A DNA stretch of 64,000 bases from Actinomyces oris (GTDB lineage Bacteria; Actinomycetota; Actinomycetes; Actinomycetales; Actinomycetaceae), in NCBI RefSeq assembly GCF_006546825.1, contig NZ_VICC01000004.1:372001-436000 (forward strand). The letters are read 5' to 3'. The notes under the pieces were generated by a model. It was not told the origin of the DNA and ran no database searches. It saw nothing but the letters and a program-made list of their open reading frames with translations. Within the stretch, counting starts at the first letter, position 1. Each line of letters begins with the position of its first letter. Positions 1 through 64,000 of the stretch are shown in pieces. Both the position numbers and the translations under genes were made by a program.

Positions 1-560
1 GGGGAGTGGGGGACGGTGAGGCCCTCGTGAGCGAGGCCCTGCGGCTGCGGCCCGACGTCGTCGTCGCCGACATCCGCATGCCGCCCTCCCACACCGACGA
101 GGGACTGCGGGCCACCACCCGCATCCGCGCCCAGTGGCCGGGTGCACCCATCCTGCTGCTGAGCCAGTACGTCGTCGCAGGCTACCTGCCCGAGCTCCTG
201 GCCGACGGCGGCGGCGCCCTGGGCTACCTCCTCAAGGATCGGGTCGGCGACATCGACGCCTTCCTCGGTGCGGTCGAGCGGGTGGCGCGCGGCGAGCTCG
301 TCCTGGACCCCGACGTCGTCTCCCAGGTCCTCCAGCGAGGTCGGCGCGATGACCCGCTCACCGAGCTCACGCCCCGCGAGCGGGAGGTCCTGGCCCTCAT
401 GGCCGAGGGCCACACCAACGCCGGCATCGCCACGATCATGGTGGTCACCGAGGGGGCCGTGGAGAAGCACACCCAGCGGATCTTCGCCAAGCTCGGCCTG
501 CTGCCCGACGCCGCCGTCCACCGCCGCGTCAAGGCCGTCCTGACGCTGCTGTCTGCCTAG
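1..560 (+). CDS. NarL/LuxR-family response regulator (5' end outside window)
   Basis: About 185 residues of a two-component response regulator are visible; the reading frame is open to the left edge, so the first part of the receiver domain is missing. What remains has the receiver core with the phospho-acceptor region (VVVADIRMP, the Asp after VVVA), the switch region and a Lys in LLKDRVG, followed by a LuxR-type helix-turn-helix at the C-terminus (LTPREREVLALMAEGHTN...EKHTQRIFAKLGL). Proteins of this type bind promoter DNA after phosphorylation by a partner histidine kinase, usually encoded next to them; here the kinase would lie upstream of the window. Target genes are unknown. Confidence 0.9.
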   Translation, partial: GVGDGEALVSEALRLRPDVVVADIRMPPSHTDEGLRATTRIRAQWPGAPILLLSQYVVAGYLPELLADGGGALGYLLKDRVGDIDAFLGAVERVARGELVLDPDVVSQVLQRGRRDDPLTELTPREREVLALMAEGHTNAGIATIMVVTEGAVEKHTQRIFAKLGLLPDAAVHRRVKAVLTLLSA

Positions 561-580
561 TCGCCGGGGGCGAGTGCCGC

Positions 581-1078
581 TCAGCGGTAGTTGACGAACT
601 GGAGGGCGGCGTCGACGTCGAGGTTCTTCAGCAGGGCGATGACCGTCTGGAGGTCGTCGCGGGACTTGGAGGTCACCCGCACCTCGTCGCCCTGGATCGT
701 GGCCTTGACGCTCTTGGGGCCCTCGTCACGGATCGCCTTGGTGATCTTCTTGGCCACCTCCTGGGTGAGTCCCTCGCGTAGCGGGCAGGCCAGGCGGTAG
801 ATCTTGCCCGAGGGGCGCGGCTCCTTGTCCCCCAGGTCCAGGGCTTTGAGGGAGACGCCGCGGCGGAAGAGCTTGGACTCCAGGACGTCCAGGATCGCCA
901 GGACCCGCTCGGCCGTGTTGGCCTCCAGGGTGATGGTGTCGCCCGACAGGCTCACGGAGGCGTCAACGCCGCGGAAGTCGTAGCGCTGGGAGATCTCCTT
1001 GGCGCACTGGTTGACGGCGTTGTCCACCTCCTGGCGGTCGAGGCGGGAGACGACGTCGAAGGAGGAGTCGTTGGCCAT
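581..1078 (-). CDS. yajQ: YajQ family nucleotide-binding protein
   Basis: A 165-residue protein starting [21 protein letters not shown], the usual N-terminus of the YajQ/UPF0234 family, and ending in the family pattern ALQFVNYR. The frame stays open about 53 codons further upstream, but family length and an AAAGGA ribosome-binding site about 8 nt before the ATG at 1078 fix the start. YajQ proteins are small cytoplasmic ferredoxin-like double-domain proteins that bind nucleotides; in Xanthomonas a homologue binds cyclic di-GMP. Role in this organism is unknown. It is convergent with the preceding regulator and divergent from the tRNA cluster. A TAGACT hexamer at about 1120 on the minus strand could be its -10. 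Confidence 0.93.
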
Positions 1079-1237
1079 GGCGGCAGTCCTTTCCGGGGTG
1101 GGGACTTCAGTCGCCCCGAGTCTAGGTGGGTTGTTCTGTGAGGAGGGTCCTACGGGGGCGATTGGCGTTTCGCGCCGCTGCCTTGCTATTCTTCCACGGC
1201 GCCAAGCGATGACCGAGAGGTCGGAGCGCGGAGCCAA

Positions 1238-1319
1238 GGCGGGTTGCCCGAGCGGCCAATGGGAGCTGACTGTAAATCAGCCGCGTAATGCTACGGGGGT
1301 TCGAATCCCTCACCCGCCA
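1238..1319 (+). tRNA. tRNA-Tyr (GTA)
   Basis: The acceptor stem GGCGGGT pairs fully with ACCCGCC (1312-1318), discriminator A at 1319. The anticodon stem GCTGA/TCAGC encloses loop CTGTAAA with anticodon GTA at 1272-1274. A long variable arm and T-arm GGGGGTTCGAATCCCTC are present, as expected for a class II tyrosine tRNA in bacteria. CCA is not encoded. Confidence 0.95.
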
Positions 1320-1429
1320 CGGCGATCACTCGCGATCGCACCTCGCCATCCGGTGAGGGCCGCAGTGAGCGAAGCCACGGCGGAACGAATTGCCAGAGCG
1401 ATTCGAATCTGCCTAGGATTCGGCTCGTT

Positions 1430-1502
1430 GCCCCGATAGCTCAGTCGGCAGAGCGTCTCCATGGTAAGGAGAAGGTCAAGGGTTCGATTCCCTTTCGGGG
1501 CT
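1430..1502 (+). tRNA. tRNA-Thr (GGT)
   Basis: Acceptor stem GCCCCGA pairs with TCGGGGC (1495-1501), discriminator T. Anticodon stem TCTCC/GGAGA encloses loop ATGGTAA with anticodon GGT at 1463-1465. T-stem AAGGG/CCCTT. CCA is not encoded. It is the middle member of a three-tRNA cluster leading into rpmG. Confidence 0.95.
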
Positions 1503-1510
1503 CTCACAGC

Positions 1511-1527
1511 GGGGGCCACTGGCCCCC
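1511..1527 (+). terminator. Hairpin between tRNA-Thr and tRNA-Met
   Basis: Perfect 7-bp stem GGGGGCC / GGCCCCC with a 3-nt loop, followed by ATTGTGTT. It lies directly after tRNA-Thr, so it probably ends that transcript; the U-tract is weak. Confidence 0.55.
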
Positions 1528-1540
1528 ATTGTGTTCCTAT

Positions 1541-1614
1541 GGCGAGGTAGCTCAGCTGGTTAGAGCGCACGACTCATAATCGTGAGGTCGAGGGTTCGAG
1601 TCCCTCCCCCGCTA
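1541..1614 (+). tRNA. tRNA-Met (CAT), elongator type
   Basis: Anticodon stem CACGA/TCGTG encloses loop CTCATAA, anticodon CAT at 1575-1577. D-arm GCTC...GAGC and T-stem GAGGG/CCCTC are intact. The anticodon stem lacks the three G-C pairs of an initiator tRNA, so this is the elongator form. The acceptor stem GGCGAGG/CCCCGCT is imperfect: G1 faces T72 and A5 faces C68, which is unusual. CCA is not encoded. An elongator tRNA-Met beside rpmG is a common actinobacterial arrangement. Confidence 0.9.
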
Positions 1615-1674
1615 CGCAAGCTTTCGAGTACAGCGTTCCGTCGCATGCTCGAGGATCGACACGAGGAGACAAAC

Positions 1675-1845
1675 GTGGCCAGCAAGTCCGCCGACGTTCG
1701 CCCCAAGATCACTCTGGCCTGCTCGGAGTGCAAGGAGCGCAACTACATCACCAAGAAGAACCGTCGGAACACCCCCGACCGTCTCAGCATCGCCAAGTTC
1801 TGTGCTCGCTGCGGCAAGCACACCGAGCACCGCGAGACCCGCTGA
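1675..1845 (+). CDS. rpmG: 50S ribosomal protein L33
   Basis: 56-residue bL33 protein of the large ribosomal subunit. It starts at GTG 1675, preceded by GAGGAG seven nucleotides upstream. Two CxxC pairs are intact (CSEC and CARC), so this is the zinc-binding C+ paralogue rather than the cysteine-free version induced by zinc starvation. It follows tRNA-Met by 60 bp and is probably co-transcribed with it; a terminator hairpin lies 36 bp after the stop. Confidence 0.97.
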
Positions 1846-1881
1846 GCATCGCACAGCGATCCCGGTCTCGGCCGGATAGCG

Positions 1882-1910
1882 AGCCCCGTCGACATGACGT
1901 CGGCGGGGCT
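1882..1910 (+). terminator. Intrinsic terminator after rpmG
   Basis: AGCCCCG-T-CGAC pairs with GTCG-G-CGGGGCT around a 5-nt loop, giving a 12-bp stem with one G-T pair, followed by TTCGTCGTCTC. It separates rpmG from the next gene, which has its own promoter at 1936. Confidence 0.65.
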
Positions 1911-1935
1911 TCGTCGTCTCCTCGAAGCGGGTGCC

Positions 1936-1941
1936 TAGCAT
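1936..1941 (+). promoter_or_regulatory. -10 hexamer TAGCAT, leaderless start
   Basis: TAGCAT ends 7 nt before the in-frame GTG at 1949, placing the expected transcription start at or next to that codon. Confidence 0.5.
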
Positions 1942-1948
1942 CGTGAGG

Positions 1949-2755
1949 GTGAACGGTCTCAGCTCCTGTGACGACGCCGTCGAGCGGCTCGCAGCAGTCC
2001 TGAGTGGGGTGCTCGCAACCGGCTCCTCCGAACTGTCCGACCGCGAGGCTCACCGCCAGGCCCGGCGGGGAGCGACAGCGATCCTCCCCGCTGTGCATGC
2101 CCTGCACCGGATCCAAAGCCGGCTGCGGGACTGCCGGGGAGAGGCTGCCTGGGAGGGCCTGGTGCACCGCCGTTGCCGGATGAGTGCGAGCCCCACGGGT
2201 GGCGGCGTCGCCCCGGGGCCGGCCGCGGCCGATGGAGTCTCGATCCGGCAGGTCGAGCGCGCCGGGTGGGAGCTCATCCAGGCGACGGTCGAGGTGCCGG
2301 TGGAGGGGCGTTACTGGTGGGTGACCCATGAGCTCGCCCGCCGGACGTCGCCGCCCGGGCCAGACGCCGTCGAAAACGGGACACTCACGGCCCCGGGGGC
2401 CGGATTTGATACACCGTCGGGCTGCGTGTTCTACCGGCTCGCTGACTCCGATGTGGTCTCCTGGGCACAGGCCAGCGGAGACCGGAACCCCATCCATCTC
2501 CTTCCCGGAAGGGCGGCTGAGGCGGGTCTGTCGGTCGGTTCCGGCGAGGTCGTCGCTCACGGCTTGCTCCTCGGAGCGATCAGTCTCGCCCTGGTCCAGC
2601 CTTCGCCTTCACGGCAGGTCGGCCTCGTATTCATTGGTTCTGCTGATGTTCCGGCCTCCGAGTGCGGCGCGGAGGAGTCGTGGGCGATGCTCGCCGTCGA
2701 TCCTGTCAGCGGAGACATCACTCAGGGCCGGCGTCCCGTCCTGCGCCGCCAGTGA
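1949..2755 (+). CDS. MaoC-type hot-dog (dehydratase-like) protein
   Basis: 268-residue protein. The C-terminal half has the MaoC/hydratase signature: SGDRNPIH followed by a VAHG motif, which carry the catalytic Asp and His of R-hydratases. The N-terminal 75 residues are Ala/Leu/Arg-rich and helical and resemble nothing I recognise. In mycobacteria and relatives rpmG is followed by HadA and HadB subunits of a hydroxyacyl dehydratase; a single gene occupies that place here, so it may be a merged or reduced relic (inference). Start chosen from the -10 at 1936; GTG at 1931 and 1943 are alternatives. Substrate unknown. Confidence 0.65.
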   Translation: MNGLSSCDDAVERLAAVLSGVLATGSSELSDREAHRQARRGATAILPAVHALHRIQSRLRDCRGEAAWEGLVHRRCRMSASPTGGGVAPGPAAADGVSIRQVERAGWELIQATVEVPVEGRYWWVTHELARRTSPPGPDAVENGTLTAPGAGFDTPSGCVFYRLADSDVVSWAQASGDRNPIHLLPGRAAEAGLSVGSGEVVAHGLLLGAISLALVQPSPSRQVGLVFIGSADVPASECGAEESWAMLAVDPVSGDITQGRRPVLRRQ

Positions 2756-3260
2756 TTCCATCCATCCCGTCAACGCCACCGGAGATGGTGCGGAATCCAG
2801 GCAGTCTCCCGATCGGTACATGAAGGAATAGTGATCGCTTACTGGAGGGAATTCTGACGGAGATTCATTACTGCCTTGAAGGAAGTGACACGAGGACGTG
2901 AAAATAAATTATAGACCCCCAGCCAATCATCGGTAGATGGGGATGATAGCGTAACAAAGGTGGGTATTTGGGATGTCAAACTGATGTATGTCAGGTGACA
3001 TGAAGTCAGTGCCTGAATTGTTTTCCTGCACAGAAGTGGATCTCCGAGATCCGCTCAGTATCAACGAAAAGTGGAGGGGTTGCCTGTGTTTCCAAGGTTG
3101 CCTGATGTTGTGGGTCACTGTGGTGGAGTGCTGAGTCTCCGACCGAGTGTGATAAAAAAGAAGTGGAGCCGCGCTTGTATGAAAGCCAAAGTCGATCAAC
3201 AAGTTCGTGCTCGAGGGTTCGCGACCTGCCACAGGTCGGTGCTGAGAGGAGTCGATAAAG
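2756..3260. promoter_or_regulatory. AT-rich non-coding region upstream of marR with two palindromes
   Basis: About 500 bp without a credible gene and visibly poorer in G+C than its surroundings (especially 2820-3200). It holds a perfect inverted repeat ATGTCA-GG-TGACAT at 2988-3001, with a further direct ATGTCA at 2973-2978, and a second perfect inverted repeat CGACCTG-CCA-CAGGTCG at 3222-3238, only 22 bp before the MarR start. Both are candidate operators for the MarR protein or for another regulator. Confidence 0.45.
3222..3238. promoter_or_regulatory. Palindromic candidate operator before marR
   Basis: CGACCTG-CCA-CAGGTCG, 7-bp arms with a 3-nt centre, between the likely promoter and the ribosome-binding site AGAGGAG of the MarR gene. 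MarR regulators typically bind such palindromes in their own promoter region; assignment here is inference. Confidence 0.4.
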
Positions 3261-3932
3261 GTGATTACCGCAGAGCGGACGATGGTGGAACCGACGGCCT
3301 GCGTCGAGGATGTCGAGATGACGTGGACTCAGAGCGATCAGGAAGCCGTTGAGGCCACCTACGGCCAAGAACTGGCCGGGGCTGCGGGATCTCCCGAGGA
3401 CGGTCTGGAGCCGGCCGGTGGCTGCGGCCAGAGCGACTCCTTGGAGCAGAAGGGCTTCCGTCGGCTCGATGAGATCGAGATGGATGCCTGGCGCTCCTTC
3501 CTGGCGGCCTCCACCTCCGTCACCGCCCGTCTCAATCGTGAGCTCGAGGCCGGGTGCGGCATCTCCATGCACGAGTACGAGATCCTGGTGCGCCTGTCCG
3601 AGGCTCCTGAGCAGACTCTGCGCATGTCCACTCTCGCCGAGCACGTCTCGCATTCCCGCTCACGGCTGACCCACACGGTCCGACGCCTGGAGAACGTGGG
3701 GTACGTCGAGCGCAGTTCCTGTGACTCCGACCGTCGCGGCGTCAACTGCACGCTGACGCCGCAGGGTCTCAGCTTCCTGCGAGAGGCGGCTCCGGTACAT
3801 CTCGACGGCGTACGCCGCCATGTCGTCGACCGTCTCAGCCGTGAGCAGCAGGTCGCCTTGGCTGAGCTCATGAGGGTCATCGCCCAGGCCCCGGACTCCT
3901 CCTGTGGGCTCTCGGCGGCCTCGGCCTCCTGA
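3261..3932 (+). CDS. MarR-family transcriptional regulator
   Basis: 223 residues. Residues 1-65 form an acidic extension not typical of the family; from about residue 70 it matches MarR: helix (DAWRSFLAASTSVTARLNREL), winged helix-turn-helix (MSTLAEHVSHSRSRLTHTVRRLENVGYVER), wing with the family Asp-Arg (SDRRGVNCTLT) and a C-terminal dimerisation helix. MarR dimers repress promoters and release on binding small ligands. Start at GTG 3261 is supported by AGAGGAG 9 nt upstream; ATG 3318 is an alternative that would remove part of the extension. Convergent with maf. The ligand and targets cannot be told. Confidence 0.85.
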   Translation: MITAERTMVEPTACVEDVEMTWTQSDQEAVEATYGQELAGAAGSPEDGLEPAGGCGQSDSLEQKGFRRLDEIEMDAWRSFLAASTSVTARLNRELEAGCGISMHEYEILVRLSEAPEQTLRMSTLAEHVSHSRSRLTHTVRRLENVGYVERSSCDSDRRGVNCTLTPQGLSFLREAAPVHLDGVRRHVVDRLSREQQVALAELMRVIAQAPDSSCGLSAASAS

Positions 3933-3945
3933 GACTCCTGCGCGA

Positions 3946-4611
3946 TCAGTGGGCGTCGTCAGCCGGTTTCGTCATCGGTGGCGGCGCCCACAAGTCTGTC
4001 CAGACTACGTCCAGGTCCGCCAGAAGGCGGCGCAGCAACGGCAGGGAGATGCCGACGACTCCGTGAGGGTCGCCGTCAATCCCCTCGATGAAGGCGCCGC
4101 CCAGGCCGTCAATGGTGAAGGCTCCGGCGCACCACAGCGGTTCCCCGCTGGCGATGTAGGCCTCGATCTCAGCCGGGGACGGGGAGCCGAAGCGGATGGT
4201 GGCCGAGCTGACCCCCTCGGCGATGGCGCCGTTGGCGGTGCGCACCAGGAAGTGCCCCGTGTGCAGGGTGCCGGTGCTCCCGCTCATCATCCGCCAGCGC
4301 TCACGGGCATCGGCGGCGTCGATGGGCTTTCCGACGACCTGGCCGGAGATCTCCAGCATGGAGTCGCAGCCCACGACCACCTCGGCCTCCTGCGGGTCGG
4401 TGGACGCCACGACGTCGAGGGCCTTGGCCCGAGCCAGGGCCTGGACCTGCTCAGCGGCGGTCGGGGCCGCTAGCCCGGCCTCGCGGCGCCGTCGGATCAG
4501 CTCGTCGAGCACGGCCTCCTCGTCGACGTCGGAGACCCGCACCAACGGCTCGACCCCTGCGGCTCGCAGGGTGGCCAGTCGGCCGGATGACTTCGAAGCC
4601 AGGAGAATCAC
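3946..4611 (-). CDS. maf: Maf-like nucleoside triphosphate pyrophosphatase
   Basis: 221-residue member of the Maf/HAM1 fold: N-terminal LASKSSGR (family: LASxSPRR), central VVVGCDSML carrying the catalytic acid, GKP and the conserved RWRMMSGSTGTLHTGH stretch. Maf proteins hydrolyse non-canonical or modified nucleoside triphosphates to monophosphates in the cytoplasm. The first loop has Ser-Gly where Pro-Arg is usual, a small deviation. Starts at GTG 4611, 6 nt after a TAGTCT hexamer. Divergent from birA with overlapping promoters. Confidence 0.9.
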   Translation of the reverse strand: MILLASKSSGRLATLRAAGVEPLVRVSDVDEEAVLDELIRRRREAGLAAPTAAEQVQALARAKALDVVASTDPQEAEVVVGCDSMLEISGQVVGKPIDAADARERWRMMSGSTGTLHTGHFLVRTANGAIAEGVSSATIRFGSPSPAEIEAYIASGEPLWCAGAFTIDGLGGAFIEGIDGDPHGVVGISLPLLRRLLADLDVVWTDLWAPPPMTKPADDAH

Positions 4612-4617
4612 GTCGCC

Positions 4618-4639
4618 AGACTATACGGGCCGGTAGTCT
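4618..4639. promoter_or_regulatory. Overlapping divergent leaderless promoters of maf and birA
   Basis: Identical TAGTCT hexamers on opposite strands: minus strand at 4618-4623, 6 nt before the maf GTG; plus strand at 4634-4639, 6 nt before the birA ATG. Only 10 bp separate them, so each -35 region must lie across the other promoter and simultaneous polymerase binding seems impossible. Confidence 0.6.
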
Positions 4640-4645
4640 CGGATC

Positions 4646-5563
4646 ATGATCTCAGGCGGAAGCCCCTTCTCTCGTCTCGACACCGTTCCCGTCACCGGAT
4701 CCACCCAGGACGACCTGCGCGCAGCCCTCACGGGACCTGAGCGGGCATCCTGGCCGCACCTGTCGGCACTGCGAGCACTCGCTCAGACCGCCGGCAGAGG
4801 GAGGTCCGGGCGCGCCTGGGTCACCCCCGACGACGGAGGGGCCCTCCTGGTCTCCGTGGTGCTCAGGCCCCTCGTCCCCGCCCAGTGCCTGGGCTGGCTG
4901 CCGCTGCTGGGCGGCCTGGCCGTCCGGGACGCTCTGACCCCCCTCGTCGAGGACCTGCCCTGGCGCGTGGGGACCAAATGGCCCAACGACGTCGTCGCCC
5001 TGCCCGATGACCCGGCAGCCGTGCCCGCAGTGCCCGGCTGGGCCGGCACACGCAAGATCGCCGGCGTCCTCAGTGAGCTCATCATGCCGGAAGCCGCCGC
5101 AGGGGGTGCCGCCCGCGTCCTCGCTCCAGACATGGTTCCAGCCGACCGTGATGAGGCGCCCATGGTCATCCTCGGAGTCGGCGTCAACATCGGGCAGGCG
5201 GCTGAGGAGCTGCCGGTGCCCTGGGCCGGCTCCCTGCGCACGCTGGGCGCGGTCGGTACGGGGAGCGGACCCGATCCGGAAGACGCCGTGGAGATCGTTC
5301 TGACGGCGATCGGCCACCACCTGGCCCGGCTTGTCGGACAGTGGGAGGAGGTCGGCGGGAATGTCGACGCATCAGGCGGCGCGCTCGGGCGCCGGCTGCG
5401 CGAGGCGCTGAACACCCTGGGGAAGCAGGTCAGTGTCCAGGCTCCTGACGGTGAGCTCGGTGGGCTGGCTGTCGACGTCACCCCCGCCCTCGTGCTGCGC
5501 ACCCAGGCCGGTGACACCGAGGTTCGCGCCGGCGATGTGACCCTCGTGCGAATGGAGGGCTGA
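4646..5563 (+). CDS. birA: Biotin--[acetyl-CoA-carboxylase] ligase
   Basis: 305-residue biotin protein ligase that makes biotinyl-5'-AMP and transfers biotin to the carrier domain of acyl-CoA carboxylases. Motifs: QTAGRGRSGRAW (about 48-58, biotinyl-AMP binding), KWPNDV (111-116), RKIAGVLSE with catalytic Lys at 137, and VILGVGVNIGQ; the small C-terminal BPL_C domain follows residue 250. It lacks the N-terminal DNA-binding domain of E. coli BirA, so it is monofunctional, as usual in actinobacteria. A variable insert lies around 118-133. Leaderless start predicted. Confidence 0.94.
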   Translation: MISGGSPFSRLDTVPVTGSTQDDLRAALTGPERASWPHLSALRALAQTAGRGRSGRAWVTPDDGGALLVSVVLRPLVPAQCLGWLPLLGGLAVRDALTPLVEDLPWRVGTKWPNDVVALPDDPAAVPAVPGWAGTRKIAGVLSELIMPEAAAGGAARVLAPDMVPADRDEAPMVILGVGVNIGQAAEELPVPWAGSLRTLGAVGTGSGPDPEDAVEIVLTAIGHHLARLVGQWEEVGGNVDASGGALGRRLREALNTLGKQVSVQAPDGELGGLAVDVTPALVLRTQAGDTEVRAGDVTLVRMEG

Positions 5564-5640
5564 GAGGGTCGTGAGAATCATGAACTCGTTGCTAGTGAAT
5601 GCGGTCTGTCGCCCAATGGGCATAAGCGTGTGATCTGCGC

Positions 5641-5646
5641 TACTGT
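5641..5646 (+). promoter_or_regulatory. -10 hexamer TACTGT, leaderless start
   Basis: TACTGT ends 6 nt before GTG 5653 of the adenylate cyclase gene. No convincing -35 is visible. Confidence 0.45.
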
Positions 5647-5652
5647 GGCAGG

Positions 5653-6801
5653 GTGACATTGGACAGCCAAGCGAGCGAGGAGCTCGCACCGGACTCCCGC
5701 GGGGGTGTCTCCCAGCAGATGGCTCACCAGGGCGCGCATCGTGTCGAGGGTGAGGCCGCTGCTGAGGTGGACTCCGCGGAGAGAACCACCCTGGTGGGAC
5801 ACGAGAGCCTGCTGCTGGGGGCGCCCCCCAGCCTCACCCTGACCGAGCTGGCTCAGCGAGCTGGAACCAGCATGGAGGTGGCGCAGAAGTTCTGGCGCGC
5901 CATGGGCTTCGCCGATGTCCAACCCGATGAGGTCCGCTTCACTGACCAGGATGTTGCCGCACTTCAAGACACCGTGGCGCTGCTGGATGAGACCAGCGAC
6001 TCCTCCCTGGCCTCGGCCAGCGTGCTCGAGCTCCTCAGGGCCCAGTCCTACACCATGGACCGCCTGGTCCTGTGGGAGCTGGAGACTTTCGTCACGGACC
6101 TCAGTGAGCGTCTCGGGCTGGATGACACCGCCGCACGGCTGGTGGCCCTCGATCGCATCGACGGCCTCGTGGAGCTCCTGTCGCGCCAGCTGACCTACGT
6201 GTGGCGCCGTCACATGGCCTCCATCCTGGGGCGCACCGATGCGGAGGTGTCGACCCGGGGCAGGGAGGACACCGGCCCCGATCTCTACCCGCTTATCCGC
6301 TCCCTGGGCTTCGTCGACATCGTCTCCTTCACCCAGCGCGCTCAGGGCATGAGCAAGGCCGCCCTGACCCACATGCTCGAGGACTTCGAGAACACGGCCC
6401 GGGATGTCATCACCTCGCGGGGCGCGCGGGTGGTCAAGACGATCGGGGATGCCGTCATGTACATCTCCGACGACCTGCTGATCGCCGCCGACGTCGTCAC
6501 CGCCTTAGTCGAAGAGCTCCAGAAGGGGCCGGATGCGATCCGGGTGCGGGCCAGCCTCGTCGAGGGGCGGGTCATCTCCCGCTCCGGGGACGTCTTCGGT
6601 CCCACCGTCAACCTGGCCTCCCGGCTCGTGGACGCGGCCGAGCCCGGCGGCATCCGCCTGGACGAGTCCACCGCCATGGCCATTCTCCGCTCGCCCGAGG
6701 CGGGGCGGTACCGGGTGGGGCAGTGCCATGAGGTCGTGGCCAAGGGGCTGGGGCAGATCGTGCCCTGGTCGCTGGAGCGGACCTCGCCGACCCGCCCCTG
6801 A
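5653..6801 (+). CDS. Class III adenylate cyclase with N-terminal regulatory domain
   Basis: 382 residues. Residues 60-195 match the helical autoinhibitory domain of pH-responsive mycobacterial cyclases (Rv1264 type): LTLTELAQRAGTSMEVAQKFW..., no membrane segments. The catalytic domain (about 215-375) has metal-binding Asp222 (FVDIVSF) and Asp266 (IGDAVMY), Lys262 and Asp313 positioned to select adenine, and Asn320/Arg324 (NLASRL) for the transition state, so it should be active and make cAMP from ATP. It stands alone with its own promoter. A guanylate cyclase role is less likely given Lys/Asp. Confidence 0.9.
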   Translation: MTLDSQASEELAPDSRGGVSQQMAHQGAHRVEGEAAAEVDSAERTTLVGHESLLLGAPPSLTLTELAQRAGTSMEVAQKFWRAMGFADVQPDEVRFTDQDVAALQDTVALLDETSDSSLASASVLELLRAQSYTMDRLVLWELETFVTDLSERLGLDDTAARLVALDRIDGLVELLSRQLTYVWRRHMASILGRTDAEVSTRGREDTGPDLYPLIRSLGFVDIVSFTQRAQGMSKAALTHMLEDFENTARDVITSRGARVVKTIGDAVMYISDDLLIAADVVTALVEELQKGPDAIRVRASLVEGRVISRSGDVFGPTVNLASRLVDAAEPGGIRLDESTAMAILRSPEAGRYRVGQCHEVVAKGLGQIVPWSLERTSPTRP

Positions 6802-6841
6802 GTCGAACCCCTCGTTCCGTTACCATCTCGTGATTTTCTGT

Positions 6842-6860
6842 CCCTTCGGCTCGTGAAGGG
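6842..6860 (+). terminator. Possible terminator after the cyclase gene
   Basis: CCCTTC/GAAGGG 6-bp stem with 7-nt loop about 40 bp after the stop codon; no U-tract follows, so support is weak. The rest of 6802-7005 shows nothing recognisable. Confidence 0.3.
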
Positions 6861-7005
6861 GCTGCTCGATCCTGGGGTTTTCCGCGGTATCCTCGCCGAA
6901 ACGTGGTCTGGCTGTCAGAGGTTCGGGGAGCCAATGCCTCGGAGGTGGTCACGTCTTGATATCTTCTCCACCTCTGGGACGATGGCGGAGGGGTGCGTCG
7001 TCACC

Positions 7006-7011
7006 TAACAT
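7006..7011 (+). promoter_or_regulatory. -10 hexamer TAACAT, leaderless start
   Basis: TAACAT ends 7 nt before GTG 7019 and decides the start of the response regulator over upstream in-frame codons at 6956. Confidence 0.5.
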
Positions 7012-7018
7012 CGCGGAT

Positions 7019-7690
7019 GTGACAACTGTTCTGCTCGTCGAAGACGATCCTGCCATCTCCGAGCCCCTCGCCCGTGCCTTCGGACGCGAGGGCTATGAGG
7101 TCCTGACCCACGGCACCGGTAAAGGCGCCCTCGAGGAGGTCTCGGCCGCCGACATCATCGTCCTGGACCTGGGACTGCCGGACATCGACGGCCTGGACGT
7201 GGCCCGTCAGGTGCGGGCCCAGGGTCTGACGATCCCGATCCTCATGCTCACCGCCCGCAGTGAGGACTCCGACCTCGTCGTCGGTCTGGACGCCGGGGCT
7301 GATGACTACGTCACCAAGCCCTTCCGCCTGGCCGAGCTGCTGGCTCGCGTGCGGGCACAGGTCCGCCGCGCCTCGGGGGAGGCCACTGAGGACGAGCTGA
7401 GCGTCGGGGAGATCCGGGTCGACGTCGCCGCTCACCGGGCCTTCGTCGGCTCGCGCGAGCTGCAGCTGACGACCCGGGAGTTCGAGCTGCTCCGGGTCCT
7501 GGTGCGTGCCGGCGGCAAGGTCGCCTCCGGTGAGGACATCCTCAAGGAGGTCTGGGGTGAGGACCCCACCGGGAGTCCCCAGACCCTCCAGATGCACGTG
7601 ACCTGGCTGCGTCGCAAGCTCGGTGACGATGAGGAGCGGCCTGCGCTTCTGCTGGCCCAGGAGGACGGTTACCTCCTGACCGCCGGCTGA
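7019..7690 (+). CDS. OmpR/PhoB-family response regulator
   Basis: 223 residues: receiver domain (acidic pocket VEDD, phospho-acceptor Asp50 in VLDLGLPD, Lys100 in YVTKPF) and a C-terminal winged helix (about 127-220, LTTREFELLRVL...TWLRRKLG). It should bind DNA tandemly after phosphorylation by the histidine kinase encoded 86 bp downstream. The frame is open upstream to 6956, but conserved sequence starts at MTTVLLVEDD and the -10 at 7006 supports GTG 7019. Regulon unknown. Confidence 0.92.
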   Translation: MTTVLLVEDDPAISEPLARAFGREGYEVLTHGTGKGALEEVSAADIIVLDLGLPDIDGLDVARQVRAQGLTIPILMLTARSEDSDLVVGLDAGADDYVTKPFRLAELLARVRAQVRRASGEATEDELSVGEIRVDVAAHRAFVGSRELQLTTREFELLRVLVRAGGKVASGEDILKEVWGEDPTGSPQTLQMHVTWLRRKLGDDEERPALLLAQEDGYLLTAG

Positions 7691-7776
7691 GTCGCTGACC
7701 GGGAGGGCTTCCCGAGAGGAGTGCTGGGTTCCCAAGGCGCCTCGATGAACTGATCGGGGCTGAAGGAGGGCTTGCC

Positions 7777-8853
7777 ATGCGTCGTTACGCCATGACGATG
7801 ACGATGTCGGCGGTGTCGGTGGCCGTCCTCCTGTTGGGACTGCCGCTGGGGGGCGCCTGGATCGCCAGCGCGTTGCGCTCCGCCGGAAGCGGCGACCGGG
7901 TCGTCATCATCGGCACGGTCATCCTCACGGTTCTGGTGCTCACCGGTACCGCGCTCACGGCGGCCTCCGTGGTGGCCTCCCGGGTGTCCAGGCGCATCTC
8001 GGCCCCGCTCATCTACCTGGCCGCCGAGGCCGAGCAGCTCGGCAGCGGCCAGGTCCGCCCGAGGCTGCGCTCCTCGGGGATCGAGGAGATCGACCTGGTC
8101 CAGGCCGAGCTGGTGCGTTCGGCCGAGCGCGTGGCCGGACGCATCGCCGCTGAGCGGCAGTTCGCCTCCGATGCCTCCCACCAGCTGCGCACACCGCTGA
8201 CCAGCCTGTCGCTGCGCCTGGAGGAGATCGAGCTGCTCGCCGGCGAGGAGGAGGTGCGTGCCGAGGCCCACGCCTGCCTGGAGCAGGTCGAGAGGCTCAC
8301 CGGCGTCGTCGAGGACCTGCTCAAGGTCTCGCGCCGCTCCGGGGGCGGGACCACGGAGGCGCTTCACCTCAAGGACATCTTCGCTCAGCAGCGCGAGGAG
8401 TGGGAGCCGGCCTTCGAACAGGCCGGGCGCACCATCACCTTCTCCGACGAGATCAGCCACCCGGTCCTGGCCACGCCCGGGTCCCTGGCCCAAGTGCTGG
8501 CCACCGTCATCGAGAACTCCCTGTGCTACGGGGCCGGGACGACCTCGGTGAGCGTGCGCGGGGCCAACGGCGGTCACGCGGTCTTCATCGACATCGCCGA
8601 CGAGGGCGAGGGCGTGGCTGAGGACATCGCACCGCACGTCTTCGAGCGGCACGTCTCCGGCTACGGCTCCACCGGCGTCGGGCTGGCCCTGGCCAAGGAC
8701 CTCGTCGAGGCCGACGGCGGCCGCATCGAGCTGTCCCAGCGCAGCCCGGCCGTCTTCTCCATCCTGCTCAACGCCGTCCCCAAGTCCCTGGACCCCAACA
8801 ACGTCCTGCCGCAGGGCGCGCTGGTCTCGGTGGGCCGGCGTCGTCGCTTCTGA
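7777..8853 (+). CDS. Membrane sensor histidine kinase
   Basis: 358 residues. Two transmembrane helices (about 9-31 and 43-66) are joined by a loop of only a dozen residues, so there is no extracellular sensor domain. HAMP-like linker, then HisKA with phospho-acceptor His135 (SHQLRTPL), N box (VIENSLCYG), G1 (DIADEGEGV) and G2 (GSTGVGLALAKDLV): all catalytic motifs are present. Ribosome-binding site GGAGG precedes ATG 7777. Partner of the upstream response regulator. A minimal loop suggests it senses the membrane itself or a partner protein (inference). Confidence 0.92.
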   Translation: MRRYAMTMTMSAVSVAVLLLGLPLGGAWIASALRSAGSGDRVVIIGTVILTVLVLTGTALTAASVVASRVSRRISAPLIYLAAEAEQLGSGQVRPRLRSSGIEEIDLVQAELVRSAERVAGRIAAERQFASDASHQLRTPLTSLSLRLEEIELLAGEEEVRAEAHACLEQVERLTGVVEDLLKVSRRSGGGTTEALHLKDIFAQQREEWEPAFEQAGRTITFSDEISHPVLATPGSLAQVLATVIENSLCYGAGTTSVSVRGANGGHAVFIDIADEGEGVAEDIAPHVFERHVSGYGSTGVGLALAKDLVEADGGRIELSQRSPAVFSILLNAVPKSLDPNNVLPQGALVSVGRRRRF

Positions 8854-8904
8854 GTCGCCGCTGAACCCTCGCGCGACGGAGAGGTGAGGGCTGAGAGGCG
8901 GGCG

Positions 8905-9618
8905 TCAGGAGTTCTGGCGGCGGGACTTGATGACCTTTGAGATGGCGGAGGCGAGCATCGGCGCCACCGAGATGAAGACGATGACAAGGATCATCGTGTC
9001 GATGTTCTCCCGGATCCACTCGAAGGATCCCAGGAAGTAGCCCAGCCAGGTGATGCCGAAGGCCCAGAAGGTGGCGCCCAGGATGTTGAAGGTGATGAAG
9101 TGGCGGTAGCGCATCTTGCCGACGCCGGCGATGACGGGCGTGAAGGTGCGCACGATCGGCACGAACTGGGCCAGGGTGACGGCCTTGCCGCCGTGGCGCT
9201 CGAAGAACTCTGAGGTGCGCTCCACGTACTCCTGCTTGAACAGACGGGAGTCGGGCTTGTTGAAGACCGCCGGCCCCGCCTTGCGGCCGATGAGGTAGCC
9301 GGTCTGGTTGCCGGCGACGGCGGCGAGCCATACGAGGGGGGCCGCCACCCAGATGTGTACGCCGATAGCGCCGGTGCCCACGAACATCCCCAGCGTGAAG
9401 AGCAAGGAGTCGCCCGGCAGGAAGAAGCCGATGAGCAGGCCGGTCTCGGCGAAGATGACGAGCATGACGCCGAGGATGGCCCAGGGGCCGAACCACTTGA
9501 CGATGGTCGTGATGAGGTTGGCGGCGTCGAGCCACTCGGGGCCGAGCATCGGTGCGTGGACTAAGGGGAGGGCTGTGGGCAGGTTCAGCGCCGGTGCGAA
9601 GGCGTTCAGGGCAGTCAC
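8905..9618 (-). CDS. DedA-family membrane protein
   Basis: 237 residues with about five hydrophobic segments. The VTT/DedA signature is clear: ETGLLIGFFLPGDSLLFTLG, the GRKAGPAVF region, and FVPIVRTFTPVIAGVGKMRYRHF with the conserved Arg and Pro residues. DedA proteins are inner-membrane lipid transporters/scramblases; family members recycle polyprenyl phosphate carrier or phosphatidylethanolamine. Beside glycan genes a role in carrier lipid recycling is attractive but unproven. GTG 9618 lies 6 nt from a TAGCCT hexamer. Confidence 0.9.
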   Translation of the reverse strand: MTALNAFAPALNLPTALPLVHAPMLGPEWLDAANLITTIVKWFGPWAILGVMLVIFAETGLLIGFFLPGDSLLFTLGMFVGTGAIGVHIWVAAPLVWLAAVAGNQTGYLIGRKAGPAVFNKPDSRLFKQEYVERTSEFFERHGGKAVTLAQFVPIVRTFTPVIAGVGKMRYRHFITFNILGATFWAFGITWLGYFLGSFEWIRENIDTMILVIVFISVAPMLASAISKVIKSRRQNS

Positions 9619-9624
9619 CGTGCA

Positions 9625-9630
9625 AGGCTA
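9625..9630 (-). promoter_or_regulatory. -10 hexamer TAGCCT, leaderless start of dedA
   Basis: On the minus strand TAGCCT ends 6 nt before GTG 9618. Confidence 0.5.
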
Positions 9631-9729
9631 AACGGTGTCCCGGCGGCCATGCCGTGAGAGTGATCCCCTCGGGGCTGTGGCATCGGGCACCCCTCAGGCC
9701 GCTGCCAACCGGGCCGGTCTTGTTGGGCC

Positions 9730-10281
9730 TCAGGGGCGAGTTGAGACGGGAACGGCCGAAGACACGGCCTCGCCGCCTGCCTGCCCCTGGGTGTCGGTGC
9801 TGTCGGTGTCGTCGTCGGGGGAGTGGTCCTTGTGCCCGGTGAAGACGATGTAGTGGTAGAAGACGAAGCGGAATGCTGTCCCCAGGCCGAAACCGACGAC
9901 GTAGGCGGCGACGTTGTCCGCCAGCGGGGAGGTCAGCCCCAGGACGTGGTGGGTGAACAGCAGGCAGAACTGTGTGATGGCGATGCCGCCCAGGTTGGCC
10001 AGGACGAACAGTGTGGCCTCGCGGGCGACGTTCTTCTGGGTGCGACCCCGGTAGGTCCAGTAGCGGTTCGCGATCCACGAGAAGACGGTCGCGGTCGAGG
10101 AGGCCAGCAGCTGGGCGGAGTTGGGGTGACCGGAGAGGACACCGGTGGGGCCGTGCTGGAGCAGGTTGAACAGGCCGACGTCGATCACGTAGGCCGCGGC
10201 GCCCACCATGCCGAACTGCATGAACTCCTTGACGAGTGCGATGAGCCTCTGGGTCAAGGAGTTGCCGGAGGAGCGCGTCAT
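9730..10281 (-). CDS. GtrA-family membrane protein
   Basis: 183 residues with four predicted transmembrane helices starting at FMQFGMVGAAAYVIDVGLF, the GtrA signature, and a charged, Asp/Ser-rich C-terminal tail of about 40 residues. GtrA proteins are thought to flip polyprenyl-phosphate-linked monosaccharides for surface glycan decoration. ATG 10281 is preferred over ATG 10290 because a TAGGAT hexamer lies 7 nt from the former and overlaps the latter. A second GtrA protein is at 46726. Confidence 0.88.
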   Translation of the reverse strand: MTRSSGNSLTQRLIALVKEFMQFGMVGAAAYVIDVGLFNLLQHGPTGVLSGHPNSAQLLASSTATVFSWIANRYWTYRGRTQKNVAREATLFVLANLGGIAITQFCLLFTHHVLGLTSPLADNVAAYVVGFGLGTAFRFVFYHYIVFTGHKDHSPDDDTDSTDTQGQAGGEAVSSAVPVSTRP

Positions 10282-10288
10282 GGCGGGC

Positions 10289-10294
10289 ATCCTA
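10289..10294 (-). promoter_or_regulatory. -10 hexamer TAGGAT, leaderless start of gtrA-like gene
   Basis: On the minus strand TAGGAT ends 7 nt before ATG 10281. Confidence 0.5.
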
Positions 10295-10330
10295 TGTCGA
10301 TCACAGTCAGGTCACGCAAGCCGGGGCCGC

Positions 10331-11602
10331 TCACGGCACCCAGTGAACACTGACGCTGCCCAGGTCCCACACCCACGAGACCCACAGCAGCTGGCCGGTG
10401 ACGCAGGCCGCCAGCAGGGTCAGTTGCCGGCGGGTGGTGCCGGCCGCCGCGGCCAGCGCCCAGCCCGCCGGGGCCAGGGGTAGCAGGAGACGCAGCACCG
10501 ACGTCGTCGGATCGAAGAAGACCAGGAGGTAGAGCAGGTAACCCAGGCACCAGAACCAGGCTGCGGGCCCCAGGGCCCGCAGGCTCGGGGCGCTCAGGAG
10601 CAGGCCCACCGCGACCAGCACAACGGCCAGCAGGGCCGGACCCAGGTGCGGGCCCACCCAGTCGCCCAGGCGGATCGCCCACTGCACGACGGGCGCCAGG
10701 TCCGCCCCACGCCAGGAGGTCTCGGTGGCGGTGTAGGCGTCCTGTCGGCCCGTGACCAGCCAGGCGATGACCGGCCAGCTCAGGGCCGCCGAGCAGGTGA
10801 GCAGGGCCAGCACCAACAGTCGCAGGCGTGCGCCTGGCGCCTGCGGGGCGTGGCCGGGCACCAGACGCGCGAACCAGGTGGGCGGGACCCAGCCGCGGTC
10901 GCAGGCCACCTCCCAGGCCCACCACAGCCCCAGCGCCGCCCCCAGCGGGACACCGATGGGGCGGGCGAAGCAGGCCGCCAGCGCCAGGGGAATCGCCGTC
11001 AGTGACCGCCCGCGGCTCGCCAGCCACAGCGTCAGACCCACCAGCACCAGCCCCAGGGACTCGGCGTAGGGGACCTGGAGGACCGCGGCGCACGGCGAGG
11101 ACCAGACCAGGGCCACCGCCCACAGGGAGGCCCGCCTGCCCGCCACCGGTGAGAGCCAGCGGTCCATGACGACCGCTGCCGCCGCCGAGGCCAGGACCGA
11201 TACGAGGGCGGCGCGCACGTAGAAGGACCAGCCGGTCCAGCCCAGCAGGGAGGCCGCGGCGCTCAGTAGCGGCATGAACGCCCAGGTGTTCTGGGCCACC
11301 CGTCCGTCGCCGCCCACGGGCAGCCGCTCCGGGTAGCCCTCCTCGACGATCCGGTTGTACCAGCCCGAGTCCCAGAAGCGCAGGTGCTCCTCCCAGGACG
11401 GTGCGGCCCCGGCCCACGGGGTGGCGGGCGTGTCCTGGGCGCCCAGCCGCAGGATGAGGAGGGACACGGCGCTCGCTGCGGCCCAGACCGCCAGGACCTG
11501 GAGCCAGTGGTGCGGCCCCGAGGCGGAGCCGTGCGTCGAAGATGATGGCGGGGCATGCCGGGCGCTGGAGGACGCGGAGGACTCTGAGACGGGTGGGGTC
11601 AC
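10331..11602 (-). CDS. Polytopic membrane protein, GT-C/PIG-V-like glycosyltransferase
   Basis: 423 residues, about ten hydrophobic segments. After the first helix (WLQVLAVWAAASAVSLLIL) comes an extracytoplasmic loop with RFWDSGWYNRIVEEGYP; the WDSxWY pattern is typical of PIG-V-type mannosyltransferases (GT-C fold), which use polyprenyl-phosphate sugars outside the membrane. A VPYAES motif supports this. The frame extends antisense through purK, but hydrophobic protein starts here and a TAGGGT hexamer lies 7 nt before GTG 11602. It follows directly on the gtrA-like gene's upstream side, suggesting they act together. Donor and acceptor unknown. Confidence 0.75.
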   Translation of the reverse strand: MTPPVSESSASSSARHAPPSSSTHGSASGPHHWLQVLAVWAAASAVSLLILRLGAQDTPATPWAGAAPSWEEHLRFWDSGWYNRIVEEGYPERLPVGGDGRVAQNTWAFMPLLSAAASLLGWTGWSFYVRAALVSVLASAAAAVVMDRWLSPVAGRRASLWAVALVWSSPCAAVLQVPYAESLGLVLVGLTLWLASRGRSLTAIPLALAACFARPIGVPLGAALGLWWAWEVACDRGWVPPTWFARLVPGHAPQAPGARLRLLVLALLTCSAALSWPVIAWLVTGRQDAYTATETSWRGADLAPVVQWAIRLGDWVGPHLGPALLAVVLVAVGLLLSAPSLRALGPAAWFWCLGYLLYLLVFFDPTTSVLRLLLPLAPAGWALAAAAGTTRRQLTLLAACVTGQLLWVSWVWDLGSVSVHWVP

Positions 11603-11609
11603 GGCCCCC

Positions 11610-11662
11610 ACCCTACGGTCTGGACCTGTGCGCGGTGAGGATGAGCGACATGCGGGTAGCCT
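11610..11662. promoter_or_regulatory. Divergent leaderless promoters, GT-C-like gene and purK
   Basis: Minus strand TAGGGT at 11610-11615, 7 nt before GTG 11602; plus strand TAGCCT at 11657-11662, 6 nt before GTG 11669. No ribosome-binding site precedes either codon. Confidence 0.55.
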
Positions 11663-11668
11663 TGGGGC

Positions 11669-12964
11669 GTGAGCGCACCCATCGTCGCCGTGATCGGAGG
11701 CGGGCAGCTGGCCCGCATGATGCAGGAGGAGGCCAGTGCTCTGGGGATTCACCTCAGGGCGCTGGTGGAGGCCGCGGACGGGTCCACCGGACAGGTGACC
11801 CCGGACGCCCCCGTCGGAGCCGCCGACGACGAGGCTGCCGTACGCGCCGTCGTCACCGGGGACGGTAGTGACAGGCCCGCAGGTGGGCCGGCCTCGGTCC
11901 TCACCTTCGAGCACGAGCACCAGGACTCGGCCCTCCTGGAGAGGCTCCAGGCCGAGGGGGTCAGTGTCCAGCCCACCCCGCAGGCCCTGACCCTGGCCCG
12001 CGACAAGCTCGCCATGCGGAGGAAGATGAGCGGGGCCGGGCTCCCGCAGCCCGCCTGGGCGGAGATCGGCGGGCCGCAGCAGGAGAGCGCCGAGCAGATG
12101 GTCGACGCCATTGAGGCCTTCGCCGTCGAGCACGGCTGGCCAGTGGTCCTCAAGACGCCGCGTGGAGGCTATGACGGCCACGGGGTGCTGCTGGTGCGCA
12201 GCGCCGAGTCCCTGCGCCAGGGCGAGGCGGCCGAGTGGATCGCCTCGGTGGCGCGCGCCCGAGCTGGCCAGGGCGACGGCCGCGGGGCCGGCGGGGGAGG
12301 CAGCCTCGGAGGAGCAGCGGTGACCAGTCTCCTGGTGGAGCAGGCGATCCCCTTCACTCGCGAGCTCGCTGTCCTGCTGGCCCGCACCCCCAGCGGGCAG
12401 GTGTCGGTGTGGCCGGTGGCCCAGACGGTCCAGGAGGACGGCATGTGCGCTGAGGTCCTGGCGCCGGCACCAGGTCTCGACTCGACCGCCGTCGAGGAGG
12501 CCGAGCTCATCGGCCGCACGGTCGCCGAGCACGCCGGGGTGACCGGGGTGCTCGCCGTCGAGCTCTTCGCCGTGGAGACCTTCGGGGAGCCCACGCGCCT
12601 GTACGTCAACGAGCTGGCGATGCGCCCCCACAACTCCGGTCACTGGACCCAGGACGGGGCCGTCACCAGCCAGTTCGCCCAGCACCTGCGGGCGGTTCTC
12701 GACCTGCCGCTGGGCGCCACGGAGGCCACGGCGCCCACCACCGTCATGGTCAACCTCATCGGCGGCCGGCGCGAGCCGGGGCCCGATTCCCTGGCCCGGG
12801 CCATGGCCGCTCATCCCGAGGCCCGCATCCACCTCTACGGCAAGCAGTGGCGAGCGGGCCGCAAGCTCGGGCACGTCACCATGACGGTCGGTCCGGACCA
12901 GGAGGTCGCCGACGTCGTCGAGCAGGCGCGCGGGGCCGTCGCCATCCTGCGCGGTGACGCCTGA
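11669..12964 (+). CDS. purK: N5-carboxyaminoimidazole ribonucleotide synthase
   Basis: 431-residue ATP-grasp enzyme converting AIR, bicarbonate and ATP to N5-CAIR in purine synthesis. N-terminal [10 protein letters not shown], nucleotide-binding [14 protein letters not shown], the acidic catalytic region [11 protein letters not shown] and [14 protein letters not shown] are all family hallmarks. An Ala/Gly-rich insertion sits near residues 190-210. Somewhat longer than the usual 370-400 residues because of such inserts. Leaderless GTG start. Followed 75 bp later by purE, its pathway partner. Confidence 0.96.
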
Positions 12965-13038
12965 GCCGGACGCATCCAGACCGCAGCACGCAGGACACGA
13001 CAGAACACGGCAGGACACCGAAGACAGGGAGGACGTTG

Positions 13039-13590
13039 ATGAACGAGGTCAGCGCAACGACGACGGGCACGCAGAACGCGGGGCGGCCGGTGGTCGGCAT
13101 CGTCATGGGGTCGGACTCGGACTGGCCGGTCATGGGGGCCGCCGCCGAGGTCCTCGACGAGTTCAAGGTGGCCTATGAGGCCGACGTCGTCTCCGCCCAC
13201 CGCATGCCCACCGAAATGATCGACTACGGGCGCGCCGCTGCTGAGCGGGGGCTGCGCGTCATCATCGCCGGCGCCGGGGGAGCGGCCCACCTGCCCGGGA
13301 TGCTGGCGGCCGTCACCGAGCTGCCGGTGATCGGGGTGCCGGTGCCGCTGAAATACCTCGACGGCATGGACTCCCTGTTGTCCATCGTGCAGATGCCCGC
13401 CGGGGTCCCGGTGGCCACCGTCTCCATCGGCGGGGCCCGCAATGCCGGGCTGCTGGCGGTGCGTATCCTCGCCTCCGGTCAAGGACCGGAGGCCGCTCGC
13501 CTGGGCGCTGCCATGCGGGCCTTCCAGACGGACCTCAGCGAGGTCGCCCACGCCAAGGGCGCCGCCCTGCGCGAGCGGCTGAGTCGCTGA
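13039..13590 (+). CDS. purE: 5-(carboxyamino)imidazole ribonucleotide mutase
   Basis: 183-residue class I PurE, rearranging N5-CAIR to CAIR. Key sequence: [15 protein letters not shown] (phosphate-binding), SAHRMP with the catalytic His, and [15 protein letters not shown] 13039 has GGGAGG seven nt upstream; the TTG three bases earlier is less likely. Acts with purK in an operon. Downstream 13591-13646 is a short spacer interrupted by a transposable element. Confidence 0.96.
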
Positions 13591-13646
13591 GATCGTGTTG
13601 CGGAGAGGGCGCCGGCGATCGTGTTCGTAGGGTAGGGCTCAAGGAC

Positions 13647-13660
13647 GTACCCCAAGGTGC
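13647..13660. repeat. Left copy of 14-bp target-site duplication
   Basis: GTACCCCAAGGTGC, identical to 14332-14345, directly abutting the left end (TGTGTTGTCTC) of the transposable element. Confidence 0.8.
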
Positions 13661-14331
13661 TGTGTTGTCTCATGGCTTCTGAGAGTTTCGGATGTCATGA
13701 CATCTCAAGACACCGGTCGGGGGTGGGTCTGCCGGTTGGGAGAGCTGCTGATTCGGCCTGTCGGAGGGGCTGCCCTGGTCACTGTGGTGGCTTCCGGCGT
13801 CGTCTGGATGCACTGCACGAGGGTGGGGTGCTACTGGAGGAGGGTCGGGTGCACTTCGGGTAGGTGGGGCCTTCGTGCAGTACGCACAACCCTTGGTCAG
13901 TGGATCCCGACCCTCGTGGAGCAGGCCGACTCGGGCAGACTCGGGGCGGAGCCGGCGTCGAACCATGACCACCGGGACCCTGTGTAGACAGCGGGCAGGG
14001 AGCGGTGGGGGTGGACCTGTGACGGAGGCGTCGGGCTGTGCCGTAGGAACCCCTGACTCACTCCTGCGCGGCCCGGTGTCCACAGCGCTGACATTACCGA
14101 GCCTGCCGGCGAATCACCCAGCGGAGATCGTTGGAATTCTGCGGTTTTTCCTCGGCGAGCAGTCCCGATTAGGGGTTAATGTCAGCGCTGTGGACACCGA
14201 CGCCCCACCAGACCTCTTCCCTTCGTCCTCACCCTCGCCCCCTGGGCCACCAGCCTGCCCCGGGTTCCCGCCCGAGCGGGTGTCTCAGAAGTCATGACAC
14301 TCAGATGTCTCAGAAGTGAGGAGACAACACA
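13661..14331. mobile_element. 671-bp non-autonomous transposable element (MITE-like)
   Basis: The ends are inverted repeats: both begin TGTGTTGTCTC (11/11), then share CTTCTGAGA, TGTCATGAC and GACACC over roughly 60 bp with interspersed mismatches. The element has TG...CA termini and is flanked by perfect 14-bp direct repeats GTACCCCAAGGTGC. No open frame inside looks like a transposase or any known protein, so it would need a transposase in trans. The right end carries TGTCTCAGAAGT twice (14281, 14306), possible transposase sites. TG/CA ends with a long duplication would suit IS481-type transposition, but the family cannot be named from sequence alone. It sits between purE and galE, about 118 bp before the galE start. 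Confidence 0.8.
14074..14199. repeat. Perfect 23-bp inverted repeat nested inside the element
   Basis: Arm 14074-14096 (starts CGGTGTCCACAGCGCTGACA) is exactly complementary to 14177-14199, with an 80-nt centre that is more AT-rich than the arms. No target duplication flanks it, so it is not clearly an independent insertion. It could fold into a long stem in DNA or RNA. Confidence 0.7.
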
Positions 14332-14345
14332 GTACCCCAAGGTGC
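14332..14345. repeat. Right copy of 14-bp target-site duplication
   Basis: GTACCCCAAGGTGC, identical to 13647-13660, abutting the right end (GAGACAACACA) of the element. Confidence 0.8.
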
Positions 14346-14437
14346 GACCTCGAGCCTGAGGATACGAACTCGTGAATGACGGGGAGACGACTCGTGGATC
14401 TCGCGTTCGTTTCTGTTCGTTTCTGAGCGAGTGTGGG

Positions 14438-14443
14438 TAGACT
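14438..14443 (+). promoter_or_regulatory. -10 hexamer TAGACT, leaderless start of galE
   Basis: TAGACT ends 6 nt before ATG 14450. The 92 bp between the transposable element and this hexamer contain no gene; the insertion left the core promoter intact but replaced everything further upstream. Confidence 0.5.
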
Positions 14444-14449
14444 GGGGGC

Positions 14450-15439
14450 ATGAGCATTCTCGTTGCTGGAGGCGCCGGCTACATCGGCGCGCACGTGGTC
14501 CGACTTCTCCTCGAGCGCGGGGAGGAGGTCGTCGTCGTCGATGATCTGTCCTACGGGACGCCGGAGCGAGTCAAGGGGGCCTCCCTCGTCGAGCTCGACG
14601 TCGCCAGCGGCCAGGCCCCCCAGACCCTCGCCGAGGTCATGGACTCGCACGGCGTCACCGCCGTCATCCACTTCGCCGCCCGCAAGCAGGTGGGCGAGTC
14701 CGTCGAGCGCCCCGCCTGGTACTACCAGCAGAACGTCGGCGGCCTGGCCAACATGCTGCTGGCCATGGAGACCGCCGGCGTCAAGCAGATGATCTTCTCC
14801 TCCTCGGCCGCCGTCTACGGCATGCCCCCGGTGGAGGTCGTTCCCGAGGACATCGACTGCCGCCCCATCAACCCCTACGGAGAGACCAAGCTCATCGGGG
14901 AGTGGATGATGGCCGACGCCGAGAAGGCCTGGGGACTGCGCTGGGCGGGCCTGCGCTACTTCAACGTCGCCGGAGCCGGCTGGGACGACCTGGGCGACAT
15001 GGCCACCCTCAACCTCATCCCCATGGTCCTCGACCGCCTCGCCAAGGGCGAGACCCCCAAGATCTTCGGCACTGACTACCCCACCCCCGACGGCACCTGC
15101 GTGCGCGACTACATCCACGTCAAGGACCTGGCCGTCGCCCACATCGCCGCCCTGGACTACCTGGCCGGCGGCCAGGAGATGGCCGAGCACGTCTTCAACG
15201 TCGGCACCGGCCAGGGCGCCTCGGTGCGGGAGGTCGTCTCCAAGGTCATCGCCTCCACGGGCCTGGACCTGGAACCCGAGGAGCTCGCCCGCCGCGCCGG
15301 CGACCCGCCCCAGCTCATCGGCAACGCAACCCGCATCGGCGAGGTCCTGGGATGGAAGGCCGAGCACGACCTGGACGACATCGTCGCCTCCTCCTACACC
15401 TCCTGGCAGGCCGACCCCAACCGGCCCCACTTCGGCTGA
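14450..15439 (+). CDS. galE: UDP-glucose 4-epimerase
   Basis: 329-residue extended short-chain dehydrogenase interconverting UDP-glucose and UDP-galactose (or the N-acetyl forms). NAD-binding GGAGYIGAHV (7-16), Ser118-120 region SSSAAVYG, catalytic Tyr143xxxLys147 (YGETK), and the GalE-specific DYPTPDGTCVRDYIHVKDLA. Length and motifs are typical. Likely supplies galactose or GalNAc units to the glycan genes that follow. Followed by a strong bidirectional terminator. Confidence 0.93.
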   Translation: MSILVAGGAGYIGAHVVRLLLERGEEVVVVDDLSYGTPERVKGASLVELDVASGQAPQTLAEVMDSHGVTAVIHFAARKQVGESVERPAWYYQQNVGGLANMLLAMETAGVKQMIFSSSAAVYGMPPVEVVPEDIDCRPINPYGETKLIGEWMMADAEKAWGLRWAGLRYFNVAGAGWDDLGDMATLNLIPMVLDRLAKGETPKIFGTDYPTPDGTCVRDYIHVKDLAVAHIAALDYLAGGQEMAEHVFNVGTGQGASVREVVSKVIASTGLDLEPEELARRAGDPPQLIGNATRIGEVLGWKAEHDLDDIVASSYTSWQADPNRPHFG

Positions 15440-15456
15440 GCGGTCCCAACACCACG

Positions 15457-15501
15457 ACGTGCGGGCCGGTTCCCCCTCTCCCGGGGAACCGGCCCGCACG
15501 T
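15457..15501. terminator. Bidirectional terminator between galE and LCP genes
   Basis: A perfect 19-bp stem (arms 15457-15475 and 15483-15501, ACGTGCGGGCCGGTTCCCC and its complement) with a 7-nt loop, in the 84-bp gap between convergent genes. Some T residues follow on the plus strand (GTTCGTCTT). Confidence 0.85.
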
Positions 15502-15523
15502 GTTCGTCTTCGGTGACTGAGCG

Positions 15524-17020
15524 TCAGGACTGGTTGAAGTCCGCCGCCGTCAGCTTCCCGTCGCGCAGCTTCGAGAAGAAGTCCGGTGCGGTCGTGTCCC
15601 GCAGCAGCACCGTTTCGCCGATCTCGGCGTCCTCGGGGGAGTAGGCGGGATCCTCAATGGGCGGGGCCCCGGTCAGGCCGCCATCGGAGGCGGAGCGGAA
15701 GGCCAGCACCATCTGGGCGATGCTCATGGTGCCGGCGCTGCGATCCACCGTGAGCGCGTTCGTACCGGCGTCGACCAGCGCGTCCTGCCGGGAGAAGGAG
15801 AAGGCGGTGGACGGCGCTGCCGCCTTGGAGACCACTGCGGAAATGACGGCGCGCTGGCGCTGACCGCGACCCACGTCACCGGTCGGGTCCGACTTTCGCA
15901 TCCGGGAGTAGGCCAGCGCCTTCGTCCCGTCCACCGTCTGACACGTGCCCTGAGAGGTGTCCCAGACCAGACCGGAGTCCTCATCGGCGACGTCGTAGTC
16001 CAGGCAGACGTTGACCCCGCCGACGGCGTCGACCATCTGGGATACCCCGGTCATGCCGACCTCCACATAGTGGTCCACGGTCAGCCCGGAGAGCTTCTCC
16101 ACGGTCTGGACCAGCAGCTTGGGGCCGCCGAAGGAGTAGGCGGCGTTGATCTTGTTCTCCCCGTACTCGGGAATGTCCACGAAGGTGTCACGCGGCAAGG
16201 AGGTCAGGCTCGTCTGTCCGTTCTCCGCCTTGTGCAGCAGCATGACGGAGTCGGCACGAGCCCCCTCGGTCTCGTCCTGGACAGCACCTCCGCGCGCGTC
16301 CGAACCCACGATGAGCCAGGTCTCGCCCGGAGTGTCCGCCGCCCCGGACAAGGCGTCGACGCGATGGAGCTGGGAGGAGACGTCGTTCCACAGCCAGGCG
16401 ACCCGCGCTGCGATGAGAGCCAGGGCGACAACGATGACGACGACCGTCCAGCCCACGATCCGGCGCCACCTGGGACGAGCGCGCTTCGGCCGCTGCGGCC
16501 GCTGGGGCGTGAGTGAGGGTCCACCCGCAGCGGGCTCCTGCGGCGACTGCCGGCCCGCGGAGCCCACGGGGTAGGTGCCGCGCCGCACGGGCAAGGCCTG
16601 CGTGCGCTCCGGCCCGGCTGCGCCGCTGCCTCCGTCGGTGTCCGTTTCCAGGGGGATCGCACTCGACCCGGCCCGGGCGTGGCTGCCCCGTTGAGACGGG
16701 GCGGAGGGACGACGGGGCTGGACCGAGGACGGCTGCTGTCCTCTGCGCGTAGAGGCGGGCTGAGCCGAGGCCGGCTGGTCGCCGTCCTGACGGCCCAGGA
16801 CCGAGTGCCGTTGGGGGTTGCGAGCGGCGGTTGATGACGGGCGGCGCGGGGCGCCGCCGGCAACGTCAGTGGGTTGGGCGACTGCCTCGCCGCCGGATGC
16901 CTCCCCGCGCTCGCGGCTGCGCTGGTTGACAGCATCGATGGGACGCTGCCTGCGTTGAGGCCTGCCTCCGCTGGAGCCGGGGGTGATTGAGGGCGGTAGT
17001 GAGTCGTCTGTCGGAATCAC
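15524..17020 (-). CDS. LytR-CpsA-Psr (LCP) family glycan ligase with long disordered N-terminus
   Basis: 498 residues. The first 185 are low-complexity, rich in Arg, Pro, Ser and Gln and predicted cytoplasmic; a single membrane helix follows (about 188-210, GWTVVVIVVALALIAARVAWL), then the extracytoplasmic LCP domain with the conserved SDAR, ADSVMLL, SLPRDTFVDIP and the Arg pair in GRGQRQRA that hold the polyprenyl pyrophosphate. LCP enzymes transfer polymers from lipid carrier to peptidoglycan or protein; A. oris LcpA glycosylates surface protein GspA. Second gene of a tandem pair, 15 bp after the other LCP gene. Confidence 0.9.
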   Translation of the reverse strand: MIPTDDSLPPSITPGSSGGRPQRRQRPIDAVNQRSRERGEASGGEAVAQPTDVAGGAPRRPSSTAARNPQRHSVLGRQDGDQPASAQPASTRRGQQPSSVQPRRPSAPSQRGSHARAGSSAIPLETDTDGGSGAAGPERTQALPVRRGTYPVGSAGRQSPQEPAAGGPSLTPQRPQRPKRARPRWRRIVGWTVVVIVVALALIAARVAWLWNDVSSQLHRVDALSGAADTPGETWLIVGSDARGGAVQDETEGARADSVMLLHKAENGQTSLTSLPRDTFVDIPEYGENKINAAYSFGGPKLLVQTVEKLSGLTVDHYVEVGMTGVSQMVDAVGGVNVCLDYDVADEDSGLVWDTSQGTCQTVDGTKALAYSRMRKSDPTGDVGRGQRQRAVISAVVSKAAAPSTAFSFSRQDALVDAGTNALTVDRSAGTMSIAQMVLAFRSASDGGLTGAPPIEDPAYSPEDAEIGETVLLRDTTAPDFFSKLRDGKLTAADFNQS

Positions 17021-17035
17021 ACCACTGATTCTGCC

Positions 17036-18310
17036 TCAGGCGGGGCAGGCAGGGGTGGTCGGCTTCGCGGCGGGTTGCTGCTGGGGGGTGCTCGTCTTGG
17101 GGGCCTGGGTGGCCGGAGCCGGCGTCGGGGTGGGCTGGGAGGGCTCGGAGGACTCCGAGGAGTCGTCAGTGCTCTCCGAGGTGGAGCCGTCCGCGGTGGC
17201 GCTCGAGTCCGACGAGGCGGGGGCCGAGGTGTCGGAGGGGATGGGCTTGTCGTCCTCGAGGGCCTTCCAGACCTTCTTGGCGCCCTCGGCGGGGACCACC
17301 TGGTTCGGGTTGTCTGCGGGCTGGTTCGGCATGGTGACGAAGTTGATCTTGTCGACGCCCACACCCTGGATGGAGTAGGCCAGGCCCGACAGGTTGCCGA
17401 TCTGACCGATGCGCTCGGACGTGGTGAGGGTCTCCAGGGTGGAGGTCAGGAAGCCGGACTGCGTCAGGAGGCTGGAGGACAGCGCCTTGGAGGCCATGGC
17501 CCGCATGAGGTTCTGCTGACGGGTGATACGGGAGAGATCCGAGCCGTCACTCACCCCGTGCCGGACGCGGGCGTACTGCAGGGCGTTCTCGCCGTTCAGC
17601 TTCTGGCAGCCCTCATCGAGCTTGAAACCGGTGTACTCGGAGTCGTCAATGGCCTCATCGACCTGCACGTGGACGCCGCCGAGGGAGTCGACCACCTTGG
17701 ACAGGCCTGAGAAGTCGACGACGACGAAGTCGTCGATACGCACGTGCGTCAGCTTCTCCACGGTCTTGAGGGTGCAGGCGGCTCCGGAGGCAACGGCCTT
17801 CTTGTCGTCGCTGCTGCTGCCGGCTCCGTTGGCGAAGGCGGAGTTGAACGGTGCGTCCTCGCTGGCGTCGGTCTTCCCGCCGTCGAGGGTCGTGCACTCG
17901 GGGATGTCGACCAGGGTGTCGCGGGGGATGGACACGGCGTCGACGCGCGAGCGATCAGCCGAGATGTGCATGACCAGCGCCGTGTCGGAGCGGGCCACGG
18001 AGACCTCGTCGTCGCCCTGCGAACCGTCGACGTTGTTTTTCCCCGCGCGCGAGTCGGTGCCCAGGATCAGGAGGTTGACGGCTCGGCCCTCGTAGCTGTC
18101 CGGCGGCTTCGTGCCGGGCCGGTCCTCCTCGGTCAGGAGGCTGTCGATGTTGAACCAGGCGATCCGCGACTGGATGTTGTGCCACGCGAAGCCCGCGGCG
18201 GAGACGACGAAGATCGTCACCGCGAGCAGGCTGAGTCCCACTCGCCTGGCCAGGCGGCGTCCGAGTTCCTTGGAGGAGTGTCGCGCATTCGGCTTACTGA
18301 ACTGAGGCAC
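17036..18310 (-). CDS. LytR-CpsA-Psr (LCP) family glycan ligase
   Basis: About 424 residues: short basic cytoplasmic segment, membrane helix (LSLLAVTIFVVSAAGFAW), LCP domain with GTDSRAG, RSDTALVMHI, SIPRDTLVDIP, and the Arg motif YARVRHG...SRITRQQNLM, then a 70-residue Ser/Thr/Pro-rich tail outside the cell. Four cysteines lie in the domain (ECTT, AACT, EGCQ and a C-terminal one), suggesting disulfides. First gene of the LCP pair. Start at GTG 18310, 7 nt after TATGAT; ATG 18322 overlaps that hexamer and is the alternative. Confidence 0.9.
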   Translation of the reverse strand: MPQFSKPNARHSSKELGRRLARRVGLSLLAVTIFVVSAAGFAWHNIQSRIAWFNIDSLLTEEDRPGTKPPDSYEGRAVNLLILGTDSRAGKNNVDGSQGDDEVSVARSDTALVMHISADRSRVDAVSIPRDTLVDIPECTTLDGGKTDASEDAPFNSAFANGAGSSSDDKKAVASGAACTLKTVEKLTHVRIDDFVVVDFSGLSKVVDSLGGVHVQVDEAIDDSEYTGFKLDEGCQKLNGENALQYARVRHGVSDGSDLSRITRQQNLMRAMASKALSSSLLTQSGFLTSTLETLTTSERIGQIGNLSGLAYSIQGVGVDKINFVTMPNQPADNPNQVVPAEGAKKVWKALEDDKPIPSDTSAPASSDSSATADGSTSESTDDSSESSEPSQPTPTPAPATQAPKTSTPQQQPAAKPTTPACPA

Positions 18311-18317
18311 GGAAGCG

Positions 18318-18323
18318 ATCATA
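18318..18323 (-). promoter_or_regulatory. -10 hexamer TATGAT of the LCP operon
   Basis: Minus-strand TATGAT, the best match to the -10 consensus seen here, ends 7 nt before GTG 18310. If used, ATG 18322 would not be in the transcript. Confidence 0.45.
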
Positions 18324-18417
18324 GGGAACGAGACTGCTAAACCATATGGGTCTGCCTACACCTGTTACATGAGATTTACCCAATGCTGGGTGAAGCCCCT
18401 CACACGGGTAACGGGGC

Positions 18418-18423
18418 TAGGCT
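18418..18423 (+). promoter_or_regulatory. -10 hexamer TAGGCT, leaderless start
   Basis: TAGGCT ends 6 nt before GTG 18430 of the rhamnosyltransferase-like gene. Confidence 0.5.
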
Positions 18424-18429
18424 CTGTCC

Positions 18430-19383
18430 GTGACCAGTGTTGCCAAACCCACGTCGACCAGTGCCTCGGCCGCTCCCGTCAGTGCTCCGGATCAGGTAGG
18501 GGAGTGCTCGGAGGTTCGGGCCCTCGCACCTGACGAGCAGAGCGTGCGAGTGGTGACGGTCGCCTTCAACCCAGGTGAGGAGCTGGAGCGCTTCCTGGCC
18601 TCCTTGGCCACGGCGACGGCGCGCAGGCTCGTCGTCGTCATCGCGGACAACGGCACCGAGCACGACGTCGTCACTGCTGCTGCTCAGCGGCACGGGGCGC
18701 GCGTCGTCGGGGACGCCACCAACCTCGGTTACGGGGCGGGCGCCAACCTGGCGGCCGCGGATCTGGAGGAGGACTGGATCGTGGTGGCCAACCCCGATCT
18801 CGTCTGGAGGCCCGGGAGTCTCGACGTCCTCATTGATGCGGGCCTGGCCAACCCGGCGGCCGGCTGCCTGGGGCCCCTCCTGCTCAACCCCGACGGCACC
18901 GTCTACCCCTCCGGGCGCGCCCTGCCCTCCTTAGTCAAGGGTGCCGGGCACGCCGTCCTGGGCCGGATTTGGCCGGCCAACCCCTTCTCCGCCGCGTATC
19001 ACACCGCCGATCAGGGCGGCTCGGGCGGGTCGCGGACGGTGGGCTGGCTCTCGGGGGCCTGCCTACTGCTGCCCGCCGCCGCCTGGAGGCGCCTGGAGGG
19101 CTTCGACGACGACTACTTCATGTTCTTCGAGGACGTGGACTTAGGGGAGCGGGTCGGACGGGCCGGCTGGCTCAACGTGCAAGTGTCGGACTCCGTCGTC
19201 GTCCACGAGCAGGGGGCCAGCTGGAAGGCCCGCCCCGAGAAGATGATCCGGGCGCACCACGCCTCCGCCCGCCACTACCTCAACGGCGTCTACGACGCCC
19301 CGTGGCAGGCGCCGGTGCGCTGGCTGCTCAGCGGCGGGCTGCGCCTGCGTGAGGAGCTCGAGGTCCGCGCCTCCAGGCACTGA
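18430..19383 (+). CDS. WbbL-like GT2 rhamnosyltransferase
   Basis: 317-residue GT-A glycosyltransferase. Donor-binding region VVTVAFNPGEELERFL...VIADNG, catalytic ANPDLVW (DxD-like), and the acceptor-side signature DDDYFMFFEDVDLGERVGRAGW strongly resemble WbbL, which adds rhamnose from dTDP-rhamnose to decaprenyl-diphospho-GlcNAc, the linkage unit of actinobacterial wall polysaccharide. The first 35 residues are variable. Substrate assignment is by resemblance; rmlB and rmlD in this window would help supply the donor. Divergent from the LCP genes. Confidence 0.8.
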   Translation: MTSVAKPTSTSASAAPVSAPDQVGECSEVRALAPDEQSVRVVTVAFNPGEELERFLASLATATARRLVVVIADNGTEHDVVTAAAQRHGARVVGDATNLGYGAGANLAAADLEEDWIVVANPDLVWRPGSLDVLIDAGLANPAAGCLGPLLLNPDGTVYPSGRALPSLVKGAGHAVLGRIWPANPFSAAYHTADQGGSGGSRTVGWLSGACLLLPAAAWRRLEGFDDDYFMFFEDVDLGERVGRAGWLNVQVSDSVVVHEQGASWKARPEKMIRAHHASARHYLNGVYDAPWQAPVRWLLSGGLRLREELEVRASRH

Positions 19384-19418
19384 GGGGGAGTGCCCGCTGC
19401 TCTCCGGGAGCCTCGGGG

Positions 19419-19832
19419 TCAGTCGTCGGTCTCAGCGGTGAGCCGCGCGCCGGCAGGGGGCTCGGGGGCGTTGTCCAGGGCGATGCGGCGAGCCAGGTGA
19501 GTGATCTGCCGCTCCCTGGCGCTGTTGCGCCTGAAGGAGGAGAGGATCTGCGCCAGGAAGGCGATGACCAGGGAGTAGAGCAGGAAGTCAGTTCCTCGCC
19601 CGACTCCCATCCGGTGCGCGATCGAGCTCATCACCCAGGGGAAGGTGATGTTGAAGACGGCGAAGGCCACGAAGGCCAGGGTGACCAGCCTGCGGGCGGC
19701 CATGTGGCGGGCCCCGCCGGGGGTGCGCAGCATCATCCAGCCGACGGCGATCACGGCCAGGATCAGGGCGGCCTGGATGTAGAACTGGTGGTTCGTGATC
19801 GGCGTGACCCGGGTGGCGAACTGATGAATCAT
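19419..19832 (-). CDS. DUF2304-family small membrane protein
   Basis: 137 residues with three hydrophobic segments (QAALILAVIAVGWMML, LVTLAFVAFAVFNITF, FLLYSLVIAFLAQIL) followed by the charged FRRNSARERQITHLARRIAL typical of DUF2304. It starts at ATG 19832 with GGAAGG upstream, 22 bp after the GT2 gene. Such proteins accompany GT2 polyprenyl-phosphate glycosyltransferases; the comparable streptococcal GacI/GacJ pair suggests it stabilises or stimulates its neighbour. Confidence 0.85.
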   Translation of the reverse strand: MIHQFATRVTPITNHQFYIQAALILAVIAVGWMMLRTPGGARHMAARRLVTLAFVAFAVFNITFPWVMSSIAHRMGVGRGTDFLLYSLVIAFLAQILSSFRRNSARERQITHLARRIALDNAPEPPAGARLTAETDD

Positions 19833-19854
19833 GGGCTGTGCCTTCCGTGCGGGC

Positions 19855-20574
19855 TCAGGAGAAGAGCAGGTCGACCAGGATGTTGACCGAGTTCCACAGG
19901 GACTGGCCCTTGGCGCGGGAGTAGTCGGTGTAGACGATGTGCACCGGGAACTCGCGCCAGGGCATGCCGGTGGCGCCGATCTGGCGAATGATCTCGCTTG
20001 CGTGCGCCATCCGGTTCTGCCTGAGGTCGAGCTGCGCCAGGACGTCGCGGCGGAGCACCCGCAGGCCGTTGTGGGCGTCGGTCAGGCGCATGCCGGAGGT
20101 GTGCGAGCTGACGGCCGCCGCCGTGCGCAGGACGATCCGCTTGAGCCACCCCACCGGGGAGGGGCCCTCGAGGAAGCGCGAGCCGAGGACGACGGCGAGA
20201 TTCTCAGCTCGCGCCGCGGCCACCATGGCGGCGGCGTCCGCGGTGGAGTGCTGGCCGTCGGCGTCGAAGGTGACGACGTAGTCGGCATTGGTCTTCTCCA
20301 GCACGTAGGAGAAGCCCGTCTGCAGCGCTGCGCCCTGGCCGAGGTTGATCGGGTGGCGCACGACTACGGCCCCCGCGGCGGCGGCCTCCCGGGCAGAGGC
20401 GTCCTTGGAGCCGTCGTCGACGACAACGACATGGGGGAAGACTGTGCGGGCCTGGGAGATGACCTCGCGCACGACGGTCGCCTCGTTGTACAGGGGAATG
20501 ACGAGCCAGGTGTCGGTGACCGGGAGCGCCGGGGTGGGCGCCCCGGTCTGCGATGCGGTGGAGGTAGTCACCAC
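19855..20574 (-). CDS. GT2 polyprenyl-phosphate glycosyltransferase
   Basis: 239 residues, DPM1-like: LVIPLYNEATVVREVI, VVVVDDGSKDAS, TFDADGQHS (the DxD motif) and the RMAHASEIIRQI region. No C-terminal membrane helices, so it probably docks to the membrane through the DUF2304 partner encoded next. It would transfer a sugar from a nucleotide donor to polyprenyl phosphate on the cytoplasmic face. Two consecutive GTG codons (20574, 20571) can start it. Sugar unknown. Confidence 0.87.
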   Translation of the reverse strand: MVTTSTASQTGAPTPALPVTDTWLVIPLYNEATVVREVISQARTVFPHVVVVDDGSKDASAREAAAAGAVVVRHPINLGQGAALQTGFSYVLEKTNADYVVTFDADGQHSTADAAAMVAAARAENLAVVLGSRFLEGPSPVGWLKRIVLRTAAAVSSHTSGMRLTDAHNGLRVLRRDVLAQLDLRQNRMAHASEIIRQIGATGMPWREFPVHIVYTDYSRAKGQSLWNSVNILVDLLFS

Positions 20575-20690
20575 CGCATTCTTGCACGCGAACAGAGGGC
20601 GCCAGCCCTCTTGCGGGAGGCGGGGGCGGTCGGCCTTGGTGGGGTAGGTCTCCTTCGGGGCGTGCCCGGGCGGCGTCTGGCGGGGGTGGG

Positions 20691-20857
20691 TCCCCTAGGA
20701 TGGGGCCGGTCGTGCAGTGCCCGCCGCCTCCGGCGACCGGAGCGGCACGGCTTCCGGCAGCCACCAGGCTGCCCGGACTCATTCGATCGTCAGGGCGGTG
20801 CGAGCCGTCCGCACAGGAGTCGCCGTGGCCACCAGCATCGCCCCGTCCGCCGATGTC
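20691..20857 (+). repeat. Duplicated leader, copy 1 (promoter, two hairpins, RBS, first 11 codons)
   Basis: 167 bp matching 22316-22481 with one 1-bp gap and three substitutions. Contents in order: TAGGAT -10-like hexamer (20696-20701); hairpin 20723-20746 (GCCG-CTCCGG / CCGGAG-CGGC with one bulged C); hairpin 20756-20773 (GGCAGCC / GGCTGCC, loop ACCA); AGGAG (20815-20819); GTG 20825 and codons for ATSIAPSADV. Similarity stops right after codon 11. The 5' UTR would be about 115 nt, unlike the leaderless genes around it. Confidence 0.9.
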
Positions 20858-22228
20858 CCTCCGGGTTCCACCCGGGAGGGGAGTGACGGCGCTCATGGTG
20901 CCGGTGGCACCGGCCGCGCGTCCGGCCGTGCGGATGCGGCGACCGCGTCCCCGAGGGGTGCTGGGGCGGTGGGCCGGCGCAGTCTGCTCCTGCTCACCGA
21001 CGCCTTCCCCTATGAGGTGGGGGAGGAGTTCCTCGAGCAGGAGATCGAGACCCTGTGCGCCGCATACGACGAGGTCGTCATCGTCCCGATGCGCCTGAGC
21101 CAGGGGGCCCGTCAGACCCGCGGCCTGCCGGCCAATGCCCGCTGCGCCCTGCTGCCCGCCTCGCGGCTGGCCGACTGGCGCCTCCAGGCCCTCCTGCGCG
21201 CCCCGCAGATTCTGCTGGGCCGCGAGCGCATGGTGGAGACCCCGGTGTGGAAGAGCTTCGGCCGCTTCGGCATGGATGTGCGCTTCGCGGCGATCGCCCT
21301 GAGCGCGTACGGACGAATGCGTCGGCTCCTGCCGAGCCTGGGGCTGGAGGGGACAGGGCACCTGACCATCTACTCGTACTGGTTCTTCACCGGGGCAGCA
21401 CTGGGCGGCATGCTGCGGCGTCGGGAGCTGAAAAGGCGCCCGGTGACGGTGGTCTCGCGAGCGCATGCCTACGACGTTGACGAGGCCGACGCCCCCCGCG
21501 GCTACATCCCCTCACGCGCCTTCGTCATGCGGGCCGTGGACCGGGTCTATCCGATCTCGGACTACGCGGCCTCCTTCCTGCACCGGCGCTTTCCCGAGGC
21601 CCGGAACATCGAGGTGCGCCGGCTGGGGGTGCCGCCCGCTCCGCGCCACGAGCGTCACCGGACTGAGCCCTTCCAGCTGGTCTCCTGCTCGCACATGGCC
21701 CCCTACAAGCGGGTCCACCTCATCGTGGAGGCCGTCGCCGAGCTGGAGCGACGCGGTCGGAGAGTCTCCTGGACCCACATCGGCGAGAACGACGCCGATC
21801 GTCTGGCCGCCATGCGCGCCCGGGCCGAGGAGCTGATCGACTCGACCCCGGTGACCTTCACCGGGCACCTGACCAACCGCGAGGTGCGCGAGCTCTATGC
21901 CGCCACCGACTTCGCCTGCTTCCTCAACTGCTCCGACGGTGAGGGTGTCCCGGTGGCCGTCATGGAGGCCCAGGCGGCGGGTATGCCGGTCGTGGCCACT
22001 GCCGCCGGTGGGACCGGCGAGATCGTCCACGACGGCGAGAACGGCCGGCTCGTCCCGGTGGAGGTCACCGCCGCGCAGGTGGCCGACGCCGTCGAGTCCG
22101 TGATGGACCTCAGCGACGCCCAGTACGCAGCCATGAGTGCGCAGGCCCACGCCACCTGGGCGAGGATGTCGGACGCGCAGCGTCAGTACCGGGAGTTCGT
22201 CGACGGCCTGGTGGCCCTGGAGGGCTGA
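20825..22228 (+). CDS. GT4-type glycosyltransferase
   Basis: 467 residues with a GT-B fold: N-terminal LLLTDAFPYEVGEEFLEQEI and C-terminal donor domain with VSCSHMAPYKRVHLIVEAV, GHLTNREVRELYAATDF, and the EGVPVAVMEAQAAGMPVVATAAGGTGEIV signature including the Glu of EX7E. Residues 12-55 are low complexity. The frame is open back to 20717, but AGGAG five nt before GTG 20825 and conservation with the second leader copy fix the start. Its first eleven residues were apparently copied from the acetyltransferase gene downstream. Sugar specificity unknown. Confidence 0.85.
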   Translation: MATSIAPSADVPPGSTREGSDGAHGAGGTGRASGRADAATASPRGAGAVGRRSLLLLTDAFPYEVGEEFLEQEIETLCAAYDEVVIVPMRLSQGARQTRGLPANARCALLPASRLADWRLQALLRAPQILLGRERMVETPVWKSFGRFGMDVRFAAIALSAYGRMRRLLPSLGLEGTGHLTIYSYWFFTGAALGGMLRRRELKRRPVTVVSRAHAYDVDEADAPRGYIPSRAFVMRAVDRVYPISDYAASFLHRRFPEARNIEVRRLGVPPAPRHERHRTEPFQLVSCSHMAPYKRVHLIVEAVAELERRGRRVSWTHIGENDADRLAAMRARAEELIDSTPVTFTGHLTNREVRELYAATDFACFLNCSDGEGVPVAVMEAQAAGMPVVATAAGGTGEIVHDGENGRLVPVEVTAAQVADAVESVMDLSDAQYAAMSAQAHATWARMSDAQRQYREFVDGLVALEG

Positions 22229-22315
22229 GGTCATCTGCCGGGACCGTCTTCCTCCGCCTCTTCTCAGCGGCGTCGCAGAGGAGAGGCGCCGGCGATGTCG
22301 TCTCGCGGGGGTCAG

Positions 22316-22481
22316 TCCCCTAGGATGGGGCCGGTCGTGCAGCGCCGCCGCCTCCGGCGACCGGAGCGGCACGGCTTCCGGCAGCCACCAGGCTGCCCGG
22401 ACTCATTCGATCGTCAGGGCGGTGCGAGCCGCCCGCACAGGAGTCGCCGTGGCCACCCGCATCGCCCCGTCCGCCGATGTC
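22316..22481 (+). repeat. Duplicated leader, copy 2
   Basis: 166 bp nearly identical to 20691-20857. Same layout: TAGGAT 22321-22326, hairpins 22347-22370 and 22380-22397, AGGAG 22439-22443, GTG 22449. This copy is probably the original, because the shared residues IAPSADV fit the native N-terminus of the left-handed beta-helix acetyltransferase. Confidence 0.9.
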
Positions 22482-23105
22482 TCCGAGGAAGCCGTGCTCG
22501 GAGAGGGCACCAGCATCTGGCACCTCGCACAGGTCCGTGAGCACGCCGTCCTCGGACGGGACTGCATCGTGGGGCGCGGCGCCTACATCGGTGAGGGCGT
22601 CGTCATGGGGGACAACTGCAAGGTGCAGAACTACGCCCTCGTCTACGAGCCGGCCCGCCTGGCCGACGGGGTCTTCATCGGCCCGGCGGTCACGCTGACC
22701 AACGACCACTTCCCCCGGGCCGTCAACCCCGACGGCTCGCTCAAGTCGGCCGCCGACTGGGAGCCCGTGGGAGTCACCATCGAGGAGGGCGCGTCGATCG
22801 GCGCCCGCGCCGTGTGCGTGGCTCCGGTGCGTATCGGGGCCTGGGCCACGGTGGCCGCCGGCGCCGTGGTCACCAAGGACGTTCCCGCCCACGCGCTGGT
22901 CGCCGGGGTCCCCGCCCGCCGCATCGGCTGGGTCGGGCGCGCCGGTGAGCCCCTTACTCCCTCCGACCCCGGCCCCGACGGCGCCCCGCGCTGGCGCTGC
23001 CCCGTCACCGGGACCCTGTACGAGCAGTTCGTTGCCGAGCCCGCTGCCGGGTCCGGCTCGCAGTCCAGCTCCGAATCCACCACCATCCGAGAGGTCACCC
23101 ACTGA
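22449..23105 (+). CDS. WbpD-like sugar N-acetyltransferase (left-handed beta-helix)
   Basis: 218 residues with imperfect hexapeptide repeats (IAPSADVSEEAVLGEGTSIWHLAQVREHAVLGRDCIVGRGAYIGEGVVMGDNC...) and the family's NDHFPRAVNPDGS and VTIEEGASIGARAVCVAPVRIG. This is the WbpD/WlbB family, which N-acetylates the 3-amino group of UDP-GlcNAc3NA using acetyl-CoA; the His of NDH is the expected base. First gene of a tightly coupled set: its TGA overlaps the ATG of the aminotransferase. Cytoplasmic trimer by family precedent. Confidence 0.85.
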   Translation: MATRIAPSADVSEEAVLGEGTSIWHLAQVREHAVLGRDCIVGRGAYIGEGVVMGDNCKVQNYALVYEPARLADGVFIGPAVTLTNDHFPRAVNPDGSLKSAADWEPVGVTIEEGASIGARAVCVAPVRIGAWATVAAGAVVTKDVPAHALVAGVPARRIGWVGRAGEPLTPSDPGPDGAPRWRCPVTGTLYEQFVAEPAAGSGSQSSSESTTIREVTH

Positions 23106-24238
23106 TGTCACGCGAGTTCATCCCAGCAGCCAAGCCGATCATCGGGCAGGAGGAGCGCGACGCCGTCGACGCCGTCCTCACCTCGGGCATGGTCGTTCAG
23201 GGGCCCCAGGTCAAGGCCTTCGAGGAGGAGTTCTCCTCCCAGGTCGTCGACGGTGTCCACTGCGTGGCCGTCAACTCCGGCACCTCGGCCCAGCACGTGG
23301 CCACCCTGGCCACTGAGCTCCAGGAGCGCGCCGGCGGGGCCCCGGAGGTCATCGTCCCCTCCTTCACCTTCGCCGCCACCGGCAACTCGGTGGCCATCAG
23401 TGGTGCCGTGCCGGTCTTCGCCGACATCGACCCGGTGACCTTCAACCTCGACCCCGCCAGCGTCGAGGCCTCCATCACCGAGCGCACGGCGGCCATCGAG
23501 GTGGTCCACCTCTACGGTCTGCCCGCCAACATGCCGGAGATCCTCGCCATCGCCGAGCGTCACGGCCTGGCCGTCTTCGAGGACTGCGCCCAGGCGCACG
23601 GCGCCGCCATCGAGGGCAAGCCCGTGGGCACCTTCGGGGCCTGGGGCTCCTTCTCCTTCTACCCCACCAAGAACATGACCAGCCTCGAGGGCGGCATGAT
23701 TACCACGGCCGACGCCGAGCTGGCCCGCCGCTGCCGCCTCATCCGCAACCAGGGCATGGAGCAGCAGTACGCCAACGAGCTGGTGGGCCTCAACAACCGC
23801 ATGACGGACGTGGCCGCCGCCGTCGGCCGCGTCCAGCTGACCAAGCTGGCCGGCTGGACCGCTGCCCGCCAGGCCAACGCCGCGCGCCTCAACGAGCTGC
23901 TGGCGGGCGTCGACGGCGTCGTCACCCCCTTCGTTCCCGAGGGCTACACGCACGTCTACCACCAGTACACGATCCGCCTCGAGGGCGCCACGGGCGCCGA
24001 GCGCGATGCCGTCCAGGCCGCCCTGCGCGAGGAGTGGCAGGTCGGCAGCGGCGTCTACTACCCGATCCCCAACCACCGCCTGGCCTCCCTGGCCCACTAC
24101 GCCGAGGGCCTCGAGCTGCCCGGAACCGAGAAGGCCGCCCGCGAGTGCCTCTCCCTGCCGGTCCACCCCTCCCTGAGCGATGCGGACCTGGAGCGCATCG
24201 GCCAGGCCGTGGCCGCCACCGTCAAGGCAGGTGCCTGA
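23105..24238 (+). CDS. WbpE-like DegT/DnrJ/EryC1 sugar aminotransferase
   Basis: 377 residues, PLP-dependent. The internal aldimine Lys189 lies in SFYPTKNMTSLEGGM; VPSFTFAATGNSV, EDCAQAHGA and NQGMEQQY are family hallmarks. WbpE/WlbC members convert UDP-3-keto-GlcNAcA to the 3-amino sugar with glutamate as donor, between the WbpB and WbpD steps; both flanking genes encode exactly these. Other 3- or 4-aminotransferases of the family are possible, but context argues strongly for this one. Confidence 0.88.
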   Translation: MSREFIPAAKPIIGQEERDAVDAVLTSGMVVQGPQVKAFEEEFSSQVVDGVHCVAVNSGTSAQHVATLATELQERAGGAPEVIVPSFTFAATGNSVAISGAVPVFADIDPVTFNLDPASVEASITERTAAIEVVHLYGLPANMPEILAIAERHGLAVFEDCAQAHGAAIEGKPVGTFGAWGSFSFYPTKNMTSLEGGMITTADAELARRCRLIRNQGMEQQYANELVGLNNRMTDVAAAVGRVQLTKLAGWTAARQANAARLNELLAGVDGVVTPFVPEGYTHVYHQYTIRLEGATGAERDAVQAALREEWQVGSGVYYPIPNHRLASLAHYAEGLELPGTEKAARECLSLPVHPSLSDADLERIGQAVAATVKAGA

Positions 24239-24239
24239 C

Positions 24240-25307
24240 ATGGGTGAGAACGTCGCTCTCGACGGGCAGGCCACCACTGCGCTGCCCGAGGTCCACCACC
24301 TCACCGACAAGGGCACGGCGGACAACCCGCTGCGCGTGGGCCTCATCGGCCTGGGCTCCATGGGACGCCACCACGCCCGGGTCATCCGCGCCACTGAGGG
24401 CATGGAGCTCGTGGCCGTGGCCGACCCCGGCGGCGACCGCTTCGGCGTGGCCGGCGAGCTGCCGGTCCTGCCCGATGTCCACGCCCTCGTCGACGCCGGG
24501 CTCGATGCCGCCATGGTGGCCGTCCCCACCGTCTACCACGAGGACGTCGCCCTGGCCCTGGCCGAGGCGGGCGTGCACACCATGGTGGAGAAGCCCATCG
24601 CCCACGACGCCGCCGCGGGCCGCCGCGTGGCCGCCGCCTTCGCGGAGCGGGGCCTGGTGGGTGCCGTCGGCTACGTGGAGCGCTGCAACCCGGCCCTGCG
24701 GGCCCTGCGCGAGCGCCTCGACGCCGGTGAGCTCGGTGAGGTCTACCAGGTCCTCACCCGCCGCCAGGGCCCCTTCCCGGCCCGCATCAGCGATGTCGGG
24801 GTCGTCAAGGACCTGGCCACCCACGACATCGACCTGACCGCCTGGGTTGCCGGCGCCCGCTACACCTCCGTGGCCGCGCAGGTCACGCACCGCTCCGGCC
24901 GCCAGAACGAGGACATGATGGTGGCCACCGGCCTGCTGGAGGGCGGCATCGTCGTCAGCCACCAGGTCAACTGGCTCACCCCCTTCAAAGAGCGCGTCAC
25001 GATCGTCACCGGCGAGAAGGGCGCCTTCGTGGCGGACACCCTCACCGGGGACCTCACCTTCCACGCCAACGGCACCGTGGCCTCCACCTGGGACCAGGTC
25101 GCCGCCTTCCGGGGCGTCAGCGAAGGCGACGTCATCCGCTACGCGATCCCCAAGCGCGAGCCGCTGGCCCTGGAGCAGGAGAACTTCCGCGACGCCGTGC
25201 GCGGCGTGGCCCAGCGCCACGTCACCATGGCCGAGGGCGTGGCCACGCTCGACGTCGTCGAGGCGGTCCTGACCTCGGCGAGCGAGAACCGGACGGTCGC
25301 GCTCTGA
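24240..25307 (+). CDS. WbpB-like Gfo/Idh/MocA sugar oxidoreductase
   Basis: 355 residues. NAD(P)-binding LIGLGSMGRHHARVI, EKP motif with Lys118 (MVEKPIAHD), and catalytic pair Lys190/His195 in KDLATHDIDLTAW. WbpB/WlbA enzymes oxidise C3 of UDP-GlcNAcA. ATG 24240 begins one base after the aminotransferase stop. An N-terminal extension of about 30 residues precedes the Rossmann fold; an internal start is possible. Order D-E-B is the reverse of the reaction order. Confidence 0.88.
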   Translation: MGENVALDGQATTALPEVHHLTDKGTADNPLRVGLIGLGSMGRHHARVIRATEGMELVAVADPGGDRFGVAGELPVLPDVHALVDAGLDAAMVAVPTVYHEDVALALAEAGVHTMVEKPIAHDAAAGRRVAAAFAERGLVGAVGYVERCNPALRALRERLDAGELGEVYQVLTRRQGPFPARISDVGVVKDLATHDIDLTAWVAGARYTSVAAQVTHRSGRQNEDMMVATGLLEGGIVVSHQVNWLTPFKERVTIVTGEKGAFVADTLTGDLTFHANGTVASTWDQVAAFRGVSEGDVIRYAIPKREPLALEQENFRDAVRGVAQRHVTMAEGVATLDVVEAVLTSASENRTVAL

Positions 25308-25333
25308 ACCGCTCAGCCGCACCGAGCGGCCCC

Positions 25334-26683
25334 GTGGCGGGAGTACTCGCCCGGGTCCGCTCGGTCATGGAGTCCTCCCCGTTCCTGCGCCACGTCCTGA
25401 CCCTGGTCAGCGGCACGGCCACCGCCCAGGCCATCGTCTTCGGCATGACGATGATCCTCACCCGCATCTTCTCCGACGCGGACCTCGGCCAGCTGGCGCG
25501 CTACACCTCGGTCGTCTCGATCATCACGGCCGTGGCGGCCCTGCGCTACGACATGACGATCATGCTCCCCAAGAAGGACGCCTGGGCCCTGGCCTGCGCC
25601 CGCCTGGGAATGGTGTGCATCGTGGTGGTCTCGGTCGTCTCCAGCGTCGTGGCCTTCCTCCTCAAGCCGCTGGTCACCCGGTACTGGGGGGCGGATATCG
25701 CCGTCTGGATGCCGCTGCTGGGCGTGACCACGCTGCTGCTGTCCACGGTCCAGCTCCTCCAGTACTGGTACAACCGCCAGTCGGACTACCGGACGATCTC
25801 GATCAACCGGGTCGAGCAGCAGGTCGGGCAGTCCCTCGGCCAGCTCGTCCTGGGGGCGGCGGGGATGGTCAGCGTCGGAGGCCTGCTGATCGGTCAGACG
25901 ATCGGGCAGGCCTGGGCCTTCGTCAACCTGGGGCGCAAGGCCAAGCCCCTGCACCGGCCGCTGCCGCCGGAGGCGCCCACCCTGTGGCAGGTGGCCCGCC
26001 GCTACCGGCGCATGCCCCTGCTCAACGGCCTCAACGCCTTCGTCGACGCCGTGCGGCTCAACGGCATCAACCTGCTCGTGGGCTCCTACTCGGTGGCCAG
26101 CCTGGGGCAGTTCAACCTGGCCTGGCGCTGCCTGGAGGTTCCGCTGGCTCTCATCAACGCCGCCGTGGGGCAGGTCTTCTTCCACAAGCTCGCCACCCTG
26201 CGTCCCGGACAGATGCGCCCCCTGGTCCGCCAGGTCATCAAGCGGGTCCTCATCATCGGGACCGCGCCGTTCGTCCTGCTCTACATCGTGTCGCCCTGGC
26301 TCTTCCCCCTGCTCTTCGGCAGCAGCTGGACCGAGGCCGGCAGCTTCGCCAGGGCCCTGACCCCCTGGCTGTTCATCCTCCTGGTCACCTCCCCGCTGTC
26401 GACTCTCTTCGTCGTCACCGAGAACCAGGACTGGCTACTCCTGTTCTCGGTGGTCTACGCCGCCGTCCCCCTGGCCTGGCTCTGGTTCAGCCCGTACTCG
26501 CTGCTGACGACCACCTACGTCCTGGGCGCCCTCATGTGCCTCATCCTGGTGGTGCAGATCCTCATGGCCGATGCCGCCGCCCGCCGCTTCGACGCCAGGC
26601 CCCCCGCCAGTGAGGCCGACGAGGGCCACTACGAAGCCGCTGACGACTCCGGGGACGCAGCCGGCACGCCCGAGGATCAGTAG
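25334..26683 (+). CDS. Wzx-like oligosaccharide flippase
   Basis: 449 residues with about twelve membrane helices, starting FLRHVLTLVSGTATAQAIVFGMTMILTRIFSDADLG, typical of the PST/MATE-like polysaccharide flippases. It would move a lipid-linked repeat unit, presumably one containing the uronic acid made by its operon neighbours, to the outer face. A hydrophilic acidic tail of about 35 residues ends the protein. GTG 25334 lacks a clear ribosome-binding site and may rely on coupling to the upstream gene 26 bp away. Overlaps the convergent next gene by 7 bp. Confidence 0.85.
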   Translation: MAGVLARVRSVMESSPFLRHVLTLVSGTATAQAIVFGMTMILTRIFSDADLGQLARYTSVVSIITAVAALRYDMTIMLPKKDAWALACARLGMVCIVVVSVVSSVVAFLLKPLVTRYWGADIAVWMPLLGVTTLLLSTVQLLQYWYNRQSDYRTISINRVEQQVGQSLGQLVLGAAGMVSVGGLLIGQTIGQAWAFVNLGRKAKPLHRPLPPEAPTLWQVARRYRRMPLLNGLNAFVDAVRLNGINLLVGSYSVASLGQFNLAWRCLEVPLALINAAVGQVFFHKLATLRPGQMRPLVRQVIKRVLIIGTAPFVLLYIVSPWLFPLLFGSSWTEAGSFARALTPWLFILLVTSPLSTLFVVTENQDWLLLFSVVYAAVPLAWLWFSPYSLLTTTYVLGALMCLILVVQILMADAAARRFDARPPASEADEGHYEAADDSGDAAGTPEDQ

Positions 26684-27795
26684 GATGTCGAGTACTGGGC
26701 GATGGCGGCCTCGTAGGCGCGGCCGTAGGAGTGCGCCACCTGACTGGGGGAGAAGGCCCGCGGCAGCCTGTCCTGGATGTCGCGCGCCGTGAGGTCCGTG
26801 CACCGTCCCATGACGTCGACGACGGCCCTGGCCCACGCGGCGGGGTCGTCCTGAGAGACGATCTCGCTCACAGAGGAATCCAGGAAGCTGGTGTGCGCCC
26901 CCCGGTCACTGGTGACCACTGGCCGGCCGGCGGCAACGGCCTCGGCGGCACCCAGGAAGAAGGTCTCGGCGAGCGTGGGTACGAGGAAGAGGTCGTTGTC
27001 GGCCAGGACCTGCTGCACCTGATCGCCCGGCAGCTGACCGGTCAGCTCCAGGTCGACGCCCAGGGCGGCCGCGAGATCCGTGCAGCGATCGGCCAGGGGC
27101 CCGCCACCCACCCAGGTCAACCGGGCCGGAACCCCCTGCTGTGCCAGCGCCGCGACCGCCTCAACCGCCAGGTCCGGCCGCTTGCGCTCGATGAGCCCCC
27201 CGATACCGACGATCCGCAGCGTGTCACGCCCCAGCTCAACGCTGCGGCGCGGCGCCGGCTCCTCAGGCATGGTGACCTCATTGGGGACCGTCAGGATCTC
27301 ACCCTCGGGGCGGTAGGCCCGCAGGTCGGTGGCGAGCTGGTCGGAGACGGTGGTGACGACGTCGGGCCGGCGCTCCAGGCGCAGGACCACCTGAGCCCCC
27401 GCCCGCGCCAGGGAGCCGAGCTCGGCGCCGCGCTGGGCGATCCCCGACCAGTGCTCCGTGTGGAGCCACGGCTGACGGGGTCGACTCAGGGAGTAGGGCA
27501 GGAGGGTGGAGACCGCGTGGGTGTGGACGACGTCACTGTCCCGAGTCAGCGCTGTCAGCTCCCGCCTGGCCGCGAGCACCTCGTGGGGCCGCGACAGCGA
27601 CATGGGCAGGCGCACGACGGGCAGCCCCATCACCCGGTCGCGGCGCACCCCGTCGTCGACGGAGGCCGAGGCGAGGTGGACGACGCGAATATCGTGGCCG
27701 GCCGCCGCCATGGAGGCGGCGTGGCGTGCCACGAAGACCCCCAGACCCGGTGAGCGGTGCGTGGGGAACCAGGTGGTGACGATGGTGACGCGCAT
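26677..27795 (-). CDS. GT4 glycosyltransferase
   Basis: 372-residue GT-B enzyme: TWFPTHRSPGLGVFVARHA (acceptor-side glycine loop), TVSDQL, IVGIGGLIERKRPDLAVEAV (donor-domain start) and VPTLAETFFLGAAEAVAAGRPVVTSDRGAHTSFL. The usual EX7E motif is present as ETFFLGAAE. Transcribed with the 2-epimerase gene 29 bp upstream, hence likely a transferase for the sugar that epimerase helps make. Tail-to-tail 7-bp overlap with wzx. Confidence 0.85.
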   Translation of the reverse strand: MRVTIVTTWFPTHRSPGLGVFVARHAASMAAAGHDIRVVHLASASVDDGVRRDRVMGLPVVRLPMSLSRPHEVLAARRELTALTRDSDVVHTHAVSTLLPYSLSRPRQPWLHTEHWSGIAQRGAELGSLARAGAQVVLRLERRPDVVTTVSDQLATDLRAYRPEGEILTVPNEVTMPEEPAPRRSVELGRDTLRIVGIGGLIERKRPDLAVEAVAALAQQGVPARLTWVGGGPLADRCTDLAAALGVDLELTGQLPGDQVQQVLADNDLFLVPTLAETFFLGAAEAVAAGRPVVTSDRGAHTSFLDSSVSEIVSQDDPAAWARAVVDVMGRCTDLTARDIQDRLPRAFSPSQVAHSYGRAYEAAIAQYSTSY

Positions 27796-27824
27796 GATGC
27801 TGCCCAGGGAGCCAGTGCGGGCGA

Positions 27825-28907
27825 TCAGCCGGGCAGGTGCTCAGTGAGGGCCTGGACCACTCGGGCCGCGGCGTTGCCGTCCCCGTAGGGGTGGGCATCG
27901 GCGTCGGCGGGCTCGGTCGGCCGGGTACGGGAGGCGGCGTCGACCAGGGCCTGACCGGGCTCGACCAGGACGTTCCAGCCCAGGTTGACGGTCTCGACCC
28001 ACTCGGTCTGGGGACGCACCGTGGTGCACGGCGCCCGCAGGAGGAAGGCCTCCTTCTGCAGGCCGCCGGAGTCGGTGACCACGCCGCGGGCGTGCAGGGT
28101 CGAGGCGACGAGCTCGGGGTAGGCCAGGGGCGGGTGCATCCGCAGGTTACCCGAGTCCTCCAGGGTGATGCCGTGCTCGGCGCACTTGGCCACCAGGCGC
28201 GGGTGGGCCAGGAGCACCACCGGGTGATCGACCGCCGCCAGCGACTCCAGGATGGAGCGCAGGCGCTCGGGGTCGTCGGTGTTCTCCGCCCGGTGGATGG
28301 TGGCCAGCGAGTAGCCGCCCTCGGGCAGGTCCAGCTCGGTCATGACGGGGGAGGGGGTATCGATGACGGAGTCGCGCACCGAGAACAGGATGTCGGTCAT
28401 CACGTCGCCCACGACGACGGTGCGCTCTGCCAGGCCCTCGTCCGCCAGGTGGGCGGCCCCCACCTCGGTCGGTGCCAGCAGCAGGTCGGCGGCGTGATCG
28501 GTCAGGATCCGGTTGATCTCCTCGGGCATGGCCCGGTTGAAGGAGCGCAGGCCCGCCTCCAGGTGGGCGATGGGCACGTGGAGCTTGACGGCGGACAGCG
28601 CCCCGGCCAGCGTGGAGTTCGTGTCCCCGTAGACCAGGACCCAGTCGGGGCGATGGGTCTCGATGGTCTCGTCCATGGCCGCGAGCATCGTGCCGGTCTG
28701 CACCCCGTGCGACCCCGAGCCGACCCCGAGGTGGACGTCCGGGGCCGAGATCCCCAGGTCGCTGAAGAAGACATCGGAGAGCATCGGGTCGTAGTGCTGC
28801 CCGGTGTGAACAATCACATGGTCGATGCCGGCCTCACGGAAAGCGGCGTCGATCGGGGCTAGCTTGACGAACTGGGGCCGGGCGCCCACCACTGACATGA
28901 CACGCAT
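27825..28907 (-). CDS. UDP-N-acetylglucosamine 2-epimerase family (WecB/WbpI-like)
   Basis: 360 residues of the non-hydrolysing 2-epimerase family: VVGARPQFVKLAP, HTGQHYDPMLSDVFF, VYGDTNSTLAG, AHLEAGLRSFNRAMPEEINR, and VVTDSGGLQKEAF. The TVRPQTEWVETVNLG stretch is closer to WbpI-type enzymes acting on UDP-GlcNAc3NAcA than to classic WecB, as far as can be judged by eye. It would yield UDP-ManNAc3NAcA or UDP-ManNAc. Leaderless ATG start. Confidence 0.88.
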   Translation of the reverse strand: MRVMSVVGARPQFVKLAPIDAAFREAGIDHVIVHTGQHYDPMLSDVFFSDLGISAPDVHLGVGSGSHGVQTGTMLAAMDETIETHRPDWVLVYGDTNSTLAGALSAVKLHVPIAHLEAGLRSFNRAMPEEINRILTDHAADLLLAPTEVGAAHLADEGLAERTVVVGDVMTDILFSVRDSVIDTPSPVMTELDLPEGGYSLATIHRAENTDDPERLRSILESLAAVDHPVVLLAHPRLVAKCAEHGITLEDSGNLRMHPPLAYPELVASTLHARGVVTDSGGLQKEAFLLRAPCTTVRPQTEWVETVNLGWNVLVEPGQALVDAASRTRPTEPADADAHPYGDGNAAARVVQALTEHLPG

Positions 28908-28914
28908 GGTTGAG

Positions 28915-28920
28915 ACTCTA
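28915..28920 (-). promoter_or_regulatory. -10 hexamer TAGAGT, leaderless start of the epimerase gene
   Basis: Minus-strand TAGAGT ends 7 nt before ATG 28907. The 290-bp divergent interval 28908-29197 has no other gene. Confidence 0.5.
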
Positions 28921-29113
28921 CCGTGACTGCACGGGCTCCAGTGCCATCGAGCGCCAGGGAGTCAAGGACGCGGAGGCCTTTTCGAACGGTCGTGAACATC
29001 GTTGGGGCGGCGCTGAAAAGGCGGTACTTCCACGGAGGCCGCCCCCGGCTGCTGAGCTCCACCGCGAGGTACCGGACCTCCGACGTCGTGTCATAACTGT
29101 GATCGGCCGATGG

Positions 29114-29119
29114 TACTAT
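29114..29119 (+). promoter_or_regulatory. Candidate -10 TACTAT for the 29.2-33.9 kb operon
   Basis: TACTAT lies about 80 nt before the strong ribosome-binding site AAAGGAGG (29179-29186) and ATG 29198; no clear -35. It drives three overlapping genes. Confidence 0.35.
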
Positions 29120-29197
29120 CATTCGCGCTCGAGTCTGTCTGCCTGGTGCGGCCGCGCCTGGTTCCTGAGATACCCCCTAAAGGAGGCGAGGCACCGT

Positions 29198-30352
29198 ATG
29201 GCTGCGATCGTCTACCACGCCCCTTTCCCCCTGGATCGGGAGGCGTCGTCGGCTTCCGGTATCCGGCCTGTGCGCATGCTCGATGCCTTCCGGGAGCTCG
29301 GTTACACCGTGCTGGACGTGACCGGCTCGGCCCGGGAGAGATCGCGTCGCCTGCGCGCTCTGAGGGACCGCCTCCAGGGTGGGGAGCGCATCGAGTTCCT
29401 CTACTCCGAGTGCGCGACCATCCCCACCATGCTGACTGAGCCGCGCCACCTCCCGCCCCACCCCTTCGTCGACCCGGCGCTCATGGGGCTGATGCACCGG
29501 CATGGCGTACCCACGTCCCTGTTCTACCGGGACATCTACTGGGCCTTCCCCGACTACCGCGAGAGGGTCGGGGCCGCGCTGGCCACGGCCATGGGATGCG
29601 TCTACCGCTATGACCTGGCCTGGTACTCGCGCTACATCGACCGCCTCTACCTGCCCTCGATGCGCATGGGCGCCCACGTCCCCGGGTTCCCCGAGGAGCG
29701 CATGGCCCCGCTGCCCCCGGGCTGCGAGATCGTTGACGAGGCGCCCTCCTCCCGCCCCGACGGCGAGCTCCACCTGCTCTACATCGGCGGGCTGGGCGGC
29801 CACTACCGGCTCCAGGAGTGCCTGCGCGCCGTCGTCGACGTGCCCGGCACCAGCCTGACCATCTGCACCCGCCCCGACCAGTGGGAGGCGGCCGGCGACC
29901 AGTACGCCGACCTGGTGGAGGCCGCCGGCGGCCGGATCGAGGTCGTGCACCGTTCCGGGGAGGAGCTCACCGCCCTCTACGAGCGCGCCGACCTGTGCGT
30001 CCTGTTCGTCGAGCCGGACCCGTATCGGGAGTTCGCCTCCCCGGTCAAGCTCTACGAGTACCTCGGACGCGGCAAGCCGGTCATCGCCTCCCAGGGGACC
30101 CTGGCCGCCGAGGTCGTGGGCGCCGCCGGCGCCGGCTGGACCCTTCCCTACGACGCCGCAGTGCTCTCCGGGCTGCTGCGCAGGCTCCTCCAGCACCCCC
30201 AGGAGGTCGCCGAGGCCGCCGGCCGGGCCCGGCAGGCCCGCCAGGAGCACACCTGGCTCAGTCGGGCGCGCACGGTCGCCCAGGACATGCAGGCGGTTCG
30301 GGCCGGCGCACTGGCCCAGGCCCGCACGCTGCGAGCAGGAGGGAACCGATGA
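29198..30352 (+). CDS. GT4-like glycosyltransferase
   Basis: 384 residues. N-terminal VYHAPFPLDREASSASGIRPVRMLDAF (glycine-poor variant of the GT-B acceptor loop), FYRDIYWAFPDYRE, and a donor domain with LLYIGGLGGHYRLQECLRAV, LTALYERADLCVLFVEP and FASPVKLYEYLGRGKPVIAS. The final Glu of the catalytic motif is in KLYEY. AAAGGAGG precedes the ATG. Its stop overlaps the next start (ATGA), so translation is coupled. Specificity unknown. Confidence 0.78.
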   Translation: MAAIVYHAPFPLDREASSASGIRPVRMLDAFRELGYTVLDVTGSARERSRRLRALRDRLQGGERIEFLYSECATIPTMLTEPRHLPPHPFVDPALMGLMHRHGVPTSLFYRDIYWAFPDYRERVGAALATAMGCVYRYDLAWYSRYIDRLYLPSMRMGAHVPGFPEERMAPLPPGCEIVDEAPSSRPDGELHLLYIGGLGGHYRLQECLRAVVDVPGTSLTICTRPDQWEAAGDQYADLVEAAGGRIEVVHRSGEELTALYERADLCVLFVEPDPYREFASPVKLYEYLGRGKPVIASQGTLAAEVVGAAGAGWTLPYDAAVLSGLLRRLLQHPQEVAEAAGRARQARQEHTWLSRARTVAQDMQAVRAGALAQARTLRAGGNR

Positions 30353-31770
30353 GCGCACGGGGCTTCGTCAAGGCGTCGCTGGGCGCTCTGGTCCTCGGCG
30401 GCGCCGCGGCCGCGCTGGCGACGGCGGTGACGTCGCGTCGGTGCGCCCGTTCCGGTCGAGCCGACGGCGTCCTGCTGGCCACCCGCATCCACCTGCCCGA
30501 GGCCGCAGCCGCCTCCTTCCGGCTCGACAGCGTGGAGAAGGCGCTTGTGGCCGACGGGACGGCGGTGCGGGTCCTCACCAGCCGGGCCCCGGCCGACGCG
30601 CCGCAGGGCGAGCCCGATCCTGAGGGGGTCCAGGTCTCGCGCTGGCCGGTCCTGCGGGACTCCTCGGGCTACCTGCGCGGCTACGTGCCCTACCTGTCCT
30701 TCGATCTGCCCCTGGCTCTCAGGCTGCTGGTGGCCCGTCGGCCGGAGGCGATCCTCGTGGAGCCGCCCCCGACGACCGGCGCGGTCGTACGGGTCGTGGC
30801 GGCCCTGCGCGCGATTCCCTACGTGTGGTACGCCGCGGACGTCTGGTCGGCGGCAACGGCCTCCACCGGAGCGGCCGACATCGTCGTGCGGGCCGTCGAG
30901 AAGCTCGAGGCCTTCGCCGTCGGCGGGGCGGCTCGGGTCATCGCCGTCAATGACGGAGTCGCCCAGTCCGTCGCCGAGCTCGTGAACGCGGCATCGGACG
31001 ACGAGTCCTGGGCACAGCGGATACGGGTCGTGCCCAACGGGATCGACACCGCTGTCTTCGACGCCCACGGGCCGACCCCCTCCGAGCCGGACCGTGCGCG
31101 GATCGGGCTGAGCGGGCCGTACTTCGTCTACGCCGGAACGGCCTCGGAGTGGCAGGGCGCCGACGTCTTCGTCCACGCCCTGGCCCAGGTGCGGCGCACC
31201 CACCCGAAGGCCCAGCTGCTCTTCCTGGGCCGGGGAACGGCCTGGCAGGAGATCACCCAAGCCGCCTCCCAGCTGCCCGCGGGCCCCGACGGCGCCCCGG
31301 CCGTCATCATGCACCAGGCCGTGCCTGCGGCCGAGGCCGCCGTGTGGCAGCGGGGCGCCGCAGCGGCCCTGGTGTCCATCAAGCCCGGGCAGGGCTACGA
31401 CTTCGCCTACCCCACCAAAGTCCTCTCCGCCCTGGGATGCGGCACACCGGTGCTCTTCGCCGGTCGCGGGCCGGTGTCCGCGGACGTGCGCGACTTCGAC
31501 CTGGGATGGGCGGCCGAGCACGACGCGGCGGCGGTCGCCGAGGCCATGCGCACGGCGCTGGACACCTACGACGCCGAGATCGCCTCGGGTACGCGGCCCG
31601 CCACGGCGCAGCGCTTCCACGACTGGGTCGAGGACCATCGCTCGCTGCGTGCCACGGGGCAGTCCGCCGCCCGTGTCGTGCAGGAGGCCGCCGGCAGAGC
31701 CGGTGACAGCAGCGAGGAGAGTGCTGGGGGCCATGAGGTACGTCGAGTGAGTGAGGCGCAACGTTGGTGA
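30349..31770 (+). CDS. Membrane-anchored GT4-like glycosyltransferase
   Basis: 473 residues with an unusual N-terminal hydrophobic segment (about 8-28, LGALVLGGAAAALATAV) that may anchor it to the membrane. The GT-B core follows: LEKAL-type HLPEAAAASFRLDSVEKAL, RVVPNGIDTAVF, FVYAGTASEWQGADVFVHAL and PTKVLSALGCGTPVLFAG. Similar to WbuB/WcaI-type transferases. A disordered 30-residue tail ends the protein. Coupled at both ends: ATGA with the previous gene, GTGA with the next. Confidence 0.78.
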   Translation: MSARGFVKASLGALVLGGAAAALATAVTSRRCARSGRADGVLLATRIHLPEAAAASFRLDSVEKALVADGTAVRVLTSRAPADAPQGEPDPEGVQVSRWPVLRDSSGYLRGYVPYLSFDLPLALRLLVARRPEAILVEPPPTTGAVVRVVAALRAIPYVWYAADVWSAATASTGAADIVVRAVEKLEAFAVGGAARVIAVNDGVAQSVAELVNAASDDESWAQRIRVVPNGIDTAVFDAHGPTPSEPDRARIGLSGPYFVYAGTASEWQGADVFVHALAQVRRTHPKAQLLFLGRGTAWQEITQAASQLPAGPDGAPAVIMHQAVPAAEAAVWQRGAAAALVSIKPGQGYDFAYPTKVLSALGCGTPVLFAGRGPVSADVRDFDLGWAAEHDAAAVAEAMRTALDTYDAEIASGTRPATAQRFHDWVEDHRSLRATGQSAARVVQEAAGRAGDSSEESAGGHEVRRVSEAQRW

Positions 31771-33869
31771 CCAATAGCCTGGTCGACTGGTTCAACACCC
31801 TGCCAACCGCGGTCCTGCTTCTGTCTGCGCTCTTCGGGGTCGGGTGGCTCGTGCTGCGCGCCGCCGGAATGAGAGGGATCCGTCCCGTCGCGCTGGCCCC
31901 GACTATCAGTGCCCTCATCCTGACGGCCGACGGGCTCTTCCAGGCCGCCGTCGGCAAGCCCTGGGGCTGGATCCCCGTCATGGTGACGACCGCGCTCCTG
32001 GCCCTTGCCGCCACCACGGCGAAGCGCCTCATCGACCGCTGGGACCCGGGGATCCTCCTCATGCCCGAGGACCAGCGGGAGGGCATGACCATGCGCACCG
32101 ACGGCGGACGCGCCGAGCGCAGGCTCTTCCTGACGGTCCTGGTGTTCTGGGCCGTCACCGCGCTGCCCGTCATCCTCACGATCCCGCCCAACGCGGTCTC
32201 CCAGAGCGGCGACGCCCTCTACCACTACATGCAGGTCGCCATCATCGAGCGCGAGGACTACGCCTCGATGTTCAACCCGAACGCCGGCATGTTCGGGCTC
32301 ACGAGCCACGCGGGCTTCTACCCGATCGTGTGGCACCAGGTCGCCAGCCTGGGAGCGTGGAGCTGGCGCGAGACGCTCATCGCCAACAACGTCCTGCTGC
32401 TGGCCGTGGCGCTGGTGTGGTACCTCGGCCTGGTCTACCTGGCTCGTACCGCCCTGCCCAAGGTCCGACACGCCCCCTACCTGGCGCTGGCCGCCTCGCT
32501 CCTGGCTCCGGTCTTCCCCTGGCGGCTCACCTACGGTGCGGCGCTGTGGCCCTACTGCATGGCGGTGGCCACCTGCCCGGCCGTTATCGCCATGTCGATC
32601 GAGTGCTGGCGCCGTGCCCGCACCCTCATGGTGGTGGCCGCCCGGGAGCAGAACACGTCGGTTTGGGGCGCACGGGCGCGTGTCGCCATGGCGTTGAGCG
32701 CCATCATCCCCTTCTTCGTCGGGTCCTGCCTCATCCACACCTCAGCGGCGGCGATGCTCCTGTGGCCGCTGTTCGGCATCCTCCTGTGCCAGGCAGTGCA
32801 CTCGGGGATCAGGAGCTGGCGCACCGAGCGACGCGCTCAGGCCGCGGCCTGGTGGATCGGCGCCCTCCTGGCGGTGGTCGCGTTCGTCGCCTTCGTCGTG
32901 CTGCCCGGTCCCCAGCAGCACCATTTCGGCAGGTACACCGAGCTGGACTGGAGCAACCTGACCACCAAGCTCCTCATCCCCATCACCCTGGACTACTTCG
33001 GCGGCTGGGCCATCGAGTGGATCGAGATGCCGTTGGCGGCCCTGAGCCTCCTGGGCGCCGCAATCTGCCTGTGGCGGCGGCGCAACTGGGAACTCGTCGT
33101 GGCCTGGATCTTCAGCATGTCCCTCATCCTGGCCGCCATTGCCCCCATCCCGGTGCTCTCGGCGTTCACCGGCCTGTTCTACCGGGTTCCCCACCGCATC
33201 AAGGCGATGACCGCCGTCCTGGCGGTGCTCCTCGTCGTCGTCGCCCTGGACGCGTTGCGCACGTGGCTCAGCCCGCTGGGAGCGCGGGCCGGCTCCGCGC
33301 TGCGCGGAGCCCTCGGACGTATCGGCCTGGCCTCCGTGAGCACAGCGGTACTCAGGGCAGGGGCCGCCGTCGCCGCCCTGGCCGTGTGCCTGCCCATCAT
33401 GCTGATTGGGAGCCGGGCCGTGGCCACCGATGTACGCGAGGGATATCTTCCCGTGCACGGCGACACCCGCTTCATCGCGGACAAGGCCGAGCTCGACATG
33501 ATCCGCCGGCTGCCTGACGAGCTGCCGGACAACGCCGTCGTCATCGGCGACCCGGTGGCCGGGACCGGCTACATCCCCATCCTCACTGGTATGCGCAGCG
33601 TGTGGGTTTTCCCCGGTCAGGCCGCCGACGATCAGGACGGGATCTACCTGCGTGAGAATTTCAACCGGATTCACACCGACCCTCACGTGTGCGAGCTCCT
33701 CCAGCGGCACGGGATCCATTACTTCTACGCCGACAAGGACATCGTCTTCAACGGCAACCGGCTCAGCAAGTTCCGACCCGGCCTCTACAAGGTCGACACC
33801 TCCAGCGGATTCACCCTCGTCGACTCCGGTGGCTCGGCCTCGCTGTGGCGCATCGACATCTGCGGCTGA
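31767..33869 (+). CDS. DUF6541-like polytopic membrane protein (paralogue 1)
   Basis: 700 residues with a dozen or more hydrophobic segments and an extracytoplasmic C-terminal domain from about residue 560. Early loop: SQSGDALYHYMQVAIIE...HAGFYPIVWHQ, a pattern like the acidic first loop of GT-C enzymes. C-terminus has CELLQRHGIHYFYAD and ends ASLWRIDICG. The same endings occur in the protein at 37034. Function is not established; lipid-linked glycosyltransferase activity outside the membrane is a reasonable guess. GTG 31767 overlaps the previous stop. Confidence 0.75.
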   Translation: MTNSLVDWFNTLPTAVLLLSALFGVGWLVLRAAGMRGIRPVALAPTISALILTADGLFQAAVGKPWGWIPVMVTTALLALAATTAKRLIDRWDPGILLMPEDQREGMTMRTDGGRAERRLFLTVLVFWAVTALPVILTIPPNAVSQSGDALYHYMQVAIIEREDYASMFNPNAGMFGLTSHAGFYPIVWHQVASLGAWSWRETLIANNVLLLAVALVWYLGLVYLARTALPKVRHAPYLALAASLLAPVFPWRLTYGAALWPYCMAVATCPAVIAMSIECWRRARTLMVVAAREQNTSVWGARARVAMALSAIIPFFVGSCLIHTSAAAMLLWPLFGILLCQAVHSGIRSWRTERRAQAAAWWIGALLAVVAFVAFVVLPGPQQHHFGRYTELDWSNLTTKLLIPITLDYFGGWAIEWIEMPLAALSLLGAAICLWRRRNWELVVAWIFSMSLILAAIAPIPVLSAFTGLFYRVPHRIKAMTAVLAVLLVVVALDALRTWLSPLGARAGSALRGALGRIGLASVSTAVLRAGAAVAALAVCLPIMLIGSRAVATDVREGYLPVHGDTRFIADKAELDMIRRLPDELPDNAVVIGDPVAGTGYIPILTGMRSVWVFPGQAADDQDGIYLRENFNRIHTDPHVCELLQRHGIHYFYADKDIVFNGNRLSKFRPGLYKVDTSSGFTLVDSGGSASLWRIDICG

Positions 33870-33924
33870 CGGCCTGCTGACGCTCTGACAGCGCCCGTAT
33901 CGGGGACTTGAGCTCTCAGAGCTC

Positions 33925-35595
33925 TCAGCTCATGGGGACGACGGGCTCGGCGCCCCAGGTCCCGTCCAGGAACAGCTGTGTCCACAGGCCCGTTGAGGTG
34001 GCTCCCCTGGCCATGCGCAGGATCTGCTCGGCGTAGGGCATGGGGGCGTTGAAGGCCTCGAAGGCCATGGGGTGGCGCAGCATGGTGCGCATGGAAACCG
34101 CTCGGGACAGCGCCGTGCGGGTGCCGGTGGCGGTCAGTGCTGCCATGAGCGCTCGCCGCGGCCCAGCCGGGATCCGCGCGGCCGGCGCCTCGAAGAGCTG
34201 GGAGGCAGTGCCCGTCGCCTCGCCGTAGACCTCCGCCGTGAACTGCGCGTACCAGTCGCGAGTGGCGGTCAGCTCCTCCGATCCCCGCAGCCAGGCGCGC
34301 CACATCTCGGTGTCGAGCATCGGCAGCGCCCAGCCGTATCCGAAGGCCTCGTAGGCCTTGAAGGACTCGTTGATGTACTTGGCCTGACGTTCCTGGAGGT
34401 TGACCCACTCCAGGAGCTCCTGGACGCAGCGCCCGCCTCCAGGAAGGTCCTCGCCCGGGTTGGTCGGGAAGGAGACCTCCTGGGCTCCCTGCACCACGGC
34501 CCGGCGCAGCAGGGGCAGGTGGCGCCACGCATCGCGGTCCCCCTGAAGCAGCGAGTGGTGGCGGGCCACGGTGGTGAGTACCTCGTTGCGTGAGGGGCTG
34601 CCCTCGAGCAGGTGCTCGTCATGCATGTTGCCGACGATCGTGTGGCCGGGCAGGAACACCGCGTTGGTGTCGATCAGGGCCTTGCGGCGCATCTGGAGCA
34701 GGGCGTACCAGTCCTGGACGTGCGGCAGGGAGGTCAGGCCCCAGGTGCGCCTCTGGAAGTCGACGCCGTCGGGCCCGGCCCAGCTGCGAGCCACCTCGGC
34801 GGGGTCCAGGTCGACCGTGAACCAGTCCAACTCGAGCGCCTCGGCCACGCCCCGGGAGATGGCGACCTCAGAGCTGCCCGGCACCCCGTAGGTGAAGGTC
34901 ACCACGTCGCGGGCCCCGTGGCGCTTGAGCCAGACGGCCAGCAGCCGGGAGTCCAGCCCACCGGAGAGGGGAACGAGGATCTGGCGGCCGTCGATCTCCT
35001 GAAGGACGCGCTCGACCGCGGTGTCGAGCGCGCTGCGGAAGACGGCCGCGAACTCCTCTGGGGAGGTGATCGGGTCAGCGGCGTACCGGTAGGTCTCCCA
35101 CGAGCGGCTGCTCCAGGTGCCGTCGGGGCGCAGCTCCACCACCGATCCGGCCGGAGTGGCGTAGACCTCGTGGGCCAGTGTCCGCGTCCCCGGTGTGAAG
35201 CCAGCGTGCAGGAAGACCTCGGCGGCCTCCTCGTCGCGCACCCAGGCCGGGGCGTGTCGGCGCAGCTCCTCAGGGTCGTCGCTGATGACCCAGGTGTCGC
35301 CCGCGCGGGTGAACAACAGGTGGTGGGAACGGGTGCGGTCCGTGGTCAGGCGCACGAGGCCGTCGTCGGCCTCGATGAGTGTCCAGGCCCCCGTGCGCCG
35401 CTCGGGTTGCTCGCGCCGCAGGGACTCCAGGTCACCGGACCCGGGCGGTAGCGGTCGCCACAGGTGGTACTGGGGCGCTGTGGGCGCTGAGGACTCAGTG
35501 TCCGCGGGACCACTCGTCCACGTCGGAGACGTCAGGTGAAGGCGGTATCCGGAAGGGGACGTGTCCGTGCGGTCCGTGTGGTCCAAGTCGTGCAT
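33925..35595 (-). CDS. Asparagine synthase-like amidotransferase
   Basis: 556 residues. The ATP-pyrophosphatase domain is intact, with PP-loop VPLSGGLDSR (SGGLDS at 211-216) and GHTIVGNMHDEHLLEG. Residues 65-165 resemble the type 2 glutaminase fold, but there is no Met-Cys N-terminus, so glutamine hydrolysis is not expected. Housekeeping AsnB has the Cys nucleophile. In polysaccharide loci such proteins (WbpS type) amidate hexuronic acids; here the neighbouring genes make a diacetamido uronate, an obvious substrate. Ammonia source unknown. Peptide amidation cannot be excluded. Confidence 0.75.
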   Translation of the reverse strand: MHDLDHTDRTDTSPSGYRLHLTSPTWTSGPADTESSAPTAPQYHLWRPLPPGSGDLESLRREQPERRTGAWTLIEADDGLVRLTTDRTRSHHLLFTRAGDTWVISDDPEELRRHAPAWVRDEEAAEVFLHAGFTPGTRTLAHEVYATPAGSVVELRPDGTWSSRSWETYRYAADPITSPEEFAAVFRSALDTAVERVLQEIDGRQILVPLSGGLDSRLLAVWLKRHGARDVVTFTYGVPGSSEVAISRGVAEALELDWFTVDLDPAEVARSWAGPDGVDFQRRTWGLTSLPHVQDWYALLQMRRKALIDTNAVFLPGHTIVGNMHDEHLLEGSPSRNEVLTTVARHHSLLQGDRDAWRHLPLLRRAVVQGAQEVSFPTNPGEDLPGGGRCVQELLEWVNLQERQAKYINESFKAYEAFGYGWALPMLDTEMWRAWLRGSEELTATRDWYAQFTAEVYGEATGTASQLFEAPAARIPAGPRRALMAALTATGTRTALSRAVSMRTMLRHPMAFEAFNAPMPYAEQILRMARGATSTGLWTQLFLDGTWGAEPVVPMS

Positions 35596-35611
35596 GTGGA
35601 CATGGTAAGCG

Positions 35612-35624
35612 CCGTATCATACGG
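35612..35624. promoter_or_regulatory. 13-bp palindrome forming shared divergent -10 region
   Basis: CCGTAT-C-ATACGG contains TATCAT on the plus strand (35615-35620) and TATGAT on the minus strand (35616-35621), so the amidotransferase and dehydrogenase promoters coincide. It could also be an operator. Confidence 0.45.
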
Positions 35625-35697
35625 AGGGCTGCTATCCGAGCCGCCACCTGAGCATCAACCTGAGCCTCAGCCTGATCCGTCGGAAGGACCAACCCGT

Positions 35698-37002
35698 ATG
35701 CGCATCGCCGTCGTCGCCCTGGGCAAGATCGGACTGCCTCTGGCCGTCCAGTACGCAGACAAGGGCCACGAGGTCATCGGAGTCGACGTCAACCCCGCCG
35801 TCGTCGAGGCCGTCAACGCCGGAACCGAGCCCTTCCCCGGCGAGGCCCACCTGGCCGAGAAGCTCGCCGCCCTGAGCCCCGCCACCGGCAACGGCGCCCT
35901 GCGCGCCACCACCGACTACGCCGAGGCCATCCCCGAGGCCGACGCCATCGTCCTGGTCGTGCCGCTCTTCGTCAACGACGCCACCTGGGAGCCGGACTTC
36001 GCCTGGATGGACGACGCCACTCGCTCCCTGGCCGCCCACCTGACCCCCAACACCCTCATCTCCTACGAGACCACCCTGCCCGTCGGCACGCTGCGGGGCC
36101 GCTTCAAGCCCATGATCGAGGAGATCAGCGGCCTGAAGGAGGGGACCGACTTCCACCTCGTCTTCAGCCCCGAGCGGGTCCTCACCGGCCGCGTCTTCGC
36201 CGACCTGCGCCGCTACCCCAAGCTCGTGGGCGGTCTGGACGAGGCCGGCACCCAGGCCGGTATCGCCTTCTACGAGTCCGTCCTCGACTTCGACGAGCGC
36301 GACGACCTGCCCCGCCCCAACGGCGTGTGGGACATGGGCACCGCCGAGGCCGCCGAGATGGCCAAGCTCGCCGAGACCACCTACCGCGACGTCAACATCG
36401 GCCTGGCCAACCAGTTCGCCGTCTACGCCGACAAGGCCGGCTTCGACATCGAGCGCGTCATTGAGGCCTGCAACTCCCAGCCCTACTCCCACATCCACCG
36501 CCCCGGCATCGCGGTGGGCGGGCACTGCATCCCGGTCTACCCGCGCCTGTACCTGTCCACCGACCCCGACGCCTCCGTGGTGCGCACCGCCCGCACCTTC
36601 AACGCCACGATGCCCGCCTACGTGGTGGGTCGGGCCACCGAGGTGCTCGGCTCGCTCAAGGGCCTGCGCGTCGTCGTGCTGGGGGCCTCCTACCGCGGCA
36701 AGGTCAAGGAGACCGCCTTCTCCGGGGTCTTCCCCACCGTCGAGGCCCTGCGCGAGGCCGGCGCCGAGGTCTTCGTCCACGACCCCATGTACACCGACGA
36801 GGAGCTGGCCGGTTTCGGCTGGACCCCCTACCACCTGGGGGAGCAGGTCGACGTCGCCATCGTCCAGGCCGACCACCCCGAGTACGGCGAGCTCTCCGCC
36901 GCCGACCTGCCCGGGCTGCGCCTCCTGCTGGACGGACGCCGCGCCACCGACGCCGCCAAGTGGACCGGTGTGCCGCGCCTGACCATCGGCGGAGGCGAGT
37001 GA
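35698..37002 (+). CDS. UDP-N-acetylhexosamine dehydrogenase (WbpA/WecC-like)
   Basis: 434 residues of the UDP-glucose/GDP-mannose dehydrogenase superfamily: NAD-binding VVALGKIGLPLAVQYADKGHEVIGVD, VLVVPLFV, SPERVLTGR, KLAETTYRDVNIGLAN and catalytic Cys277 in AVGGHCIPVYP. The wording matches N-acetylhexosamine rather than glucose dehydrogenases. It would make UDP-GlcNAcA, step 1 of the diacetamido-uronate route, or UDP-ManNAcA together with the 2-epimerase. AAGGA precedes ATG 35698; the frame is open upstream to 35536 but not credible there. Confidence 0.88.
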   Translation: MRIAVVALGKIGLPLAVQYADKGHEVIGVDVNPAVVEAVNAGTEPFPGEAHLAEKLAALSPATGNGALRATTDYAEAIPEADAIVLVVPLFVNDATWEPDFAWMDDATRSLAAHLTPNTLISYETTLPVGTLRGRFKPMIEEISGLKEGTDFHLVFSPERVLTGRVFADLRRYPKLVGGLDEAGTQAGIAFYESVLDFDERDDLPRPNGVWDMGTAEAAEMAKLAETTYRDVNIGLANQFAVYADKAGFDIERVIEACNSQPYSHIHRPGIAVGGHCIPVYPRLYLSTDPDASVVRTARTFNATMPAYVVGRATEVLGSLKGLRVVVLGASYRGKVKETAFSGVFPTVEALREAGAEVFVHDPMYTDEELAGFGWTPYHLGEQVDVAIVQADHPEYGELSAADLPGLRLLLDGRRATDAAKWTGVPRLTIGGGE

Positions 37003-37033
37003 CCCCGCAGGCGCTCTGAGGTCGGCAGGAGGA

Positions 37034-39100
37034 ATGACTGCGAGCGTGGCGGCGGGGCTGTCCGGAGACTCCGGCTGGATTCTGACGGCCGCCACGCTCG
37101 TCGTGGCCGGGCTGCTCCTGGCGCCCGGCTGGATCGTGGGACGCTCGGCGCGTCTTGCCGCACTGCCGTCGCTGGCGGTGGCTCCCGCGCTCAGCTCGGC
37201 GATTATCGCGGCGGCGGAGATCCTCGCCCACACCCTCGCGTTGCCCTGGCTCCCCTGGGGGTGGGCGGTGATCGCCGGCCTGACGGCGGTCGTGGCGTTG
37301 ATGGCACGGCTGCTCGTCGGTGCTCCGCCGGAGCGTGCGCGACGAGCGGCGTCGCAGAGCCGGGCCGAGTGGGTGATCCTGGCTGCAGGCCTGACCGTGG
37401 CCGTTGCCGTGCCGGCCGGGGTGATTCTGACCGTCCTGCCGGGGCCCGGCTACCCGGCGCAGGTCTTCGACGCCACCTTCCACCTCAACGCGGTGGCGGC
37501 CATCCGTGAGGGCGGCAACGCCTCCATGCTGGGGGGCCTGTCCGCCCTCTACTCCGGCCGCGCCGTCTACTACCCCACGGTCTGGCACGGGCTGGTGGCG
37601 CTGGCACCGGGCAGCCCGGCCCCGGTCAGTACCGCGGGGGTGCTGGCCCTCACCGCGGTGGTCTGGCCGCTGAGCCTGCTGGGGCTGCTCGCCCGGGCCA
37701 CAGGTCTTGACGCCGCCCGGGCCTCGGAGACGGACCGAGCCCGCCGCAGGCAACGGACCTGCGCGGTCGCCGCTGTGCTCGCGCTCAGCGCCGCAGTGGT
37801 GGGCTTCCCACTGCTGCCCATGACGGCCTTGGCAGTGTGGCCTTACGCCCTGAGCGTTGCGGGGCTTCCCGGCGTCCTCGTGCTCTACGACCTGCTGCGT
37901 CAGGAAACCGTCTCGTGGCGCCTGCGTCTGGTACTGGTCCTCCTCGCCATGGCCGCCGCCGGCGGCGTGGTGGCGGCGCACGGCACCGGCCTGTTCAACC
38001 TCGCCGTCTTGAGCCCACCCTTCTTGGTCAACCTCCTCGTCTCCCGATGGCGTCGCAGCGCCACCAGGCGGGGCGGCCGCGCCCTCCTGGTGGCCGGAGC
38101 GGTCGCGTCCGTGCTGGTCCTGGCCATGGGGGCCTGGGTCATGCGCGCCTCCCTGGCCTCTGTCCTGGGCTATCAGCGCCCGGCCGGGGGAGTGGGCGGC
38201 ATCGTGGCGACCCTGGGGCAGGCGCTCATCGACCTGCCGATGTATGGGGCGGACCCGGGGGCCTCCCTGCCTGTCGGGATCGTGTTCGGCGGACTCACCC
38301 TGGCGGCGGCATGGTCGGCACGTGTACACCGGGATCAGCGCCCCTGGCTCGTCATGTGGCTCCTGTCGCTGCTGCTTGTGGTCCTCGTGGGGGGACCCCA
38401 GTGGGCCGGCCGTCAGCTCGGGGCGCCCTGGTACCTCCAGAAGGCCCGGATCCTTCCGCTTGTCATCCTGCCGGCGCTCGTCCTCATGGTGCAGGCCGGG
38501 GCCGGGCGGCCTGGGCGACGACTGTGGGGGCTGCTGCGTCGACTGGCCTCACGGGTTGGCGGGGCCCGGCCGCAGCGTGCGGCGGTGGCCATGCTGGCAG
38601 CACTTGTACTTCTGCCGGTGGTGGCACGGGTCCCCCTGGAACGCAACCTCGTCGCCTCCGTCTACGACCCGCAGCGCATCAAGTATGGGACCTTGCTGAC
38701 CGAGGACGCCCTGGCGCTCATTGAGCGCTCGAGGAGCGTCCTGCCTCAGGACGCGGTCGTCCTCGGAGCGCCATCGCGAGGTGCCGCCCACCTGTGGTCC
38801 TTGGGCGGGGTCCACGTCGTCTACCCGACGCGTGACCAGACAGCACCTGGAACCCCGGGTGCGACCCTGCCCTCTGCCTGGCCCACCCTGGGGCAGAAGG
38901 ACTCCCAGACCTGCGCGCTCCTCAACCGGCTGGGGGTGCGCTACTTCTACAGCAGCTCGGACGCCACGGCCGCGGGCTCCGTGGCAGGAGCAGCCCCCCT
39001 GCGCTGGGACGCCCCGCTGACCCGAATCCCCAGCGAGGGGCTCGAGCTCATCGACTCCCAGGGCAGCACCTCACTGTGGCGCATCACCGCCTGTGACTGA
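37034..39100 (+). CDS. DUF6541-like polytopic membrane protein (paralogue 2)
   Basis: 688 residues, about a dozen membrane segments, soluble C-terminal part. Shares with the protein at 31767 the loop DATFHLNAVAAIRE...YYPTVWHGL and the C-terminal CALLNRLGVRYFYSS and TSLWRITACD, while overall sequence has diverged. AGGAGG lies just before ATG 37034. It follows the dehydrogenase gene by 31 bp. Probably an extracytoplasmic glycosyltransferase or polymerase-like protein; this is inference from topology. Confidence 0.72.
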   Translation: MTASVAAGLSGDSGWILTAATLVVAGLLLAPGWIVGRSARLAALPSLAVAPALSSAIIAAAEILAHTLALPWLPWGWAVIAGLTAVVALMARLLVGAPPERARRAASQSRAEWVILAAGLTVAVAVPAGVILTVLPGPGYPAQVFDATFHLNAVAAIREGGNASMLGGLSALYSGRAVYYPTVWHGLVALAPGSPAPVSTAGVLALTAVVWPLSLLGLLARATGLDAARASETDRARRRQRTCAVAAVLALSAAVVGFPLLPMTALAVWPYALSVAGLPGVLVLYDLLRQETVSWRLRLVLVLLAMAAAGGVVAAHGTGLFNLAVLSPPFLVNLLVSRWRRSATRRGGRALLVAGAVASVLVLAMGAWVMRASLASVLGYQRPAGGVGGIVATLGQALIDLPMYGADPGASLPVGIVFGGLTLAAAWSARVHRDQRPWLVMWLLSLLLVVLVGGPQWAGRQLGAPWYLQKARILPLVILPALVLMVQAGAGRPGRRLWGLLRRLASRVGGARPQRAAVAMLAALVLLPVVARVPLERNLVASVYDPQRIKYGTLLTEDALALIERSRSVLPQDAVVLGAPSRGAAHLWSLGGVHVVYPTRDQTAPGTPGATLPSAWPTLGQKDSQTCALLNRLGVRYFYSSSDATAAGSVAGAAPLRWDAPLTRIPSEGLELIDSQGSTSLWRITACD

Positions 39101-39121
39101 GGCGGCCTTGGCGTTGTGCGC

Positions 39122-39406
39122 TCAGACCTCGGTGTACTGAACCACTGACGGCGGCTCGACGCAGAGGCCAACCATCCGAGGCACAAGGGTGGTGAAATGT
39201 GCTGAGGCATTGTGGGCCTCGATTGCGGTGTCGTTGCGCCAGGTCTCGAGCACGACGAAAGAAGCGGAATCGTCCCTGGCCACGCACAGGTCGTAGGCGA
39301 GATTGCCATCTTCGGCCCGTGAGGCCTCCACGAGTTCGCCGGCAAGGGCGCGGAACTCCTCAACGGCATCGGGACGGACGCGGAACGTGGCGACAATACG
39401 GATCAT
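39122..39406 (-). CDS. Antibiotic biosynthesis monooxygenase (ABM) domain protein
   Basis: 94-residue single-domain protein: MIRIVATFRVRPDAVEEFRALAGELVEASRAEDG...FVVLETWRNDTAIEAHNASAHF. This ferredoxin-like dimeric fold includes quinol monooxygenases such as YgiN and LsrG-type isomerases. ATG 39406 has GAGGAGAG upstream; the frame extends 25 codons further but without support. Convergent with the DUF6541-like gene. Substrate unknown and no obvious link with the glycan genes. Confidence 0.88.
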   Translation of the reverse strand: MIRIVATFRVRPDAVEEFRALAGELVEASRAEDGNLAYDLCVARDDSASFVVLETWRNDTAIEAHNASAHFTTLVPRMVGLCVEPPSVVQYTEV

Positions 39407-39452
39407 GGGGCTCTCCTCACACTGAGTCAGAACTAGGGCTTCTGCGGGAACG

Positions 39453-39482
39453 CGTGTGGGGCCCCCGCGGGGACCCCACACG
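39453..39482 (-). terminator. Hairpin terminator after rmlB
   Basis: CGTGTGGGG / CCCCACACG 9-bp stem, with an inner CCCC/GGGG pairing, in the gap between rmlB (ends 39524) and the ABM gene. No U-tract. Confidence 0.55.
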
Positions 39483-39523
39483 TCATGACTTGTCGATGGC
39501 GGCTCGATGGCTGCGCCGCCCGG

Positions 39524-40929
<1,406 letters not shown>

Positions 40930-43410
40930 ATGAACGTCCCTCGCGCACTTGGTCGCATCGCTCCCCGCGGCGGCCATCGCCTCAGTGGCCATGCCGGTGG
41001 TCTCAGCGCCCGCGCACACGCGTGCCGCTCTGCCGGGCTCATCGCCCTGACCTCGCTGCTCCTGTCCAGCCTGGTCCCCGTGGCCGGTGCCGCTCCGGGT
41101 GCCGGCGACTCCGGTGGTCAGGGCGAGGCCCCCGCTCCGGTGCAGATCCTCGACCTGACCACCGCTAGCGGGCAGGCCACCGAGGTGGCGCAGTCGGGGC
41201 TCGACGACGTCCAGGCCTCGCCGGGGCAGGGCTCCGGCTCGGGGTCGCGCGATGGGGCGGGCGCCCAGACGCCAAGGCCGTCGACCGAGGAGGCCAGTGG
41301 CTCCGATAACGCCGCCTCGGTGAGCCCGGCGACGGTGCGCGGTGCAACCGCCACCGTGCCCGCCCTCGCTCAGGCCACGGGCGCAGCCGACGCGCCGGCC
41401 CCGTCGATCCTGCCGGCGGCCACGGACCCGCAGGCGGACGCTGCCTTGCTCACCGACCCCCTCGAGGTCGACCGCTTCTTCGTCGCCGGCTTCACCTGGA
41501 CCGGCGGCGCCGACCTGCCCGACGGCGTGCGCATCTACCTGCGCGTGCGGGAGAACGGGAGCTGGTCGCCCTGGTACCTGAGCGAGGCGGCCGACTCCGG
41601 CCGCGACGATCGCGCCACCCCCGGCACGGGGGAGTTCGTCACCGGCGGGGCCGACGCGATCCAGGCCTCCGTCGTCGGCAGCTCGCTTCCCGCCGGGCTC
41701 AAGCTGGCCATGGTCCCCTCCCGCCCGCAGGGCGAGGAGGTCCTCGGTGCAGACGACCTCAAGACCACCGAGGCTGCACCGACCCCCGTCATCGAGGATG
41801 CCTCCGCCATGGAGAACCAGGGCACTCAGGTGGATCCGGCCGCCATGACGCTGTCCGCGAGCCCCGCGCCGGTCGCCCAGCCGGCCGCAGCATCGGTTGC
41901 TTCGCCAGCCACGGCACCAGCCACTGTGCCTGTCGTTGCGCCGGCTGCGACGACCGCCAACGGCCTGCCGGTTGCGGTGACCACCCGGGCCGAGTGGGGG
42001 GCCAATGCCTCCTACATGAGCTGGGATCCCGAGTACGCGAGAGCCGGCCACGTCGTCGTCCACCACACCGCAGGCACCAACAGCTACTCAGCAGGCCAGT
42101 CCGCCTCCATCGTGCGGGGCATCTACTACTACCACGCGGTCGTCCTGGACTGGGGCGACATCGGCTACAACTTCCTCGTCGACAAGTTCGGCACCGTCTT
42201 CGAGGGGCGCTCCGGCTCCGTGGCGGCACCGGCCGGCAGGATGAGCATCGGGGCGCACGCCCGCGGCGTCAACACCGGCACCATGGGCATCTCCATGATG
42301 GGGGACTACAGCACGGTATCCCCCTCGGACGCCCAGCTGAGCTCCGTGGGCAAGATGGCCGGATGGTTCCTCAAACGAGCCGGCATCTCCGATGTCACCG
42401 GCTGGGCGGGCCTGCACGTGTGGACCACCGAGCGCTACCAGGCCGGCTCCACCATCTCCATGCCCCGCATCCTCGGGCACCGCGACGTCGGCTACACCAC
42501 CTGCCCCGGCAATGTCGGCTACTCCAAGCTCGGCACCATCCGCGCCATCGCCAAGGCGCAGGGCTCCTCCCCGCAGGGGGGAAGCAGTGGTGCGTCGTCG
42601 ACCGTCCCCCAGGACCATCCGGGAGCCGTCGCCCTGCGCAGCGCCCTGGGCGTCAACGGCTGGATCGGAGCGGCCACCTCCGGCGTCCAGGCCTCCACCA
42701 AGGGTGGGGTGTTCCAGAGCTTCGAGCACGGGGTGGGCTACTGGAGCCCGGCGACTGGTGCGCAGTTCGTGGGTGAGCCGGTGCTCAGTGCCTGGGGCGC
42801 TTACGGCTATCAGACCGGGTCCATGGGCTACCCGCGCAGTGGTGGCGTGGTAGGAGTCGGCGGCAGCCGTCACCAGATCTTCGAAGGCGGCATCGCCTAC
42901 TGGCGCCCCGGGGGCCGGGTCAGCTTCATCCACGGCTCGATCCTCAACGCCTGGGCCGCCGCCGGCTGGGAGCGCTCCTGGCTGGGGCTGCCCACCTCCA
43001 ACGAGACCGCCTCCACCATGGGTGGGGTGTTCCAGCGCTTCGAGCGCGGGGTGGCTTACTGGAGCCCGGCGACTGGTGCGCAGTTCGTGGGTGAGCCGGT
43101 GCTCAGTGCCTGGGGCGCTTACGGCTATCAGACCGGGTCCATGGGCTACCCGCGCAGTGGTGGCGTGGCGGGAGTCGGCGGCAGCCGTCACCAGATCTTC
43201 GAAGGCGGCATCGCCTACTGGCGCCCCGGGGGCCGGGTCAGCTTCATCCACGGCTCGATCCTCAACGCCTGGGCCGCCGCCGGCTGGGAACGTTCTAAGG
43301 TGGGGCTGCCCACCGGGCGCGCAGTGCGCCAGGCCGACGGCACCACGACCCAGACCTTTGAGAAGGGCAGCATCTCCGTGGCGCCCAACGGGAAGGTGAC
43401 CATCCGCTGA
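40930..43410 (+). CDS. Secreted PGRP/amidase_2 wall hydrolase with LGFP repeats
   Basis: 826 residues. Signal peptide (about 34-57, GLIALTSLLLSSLVPVAGA), Ala/Pro/Ser-rich linker, a beta-rich domain (about 178-280), then an amidase_2/PGRP domain (about 345-545) with zinc ligands His378 (VVHHTAGT), His517 (GHRDVG) and Cys525 (CPG). C-terminal LGFP repeats of about 53 residues follow, thought to bind wall glycan. Likely N-acetylmuramoyl-L-alanine amidase at the envelope. The final repeats arose by a 318-bp tandem duplication. AAAGGAA precedes ATG 40930. Confidence 0.92.
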   Translation: MNVPRALGRIAPRGGHRLSGHAGGLSARAHACRSAGLIALTSLLLSSLVPVAGAAPGAGDSGGQGEAPAPVQILDLTTASGQATEVAQSGLDDVQASPGQGSGSGSRDGAGAQTPRPSTEEASGSDNAASVSPATVRGATATVPALAQATGAADAPAPSILPAATDPQADAALLTDPLEVDRFFVAGFTWTGGADLPDGVRIYLRVRENGSWSPWYLSEAADSGRDDRATPGTGEFVTGGADAIQASVVGSSLPAGLKLAMVPSRPQGEEVLGADDLKTTEAAPTPVIEDASAMENQGTQVDPAAMTLSASPAPVAQPAAASVASPATAPATVPVVAPAATTANGLPVAVTTRAEWGANASYMSWDPEYARAGHVVVHHTAGTNSYSAGQSASIVRGIYYYHAVVLDWGDIGYNFLVDKFGTVFEGRSGSVAAPAGRMSIGAHARGVNTGTMGISMMGDYSTVSPSDAQLSSVGKMAGWFLKRAGISDVTGWAGLHVWTTERYQAGSTISMPRILGHRDVGYTTCPGNVGYSKLGTIRAIAKAQGSSPQGGSSGASSTVPQDHPGAVALRSALGVNGWIGAATSGVQASTKGGVFQSFEHGVGYWSPATGAQFVGEPVLSAWGAYGYQTGSMGYPRSGGVVGVGGSRHQIFEGGIAYWRPGGRVSFIHGSILNAWAAAGWERSWLGLPTSNETASTMGGVFQRFERGVAYWSPATGAQFVGEPVLSAWGAYGYQTGSMGYPRSGGVAGVGGSRHQIFEGGIAYWRPGGRVSFIHGSILNAWAAAGWERSKVGLPTGRAVRQADGTTTQTFEKGSISVAPNGKVTIR
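42702..42971 (+). repeat. LGFP-coding tandem repeat, unit 1
   Basis: About 270 bp almost identical to 43020-43289; period 318 bp, i.e. 106 codons or two LGFP modules. Confidence 0.9.
43020..43289 (+). repeat. LGFP-coding tandem repeat, unit 2
   Basis: Second copy of 42702-42971. Only a few substitutions separate them, so duplication is recent or homogenised. Confidence 0.9.
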
Positions 43411-43427
43411 CATCCCGCACCGGGGGA

Positions 43428-43485
43428 GCGGCGAGGCGGCCAGAAGTGCATGAGACAGCTCATGAGACACTGGCCGCCTCACCGC
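43428..43485. terminator. Long compound hairpin between amidase and RgpF-like gene
   Basis: GAGGCGGCCAG (43433-43443) pairs perfectly with CTGGCCGCCTC (43470-43480), extended outside by 4 bp past a mismatch; inside sits CATGAG / CTCATG with loop ACAG. It starts 18 bp after the amidase stop and could terminate or attenuate transcription into the rhamnan genes. No U-tract. Confidence 0.55.
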
Positions 43486-43533
43486 TTCCTTACCAGCCGC
43501 CTTCATCGACCACCTGCCGGGAAGGACCTCCAC

Positions 43534-45576
43534 ATGAACCGAGGACTCGTCTACTTCCACTTCGATCCTCATCATCAGGTCCGCGACTACGTCGTCGCCG
43601 CGCTCAGCTCCCTGCGGCCCCACGCCAACCACATCCTGCTGGTCTCCAACTCACCCATCAGTGAGGTCGACCGCGCCCGCCTGGCGACCTGCTGTGATGA
43701 GATCCTTCCGCGTCCCAATGAGGGGCTCGATGCCGGCGCCTACCGAGCCGGCCTGGAGCACCTGGGCTGGGAACGGCTCGCCGACTTCGACGAGCTCATC
43801 CTGACCAACCACACCTACTACGCGCCGCTGCGGCCCTGGGAGGAGGTCCTCACCCGCGCCGCGGGCTGGGGCGATATCTCCTTCTGGGGTATGACCGAGC
43901 ACGCCACCATGCGCCCCCACCCCTTCCTCGCCCAGCGCGAGCTGCCCCGCCACCTCCAGTCCCACTGGATCGCGGTGCGCCGCAGGCTCCTGACGGACCC
44001 GGCCTTCCGGGAGTACTGGGAGCAGATGCCGCCGGTCTCCTCCTACCGCGACTCCATCCAGTGGCACGAATCGCGCTTCACCGGCCACTTCGCCGAGCTC
44101 GGCCACACCTGGCAGGTCGCCTTCCCCGTGGACCGCTACCGCTCGGAGAACCCGGCCATCGAGGAGGCCCCAGCGCTGCTGGCCGACGGCTGCCCCCTGC
44201 TCAAGCGCCGCGCCCTCTTCCACGACCCGCTCCACCAGGACCGCCAGGCCGTCGTCGGCGGGGAGCTGCTGGAGGCCGCCGCCCGGGCCGGCTACAGCGA
44301 GGACCTCATCCTGTCCGACGTCGTCCACACCGCGGCCGCCCGCGACCTCATCGTCAATGCCGGCCTCACCGAGGTCGTGACCGGGTGCGTCCCCGGGGCC
44401 GCGGGGGCCGGTGCCGAGACGAGCTCGCCTGAGCGGCGGCCCACGGGCTGCGTCGTCGTCCACGTCCCGGCCGGGAGGGAGGCGCTCGAGCGTGCCGAGG
44501 CCGATGGCCTGGCCCGGCGCCTGGCGAGCCTGCCGGCGCACTGGCGGGTCGTAGTCACCTCGCCCGAACGGCTGGATGCCGCCGACCTGGAGCGGGTCAC
44601 CGGCCGCCGTCCCAGCCAGGAGGACACACAGGAGGCAGCGCACGGGGAAGGGGATGTGTCCTTCCGCTTGGTGCGCGACCTCGACCCGCGGGGCACGACC
44701 GCCTTCCTCACCCAGTGTGACGACCTCTGGGATCCCGGACGCGGCGACGACGGTGACGAGGGCGGCGACGGTGGCCCCCTGGTCCTGCGGATCACCGTGG
44801 GGCCCCCGCCCGTCCCCGGTACGCGGGCCGACGACGTCGCCCACCGGCAGGCACTCGACTGCCTGCTGGACTCGCCGGGGTACACGGCCGGCCTCATCGA
44901 CCTCTTTGTGCGTCACCCCGGCCTTGGCGTGGCCATGCCCACCGCCGGCCACATCGGGCAGGCTCATGGAGGACCCACGTGGGACGGGCTGGCCGGCGCC
45001 GCCAAGGCCCTGTCCCGGCGGCTCGGTCTGAGCGCCGAGCTGGATCCGCTCGCCCCCGTGGCTCCTCCCGGCGCGATGTTCATGGCCCGCCCCGAAGCGC
45101 TGCGCACCCTGAGTGAAGGGGCCAAGGAGCTCGTGCGGCTGACCGACCAGGCCGCCGCCGGAGCCGAGCAGTCCGCCGAGCGCCTCAGACGCGCCCGCGC
45201 CGCCGAGGTGCTCGAGCTGCTGACCGTCTATGCGGCCATGTCCAGCGGCTTCCACCCCCGCGAGGTGCTCACTCCGGTCTGGGCCGGGCGGCTCTACGGG
45301 GCCCTGGCCTACAAGCATCGAGTCGTCACCGCGGACCTTCCGGCCCAGACCGATGAGCAGGTCAGGTTCCTCCAGGCCCGGTTCGGACCGCTGGCCGGAG
45401 TCGGCGCCCGGGTGCGCACCTACGTTGACGTCCACCACCCCGACATGGGCAGTGCTCTCAAGCCCGCCTACCGCTACCTGACCGGTGGGGCCTCGGGCCT
45501 GGCGCGCGCCGCGACGAGTGCCGGCAGGCGTCTGCGCGGTGTCGGCCGCCATCGGGAGGAAGACAAGGGGGATTGA
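43534..45576 (+). CDS. Rhamnan synthesis protein F (RgpF)-like, copy 1
   Basis: 680 residues. N-terminal half matches RgpF-family glycosyltransferases: VYFHFDPHHQVRDYVVAAL, PNEGLDAGAYRAGL, DELILTNHTYYAPL, RELPRHLQSHWIAVRRRLL...YWEQMPP and CPLLKRRALFHDP. The C-terminal part (about 300-680) is more divergent, with APPGAMFMARPEAL. RgpF proteins extend rhamnose chains in streptococcal wall polysaccharide. GGAAGGA precedes ATG 43534; the frame continues upstream to 43450 without support. A homologue lies at 50145. Confidence 0.82.
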   Translation: MNRGLVYFHFDPHHQVRDYVVAALSSLRPHANHILLVSNSPISEVDRARLATCCDEILPRPNEGLDAGAYRAGLEHLGWERLADFDELILTNHTYYAPLRPWEEVLTRAAGWGDISFWGMTEHATMRPHPFLAQRELPRHLQSHWIAVRRRLLTDPAFREYWEQMPPVSSYRDSIQWHESRFTGHFAELGHTWQVAFPVDRYRSENPAIEEAPALLADGCPLLKRRALFHDPLHQDRQAVVGGELLEAAARAGYSEDLILSDVVHTAAARDLIVNAGLTEVVTGCVPGAAGAGAETSSPERRPTGCVVVHVPAGREALERAEADGLARRLASLPAHWRVVVTSPERLDAADLERVTGRRPSQEDTQEAAHGEGDVSFRLVRDLDPRGTTAFLTQCDDLWDPGRGDDGDEGGDGGPLVLRITVGPPPVPGTRADDVAHRQALDCLLDSPGYTAGLIDLFVRHPGLGVAMPTAGHIGQAHGGPTWDGLAGAAKALSRRLGLSAELDPLAPVAPPGAMFMARPEALRTLSEGAKELVRLTDQAAAGAEQSAERLRRARAAEVLELLTVYAAMSSGFHPREVLTPVWAGRLYGALAYKHRVVTADLPAQTDEQVRFLQARFGPLAGVGARVRTYVDVHHPDMGSALKPAYRYLTGGASGLARAATSAGRRLRGVGRHREEDKGD

Positions 45577-45703
45577 GCGAGGTGTTAGCATAACGAGAGG
45601 TGCTCCCCGCACCTCCTGCCGGCATGGTCGGGTATGCCCCTTGGAGCCCCTGTTGGAGCCCCTGCCTCGATCAATGAGTCACGTGAGGACCTTTGACCTG
45701 TCC

Positions 45704-46729
45704 ATGAAGAAGATCAGCGTCGTCATCCCCAGTTACAATGAGGAAAAAAGCGTCAGGTTGATGTATGACCGACTGAACTCGGTATTTCACACGCATCTTC
45801 CTCAGTACGACTACGAGATCATCTTCGTCGATGACTACTCGACGGACGGCACCCGCGATGCGATCCGCGCTCTGGCGGGTGAAGACAAGCGGGTGAAGGC
45901 CGTCTTCAACGCCCGTAACTTCGGTTTTCACCGGAATGTCTTCTCGGCGCTCACCTACGGCTCGGGGGACGCGACCTTCATGCTCTTCGGCGACCTCCAG
46001 GACCCTCCGGAGAACCTCCCGGAGTTCGTGGCCCGCTGGGAGGCCGGAGCCAAGGTCGTCATCGGGCAGAGGAGATCCTCTGATGAGGGCTTCATCATGA
46101 CGGGATGCCGTCACCTCTACTACAAGCTCATCGACTGGTTCGCCGACACCCCTCAGATCGCGCGCTTCACCGGATACGGGCTCTACGACGTCGAGTTCAT
46201 CGATGTTCTGCGGCAGATCGGCGATATTCAGCCCTACTTCAAGACGGTGGTCGCCGAGTACGGGATCGGGCTCGAGATCGTCCAGTACGATCAGGCCCAG
46301 TCCTCCCGAGGAAAGTCGAACTTCAACTTCCTGCGCAACTACGACTTCGCCATGCAGGGCATCACCAGCTCCACCAAGCTGCTGATGCGCATGGCCACCT
46401 TCGTGGCCACCTTCGTCGGCATCATCTGCCTGGGTCTGGCCACCTTCGTCCTGGTCAAGAAGCTCATCGATTGGAACGCCTATCCAGTGGGAGAGGCCTC
46501 GCGCACCGTGGGCCTGTTTTTCCTGGGCTCCATCCAGTTGTTCTTCATCGGAATCCTGGGCGAGTACATTCTCAGCATCAACGGGCGCGTCGTCAGCAAG
46601 CCTCGCGTGGTCATCGGTGAGCGCCTCAACTTCGGGCCCTCCGAAGGTCCTTCGAGCTTTGGAGGCGGCCCGGCGTCGTCGCAGGCGGGTCCCTCCGCGC
46701 AGGAACGCCCCGGCGGGAACGCCTCTTGA
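45704..46729 (+). CDS. GT2 polyprenyl-phosphate glycosyltransferase (GtrB-like)
   Basis: About 341 residues: KKISVVIPSYNEEKSVRLMYDRL, EIIFVDDYSTDGT, catalytic FGDLQDPPEN, RRSSDEG, then two C-terminal membrane helices (MATFVATFVGIICLGLATFVL and GLFFLGSIQLFFIGILGEYIL). This GtrB/GacI architecture loads a sugar onto polyprenyl phosphate. Start uncertain: ATG 45674 and GTG 45683 are in frame upstream, and none has a convincing ribosome-binding site. First of three overlapping genes with a GtrA protein and a GT-C-like protein. Confidence 0.88.
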   Translation: MKKISVVIPSYNEEKSVRLMYDRLNSVFHTHLPQYDYEIIFVDDYSTDGTRDAIRALAGEDKRVKAVFNARNFGFHRNVFSALTYGSGDATFMLFGDLQDPPENLPEFVARWEAGAKVVIGQRRSSDEGFIMTGCRHLYYKLIDWFADTPQIARFTGYGLYDVEFIDVLRQIGDIQPYFKTVVAEYGIGLEIVQYDQAQSSRGKSNFNFLRNYDFAMQGITSSTKLLMRMATFVATFVGIICLGLATFVLVKKLIDWNAYPVGEASRTVGLFFLGSIQLFFIGILGEYILSINGRVVSKPRVVIGERLNFGPSEGPSSFGGGPASSQAGPSAQERPGGNAS

Positions 46730-47193
46730 GCACCCTCCAGGAGAAACTGCGTCCCCTCCTTGCGCAGTTCGGGCGATTCCTCGTCGTCGGCGGCATCTCC
46801 TTCAGCGTTGACTTCGGCCTCTTCACCGTGCTGTACGGGCTGGGCGTACCCCACCTCATCGCCAGTGCGACATCCTTCTCCACCTCAGTGGTCCTCAACT
46901 ACATCCTCTCCAGGCGCTACGTCTTCGAGGCGCAGGAGAATGTCAGTGTCCTCAAGGAATTCACGCTGTATGTTCTGCTCAACGTCGTCGCACTGGGCTT
47001 GAACACACTCATCCTCTACGTCTGCGCCGACCTCGCCGGCATGAGCCCCTTCCTGGGGAAGATCCTCGCCACGGCGATCGTGCTCATCTACAACTTCATC
47101 TCCCGCAAAGCCCTCCTGGAGCGTCTCGGCGCCTCCGGCGGGGCGACCACTGTCCACCACCCCGATGAACAGGCAGGCTCTCGTGTCCGGTAA
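46726..47193 (+). CDS. GtrA-family flippase-like membrane protein
   Basis: 155 residues, four membrane helices, beginning FGRFLVVGGISFSVDFGLFTVLYGLG, with SRRYVFEAQENVSVLKEF between helices 2 and 3, as in GtrA. Starts at TTG 46726 overlapping the GT2 stop (TTGA). It should flip the polyprenyl-phosphate sugar made by the preceding GT2. Overlaps the following gene by up to 29 bp, so the three products are probably made together. Confidence 0.88.
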   Translation: MSTLQEKLRPLLAQFGRFLVVGGISFSVDFGLFTVLYGLGVPHLIASATSFSTSVVLNYILSRRYVFEAQENVSVLKEFTLYVLLNVVALGLNTLILYVCADLAGMSPFLGKILATAIVLIYNFISRKALLERLGASGGATTVHHPDEQAGSRVR

Positions 47194-49192
47194 GTCCGCG
47201 AAGAACAAAACGAGTCAGGTCAAGAACAACGACGCCGAGAAAACCGATCACGACTCCACGCCGCAGACCCGCTCCGCCGCCGGCCTCGCCACGCGGATGC
47301 GCGCGCTCACTGAGACGACGAGCGATCAGGGACGCCGGCTGGTCGAGCGCGTGGTGGACAGCCGCTTGGGCTCCTGGTGGAGCAGTACCGAGCGTCCCGG
47401 CCTCGTGGACTGGGCACTGCTGGGAATTATCCTGATCGGCGCCTACGCCTTCTTCCTCTACGGGGACGTGCGAGCCACCTTCGAGCACTCCTTCAACTTC
47501 CTGGACTCGGTTCTTCAGGGGAGGATCAGCGACTTCTACCGGATCGCGATCGAGCACACCTCGACCGGACACCCGGCGGTCTACGACGTTCCGCTCTACC
47601 TGCTCTTCGGGCTGTGGAACCTGCCGACCTACATCATCTACCGGATCACCGGCTTCCAGTACCTGCTGTCGACGCCGGCACAGCTGTGGCTCAAGACCAT
47701 GATGGTGCTGGCCGCGCTTCTCGCCGCCAAGGTGCTGGTGGATATCGCGCGCGACCTCGGCGTCAGCCGGCAGCGCAGCAAGTGGGTCGCCTTCTTCTTC
47801 CTGTCCTCGATGACGTTGTTCGTCCCGGTCTTCGTCATCGTCCAGTACGACATCATCATGATCGTCTTCATCCTGCTGGGACTGCGCGCCTACCTGCGCG
47901 GCCGGCTGGGCAGGTTCCTGCTGTGGTTCGCGATCGCCAACACGCTCAAGCTCTTCGCCCTGTTCATCTTCGTGCCGCTCCTGCTGCTGAGGGAGAAGCG
48001 GCTGCGCGTGGTGGCCCTCCAGGTCGTTGTCGGGCTCATCGGTCTGGTCGGGTGCCGCGCCATCTACCACGGCAATGTGGCCTACAAGGCGTCCACCGGC
48101 GGATTCATGAGCAGCATGCTTCAGAGGCTCACGGCCGTGGGGGTGCCGTGGCAGAGCAGCATGATTCCGATCTTCGTGGTGTTCATGGTCGGGATCGTCA
48201 TCTTCGCCTACCTGCGCCGCCCTCAGGGGACGAAGGCCTTGGCGGCCGACGCGGTCTACATCTGCATGGCCATCTACCTCGTCTTCGCCACGGTCGTCCC
48301 GCTCAACCCCTACTGGGCCGTCATGGTCTCGCCCTTCGCGGTGCTCATCATCTTCCTCAACCCGCGTCACGTGCTGCTCAACTCTGCTCTTGAGGTGGGT
48401 GTTGGAACCGCGTTGTTCCTCATGTACACCTTCACCGGTTTCTCCATGTACAACCGGTCGATCCTCGATCAGCTGCTCCTGCCTCACCTGATGACTCCAA
48501 CGGCGCAGCCCCGGTATGAGACCCCCGCGCAGTTCCTCGACGTCATGGGAATCAGCCGGCAGGGCTCCTTCATCGTCGGCTTCATGATCGCCTGCGCTCT
48601 GGCGTTCCTCTTCATCAACTTCCCGCGCACCGAGATGGTCGAGAAGCTGGGGCAGGGCGAGCGGGTCCCACGCTCCGCGGCCTGGTCGCGTCTGACCATG
48701 CCGGCGGCGTTCAGCGCGCTGGTGCTGCTCCCCTACTTCGTGCCGGCTGCTCCTGTGGCGTACTCGGCGGTCACCGACACCCCTCAGGCGGGGAGCGTCA
48801 ACATCCTCGGCGATGGGGCCAGGGTCTCCGAGACCATCACCCTGCCGTCCACCGTGGAGGTCAGCTCCCTCAATATCGCCTTCCTGGCCGGAGACATCCA
48901 GTGGCTCGACTCCTCGGTGGTCAACGTCGAGGTCACGGACGCCTCCGGTGCCCGGGTCTTCAAGACCGCGGCGCCGGCGAACTCCCTCCACGAGGGTCTG
49001 CACGAGTTCCCGGCCAAGGGACTCGTCCTGCGCGGTGGCGAGAAGTACACCGTGACGATCACCAGTGAGCTGACCGAGGGCGGCAGCGCCGTCGTCGAGA
49101 TCAATCCCGCGGTCGACCAGTTCCCGACCACGGAGAACGGAATGACCGTCAACGGCGATCTCCTCATGTCCATCAACGGCAGAACCAAGTGA
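47165..49192 (+). CDS. GT-C-like membrane glycosyltransferase
   Basis: 675 residues: a charged 80-residue cytoplasmic N-terminus, about eleven membrane helices starting VDWALLGIILIGAYAFFLY, and an extracytoplasmic beta-rich domain (about 530-675). Periplasmic loop 1 includes FEHSFNFLDSVLQGRISDFYRIAIE, an acidic loop of the kind used by GT-C catalysis. Following GtrB-like and GtrA-like genes it most likely transfers the flipped sugar to the glycan. ATG 47165 or GTG 47183 (with AGGCAGG upstream) may be the start. Confidence 0.78.
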   Translation: MNRQALVSGKSAKNKTSQVKNNDAEKTDHDSTPQTRSAAGLATRMRALTETTSDQGRRLVERVVDSRLGSWWSSTERPGLVDWALLGIILIGAYAFFLYGDVRATFEHSFNFLDSVLQGRISDFYRIAIEHTSTGHPAVYDVPLYLLFGLWNLPTYIIYRITGFQYLLSTPAQLWLKTMMVLAALLAAKVLVDIARDLGVSRQRSKWVAFFFLSSMTLFVPVFVIVQYDIIMIVFILLGLRAYLRGRLGRFLLWFAIANTLKLFALFIFVPLLLLREKRLRVVALQVVVGLIGLVGCRAIYHGNVAYKASTGGFMSSMLQRLTAVGVPWQSSMIPIFVVFMVGIVIFAYLRRPQGTKALAADAVYICMAIYLVFATVVPLNPYWAVMVSPFAVLIIFLNPRHVLLNSALEVGVGTALFLMYTFTGFSMYNRSILDQLLLPHLMTPTAQPRYETPAQFLDVMGISRQGSFIVGFMIACALAFLFINFPRTEMVEKLGQGERVPRSAAWSRLTMPAAFSALVLLPYFVPAAPVAYSAVTDTPQAGSVNILGDGARVSETITLPSTVEVSSLNIAFLAGDIQWLDSSVVNVEVTDASGARVFKTAAPANSLHEGLHEFPAKGLVLRGGEKYTVTITSELTEGGSAVVEINPAVDQFPTTENGMTVNGDLLMSINGRTK

Positions 49193-49213
49193 TTGCTCCA
49201 CAACCGCACCTGT

Positions 49214-49219
49214 TAGGAT
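49214..49219 (+). promoter_or_regulatory. -10 hexamer TAGGAT, leaderless start
   Basis: TAGGAT ends 8 nt before ATG 49228; an internal promoter within the rhamnan block. Confidence 0.45.
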
Positions 49220-49227
49220 CCAGAACC

Positions 49228-50070
49228 ATGGCAAAGACAGTTCTCGTCACTGGAGCAGGCGGCTACATCGGTCGCCACGTCGTCACCGCGCTCCTGGAGC
49301 GCGGCCTGGACGTCAAGGCCCTCGACCTGCGACTCGACGGCGTCGACGAGCGGGCGGAGAGGCTTACCCTGGACCTCTTCTCCGGGGACGCCGACATCTA
49401 CGACCAGATGGGGCACCCCGACGTCGTCCTGCACATGGCCTGGCGCGACGGCTTCAAGCACGCCTCGTCCGCCCACATGGACGACCTGGCCAAGCACGTC
49501 AACCTCATTGAGAACCTCTATGCGGGCGGTCTCAAGCAGCTCGCCGTCATGGGCACCATGCATGAGGTCGGCTACTGGGAGGGTGCCATCGACGAGAACT
49601 CCCCGTGCAACCCCGCCTCGCTGTACGGCATCGCCAAGAACGCACTGCGGGAGACCACCTTCCTGTCGGCCAAGGCACACGACGCCGTCGCCCAGTGGAT
49701 CCGCGCCTACTACATCGTGGGCGACGACAAGTTCGGCAACTCGATCTTCTCCAAGCTCCTGGAGGCCGCCGAGGAGGGGCGCACCACCTTCCCCTTCACC
49801 ACGGGTAAGAACCGCTACGACTTCATCTCCGTGGACGAGCTGGCCACGCAGATCGCCGCGATCGTGGACCAGACTGAGGTCGACGGCATCATTAACGCCT
49901 GCACCGGTGAGCCGATGAGCCTGGCCGAGCGCGTCGAGGCCTACATCCGGGACAACGACCTGGACATCACCCTGGAGTACGGAGCCTTCCCGGACCGGCC
50001 CTACGACTCGCCGGGCGTGTGGGGTGACCCGACCAAGATCCGCCGTATCCTCGCCTCAAGCGCGGGCTGA
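49228..50070 (+). CDS. NAD-dependent epimerase/dehydratase (SDR)
   Basis: 280 residues, extended SDR: TGAGGYIGRHVV, HMAWRDGF, Tyr133xxxLys137 (YGIAK) and YDFISVDELA. Shorter than GalE or RmlB. Members of this type reduce or epimerise nucleotide-linked 6-deoxy sugars, for example 4-ketoreductases making dTDP-6-deoxytalose, but the product cannot be told from sequence. Position between a GT-C-like gene and an RgpF-like gene suggests it makes a special donor for this glycan. Confidence 0.83.
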   Translation: MAKTVLVTGAGGYIGRHVVTALLERGLDVKALDLRLDGVDERAERLTLDLFSGDADIYDQMGHPDVVLHMAWRDGFKHASSAHMDDLAKHVNLIENLYAGGLKQLAVMGTMHEVGYWEGAIDENSPCNPASLYGIAKNALRETTFLSAKAHDAVAQWIRAYYIVGDDKFGNSIFSKLLEAAEEGRTTFPFTTGKNRYDFISVDELATQIAAIVDQTEVDGIINACTGEPMSLAERVEAYIRDNDLDITLEYGAFPDRPYDSPGVWGDPTKIRRILASSAG

Positions 50071-50144
50071 CGCGCCCGGGAAACCCTATTACTCCGCTCT
50101 CCCGCTACGGTGAGCGGCTCGAACCACTGCCCAGAAGGGACATT

Positions 50145-52025
50145 ATGGCAACGCTCGGCCAGGACCCGAAGCGACTCGGGATCTTCTTCTTCTTCGACGC
50201 TCAGGGCATCGTGGACTCCTACGTGGAGACCCTGCTCACTGACATGGTCAAGAACCTCTCCGAGCTGGTCATTGTCGTCAACGGTGAGTTGACCGCCAAG
50301 AGCTATGCCAAGCTGACCGCCTTCACGGACAACATCATCCTGCGGGAGAACAAGGGCCTGGATGCCTGGGCCTACAAGACGGCCATGGAGAGCTACGGCT
50401 GGGACCGGCTCGTCGAGTTCGACGAGGTCGTCCTGTTCAACGCCACCATCATGGGACCGGTGTACCCCTTCGAGGAGATGTTCACCGAGATGGCGGGTCG
50501 AGACATCGACTTCTGGGGAATCACCTGGTTCCATCTGGCTCCCGGAGACCCCTTCGGGCACGCCCTGGAGGGGTACCTGCCCCGTCATCTTCAGTCCCAC
50601 TTCCATGCCTACCGGCGTTCCCTGGTCTCCTCCAAGGCCTTCCAGGACTACTGGGACAACCTTCCTCAGATCAATTCCTACGAGGATTCCGTGGGGCTCC
50701 ACGAGGCGCCCTTCACCCAGCGCTTCGAGCGGCTGGGCTTCACCTCTGACGTGTATGTCAATACTGAGGACCTCGAGGGCTTCACCCTGCAGCCCATCCT
50801 CTTCGCCCCCAAGCAGCTCATTGCGGAGAGGCGCTGCCCCATCTTCAAGCGCCGCTCCTTCTTCCACAGCTACGAGGACGTGCTTCACCAGGCCGTGGGT
50901 AACGCAACCGTGGAGCTCTACGAGTACCTGCGCGACCACACCGACTTCGACACGAACCTCATCTGGGACAACGCCCTGCGCTCCATGAACATGGCGGACC
51001 TGGTCAAGAATCTCCAGCTCACCTACGTCCTGCCCACGCAGGCGGTGGCCCGCGAGCCCAAGCCGCAGAAGGTCGCCCTCATTGCGCACCTGTACTACAT
51101 GGACCTCCTGGAGCCCACGCTCGCCTACGCCCGGTCCATGCCCGAGGGGACAGATTTCATCCTCACCGTCGGTTCTCAGGAGAAGGTGGAGCTGGTGGAG
51201 GAGGCCTGCAAGGATCTCCCCTACAACGTGACCGTGCGCCTCATTGAGAACCGGGGTCGGGACGTCAGTGCGCTCCTGGTGGGCTGCAAGGACATCGTCA
51301 GCGACTACGACCTCGTCTGCTTCATACATGACAAGAAGGTCACCCAGCTGAGCCCGTACACCGTGGGCGAGGGCTTCGCCCGCAAGTGCTTCGACAACCT
51401 TCTCCCGACTCGAGAGTTCGTCGAGAACGTCATCTCCACCTTCGACTCGGAGCCCCGACTCGGTCTGCTGTCGCCGACCCCTCCCAACCATGCCGACTAC
51501 TTCCCGATCTACTCCTACAGCTGGGGGCCGAACTTCGATCGCACGAAGATGCTCCTTGAGAAAGAGTTGAATCTGAGCGTCCCGCTCGATGCTCACAAGG
51601 AGGTCATCGCCCCGCTGGGCACCATGTTCTGGTTCCGGCCGGCCGCTCTCAAGCCGCTCTTCGACCACGACTGGCAGTGGGAGGACTTCCCGCCTGAGCC
51701 GAATGACATCGACGGGACCATCCTCCACGCCATCGAGCGCGCCTACGGCTATGTTGCGCAGGCCTCGGGCTACTTCTGCGGATGGCTCTTCTCCGACTCC
51801 TTCGCGAGGATCGAGCTGACGAATCTGTCGTACTACACCAGGGAGTTCACCACCGCGGTGTCACAGCACTGGGGGGTTGACGTCGAGCAGCGAATGGTCC
51901 AACAGATCCGTAGTGCTCGCAGCACTCGTCAGCAGGTCAAGGATCAGGTCAGCCGCTGGATCCCGACCGCAGTGCGCTCACCCCTCAAGAGTGCCTACCG
52001 CCGAGTCAGGAGGATCGGGGAGTGA
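50145..52025 (+). CDS. Rhamnan synthesis protein F (RgpF)-like, copy 2
   Basis: 626 residues in two halves. First: FFFFDAQGIVDSYVETLL, ENKGLDAWAYKTAME, DEVVLFNATIMGPVYPF, YLPRHLQSHFHAYRRSL...YWDNLPQINSY. Second: VALIAHLYYMDLLEPTL, ENRGRDVSALLVGC, DYDLVCFIHDKK, and APLGTMFWFRPAAL, the classic RgpF C-terminal signature. It looks like a complete bifunctional rhamnosyltransferase. AGAAGGGA precedes ATG 50145. Its stop overlaps the acyltransferase start. Confidence 0.87.
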   Translation: MATLGQDPKRLGIFFFFDAQGIVDSYVETLLTDMVKNLSELVIVVNGELTAKSYAKLTAFTDNIILRENKGLDAWAYKTAMESYGWDRLVEFDEVVLFNATIMGPVYPFEEMFTEMAGRDIDFWGITWFHLAPGDPFGHALEGYLPRHLQSHFHAYRRSLVSSKAFQDYWDNLPQINSYEDSVGLHEAPFTQRFERLGFTSDVYVNTEDLEGFTLQPILFAPKQLIAERRCPIFKRRSFFHSYEDVLHQAVGNATVELYEYLRDHTDFDTNLIWDNALRSMNMADLVKNLQLTYVLPTQAVAREPKPQKVALIAHLYYMDLLEPTLAYARSMPEGTDFILTVGSQEKVELVEEACKDLPYNVTVRLIENRGRDVSALLVGCKDIVSDYDLVCFIHDKKVTQLSPYTVGEGFARKCFDNLLPTREFVENVISTFDSEPRLGLLSPTPPNHADYFPIYSYSWGPNFDRTKMLLEKELNLSVPLDAHKEVIAPLGTMFWFRPAALKPLFDHDWQWEDFPPEPNDIDGTILHAIERAYGYVAQASGYFCGWLFSDSFARIELTNLSYYTREFTTAVSQHWGVDVEQRMVQQIRSARSTRQQVKDQVSRWIPTAVRSPLKSAYRRVRRIGE

Positions 52026-53128
52026 CCGAGACGGGCGGGTCGGCGGGGGCGGCGGGTGTCAAGCCGGTCGCCAGGAAACGGACCAGGATCTTCTACCTCG
52101 ATCTGGTCCGAGCCTTGGCAGCGCTTCTCATCGTCCTCACCCACTTCAACAACCCCTACCTGGCTGATGGCGGCTACGTCCTGACCAACTTCCCCTTCGG
52201 CATCTATGTGGGTGGGTTGGGCGTCTCCTTGTTCCTCATCATCTCCGGGGCCGCCCTGACGGTGACCTATCGGAGACCGATCAATCTCAAACGGTTCTAC
52301 TGGAAGCGCTGTCTCAACATCTACCCGATGTTCTGGACCGCCTGGGTCCTTGCGACGCTCTACTTCTTCGTCACGACCGGGGGGCGGCCGCCCAACAGTG
52401 CCCCGACCCGCTCCCTCATCTTCACGGTCCTCGGCGTGGACGGCCTGGTCGCCAACTTCCAGGTGCGTACCGCCTACCTCCTGGGGGAGTGGTTCCTCGG
52501 GTTCATCCTCCTGTACTACCTCGTCTTCCCAGCGCTTTTGTGGGCCATCGACCGCTTCCCGGTCGTCACCGGCGTCGTCATCCTGGCGGCCTATGCCGCC
52601 ACCGTGATCGTCATGCAGCGCTACTTCGCGGGCTACCCCTCGGCGATGATCCTCACGACCAGACTCCCCGAACTGGCCTTCGGCAGCTACTTCGTCCTCT
52701 ACGTCCGCCGGGTTCACTGGGCCGTCGTCTTTCCGGCAGCCGCGGTCCTGGCCGTCTCGGCGATGCTCCCCGAGGAGATCCCCGAGGACGTGGCCACCAC
52801 ACTCGTTGGCATCTCGGCCTTCCTCATCCTCGTGGTCGTCGGTCGCTATGTGGCGATCCAGCCGGTACGTGCGCTCGTCGACCTGATCGCCAAGTACTCC
52901 TATCCGATCTTCCTGGTCCACCACGTCGTCATCATGGTCCTCTTCGAGAAGATCAACGTGGCGGGCTTCGTGCCGGTTCAGCGCTACACGATGCTGGCCG
53001 CGACCTGCGTCATCGTCTTCGGCCTGTCGGTGGCGCTGGTGAGGATCACCGACCACATCGTCGCTTTCGTCACCAAGGCCTTCAAAGGCATGAGCTGGCA
53101 TCCCGAGGTCTCCGAGGTCGAACGCTGA
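52022..53128 (+). CDS. Acyltransferase 3 (OafA-like) membrane protein
   Basis: 368 residues with about ten membrane helices. N-terminal YLDLVRALAALLIVLTHFNNP contains the catalytic-type His; GVSLFLIISGAALTVTY and FYWKRCLNIYPMFW with the conserved Arg follow. Acyltransferase 3 proteins O-acetylate sugars of surface polymers. GTG 52022 overlaps the RgpF stop by 4 bp, so it very probably modifies the same polymer. No SGNH domain is attached. Confidence 0.9.
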   Translation: MTETGGSAGAAGVKPVARKRTRIFYLDLVRALAALLIVLTHFNNPYLADGGYVLTNFPFGIYVGGLGVSLFLIISGAALTVTYRRPINLKRFYWKRCLNIYPMFWTAWVLATLYFFVTTGGRPPNSAPTRSLIFTVLGVDGLVANFQVRTAYLLGEWFLGFILLYYLVFPALLWAIDRFPVVTGVVILAAYAATVIVMQRYFAGYPSAMILTTRLPELAFGSYFVLYVRRVHWAVVFPAAAVLAVSAMLPEEIPEDVATTLVGISAFLILVVVGRYVAIQPVRALVDLIAKYSYPIFLVHHVVIMVLFEKINVAGFVPVQRYTMLAATCVIVFGLSVALVRITDHIVAFVTKAFKGMSWHPEVSEVER

Positions 53129-53312
53129 TATGTTCGGCGTGCGGCTCCGGGCAGGGACGAGCTCGTGTCCAGCGCCTCTGAGGCGTGTCGAAGGCAACGG
53201 CGGCCGCCGGCCCGCACGGCTCCGGGAACGCCGAGAATAGTGACGAGGCCGTTGTACGACGCGTGAGAGCTCGTCCCACCGCCCCGACTCGACTACACCA
53301 AGGGAGACCCTC
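53129..53312. other. Intergenic region before the SDR-wzm-wzt genes
   Basis: 184 bp, no gene. It contains 11-bp inverted repeats GGGACGAGCTC (53154-53164) and GAGCTCGTCCC (53267-53277) 102 bp apart, and CGGCTCCGGG twice. No clear promoter hexamer. Confidence 0.4.
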
Positions 53313-54407
53313 GTGACCCGTACCTGCCTCGTGACCGGTGGTGCCGGATTCATCGGCTGCGCGATCTCGCATGACCTGGCGGACGCCTTCGACCGTGTCG
53401 TGGCCCTGGACAACATGCACCCGCAGATCCACCCCTCCCAGGCTCGCCCTGCCGAGCTCGACGAGCGCGTGGAGCTGCGCCGCCTGGACGTGTCCGTCGC
53501 CGAGGACTGGGACTCGCTCCTGCCCGAGGTCGCGCCGGATGCCATCGTCCACCTGGCGGCGGAGACCGGGACTGGCCAGTCCCTCACCGAGGCCTCCCGG
53601 CACGCCAACGCCAACGTCGTCGGCACCACCCAGATGCTCGACGCCCTCGTGCGCCACGAGATCCGTCCCGACAAGATCGTCCTGGCCTCCTCCCGGGCCG
53701 TCTACGGCGAGGGGAAGTGGATCGATGCTGCGGGACACCCCTCCTACCCCGGGCAGCGCACCCACGCGATGCTCGAGGCCGGTCAGTGGGACTTCACCGG
53801 CCTGACCCCCTCGGTCCAGTCCTCCACCGAGGTCAAGGCCTCCCCGGCCAACGTCTACGCCGCCACCAAGTTCTGCCAGGAGAACCTCGTGACGTCCTGG
53901 TGCGGCTCCTTCGACGTTACCCCGGTGCTCTTCCGGCTTCAGAACGTCTACGGACCCGGCCAGTCCCTCATCAACCCCTACACCGGCATCGTCTCCCTCT
54001 TCGCCCGCCTGGCCAAGCAGGGCCAGTCCATCCCGGTCTACGAGGACGGCCAGATCGTGCGGGACTTCGTCTTCATCGACGACGTCGCCTCCGCCATCGT
54101 GGCCGGCGTCCTGCACTCGCCGGCCACCTCCACGCCCTACGACATCGGCCTGGGGGAGCGGACCACCATCATGCAGATCGCTCAGACCATCGCCGAGCAC
54201 TACGGAGCGCCCGCACCGCACGTCACCGGCCAGTTCCGTGACGGCGATGTGCGTGCCGCCTGGGCGGACACCGCGCGTGCCCGCCAGGCGCTGGACTGGG
54301 AGCCCCGGGTCGGCGTCACCGAGGGCATCAACCGGCTGTGTGACTGGATCGATGCCCAGGAGGGGGCGGTTTCCCCAGCGCCCACCGGCACTGCGACGGA
54401 GGTGTGA
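53313..54407 (+). CDS. NAD-dependent epimerase/dehydratase (extended SDR)
   Basis: 364 residues: [46 protein letters not shown], Tyr182xxxLys186 (YAATK) and QNVYGPGQSL, DFVFIDDVA. The long insertion (about 135-180) before the catalytic Tyr is characteristic of some sugar epimerases in polysaccharide loci. Which nucleotide sugar is handled is not evident. GGGAGA precedes GTG 53313. Followed 4 bp later by wzm. Confidence 0.83.
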   Translation: MTRTCLVTGGAGFIGCAISHDLADAFDRVVALDNMHPQIHPSQARPAELDERVELRRLDVSVAEDWDSLLPEVAPDAIVHLAAETGTGQSLTEASRHANANVVGTTQMLDALVRHEIRPDKIVLASSRAVYGEGKWIDAAGHPSYPGQRTHAMLEAGQWDFTGLTPSVQSSTEVKASPANVYAATKFCQENLVTSWCGSFDVTPVLFRLQNVYGPGQSLINPYTGIVSLFARLAKQGQSIPVYEDGQIVRDFVFIDDVASAIVAGVLHSPATSTPYDIGLGERTTIMQIAQTIAEHYGAPAPHVTGQFRDGDVRAAWADTARARQALDWEPRVGVTEGINRLCDWIDAQEGAVSPAPTGTATEV

Positions 54408-54411
54408 GCCT

Positions 54412-55278
54412 ATGAAGCTCTCTCGACTGCTCCGCTCGGAGGATGCCCGCCAGACGCTGGACCTCACCCTGCGGCTGACTCAGCGCTCGGTCTCCTCGGA
54501 GTTCAAGGGCACGGCCCTGGGGCGCCTGTGGTCATTCATCAACCCCCTGGCCACCATCGCCATCTTCGCCCTCATTTTCGGCGTCGTCTTCCGCGGAGGC
54601 GTGGAGCCGGGCCGCAACTCCGGCATCAACTCCTTCGCGCTGTGGATCGGCATCGGGGTGCTCAGCTGGACCTTCTTCTCCAGCGGCATCATGGCCTCCA
54701 TGAACGCCCTCGTGGACAACGCGGGGCTCCTCACCAAGGTCTACTTCCCCCGCCAGGTCCTCATCTACTCCGCGGTCCTGTCACTGGCCGTGGACTTCGC
54801 CTTCGAGCTGCTCGTGCTGGTCATCATCGCCATGATCTTGGGAGGGCCGGGAGTCCTGGCGATGATCCCGGCACTGCTCGTCGTCACCGTACTGGTGGGG
54901 ATGTTCGCCGTCGGACTGGGCCTCATGCTGTCCATCGCCACTGTCTACTTCCGGGACCTGGGCCACCTGTGGCAGATCTTCAACCAGATGTGGATGTACG
55001 CCTCCGGGGTCGTCTTCCCCCTGACCATGGTTAACAAGGTCCAGAACGACCTGTTCGACAAGGGCTGGCAGGTCAACGGCGGGCCGATCCCGCTGACCAC
55101 GATCCTGCGTCTCAACCCCGCCGAGACCTACCTCGAGGCCTTCCGATCCTGCCTGTACGACTTTGCCCTGCCGTCGCTGCCCGTCTTCCTAGCCTGCCTG
55201 GCATGGGCGGTCGTCATGCTTACGCTGGGCCTGGTCTTCTTCCGCCGGCACTCGGCGAGTATCGTTGAGGAGCTCTGA
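54412..55278 (+). CDS. wzm: Polysaccharide ABC exporter permease
   Basis: 288 residues, ABC-2 permease with six membrane helices. N-terminal LTQRSVSSEFKGTALGRLWSFINPLATIAIFALIFGVVF is the Wzm/TagG amphipathic entry helix and first span; VYFRDLGHLWQIFNQMWMYASGVVFP is the other hallmark. Works as a dimer with the ATPase encoded 8 bp downstream to export lipid-linked polysaccharide. GGAGG lies 8 nt before ATG 54412. Streptococcal RgpC is the functional analogue. Confidence 0.93.
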   Translation: MKLSRLLRSEDARQTLDLTLRLTQRSVSSEFKGTALGRLWSFINPLATIAIFALIFGVVFRGGVEPGRNSGINSFALWIGIGVLSWTFFSSGIMASMNALVDNAGLLTKVYFPRQVLIYSAVLSLAVDFAFELLVLVIIAMILGGPGVLAMIPALLVVTVLVGMFAVGLGLMLSIATVYFRDLGHLWQIFNQMWMYASGVVFPLTMVNKVQNDLFDKGWQVNGGPIPLTTILRLNPAETYLEAFRSCLYDFALPSLPVFLACLAWAVVMLTLGLVFFRRHSASIVEEL

Positions 55279-55286
55279 CACGCCAG

Positions 55287-56588
55287 ATGACCGCATCAAC
55301 CGGATCGTCCGCATCATCACTCACGTCGTCGGTGTCGGCTGCCTCGGCATCATCCTCGGCAGTGCCAGCCGTGCGCATCGAGGACGTCTCCAAGCGCTTC
55401 CGGATCTATCACCACCGCAATCAGTCCCTCAAGGGCGCCATCCTGCAGCGGGGCCGCGGCGTCTACGAGGACTTCTGGGCGCTCAAGGACATCACCTTCG
55501 ACATCCCCGAGGGCAAGACCTTCGGGCTCATGGGGCACAACGGCTCAGGCAAGTCCACGCTGCTCAAGTGCATTGCTAAGATCCTGGCTCCCGACTCGGG
55601 CTCCATTACCGCCCGGGGGCGCATGGCCGCCATGCTGGAAGTCGGCTCGGGCTTCCACCCCGAGCTCTCCGGGAGGGAGAACATCTTCCTCAACGGCGCC
55701 ATCCTGGGGATGAGCCGCAAGGAGATCGAGGCCAAGTTCGATGACATCGTCGACTTCTCCGGGGTGGGTGAGTTCATCGACCAGCCGGTGAAGAACTACT
55801 CCTCGGGCATGTACGTGCGCCTCGGCTTCTCCGTGTCCATCCACGTCGAGCCGGAGATCCTCCTGGTCGACGAGGTCCTGGCCGTCGGCGACATGGAGTT
55901 CCAGGAGCGGTGCATGGACAAGTTCGCCGAGTTCCGCGAGGACGGCCGCACCGTCGTCGTCGTCTCCCACGGCCTGGAGCAGATGCGCACCTTCTGCGAT
56001 GAGGTCGCCTGGCTCGACCACGGCCACCTCAAGGAGGTCGGCCCGGCCCCAGAGGTCATCGACAAGTACTCCGACGTCACCCACGGAGCCAAGAAGGTCA
56101 AGGAGGGCCAAGGCACCCGCTTCGGCAGTGGTGAGGCCCAGATCCGCCGCATCGAGCTGCTCGACCGCACGGGCCGGCCGGCGACCTCCATGCGTACCGG
56201 GGACGAGGCCACCATTCGCCTTCACTACCACTGCGAGGAGACGATCGAGAAGCCCGTCTTCGGCTGCTCCATCGACACCCGTGAGGGCATCTTCGCCTGG
56301 GGGCTTCACGGCCTCGACGACGGCTTCCAGCCCGAGAGGATCGAGCCGGGGGAGGGGACCGTGGACATCTCCATCCCCGCGATGATGCTACGGCCGGGCG
56401 CCTACCTCATCTCCGCCTCCATCCAGCCCTGGCAGCTCTCCAGCGTCATTGACGCCTACCAGAAGGCCACGGCCTTCGACATCATCCCCGGGCCGCGCAT
56501 GGAGTCCGGGGGCCTGGTGGCCCTGGGGGCCCACTACGAGCGGATCGACCCGCCTCGCCCCATGTTGAAGCACACCAAGGACGACTGA
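55287..56588 (+). CDS. wzt: Polysaccharide ABC exporter ATPase with C-terminal sugar-binding domain
   Basis: 433 residues: Ser-rich N-terminus, ABC domain (about 28-260) with Walker A GHNGSGKST (83-91), signature variant YSSGM (171-175), Walker B ILLVDE (191-196) and VVSHGLEQ. A Wzt C-terminal beta-sandwich (about 275-420) is present; in E. coli O8/O9a such domains recognise the terminal modification of the finished chain. That implies a capped polymer here. Last gene of the plus-strand rhamnan block. Confidence 0.93.
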   Translation: MTASTGSSASSLTSSVSAASASSSAVPAVRIEDVSKRFRIYHHRNQSLKGAILQRGRGVYEDFWALKDITFDIPEGKTFGLMGHNGSGKSTLLKCIAKILAPDSGSITARGRMAAMLEVGSGFHPELSGRENIFLNGAILGMSRKEIEAKFDDIVDFSGVGEFIDQPVKNYSSGMYVRLGFSVSIHVEPEILLVDEVLAVGDMEFQERCMDKFAEFREDGRTVVVVSHGLEQMRTFCDEVAWLDHGHLKEVGPAPEVIDKYSDVTHGAKKVKEGQGTRFGSGEAQIRRIELLDRTGRPATSMRTGDEATIRLHYHCEETIEKPVFGCSIDTREGIFAWGLHGLDDGFQPERIEPGEGTVDISIPAMMLRPGAYLISASIQPWQLSSVIDAYQKATAFDIIPGPRMESGGLVALGAHYERIDPPRPMLKHTKDD

Positions 56589-56615
56589 GGCTCGGCGGGC
56601 GGACAGTGCCGCTAC

Positions 56616-57689
56616 TCAGCGTCTCTGCATCTTCTTGACCCCTTGGGCCACAGTGCGGAAGAAGGGCTTGGCCGTGGCCTCCACATGGTCGACCTTCAGG
56701 TTGATCTCATAGGCGTGCATAAGGACCTGGCGCATCGTGTCATGCAGGTCGCCGATGGTGAAGCGTAGGTCGTGCATGGCCTTCTTAAGGTGCGCGATCT
56801 CCTCGTCCTGCTGCTCCAGCCTCTTCTGGATCCGGTGGTAGTACTCCGCTGAGACGAGCAGGAGTCCGAGGTTCTCGGAAGCGGCCGCCACGCCCTGCGG
56901 GGAGGACTCGGTCCCGGTGCAGCTCACGGACAGACGGGCGTAACGGTCCCGGATGGCGAGGTTGTCGGTACGGTGGTGGGCGGCGTCGACGACGACGGAG
57001 TTACCCATCGTCCCGTCGGTGGAGTCACGGTGGTGCCAGTGCGCCAGCGGCTCGTCACTGATGAATCCCACCGGGGAGGTCGCCAGCAGCCGCAGATTGA
57101 AGTCCCAGTCGGCCTGGGTCAGCAGGGTGCCGTCCCAGTGGCCGATGCGATCGGCCACCTCACGACGGATGAGCTGCGAGATCGGCGGGACATAGTTGGC
57201 CACCATCGTGTCGATGAGGGTCCAGCTCTCCCTGTCCTGCGTCATCACCCACCGGCCACGCTCGACCAGGCCGTCGTCGGTGACTATCTCATCGACGACG
57301 TCGCAGCGCGTCGCCACGGCACCGTGCTCGGGGTGGTCATCGAGGTGGGCCACGCAGGCGGCCAGGAAGCCGGGCTCCCAGGAGTCGTCGTCGTCATGGA
57401 TCGCGAAGAACTCGCAGGAGGAGACGGCCAGACCGTCCTCCAGGGCGGCCTCGCGCCCGTGAGAGGTCTCGTTGGTGACCACCCGGGTGCGCTCCCTGAG
57501 CCACTCGGGAGCGCTCTCCAGAGCGCTGTCCACCGACTCGGTGCTTCCGGCGTCATTGACGATGACGAGCTCGAGGTCCTGGAAGGACTGCGCCCCGACC
57601 GACTGGAGTGCGCGCCTGAGCATCAGGGGACGGTTACGGGTCCGGGTCACCACGGTGACTCGGGGGGATTGTGCGGCGTGTCCAGCCAT
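56616..57689 (-). CDS. GT2 glycosyltransferase with C-terminal coiled coil
   Basis: 357 residues. GT-A domain: VTVVTRTRNRPLMLRRAL, LVIVNDAGSTESVD, FFAIHDDDDSWEPGFL (catalytic acidic run), QADWDFNLRLLA and HWHHRDS. After residue 270 a heptad-like helix (RIQKRLEQQDEEIAHLKKAMHDLRFTI) suggests oligomerisation or membrane-associated positioning, as in some chain-length-measuring systems. AAGGAGG sits 10 nt upstream of ATG 57689. Convergent with wzt. Sugar unknown. Confidence 0.83.
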   Translation of the reverse strand: MAGHAAQSPRVTVVTRTRNRPLMLRRALQSVGAQSFQDLELVIVNDAGSTESVDSALESAPEWLRERTRVVTNETSHGREAALEDGLAVSSCEFFAIHDDDDSWEPGFLAACVAHLDDHPEHGAVATRCDVVDEIVTDDGLVERGRWVMTQDRESWTLIDTMVANYVPPISQLIRREVADRIGHWDGTLLTQADWDFNLRLLATSPVGFISDEPLAHWHHRDSTDGTMGNSVVVDAAHHRTDNLAIRDRYARLSVSCTGTESSPQGVAAASENLGLLLVSAEYYHRIQKRLEQQDEEIAHLKKAMHDLRFTIGDLHDTMRQVLMHAYEINLKVDHVEATAKPFFRTVAQGVKKMQRR

Positions 57690-57736
57690 TGTCGGGGATC
57701 CTCCTTGATCTGGTCAGGGGCGCATCATGCTTGGCG

Positions 57737-57742
57737 ATGTTA
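57737..57742 (-). promoter_or_regulatory. Candidate -10 TAACAT for the GT2 gene
   Basis: Minus-strand TAACAT about 48 nt before ATG 57689, with TTGTCA some 19 bp further upstream as a possible -35. Confidence 0.4.
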
Positions 57743-57825
57743 CCGAACCGCCTGGGGCGTCTGACAAGGTTTCAGCCCCGTCACTGTATCGAGTGGGGTG
57801 GCGCTGGCGTAGGCGCTTGCCACAA

Positions 57826-58836
57826 TCAACAACTTCTCGCCGAGCCGCGTGCGCGGCTCCTCGCCCGCCGATGCAGCTCGCGGGGCAGGCCGGCGAGAGC
57901 CTGAGCCAGTCCCCTCAGCACCGGGCCGCGCTGCGGTCCTCGCAGGGAGCGCACCAGCGTACGGGCCAGTGCCTGCATCACCACTGGGGCCGGACTGTGG
58001 GCAGCTGCCGTTAGGATCCGGTTGCGGACGTTGACCCGGATGAACATCGGTGAGTCCGTGCCCGAGGAGGAGGCGTGCTCGTGGCGCGCCACGGCCTCAC
58101 GCACGTAGAGGACTCGCCACCCGCGCTCACGCAGGCGCCAGGACAGGTCCGTGTCCTCGTAGTACATGAACAGGTCCTCGCGAAAGCCTCCCAGGGCTTG
58201 CCACGCCTCACGTCGGATCGCGCAGGCGCCCCCGCACAGGCCGAAGACCTCACTGGGGGAGTGCTCCTGCCCAGCAGGCACCAGCCAGTCCCGGTCATAG
58301 CCGTTGCCGGAGGCGTCCACCAGGTTGCCCGTGGAGTTGACCAGGACCTCCCCCTCGCCGCGGGCAGCGGCCTCATCGTCAACCCGGGTCCACCGCCCGG
58401 TGCGGGGGGAGACGAGGGCGTCCCGCTGGCCGGGGGTGGCGGGTTTCCAGCGGCCGGCCAGCAGAATCCGCGCCGTGGTCGCGGCCGGAGCCGCCGCGGA
58501 CGGCGGGTCGCCCAGGGGGGCCAGGAGTGCCTCGAGGAAGCCGGGCTCGGCCACCGCGTCATTGTTGAGCAGGACGAGGACATCCTCGACCATGCCCCGG
58601 GCCCCAATGTTGACGCCGGCGCCGAAGCCCCGGTTCTCAGGGGACTCGACCACCGTGAGTCCCTCTCGGCGCAGACGCTCGGCCGAGCCGTCGCCGGAGG
58701 CGTTGTCCACGACGACCAGCACGTCCCCGTCTCCCAGCTGCTCACGGATGGAGCGGGCCGTCCGGATCGTCAGCTCGGCCTGGCGCCAGTTGACGACGAC
58801 GACGCGAGCTGAGGGACGCCTGACGGGCTGGGTCAC
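57826..58836 (-). CDS. GT2 glycosyltransferase, rhamnosyltransferase-like
   Basis: 336 residues: VVVVNWRQAELTIRTARSIREQ, VVVDNASGDGSAERLR, ENRGFGAGVNIGARG, LLNNDAVAEPGFLEAL (catalytic Asp pair), GGACAIRREAWQALGGFREDLFMYYEDTDLSWRLRERGW. This resembles WbbL/RfbF-type rhamnosyltransferases. Arg-rich basic tail. Start GTG 58836 overlaps the stop of the GT4 gene upstream by 4 bp, so the two are translationally coupled. Confidence 0.83.
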   Translation of the reverse strand: MTQPVRRPSARVVVVNWRQAELTIRTARSIREQLGDGDVLVVVDNASGDGSAERLRREGLTVVESPENRGFGAGVNIGARGMVEDVLVLLNNDAVAEPGFLEALLAPLGDPPSAAAPAATTARILLAGRWKPATPGQRDALVSPRTGRWTRVDDEAAARGEGEVLVNSTGNLVDASGNGYDRDWLVPAGQEHSPSEVFGLCGGACAIRREAWQALGGFREDLFMYYEDTDLSWRLRERGWRVLYVREAVARHEHASSSGTDSPMFIRVNVRNRILTAAAHSPAPVVMQALARTLVRSLRGPQRGPVLRGLAQALAGLPRELHRRARSRARGSARSC

Positions 58837-60065
58837 ACCGCACCCCCGATCAGGGCGTGATAGACCTCCGTGTGCGCGGCGGCGCAGGCCTCCCAGGTGA
58901 AGGTCCGGGCGCGCTCGCGGCCGGCCTCGGCCAGCTCGTCGTGCTGCGGTCCGATGGCCTGGGCGAGCAGGCCGGCGATCTCACGCGGCGAGGCGGGGTC
59001 GGCCAGCAGGCCGGCCTGTCCGCACACCTCGGCCATGCAGGTCCCAGCACTGGTGACCACCGGGGCCCCATAGGCCATGGCCTCCAGGACCGGCAGGCCG
59101 AAGCCCTCCCAGATGGAGGGGAAGCAGAAGGCGCGGGCGCCGCTGTAGGCGGCCGCCAGCTCGTCGTCGTCGAGCCTGCCGGTGACGTGGACCCGATCAC
59201 CCAGGCGGGTCAGCAGCTCGCGCTCGGCGGCGTCGTCGCCCCACCCGGCCGGACCGACGAGGACCAGGTCGAGGCCGCCGGCGTCGTCATGCTCCTCGAT
59301 GAGGAGGGCGAAGGCGCGCAGCAGTCCCAGCAGGTTCTTGCGGGGCTCACGGGTACCCGTCCACAGGACGTAGTCGCGCGTGAGGCCCCGGGCGGCTCGG
59401 AAACCCTCGACCTGCTCGTCGGTGACAGTGCGGGTGCGCACCCCGTGGGGAATGACGTAGAGGCGGGCGGCGTCGATCCCCGCCGCGATGCAGTCGTCGG
59501 CGGTGGCCTGGGAGGGGACGACGATGGCGCTGGCCTCAGCGATGACGCGCTCCAGGCAGCGGCTGAAGTAGGCGTTGCCGCGCGCGGTGAAGTGCTCGGG
59601 TGAGCGCAGGAAGGCCAGGTCGTGCACGGTGACGACCAGCGGCAGCGAGGTGGGGGGCAGCGCCCAGGTCGTGGCGTGGATGAGCTGGGCGCCGGGCAGG
59701 ATGGACTCGGCCCGCGGCAGCCCCAGACGGTTCCAGGACTCGTACAGGGCGGTGCGCGGCAGGTGGGAGGAGCGCATCGGCATCGGCGGCAGTCCGACCT
59801 GGCGCGGCGAGGCGGCCCCCTGGTGGTGGGCGGCGATCCCGGCCACGGGTACCCGCCGGGCGCGCAGGGCCTGGGCGAGCTCGACAATGTAGGTGCCCGA
59901 GCCCCCGGGCACGGGCTGCCACAGCTGCTCCACCACCATGCCTACGCGTGGTCCGCGGGGGCGAGCCGGTGGACGGGGGCCCTTGGCGGTGGAGGACGCG
60001 GTGCGGGAGGCGGGGGAGGGGGAAGGGGCCGGGGAGTGCGCCGGGCGGGAATGATCTGCGCTCAT
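58833..60065 (-). CDS. GT4 glycosyltransferase
   Basis: 410 residues. Disordered Pro/Ser-rich 38-residue N-terminus, then GMVVEQLWQPVPGGSGTYIVELAQAL (acceptor loop), TVHDLAFLRSPEHF, VPSQATADDCIAAGI, VLWTGTREPRKNLLGLLRAF and FPSIWEGFGLPVLEAMAYGAPVVTS with the EX7E motif. Similar in plan to the divergently transcribed GT4 at 60113. A TACTCT hexamer 6 nt before ATG 60065 points to leaderless transcription. Confidence 0.88.
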   Translation of the reverse strand: MSADHSRPAHSPAPSPSPASRTASSTAKGPRPPARPRGPRVGMVVEQLWQPVPGGSGTYIVELAQALRARRVPVAGIAAHHQGAASPRQVGLPPMPMRSSHLPRTALYESWNRLGLPRAESILPGAQLIHATTWALPPTSLPLVVTVHDLAFLRSPEHFTARGNAYFSRCLERVIAEASAIVVPSQATADDCIAAGIDAARLYVIPHGVRTRTVTDEQVEGFRAARGLTRDYVLWTGTREPRKNLLGLLRAFALLIEEHDDAGGLDLVLVGPAGWGDDAAERELLTRLGDRVHVTGRLDDDELAAAYSGARAFCFPSIWEGFGLPVLEAMAYGAPVVTSAGTCMAEVCGQAGLLADPASPREIAGLLAQAIGPQHDELAEAGRERARTFTWEACAAAHTEVYHALIGGAV

Positions 60066-60071
60066 GGGCTC

Positions 60072-60106
60072 AGAGTACGGGGTGACCGCGCCAGGCGCGG
60101 TAGCCT
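60072..60106. promoter_or_regulatory. Divergent leaderless promoters with central 17-bp palindrome
   Basis: Minus-strand TACTCT (60072-60077) 6 nt before ATG 60065 and plus-strand TAGCCT (60101-60106) 6 nt before ATG 60113. Between them is a perfect palindrome ACCGCGCC-A-GGCGCGGT at 60085-60101, touching the plus-strand -10. A protein bound there would control both glycosyltransferase genes. Confidence 0.55.
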
Positions 60107-60112
60107 GCCGTC

Positions 60113-61234
60113 ATGAAGGTTCTTCTCGATGCGACGGCGATCCCGGCTGACCTCGGAGGCGTGGGTCGCTATGTCGACGACCTCGTGCCCGAGCTCATCG
60201 CCTGCGGCGTCAACCTGGCCATGGCCGTCCAGCAGCGGGACGTGGCGCACTTCTCCGCCAAGGTGCCCCGCGCCCACCTCTTCCCGGTCTCGCAGTCCAT
60301 GGAGTCGCGCGGCGCCCGGATGGCCTGGGAGCAGACGGGGCTACCGGCACTCATCCGCCGCATCCGCCCCGACGTCCTGCACTCGCCCCACTACACCTTC
60401 CCGGCCCTGCATCAGGTACCCGTGGTCGTCACCCTCCACGACGCCACGTTCTTCTCCCACCCGCAGGCGCACTCACCCCTCAAGCAGAGGTTCTTCACCA
60501 GCGCCATCCGCCGGGCCGTGCGCCGGGCCGATGCACTCGTCGTGCCCTCACAGGCCACTCGCGACGAGACCATCAAGTACGTCGGAGGCGACCCCGAGCG
60601 CTTCCACGTCGCCTACCACGGCGTGGACACCTCCGTGTTCCACCCGGTCGACGACGCCGAACGGGCCCGCGTGGCCGCCTCCCTCGGACTGGAGGGCCGG
60701 CGCTACATTGGCTTCCTGGGGACCCTGGAGCCCCGCAAGAACGTTCCCAACCTGGTGCGCGCCTGGATCGACGTCTTCCGTGACTGTGAGGACGCCCCGG
60801 CCCTGGTCCTGGCCGGCGGACCCGGGTGGGACGAGGACATTGAGCCCGCCCTGGCTCAGGTGCCCCGGCACCTGAACGTCCTGCGGCCCGGCTACCTGCC
60901 CCTGGAGGACCTGCCCGGATTCCTGTCCGGCTGCGAGATCCTGGCCTATCCCTCCATCGGTGAGGGCTTCGGCCTGCCGGTCCTGGAGGCCATGGCCTGC
61001 GGGGCCGCCGTGCTCACCACCCGCGAGCTGAGCCTTCCAGAGGTCGGGGGCGACGCCGTCGCCTACTGCGGATCGGACGTCCAAGCCATTGCCCGGGGCC
61101 TCGTGGTCCTGGACGCCCAGCCCGAGCGGCGCCGGGCCCTGGGGGTCGCCGCACTCGAGAGGGCCGCCGAGTTCACCTGGAGGGCCTCCGCCCAGGCGCA
61201 CGTCGAGGCTTACCGCGCCGTCCTGGCGCGCTAG
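60113..61234 (+). CDS. GT4 glycosyltransferase
   Basis: 373 residues, GT-B: LLDATAIPADLGGVGRYVDDLVPEL, HSPHYTFPALHQVPVVVTLHDATFF, VVPSQATRDE, IGFLGTLEPRKNVPNLVRAW, YPSIGEGFGLPVLEAMACGAAVLTT with EX7E. Resembles mannosyl-/rhamnosyltransferases of the WbdA/MtfB group in overall plan. Leaderless ATG start by the TAGCCT at 60101. Followed after 148 bp by rmlD. Confidence 0.88.
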   Translation: MKVLLDATAIPADLGGVGRYVDDLVPELIACGVNLAMAVQQRDVAHFSAKVPRAHLFPVSQSMESRGARMAWEQTGLPALIRRIRPDVLHSPHYTFPALHQVPVVVTLHDATFFSHPQAHSPLKQRFFTSAIRRAVRRADALVVPSQATRDETIKYVGGDPERFHVAYHGVDTSVFHPVDDAERARVAASLGLEGRRYIGFLGTLEPRKNVPNLVRAWIDVFRDCEDAPALVLAGGPGWDEDIEPALAQVPRHLNVLRPGYLPLEDLPGFLSGCEILAYPSIGEGFGLPVLEAMACGAAVLTTRELSLPEVGGDAVAYCGSDVQAIARGLVVLDAQPERRRALGVAALERAAEFTWRASAQAHVEAYRAVLAR

Positions 61235-61382
61235 TGCCTACCCCTGAGCGGAGCGCGGTAAGCCGTTTGTCCTTGGTGATATCGACCAACGTGGCCGGTG
61301 CACTCGTGTAGTGTTCATCGACGGGTTATGCCCATGGTGAGACGTCGGCGATACGACGCACGCGGGAAGGAAGAGACGGCCA

Positions 61383-62312
61383 GTGAACGAGACCATGCCG
61401 GTGCAGACTGAGGGGACCTCTCTCCCCCGTGCCGGGCACGACGAAGGGCAGATGCGCGGACGGGTTCTCGTCACCGGCGCCAACGGCCAGCTGGGGCGCG
61501 CGCTCATGACCCTGCTGCCACAGGCGGGCTTCGAACCTACCGGCGTCGACCTGCCCGAGGTGGATATCTCGGACGCGGCCGCCATGTCCTCCTGGGACTG
61601 GACTGGCTACGACATCGTCATCAATGCCGCGGCCTGGACCAACGTGGATGGGGCGGAGACTCCTGAGGGGCGCCGCCTGTCGTGGCGGGCCAACACGGTC
61701 GGCCCGGTCAACCTGGCCCGGGCGGCCGTCCAGCACGGCCTGACGCTGGTGCACCTGTCCACCGAGTACACCTTCGACGGGGCCACGGCCCTCCACACCG
61801 AGGAGGAGACCCCCTCGCCGCTGGGGGTCTACGGCCAGTCCAAGGCCGCCGGGGACGCCGCCGTCAGTGTCTGTCCCCGGCACTACCTGGTGCGCACCTC
61901 CTGGGTGGTCGGTGATGGTAAGAACTTCGTCAAGACGATGCTCTCCCTGGCTGAGCGCGGCATCACGCCGAGTGTCGTGGCCGACCAGACTGGGCGCCTC
62001 ACCTTCGCCTCCGATCTGGCGGCGGGCATCATCCACCTCCTCACCTCGGGCGCCGAGTTCGGTACCTACAACCTCTCCGGTGATGGGCCGATCGTCTCCT
62101 GGGCCGATGTCGCCAAGCGGGTCTACGAGCGCGCCGGCCATAGTCCCGACGAGGTCACTGCCGTCACCACTGAGGAGTACTACGCCGGTCAGGATGGGAT
62201 CGCACCGCGGCCACTGAGCTCGGCCCTGGACCTGGCGAAGATCAAGGCTGCAGGTTTCACCCCGGCTGACTCCACGGAGCGCCTGGAGGCCTATCTCCAG
62301 GGCCTCCTGTAA
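61383..62312 (+). CDS. rmlD: dTDP-4-dehydrorhamnose reductase
   Basis: 309 residues. After a 25-residue variable start comes VLVTGANGQLGRALM, NAAAWTNVDGAE, HLSTEYTFDG, Tyr150xxxLys154 (YGQSK), VRTSWVVGDGKNFVKTML and VADQTGRLTFASDLA: typical RmlD, the last step of dTDP-L-rhamnose synthesis. GTG 61383 has AAGGAAGAG upstream; ATG 61395 and 61453 are alternatives. Supplies rhamnose for the WbbL-like and RgpF-like enzymes. Confidence 0.93.
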   Translation: MNETMPVQTEGTSLPRAGHDEGQMRGRVLVTGANGQLGRALMTLLPQAGFEPTGVDLPEVDISDAAAMSSWDWTGYDIVINAAAWTNVDGAETPEGRRLSWRANTVGPVNLARAAVQHGLTLVHLSTEYTFDGATALHTEEETPSPLGVYGQSKAAGDAAVSVCPRHYLVRTSWVVGDGKNFVKTMLSLAERGITPSVVADQTGRLTFASDLAAGIIHLLTSGAEFGTYNLSGDGPIVSWADVAKRVYERAGHSPDEVTAVTTEEYYAGQDGIAPRPLSSALDLAKIKAAGFTPADSTERLEAYLQGLL

Positions 62313-62329
62313 GTTGAATCAGACCGGTT

Positions 62330-62335
62330 TACACT
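62330..62335 (+). promoter_or_regulatory. Candidate -10 TACACT for the DUF2142-like gene
   Basis: TACACT about 31 nt before ATG 62367, which has GGAG seven nt upstream. No -35 at correct spacing. Confidence 0.35.
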
Positions 62336-62366
62336 CCCTCGCACCCGTTTCTCGTCGGAGATCAGC

Positions 62367-63932
62367 ATGAGACGTGAGCTCACCAAGTACTTACGACTGC
62401 CGACCATGAGTCGTATGGAAACCGGCGCCGTGCTGTCCCGGCGCCCGGCAGTGGTGGGCGGGCTCCTCCTCATCCTGATGCTGCTGACCGGACTCGGGTG
62501 GGCGGTGTCCTCTCCGGTGGAGTCGTCTCCCGACGACAACTATCACCTGGGCAGCATCTGGTGCCCACGTCCGGCGGGTGAGTCCTGCCAGACCAGTGTT
62601 GTCGACGGCGATCCGGTGGTCCGGGTTCCGATCGCGGTGGCGGACGAGTCAATGAGGTGCTACGTCCTGCAATCGAATAAGTCGGCGGGATGCGCGCTTG
62701 GGTACGACGATTCTCATATGGTGTGGTCCAAGCGCTTCGACAATGGCGCCTACCCAATTGGCTACTACCACTTCCATCACCTCCTCGTCGGCAAGGACGT
62801 GCAGACCTCGGTCCTGGTGATGCGCGGCGTCAATGTGCTCATCGCCGTGACGCTTCTGGGAACCATCGGCTTCTGTGCGCCGCGGCAGTTGAGGCGGCCA
62901 TTCATCGGCGCGATTGTCGCCTCGTGGGTCCCCATGGGGGTCTACTTCATCGCTTCCAACAATCCCAGCTCGTGGGCCGTCTCCGGGTTGATTGCGTACT
63001 CCGCGGCAACATTGATGGCCCCGCAGCAGAACGGGCGTCGTCGTATTGCCCTCGTGATCTGCGCGGTGATCGGCGCCGTGATGTGCTTGACGTCGCGATA
63101 TGACGCCGCCTTCTTCCTCCTTGTTGTCGGCCTTGCCCTGCTCTTCGCGGTGCCGTGGAAACGAGGGGGATGGATAGGGCTGAGTGCCCTCGCCGGAGTG
63201 GCCCTCCTCGGGTTCGGCACCTTTATGGCTTCGTCCCAGGTGTCGAAGGTCGCATACTTCCTGCGGGTTTTCGAGGCGTCTGATCCTGCAAAATCTGCCG
63301 ACAAGCAGCCGTTCTTCGAGAAGCTCCTCGTTGGGCTGGAGACTGCTCCGAAGTATCTCGGCGGATTTTGGGGGCACACATGGACCCCGGGGTGGCACGA
63401 TGTTCCTCTGGGGGCCCGTGCCCCCTATGTGCTCACCATTATGGCGGCCGGTGCTTTCGTGGCCGTCGGCTTGCGCCGTGGCGGTTGGCGGAAGTGGACC
63501 GCTCTGGCGATCATCGTGGGGTCGATGGTCCTTCTTCCGGCGTTGTTCTACGCCAACGGCGCCATGGACACCATCGAGCTCTATCAGGCCCGGTACATCT
63601 TCCCGCTGCTGGCGCCCACCTTCTTCCTCATGCTGGCCGTCGATCAGGATGAGGGGGCGTGGTTCACAGTTCCGCAGGCCGTCTGGGTCACCGTCTTCAT
63701 ATCGCTGTGCCAGACAATCACCCTGCATACGCTGCTGCTGCGATTCGTGCAGGGTGCCCAGGAACGGTGGGAACTCGACCTCAACAAGCATATCGAGTGG
63801 TGGTGGAGTGCACCGGTCTCACCCATGATGGTCTGGTTCCTCACGACCTGCTTCGCCACTGCGGCACTGGGAACCGCCATCGCAATGCTGACGCGCACAG
63901 CCGAGAAGTACGAGGCGCCCCAGGAGTCGTGA
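62367..63932 (+). CDS. DUF2142-like polytopic membrane protein
   Basis: 521 residues with about twelve membrane segments. First extracytoplasmic loop SSPVESSPDDNYHLGSIWCPR...YPIGYYHFHHLLVG, then alternating helices, and QARYIFPLLAPTFFLML near the C-terminus, as in DUF2142 and related GT-C-like proteins. Several Cys in loop 1 (WCPR, SCQT, RCYV, GCAL) probably form disulfides. The coding sequence is less GC-rich than its neighbours. Function unknown; extracytoplasmic sugar transfer is a guess. A terminator follows at once. Confidence 0.72.
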   Translation: MRRELTKYLRLPTMSRMETGAVLSRRPAVVGGLLLILMLLTGLGWAVSSPVESSPDDNYHLGSIWCPRPAGESCQTSVVDGDPVVRVPIAVADESMRCYVLQSNKSAGCALGYDDSHMVWSKRFDNGAYPIGYYHFHHLLVGKDVQTSVLVMRGVNVLIAVTLLGTIGFCAPRQLRRPFIGAIVASWVPMGVYFIASNNPSSWAVSGLIAYSAATLMAPQQNGRRRIALVICAVIGAVMCLTSRYDAAFFLLVVGLALLFAVPWKRGGWIGLSALAGVALLGFGTFMASSQVSKVAYFLRVFEASDPAKSADKQPFFEKLLVGLETAPKYLGGFWGHTWTPGWHDVPLGARAPYVLTIMAAGAFVAVGLRRGGWRKWTALAIIVGSMVLLPALFYANGAMDTIELYQARYIFPLLAPTFFLMLAVDQDEGAWFTVPQAVWVTVFISLCQTITLHTLLLRFVQGAQERWELDLNKHIEWWWSAPVSPMMVWFLTTCFATAALGTAIAMLTRTAEKYEAPQES

Positions 63933-63936
63933 GCAC

Positions 63937-63975
63937 TGTGGGCGGGCGGCGCGGAGTGGCGCCCGCCCGCCCACA
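63937..63975 (+). terminator. GC-rich hairpin terminator
   Basis: A 16-bp stem (TGTGGGCGGGCGGCGC at 63937-63952 with its complement ending at 63975, one bulged base) with loop GGAGTG starts 4 bp after the stop codon. No U-tract. Confidence 0.7.
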
Positions 63976-64000
63976 CGTCATGAGGCAGGAACGGAGCAGG

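Follow-up and report, generated by a model that had tools for sequence, protein, structure and literature searches.

Two adjacent genes in the window, the 64,000-nucleotide stretch of Actinomyces oris DNA analysed here, begin with nearly the same sequence: a promoter-like region, a 5′ untranslated region (UTR), a start codon and eleven codons. The first gene encodes a glycosyltransferase (GT4A) and the second an acetyltransferase. The locus thereby raises the question of which gene owned this leader, how the other came to carry it, and whether the duplication has a role of its own, as a switch or as a regulatory RNA. The features discussed below are collected in Table 1.

Table 1. Position, strand and basis of assignment of the features at the locus (window coordinates).
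Feature	Position	Strand	Basis and remarks
GT2B, divergent GT2-family gene	19855..20574	-	Best NCBIfam match polyprenyl-phospho-sugar synthase, below cut-off; flanks the leader
Leader copy 1	20672..20857	+	Alignment, blastn limits; TAGGAT 20696-20701, GTG 20825; precedes GT4A; ancestral position, adjoining the divergent GT2B gene
GT4A, GT4-family glycosyltransferase	20825..22228	+	Pfam PF00534/PF13692; orthologues, N-termini, blastn
CCGCCGATGTC	20847..20857	+	Left insert end, end of copy 1
Linker DNA of the insert	20858..20970	+	Outside the blastn alignments with relatives, save a weak 78% G001 match from 20935
GT4A 3′ flank inside the insert	22229..22296	+	About the first 18 bases match G032
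CCGGCGATGTC	22289..22299	+	10/11 identical to CCGCCGATGTC; right insert end, runs into the start of copy 2
Leader copy 2	22297..22481	+	Alignment, blastn limits; precedes the acetyltransferase
Hexapeptide-repeat N-acetyltransferase-like protein (LbHAT), native owner of the leader	22449..23105	+	GT2B neighbour in 23 others
DegT/DnrJ/EryC1 aminotransferase	23105..24238	+	
Gfo/Idh/MocA dehydrogenase	24228..25307	+	Best NCBIfam match UDP-GlcNAc 3-dehydrogenase, below cut-off
Flippase, type A	25334..26683	+	89-93% to G018/G021/G022/G040; 58-61% to the other type
Missing-GTX site between flippase and GT4B	26641..26690	.	GTX is ~1.3 kb in G021

The duplicated leader and its owner

Direct alignment of the two leaders confirmed what a preliminary description of this DNA had reported, namely near-identical copies of 167 bp that differ by three substitutions and one gap. 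Both contain the TAGGAT and the AGGAG named there as well as the GTG start, and the similarity does stop after codon 11, in the identical frame in both copies. The homology runs about 19–20 bp further upstream, with four more substitutions, and the full repeat unit of 186 bp (copy 1) or 185 bp (copy 2) has seven substitutions and one gap in 186 alignment columns. The copies are ∼96% identical and lie 1.6 kb apart in the same orientation and frame, with an insert of 1439 bp between them; a 186-bp repeat at this identity excludes chance. Each copy comprises the -10-like box, the region of a putative -35 element, the 5′ UTR, the AGGAG, the start codon and the 11 codons. Upstream of the -10 box, the sequence GTCGTCT is common to copy 2 and 11 relatives and is altered in copy 1, so the promoter of copy 1 may differ. 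No further copy was found at E ≤ 0.001 in the genome to which the window belongs (19 contigs, 3.17 Mb). A coding reading of the upstream part of the leader, in the frame open from the GTG at 20717, was rejected because this codon is missing from copy 2 and the one-base gap shifts the frame between the copies.

The number of leader copies in Actinomyces genomes, a check proposed in the preliminary description, was determined in a set of 49 same-genus genomes, the window's own included. A full-length leader (at least 85% identity) is present in 12 of them, and only the window's genome has two copies. The 11 relatives have one such copy each, located at the acetyltransferase gene. Leader matches of some kind (E ≤ 0.01) occur in 41 of the 49 genomes, 29 of which hold short pieces only. 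Among the loci listed, GT2B and the acetyltransferase gene are adjacent in 23 other genus members (20 listed loci, 11 with the full leader and nine more distant, together with G032, L067 and L068); both genes were seen in all of these, and none has an inserted gene between the two.

The same picture was obtained when positions 18000–29000 of the window were used as blastn query against 12 relatives (G001, G014, G030, G035, G039, G045, G032, G018, G020, G021, G022 and G040). The alignments end at exactly 20857 in 11 of the 12. Nine of them pick up again at 22297; those with G035 and G045 start later, at 22315, and the distant G032 rejoins only at 22454. These limits and the one-leader order elsewhere indicate that insertion and duplication are the derived state in the window's genome, and that the one-leader order is ancestral.

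GT4A itself is usually found at another place. Orthologues (at least 72% identity) are present in 15 of the 49 genomes, own included, and in the other 14 the gene follows a flippase gene (13 genomes) or the gene for another transferase, GTX (G003). The order acetyltransferase, DegT, MocA, flippase, GT4A is seen in G001, G014, G030, G035, G039, G045 and G032, and GT4A likewise follows a flippase in G004, G007, G013, G026, G037 and G044. All 14 orthologues are without this leader and have varied N-termini with putative starts of their own (ATG in 13, GTG in G032); in G001, GGAAGGAG lies upstream of the putative start. Taken together, the one-leader order in relatives and the GT4A orthologues without the leader support the earlier proposal that the leader with its 11 codons is native to the acetyltransferase gene and appears to have been captured by the glycosyltransferase.

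Divergence of GT4A and the missing transferase

The GT4A reading frame has a composite make-up: codons 1–11 come from the acetyltransferase gene, a linker follows, and core homology begins at 20971. Searches of 151 family genomes and of the window's own genome for a donor of the linker and the 3′ flank turned up nothing beyond short matches, a plasmid collection gave no near match, and no clear source was found for the 3′ flank past its first ∼18 bases. A tblastn similarity of GT4A residues 12–49 to the end of the G001 flippase was considered as a relic of the old position and set aside, as similarity at the DNA level is clear only from 20935.

Relative to G001, the window has a dS of 0.11 for GT2B, 0.10 for the acetyltransferase, 0.08 for DegT and 0.12 for MocA, and of 0.41 for GT4A. 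To the six other GT4A carriers among the 12 relatives, GT4A dS is 0.40–0.49, and to the G014 group it is 0.40–0.47, compared with 0.15–0.34 for four flank genes. From G014 to G030, G035, G039 and G045, GT4A gives 0.14–0.28 and the four flank genes 0.17–0.33; thus, the gene is not simply fast at silent sites. The G001 gene is over-diverged as well (GT4A dS 0.43–0.46 to the G014 group against 0.15–0.33 for the flanks), so the 0.41 may in part reflect the history of G001, and the window's GT4A, that of G001 or both may be from outside. Identity to G001 in 150-base steps is 81–93%, with no near-identical stretch. The frame is intact and dN/dS is ∼0.14 vs. G001, indicating that the gene is under constraint.

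This pattern of divergence points to a probable import of GT4A, or at the least to a change of place. It might instead be an old allele that was retained in the lineage, a reading compatible with the GT4A tree, where the window and G001 are joined (100/100) on long branches.

The 3′ part of the operon has a different history. Here, dS to G001 is 0.65 for the flippase and 0.62 for GT4B, because the window carries the other allelic type of these genes, and the locus is a mosaic. To G021 the corresponding values are 0.15 and 0.17, which identifies the pair as a GTX-type cassette. In G018, G021, G022 and G040, GTX, a different transferase, lies between the type-A flippase and GT4B. In the window the blastn alignment with G021 stops at 26640 and starts again at 26691, and GTX is absent from the window's genome at E ≤ 1e-40. 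As an observation on the GTX homologs, the match in G018 (L099/L126) contains one TGA, yet there is a 427-codon ORF at this place; perhaps the match begins upstream of the real start.

Among the 12 relatives, GT4A is found in seven and GTX in five (G018, G020, G021, G022 and G040), and none has both or neither. The more distant G003 has both, and four more distant genomes that have the operon (G009, G011, G017 and G025) have neither at the thresholds used. As GTX is missing here, the net effect would be a swap of the last glycosyltransferase of a surface glycan, with the newcomer in promoter-proximal position.

Possible routes and alternative explanations

The account that we favour, and to which as a whole we give moderate confidence, combines import of GT4A, duplication of the 186-bp leader, in-frame capture of the start and the exchange for GTX. 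GT4A from another Actinomyces lineage would have been inserted between the divergent GT2B gene and the acetyltransferase operon, and the insertion would have been accompanied by duplication of the 186 bp that hold the resident promoter, UTR and start region. GT4A would have lost its own start, and its translation would now begin at the resident start codon and run through the 11 codons captured with it. The acetyltransferase gene keeps a complete leader (copy 2), so the operon is still intact. The two simplest routes would be (i) integration, by one crossover, of a circularised fragment that held GT4A together with a short stretch of leader, or (ii) a tandem duplication of the leader first, with GT4A then inserted where the two copies met.

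Direct copies of 186 and 185 bp on either side of the 1439-bp insert are a feature of Campbell-type insertion. In E. coli, single crossovers of circular molecules without part of a homologous segment produced duplications of 109–950 bp in 14 sequenced clones (PMC3240628). The likeness lies in foreign DNA placed between direct copies of a chromosomal segment; the difference is that a selected plasmid was used there, whereas the event is here inferred from one genome. Homology-facilitated illegitimate recombination (PMC3240628) has one homologous and one illegitimate end and could yield fusion junctions like those seen here, but its design predicted deletion there, not duplication. The insert holds no transposase, its reading frame matches glycosyltransferase families only, and none of the 22 inverted pairs of at least 12 nt in 20600–22520 joins its ends.

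The near-repeat of 11 bp at the insert ends (Table 1) bears on the second route, since its right-hand member leads straight into copy 2, an arrangement that would follow from a tandem duplication of the leader before GT4A entered at the junction. Across 63980 positions, a suffix match as good as this one is found 10 times, the known copies being counted. The near-repeat was noticed post hoc, and the window has more near matches to the 11-mer than shuffles have (17 vs. 4.3), so we take it as a hint only. In respect of the one-base gap, copy 2 resembles G001 and G020, whereas copy 1 has the longer form found in the other relatives; this is a poor fit to a simple recent copying of one resident leader.

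Two other repeats were seen in the window. A 300-nt direct repeat, 93% identical (42660–42959 and 42978–43277), lies inside an 826-codon ORF (40930–43410) with LGFP repeats and an Amidase_2 domain and is an ordinary protein repeat. A 70-nt inverted repeat (59051–59120 and 60950–61019) is 90% complementary, with its arms 1.8 kb apart.

GT4A ends the operon in seven of the 12 relatives, and it might have been relocated locally: the stretch from the leader to GT4A would have been tandem-duplicated within the lineage, and later deletions would have left leader, GT4A, leader and acetyltransferase. The duplication junction would then join the GT4A 3′ flank to a leader, as is seen, and dS to G001 would be inflated if G001's own gene had been replaced. 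Such a history resembles tandem duplication–random loss, by which a gene changes place inside a constant set of genes and duplicated remnants may be left behind. A gene moved in this way should be as diverged as its neighbors. GT4A is not, with the reservation that G001's own gene is diverged too; towards the G014 group, the dS of the window's GT4A still exceeds that of the four flank genes. The flippase of the window is of the other type, and the GT4A 3′ flank is unlike that of G001 past the stop codon. We therefore regard local relocation as rather unlikely, although it retains some weight.

A different explanation sees in the leader a structured RNA with a regulatory function, for example masking of the start codon, and holds that it was duplicated for that regulation. 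The preliminary description had noted two conserved hairpins and suggested a shared regulatory element. Of these, the second is paired in all 13 leaders, while the first (CTCCGG/CCGGAG) is paired in 86% of cells and loses one of its six pairs in nine of the 13. The helix 68–76/81–90 is paired in 13/13 leaders and has one compensatory pair (GC:5, AU:5, GU:3); another helix shows G-C/G-U change only. All 13 leaders would allow CACGGC to pair with GCCGTG at the start codon, but this helix is invariant and hence uninformative. In the covariance analysis called for earlier, the structure beats all six slid versions, and no more than 23 of 500 shuffles have as high a covariation score, but only one of 27 pairs changes on both sides, which 143 of 500 shuffles also reach. 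There is no Rfam match at E ≤ 1 in 20000–23500, folding z is -1.0 to -1.6 in four sequences, and the UTR lacks an alignable counterpart in 12 more distant genomes, nine of which nevertheless carry TAGGAT. The suggested RNA element thus found little backing, and we consider this explanation of the duplication quite unlikely.

The direct copies could also act as a glycan switch, in that recombination between them would remove GT4A and leave an intact leader on the acetyltransferase gene. Their length, identity, orientation, spacing and frame would allow this. The predicted one-leader product, put forward in the preliminary description as a built-in route to glycan variation, does match the arrangement of the relatives, and the four distant genomes with the operon and neither transferase tell that such a state can exist. 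The one-leader state was seen in other species only, where it is the ancestral order; no deletion was seen, with one genome per species compared. Deletion would be one-way without re-import, and its product here would be without both terminal transferases, a state found in none of the 12 close relatives. In addition, at each of the seven sites that distinguish the copies, copy 2 has the base of G001 and G020 and copy 1 has another, so the copies are not being homogenised. At three of these sites the base of copy 1 is found in none of the 11 closer relatives and at four in some; together with the grouping of the gap, this suggests that copy 1 may have drifted or partly derive from another lineage. 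Thus, occasional deletion between the copies is possible, and the built-in variation is very doubtful, a maintained switch being unlikely.

Finally, mis-assembly as the source of the repeat is highly improbable even for a draft genome in 19 contigs, since the copies differ at seven sites and by one gap, the copied start continues in frame into GT4A, and GT4A has a single match in the genome (E ≤ 1e-30).

Setting of the locus and a second start-region capture

A WecB-type epimerase gene lies near the operon; together with the acetyltransferase, DegT and MocA-type dehydrogenase it makes a set that we presume to serve a diacetamido-uronic acid sugar. Near the start of GT2B, at about 20578–20592, a GCATTCTTGCACG-like motif is found that recurs in many genus members with otherwise unalignable leaders and is a possible promoter or operator of GT2B. 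Two genes of the LytR_cpsA_psr family are located beside the locus (15524–18322). This family has been linked to glycan attachment in A. oris, where, according to a review, lcpC and lcpD are in one transcriptional unit and attempts at an lcpC deletion did not succeed (PMC7831098). As the locus adjoins genes of this family, the type of surface glycan is a plausible phenotype.

Glycosyltransferase and flippase genes undergo modular exchange in surface-polysaccharide loci. The present locus is like this in that alleles of the terminal transferase and the flippase vary among close relatives while the sugar-nucleotide genes are conserved. It is unlike it in that the new gene stands at the front of the operon, under a copied leader and with an in-frame N-terminal fusion. 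A prior description of such an arrangement was not found in a narrow survey of open-access literature, seen in part; the arrangement is an uncommon and instructive example of known processes.

A related case was found in G020 (L094, 14341–15699), where GTX is fused in frame to the GT4A start region behind a type-B flippase, the type that accompanies GT4A (dS 0.14 to G001). The G020 DNA tracks the flippase/GT4A junction of G001 through the GT4A ribosome-binding site, the start and 17 codons. Past this junction come about 25 unmatched bases and then the tail of a type-A flippase with GTX; the reading frame runs open from the GT4A start into GTX. Thus, counting the window, this locus shows at least two fusions of one gene's start region to another transferase, two cases that do not amount to a rate. 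One may speculate that exchange of terminal glycosyltransferases via start-region capture within a dispensable N-terminal linker is a recurrent event in the oris group of Actinomyces, and that captures which duplicate the leader, being removable by recombination, are cheap to undo; in this general form we think the idea unlikely to hold.

The locus retains a readable scar of a change of the last transferase, in which a probably foreign gene stands behind a resident promoter and start codon and the operon remains whole. If captures of this kind recur, in-frame N-terminal joining would explain how imported transferases can be expressed immediately.
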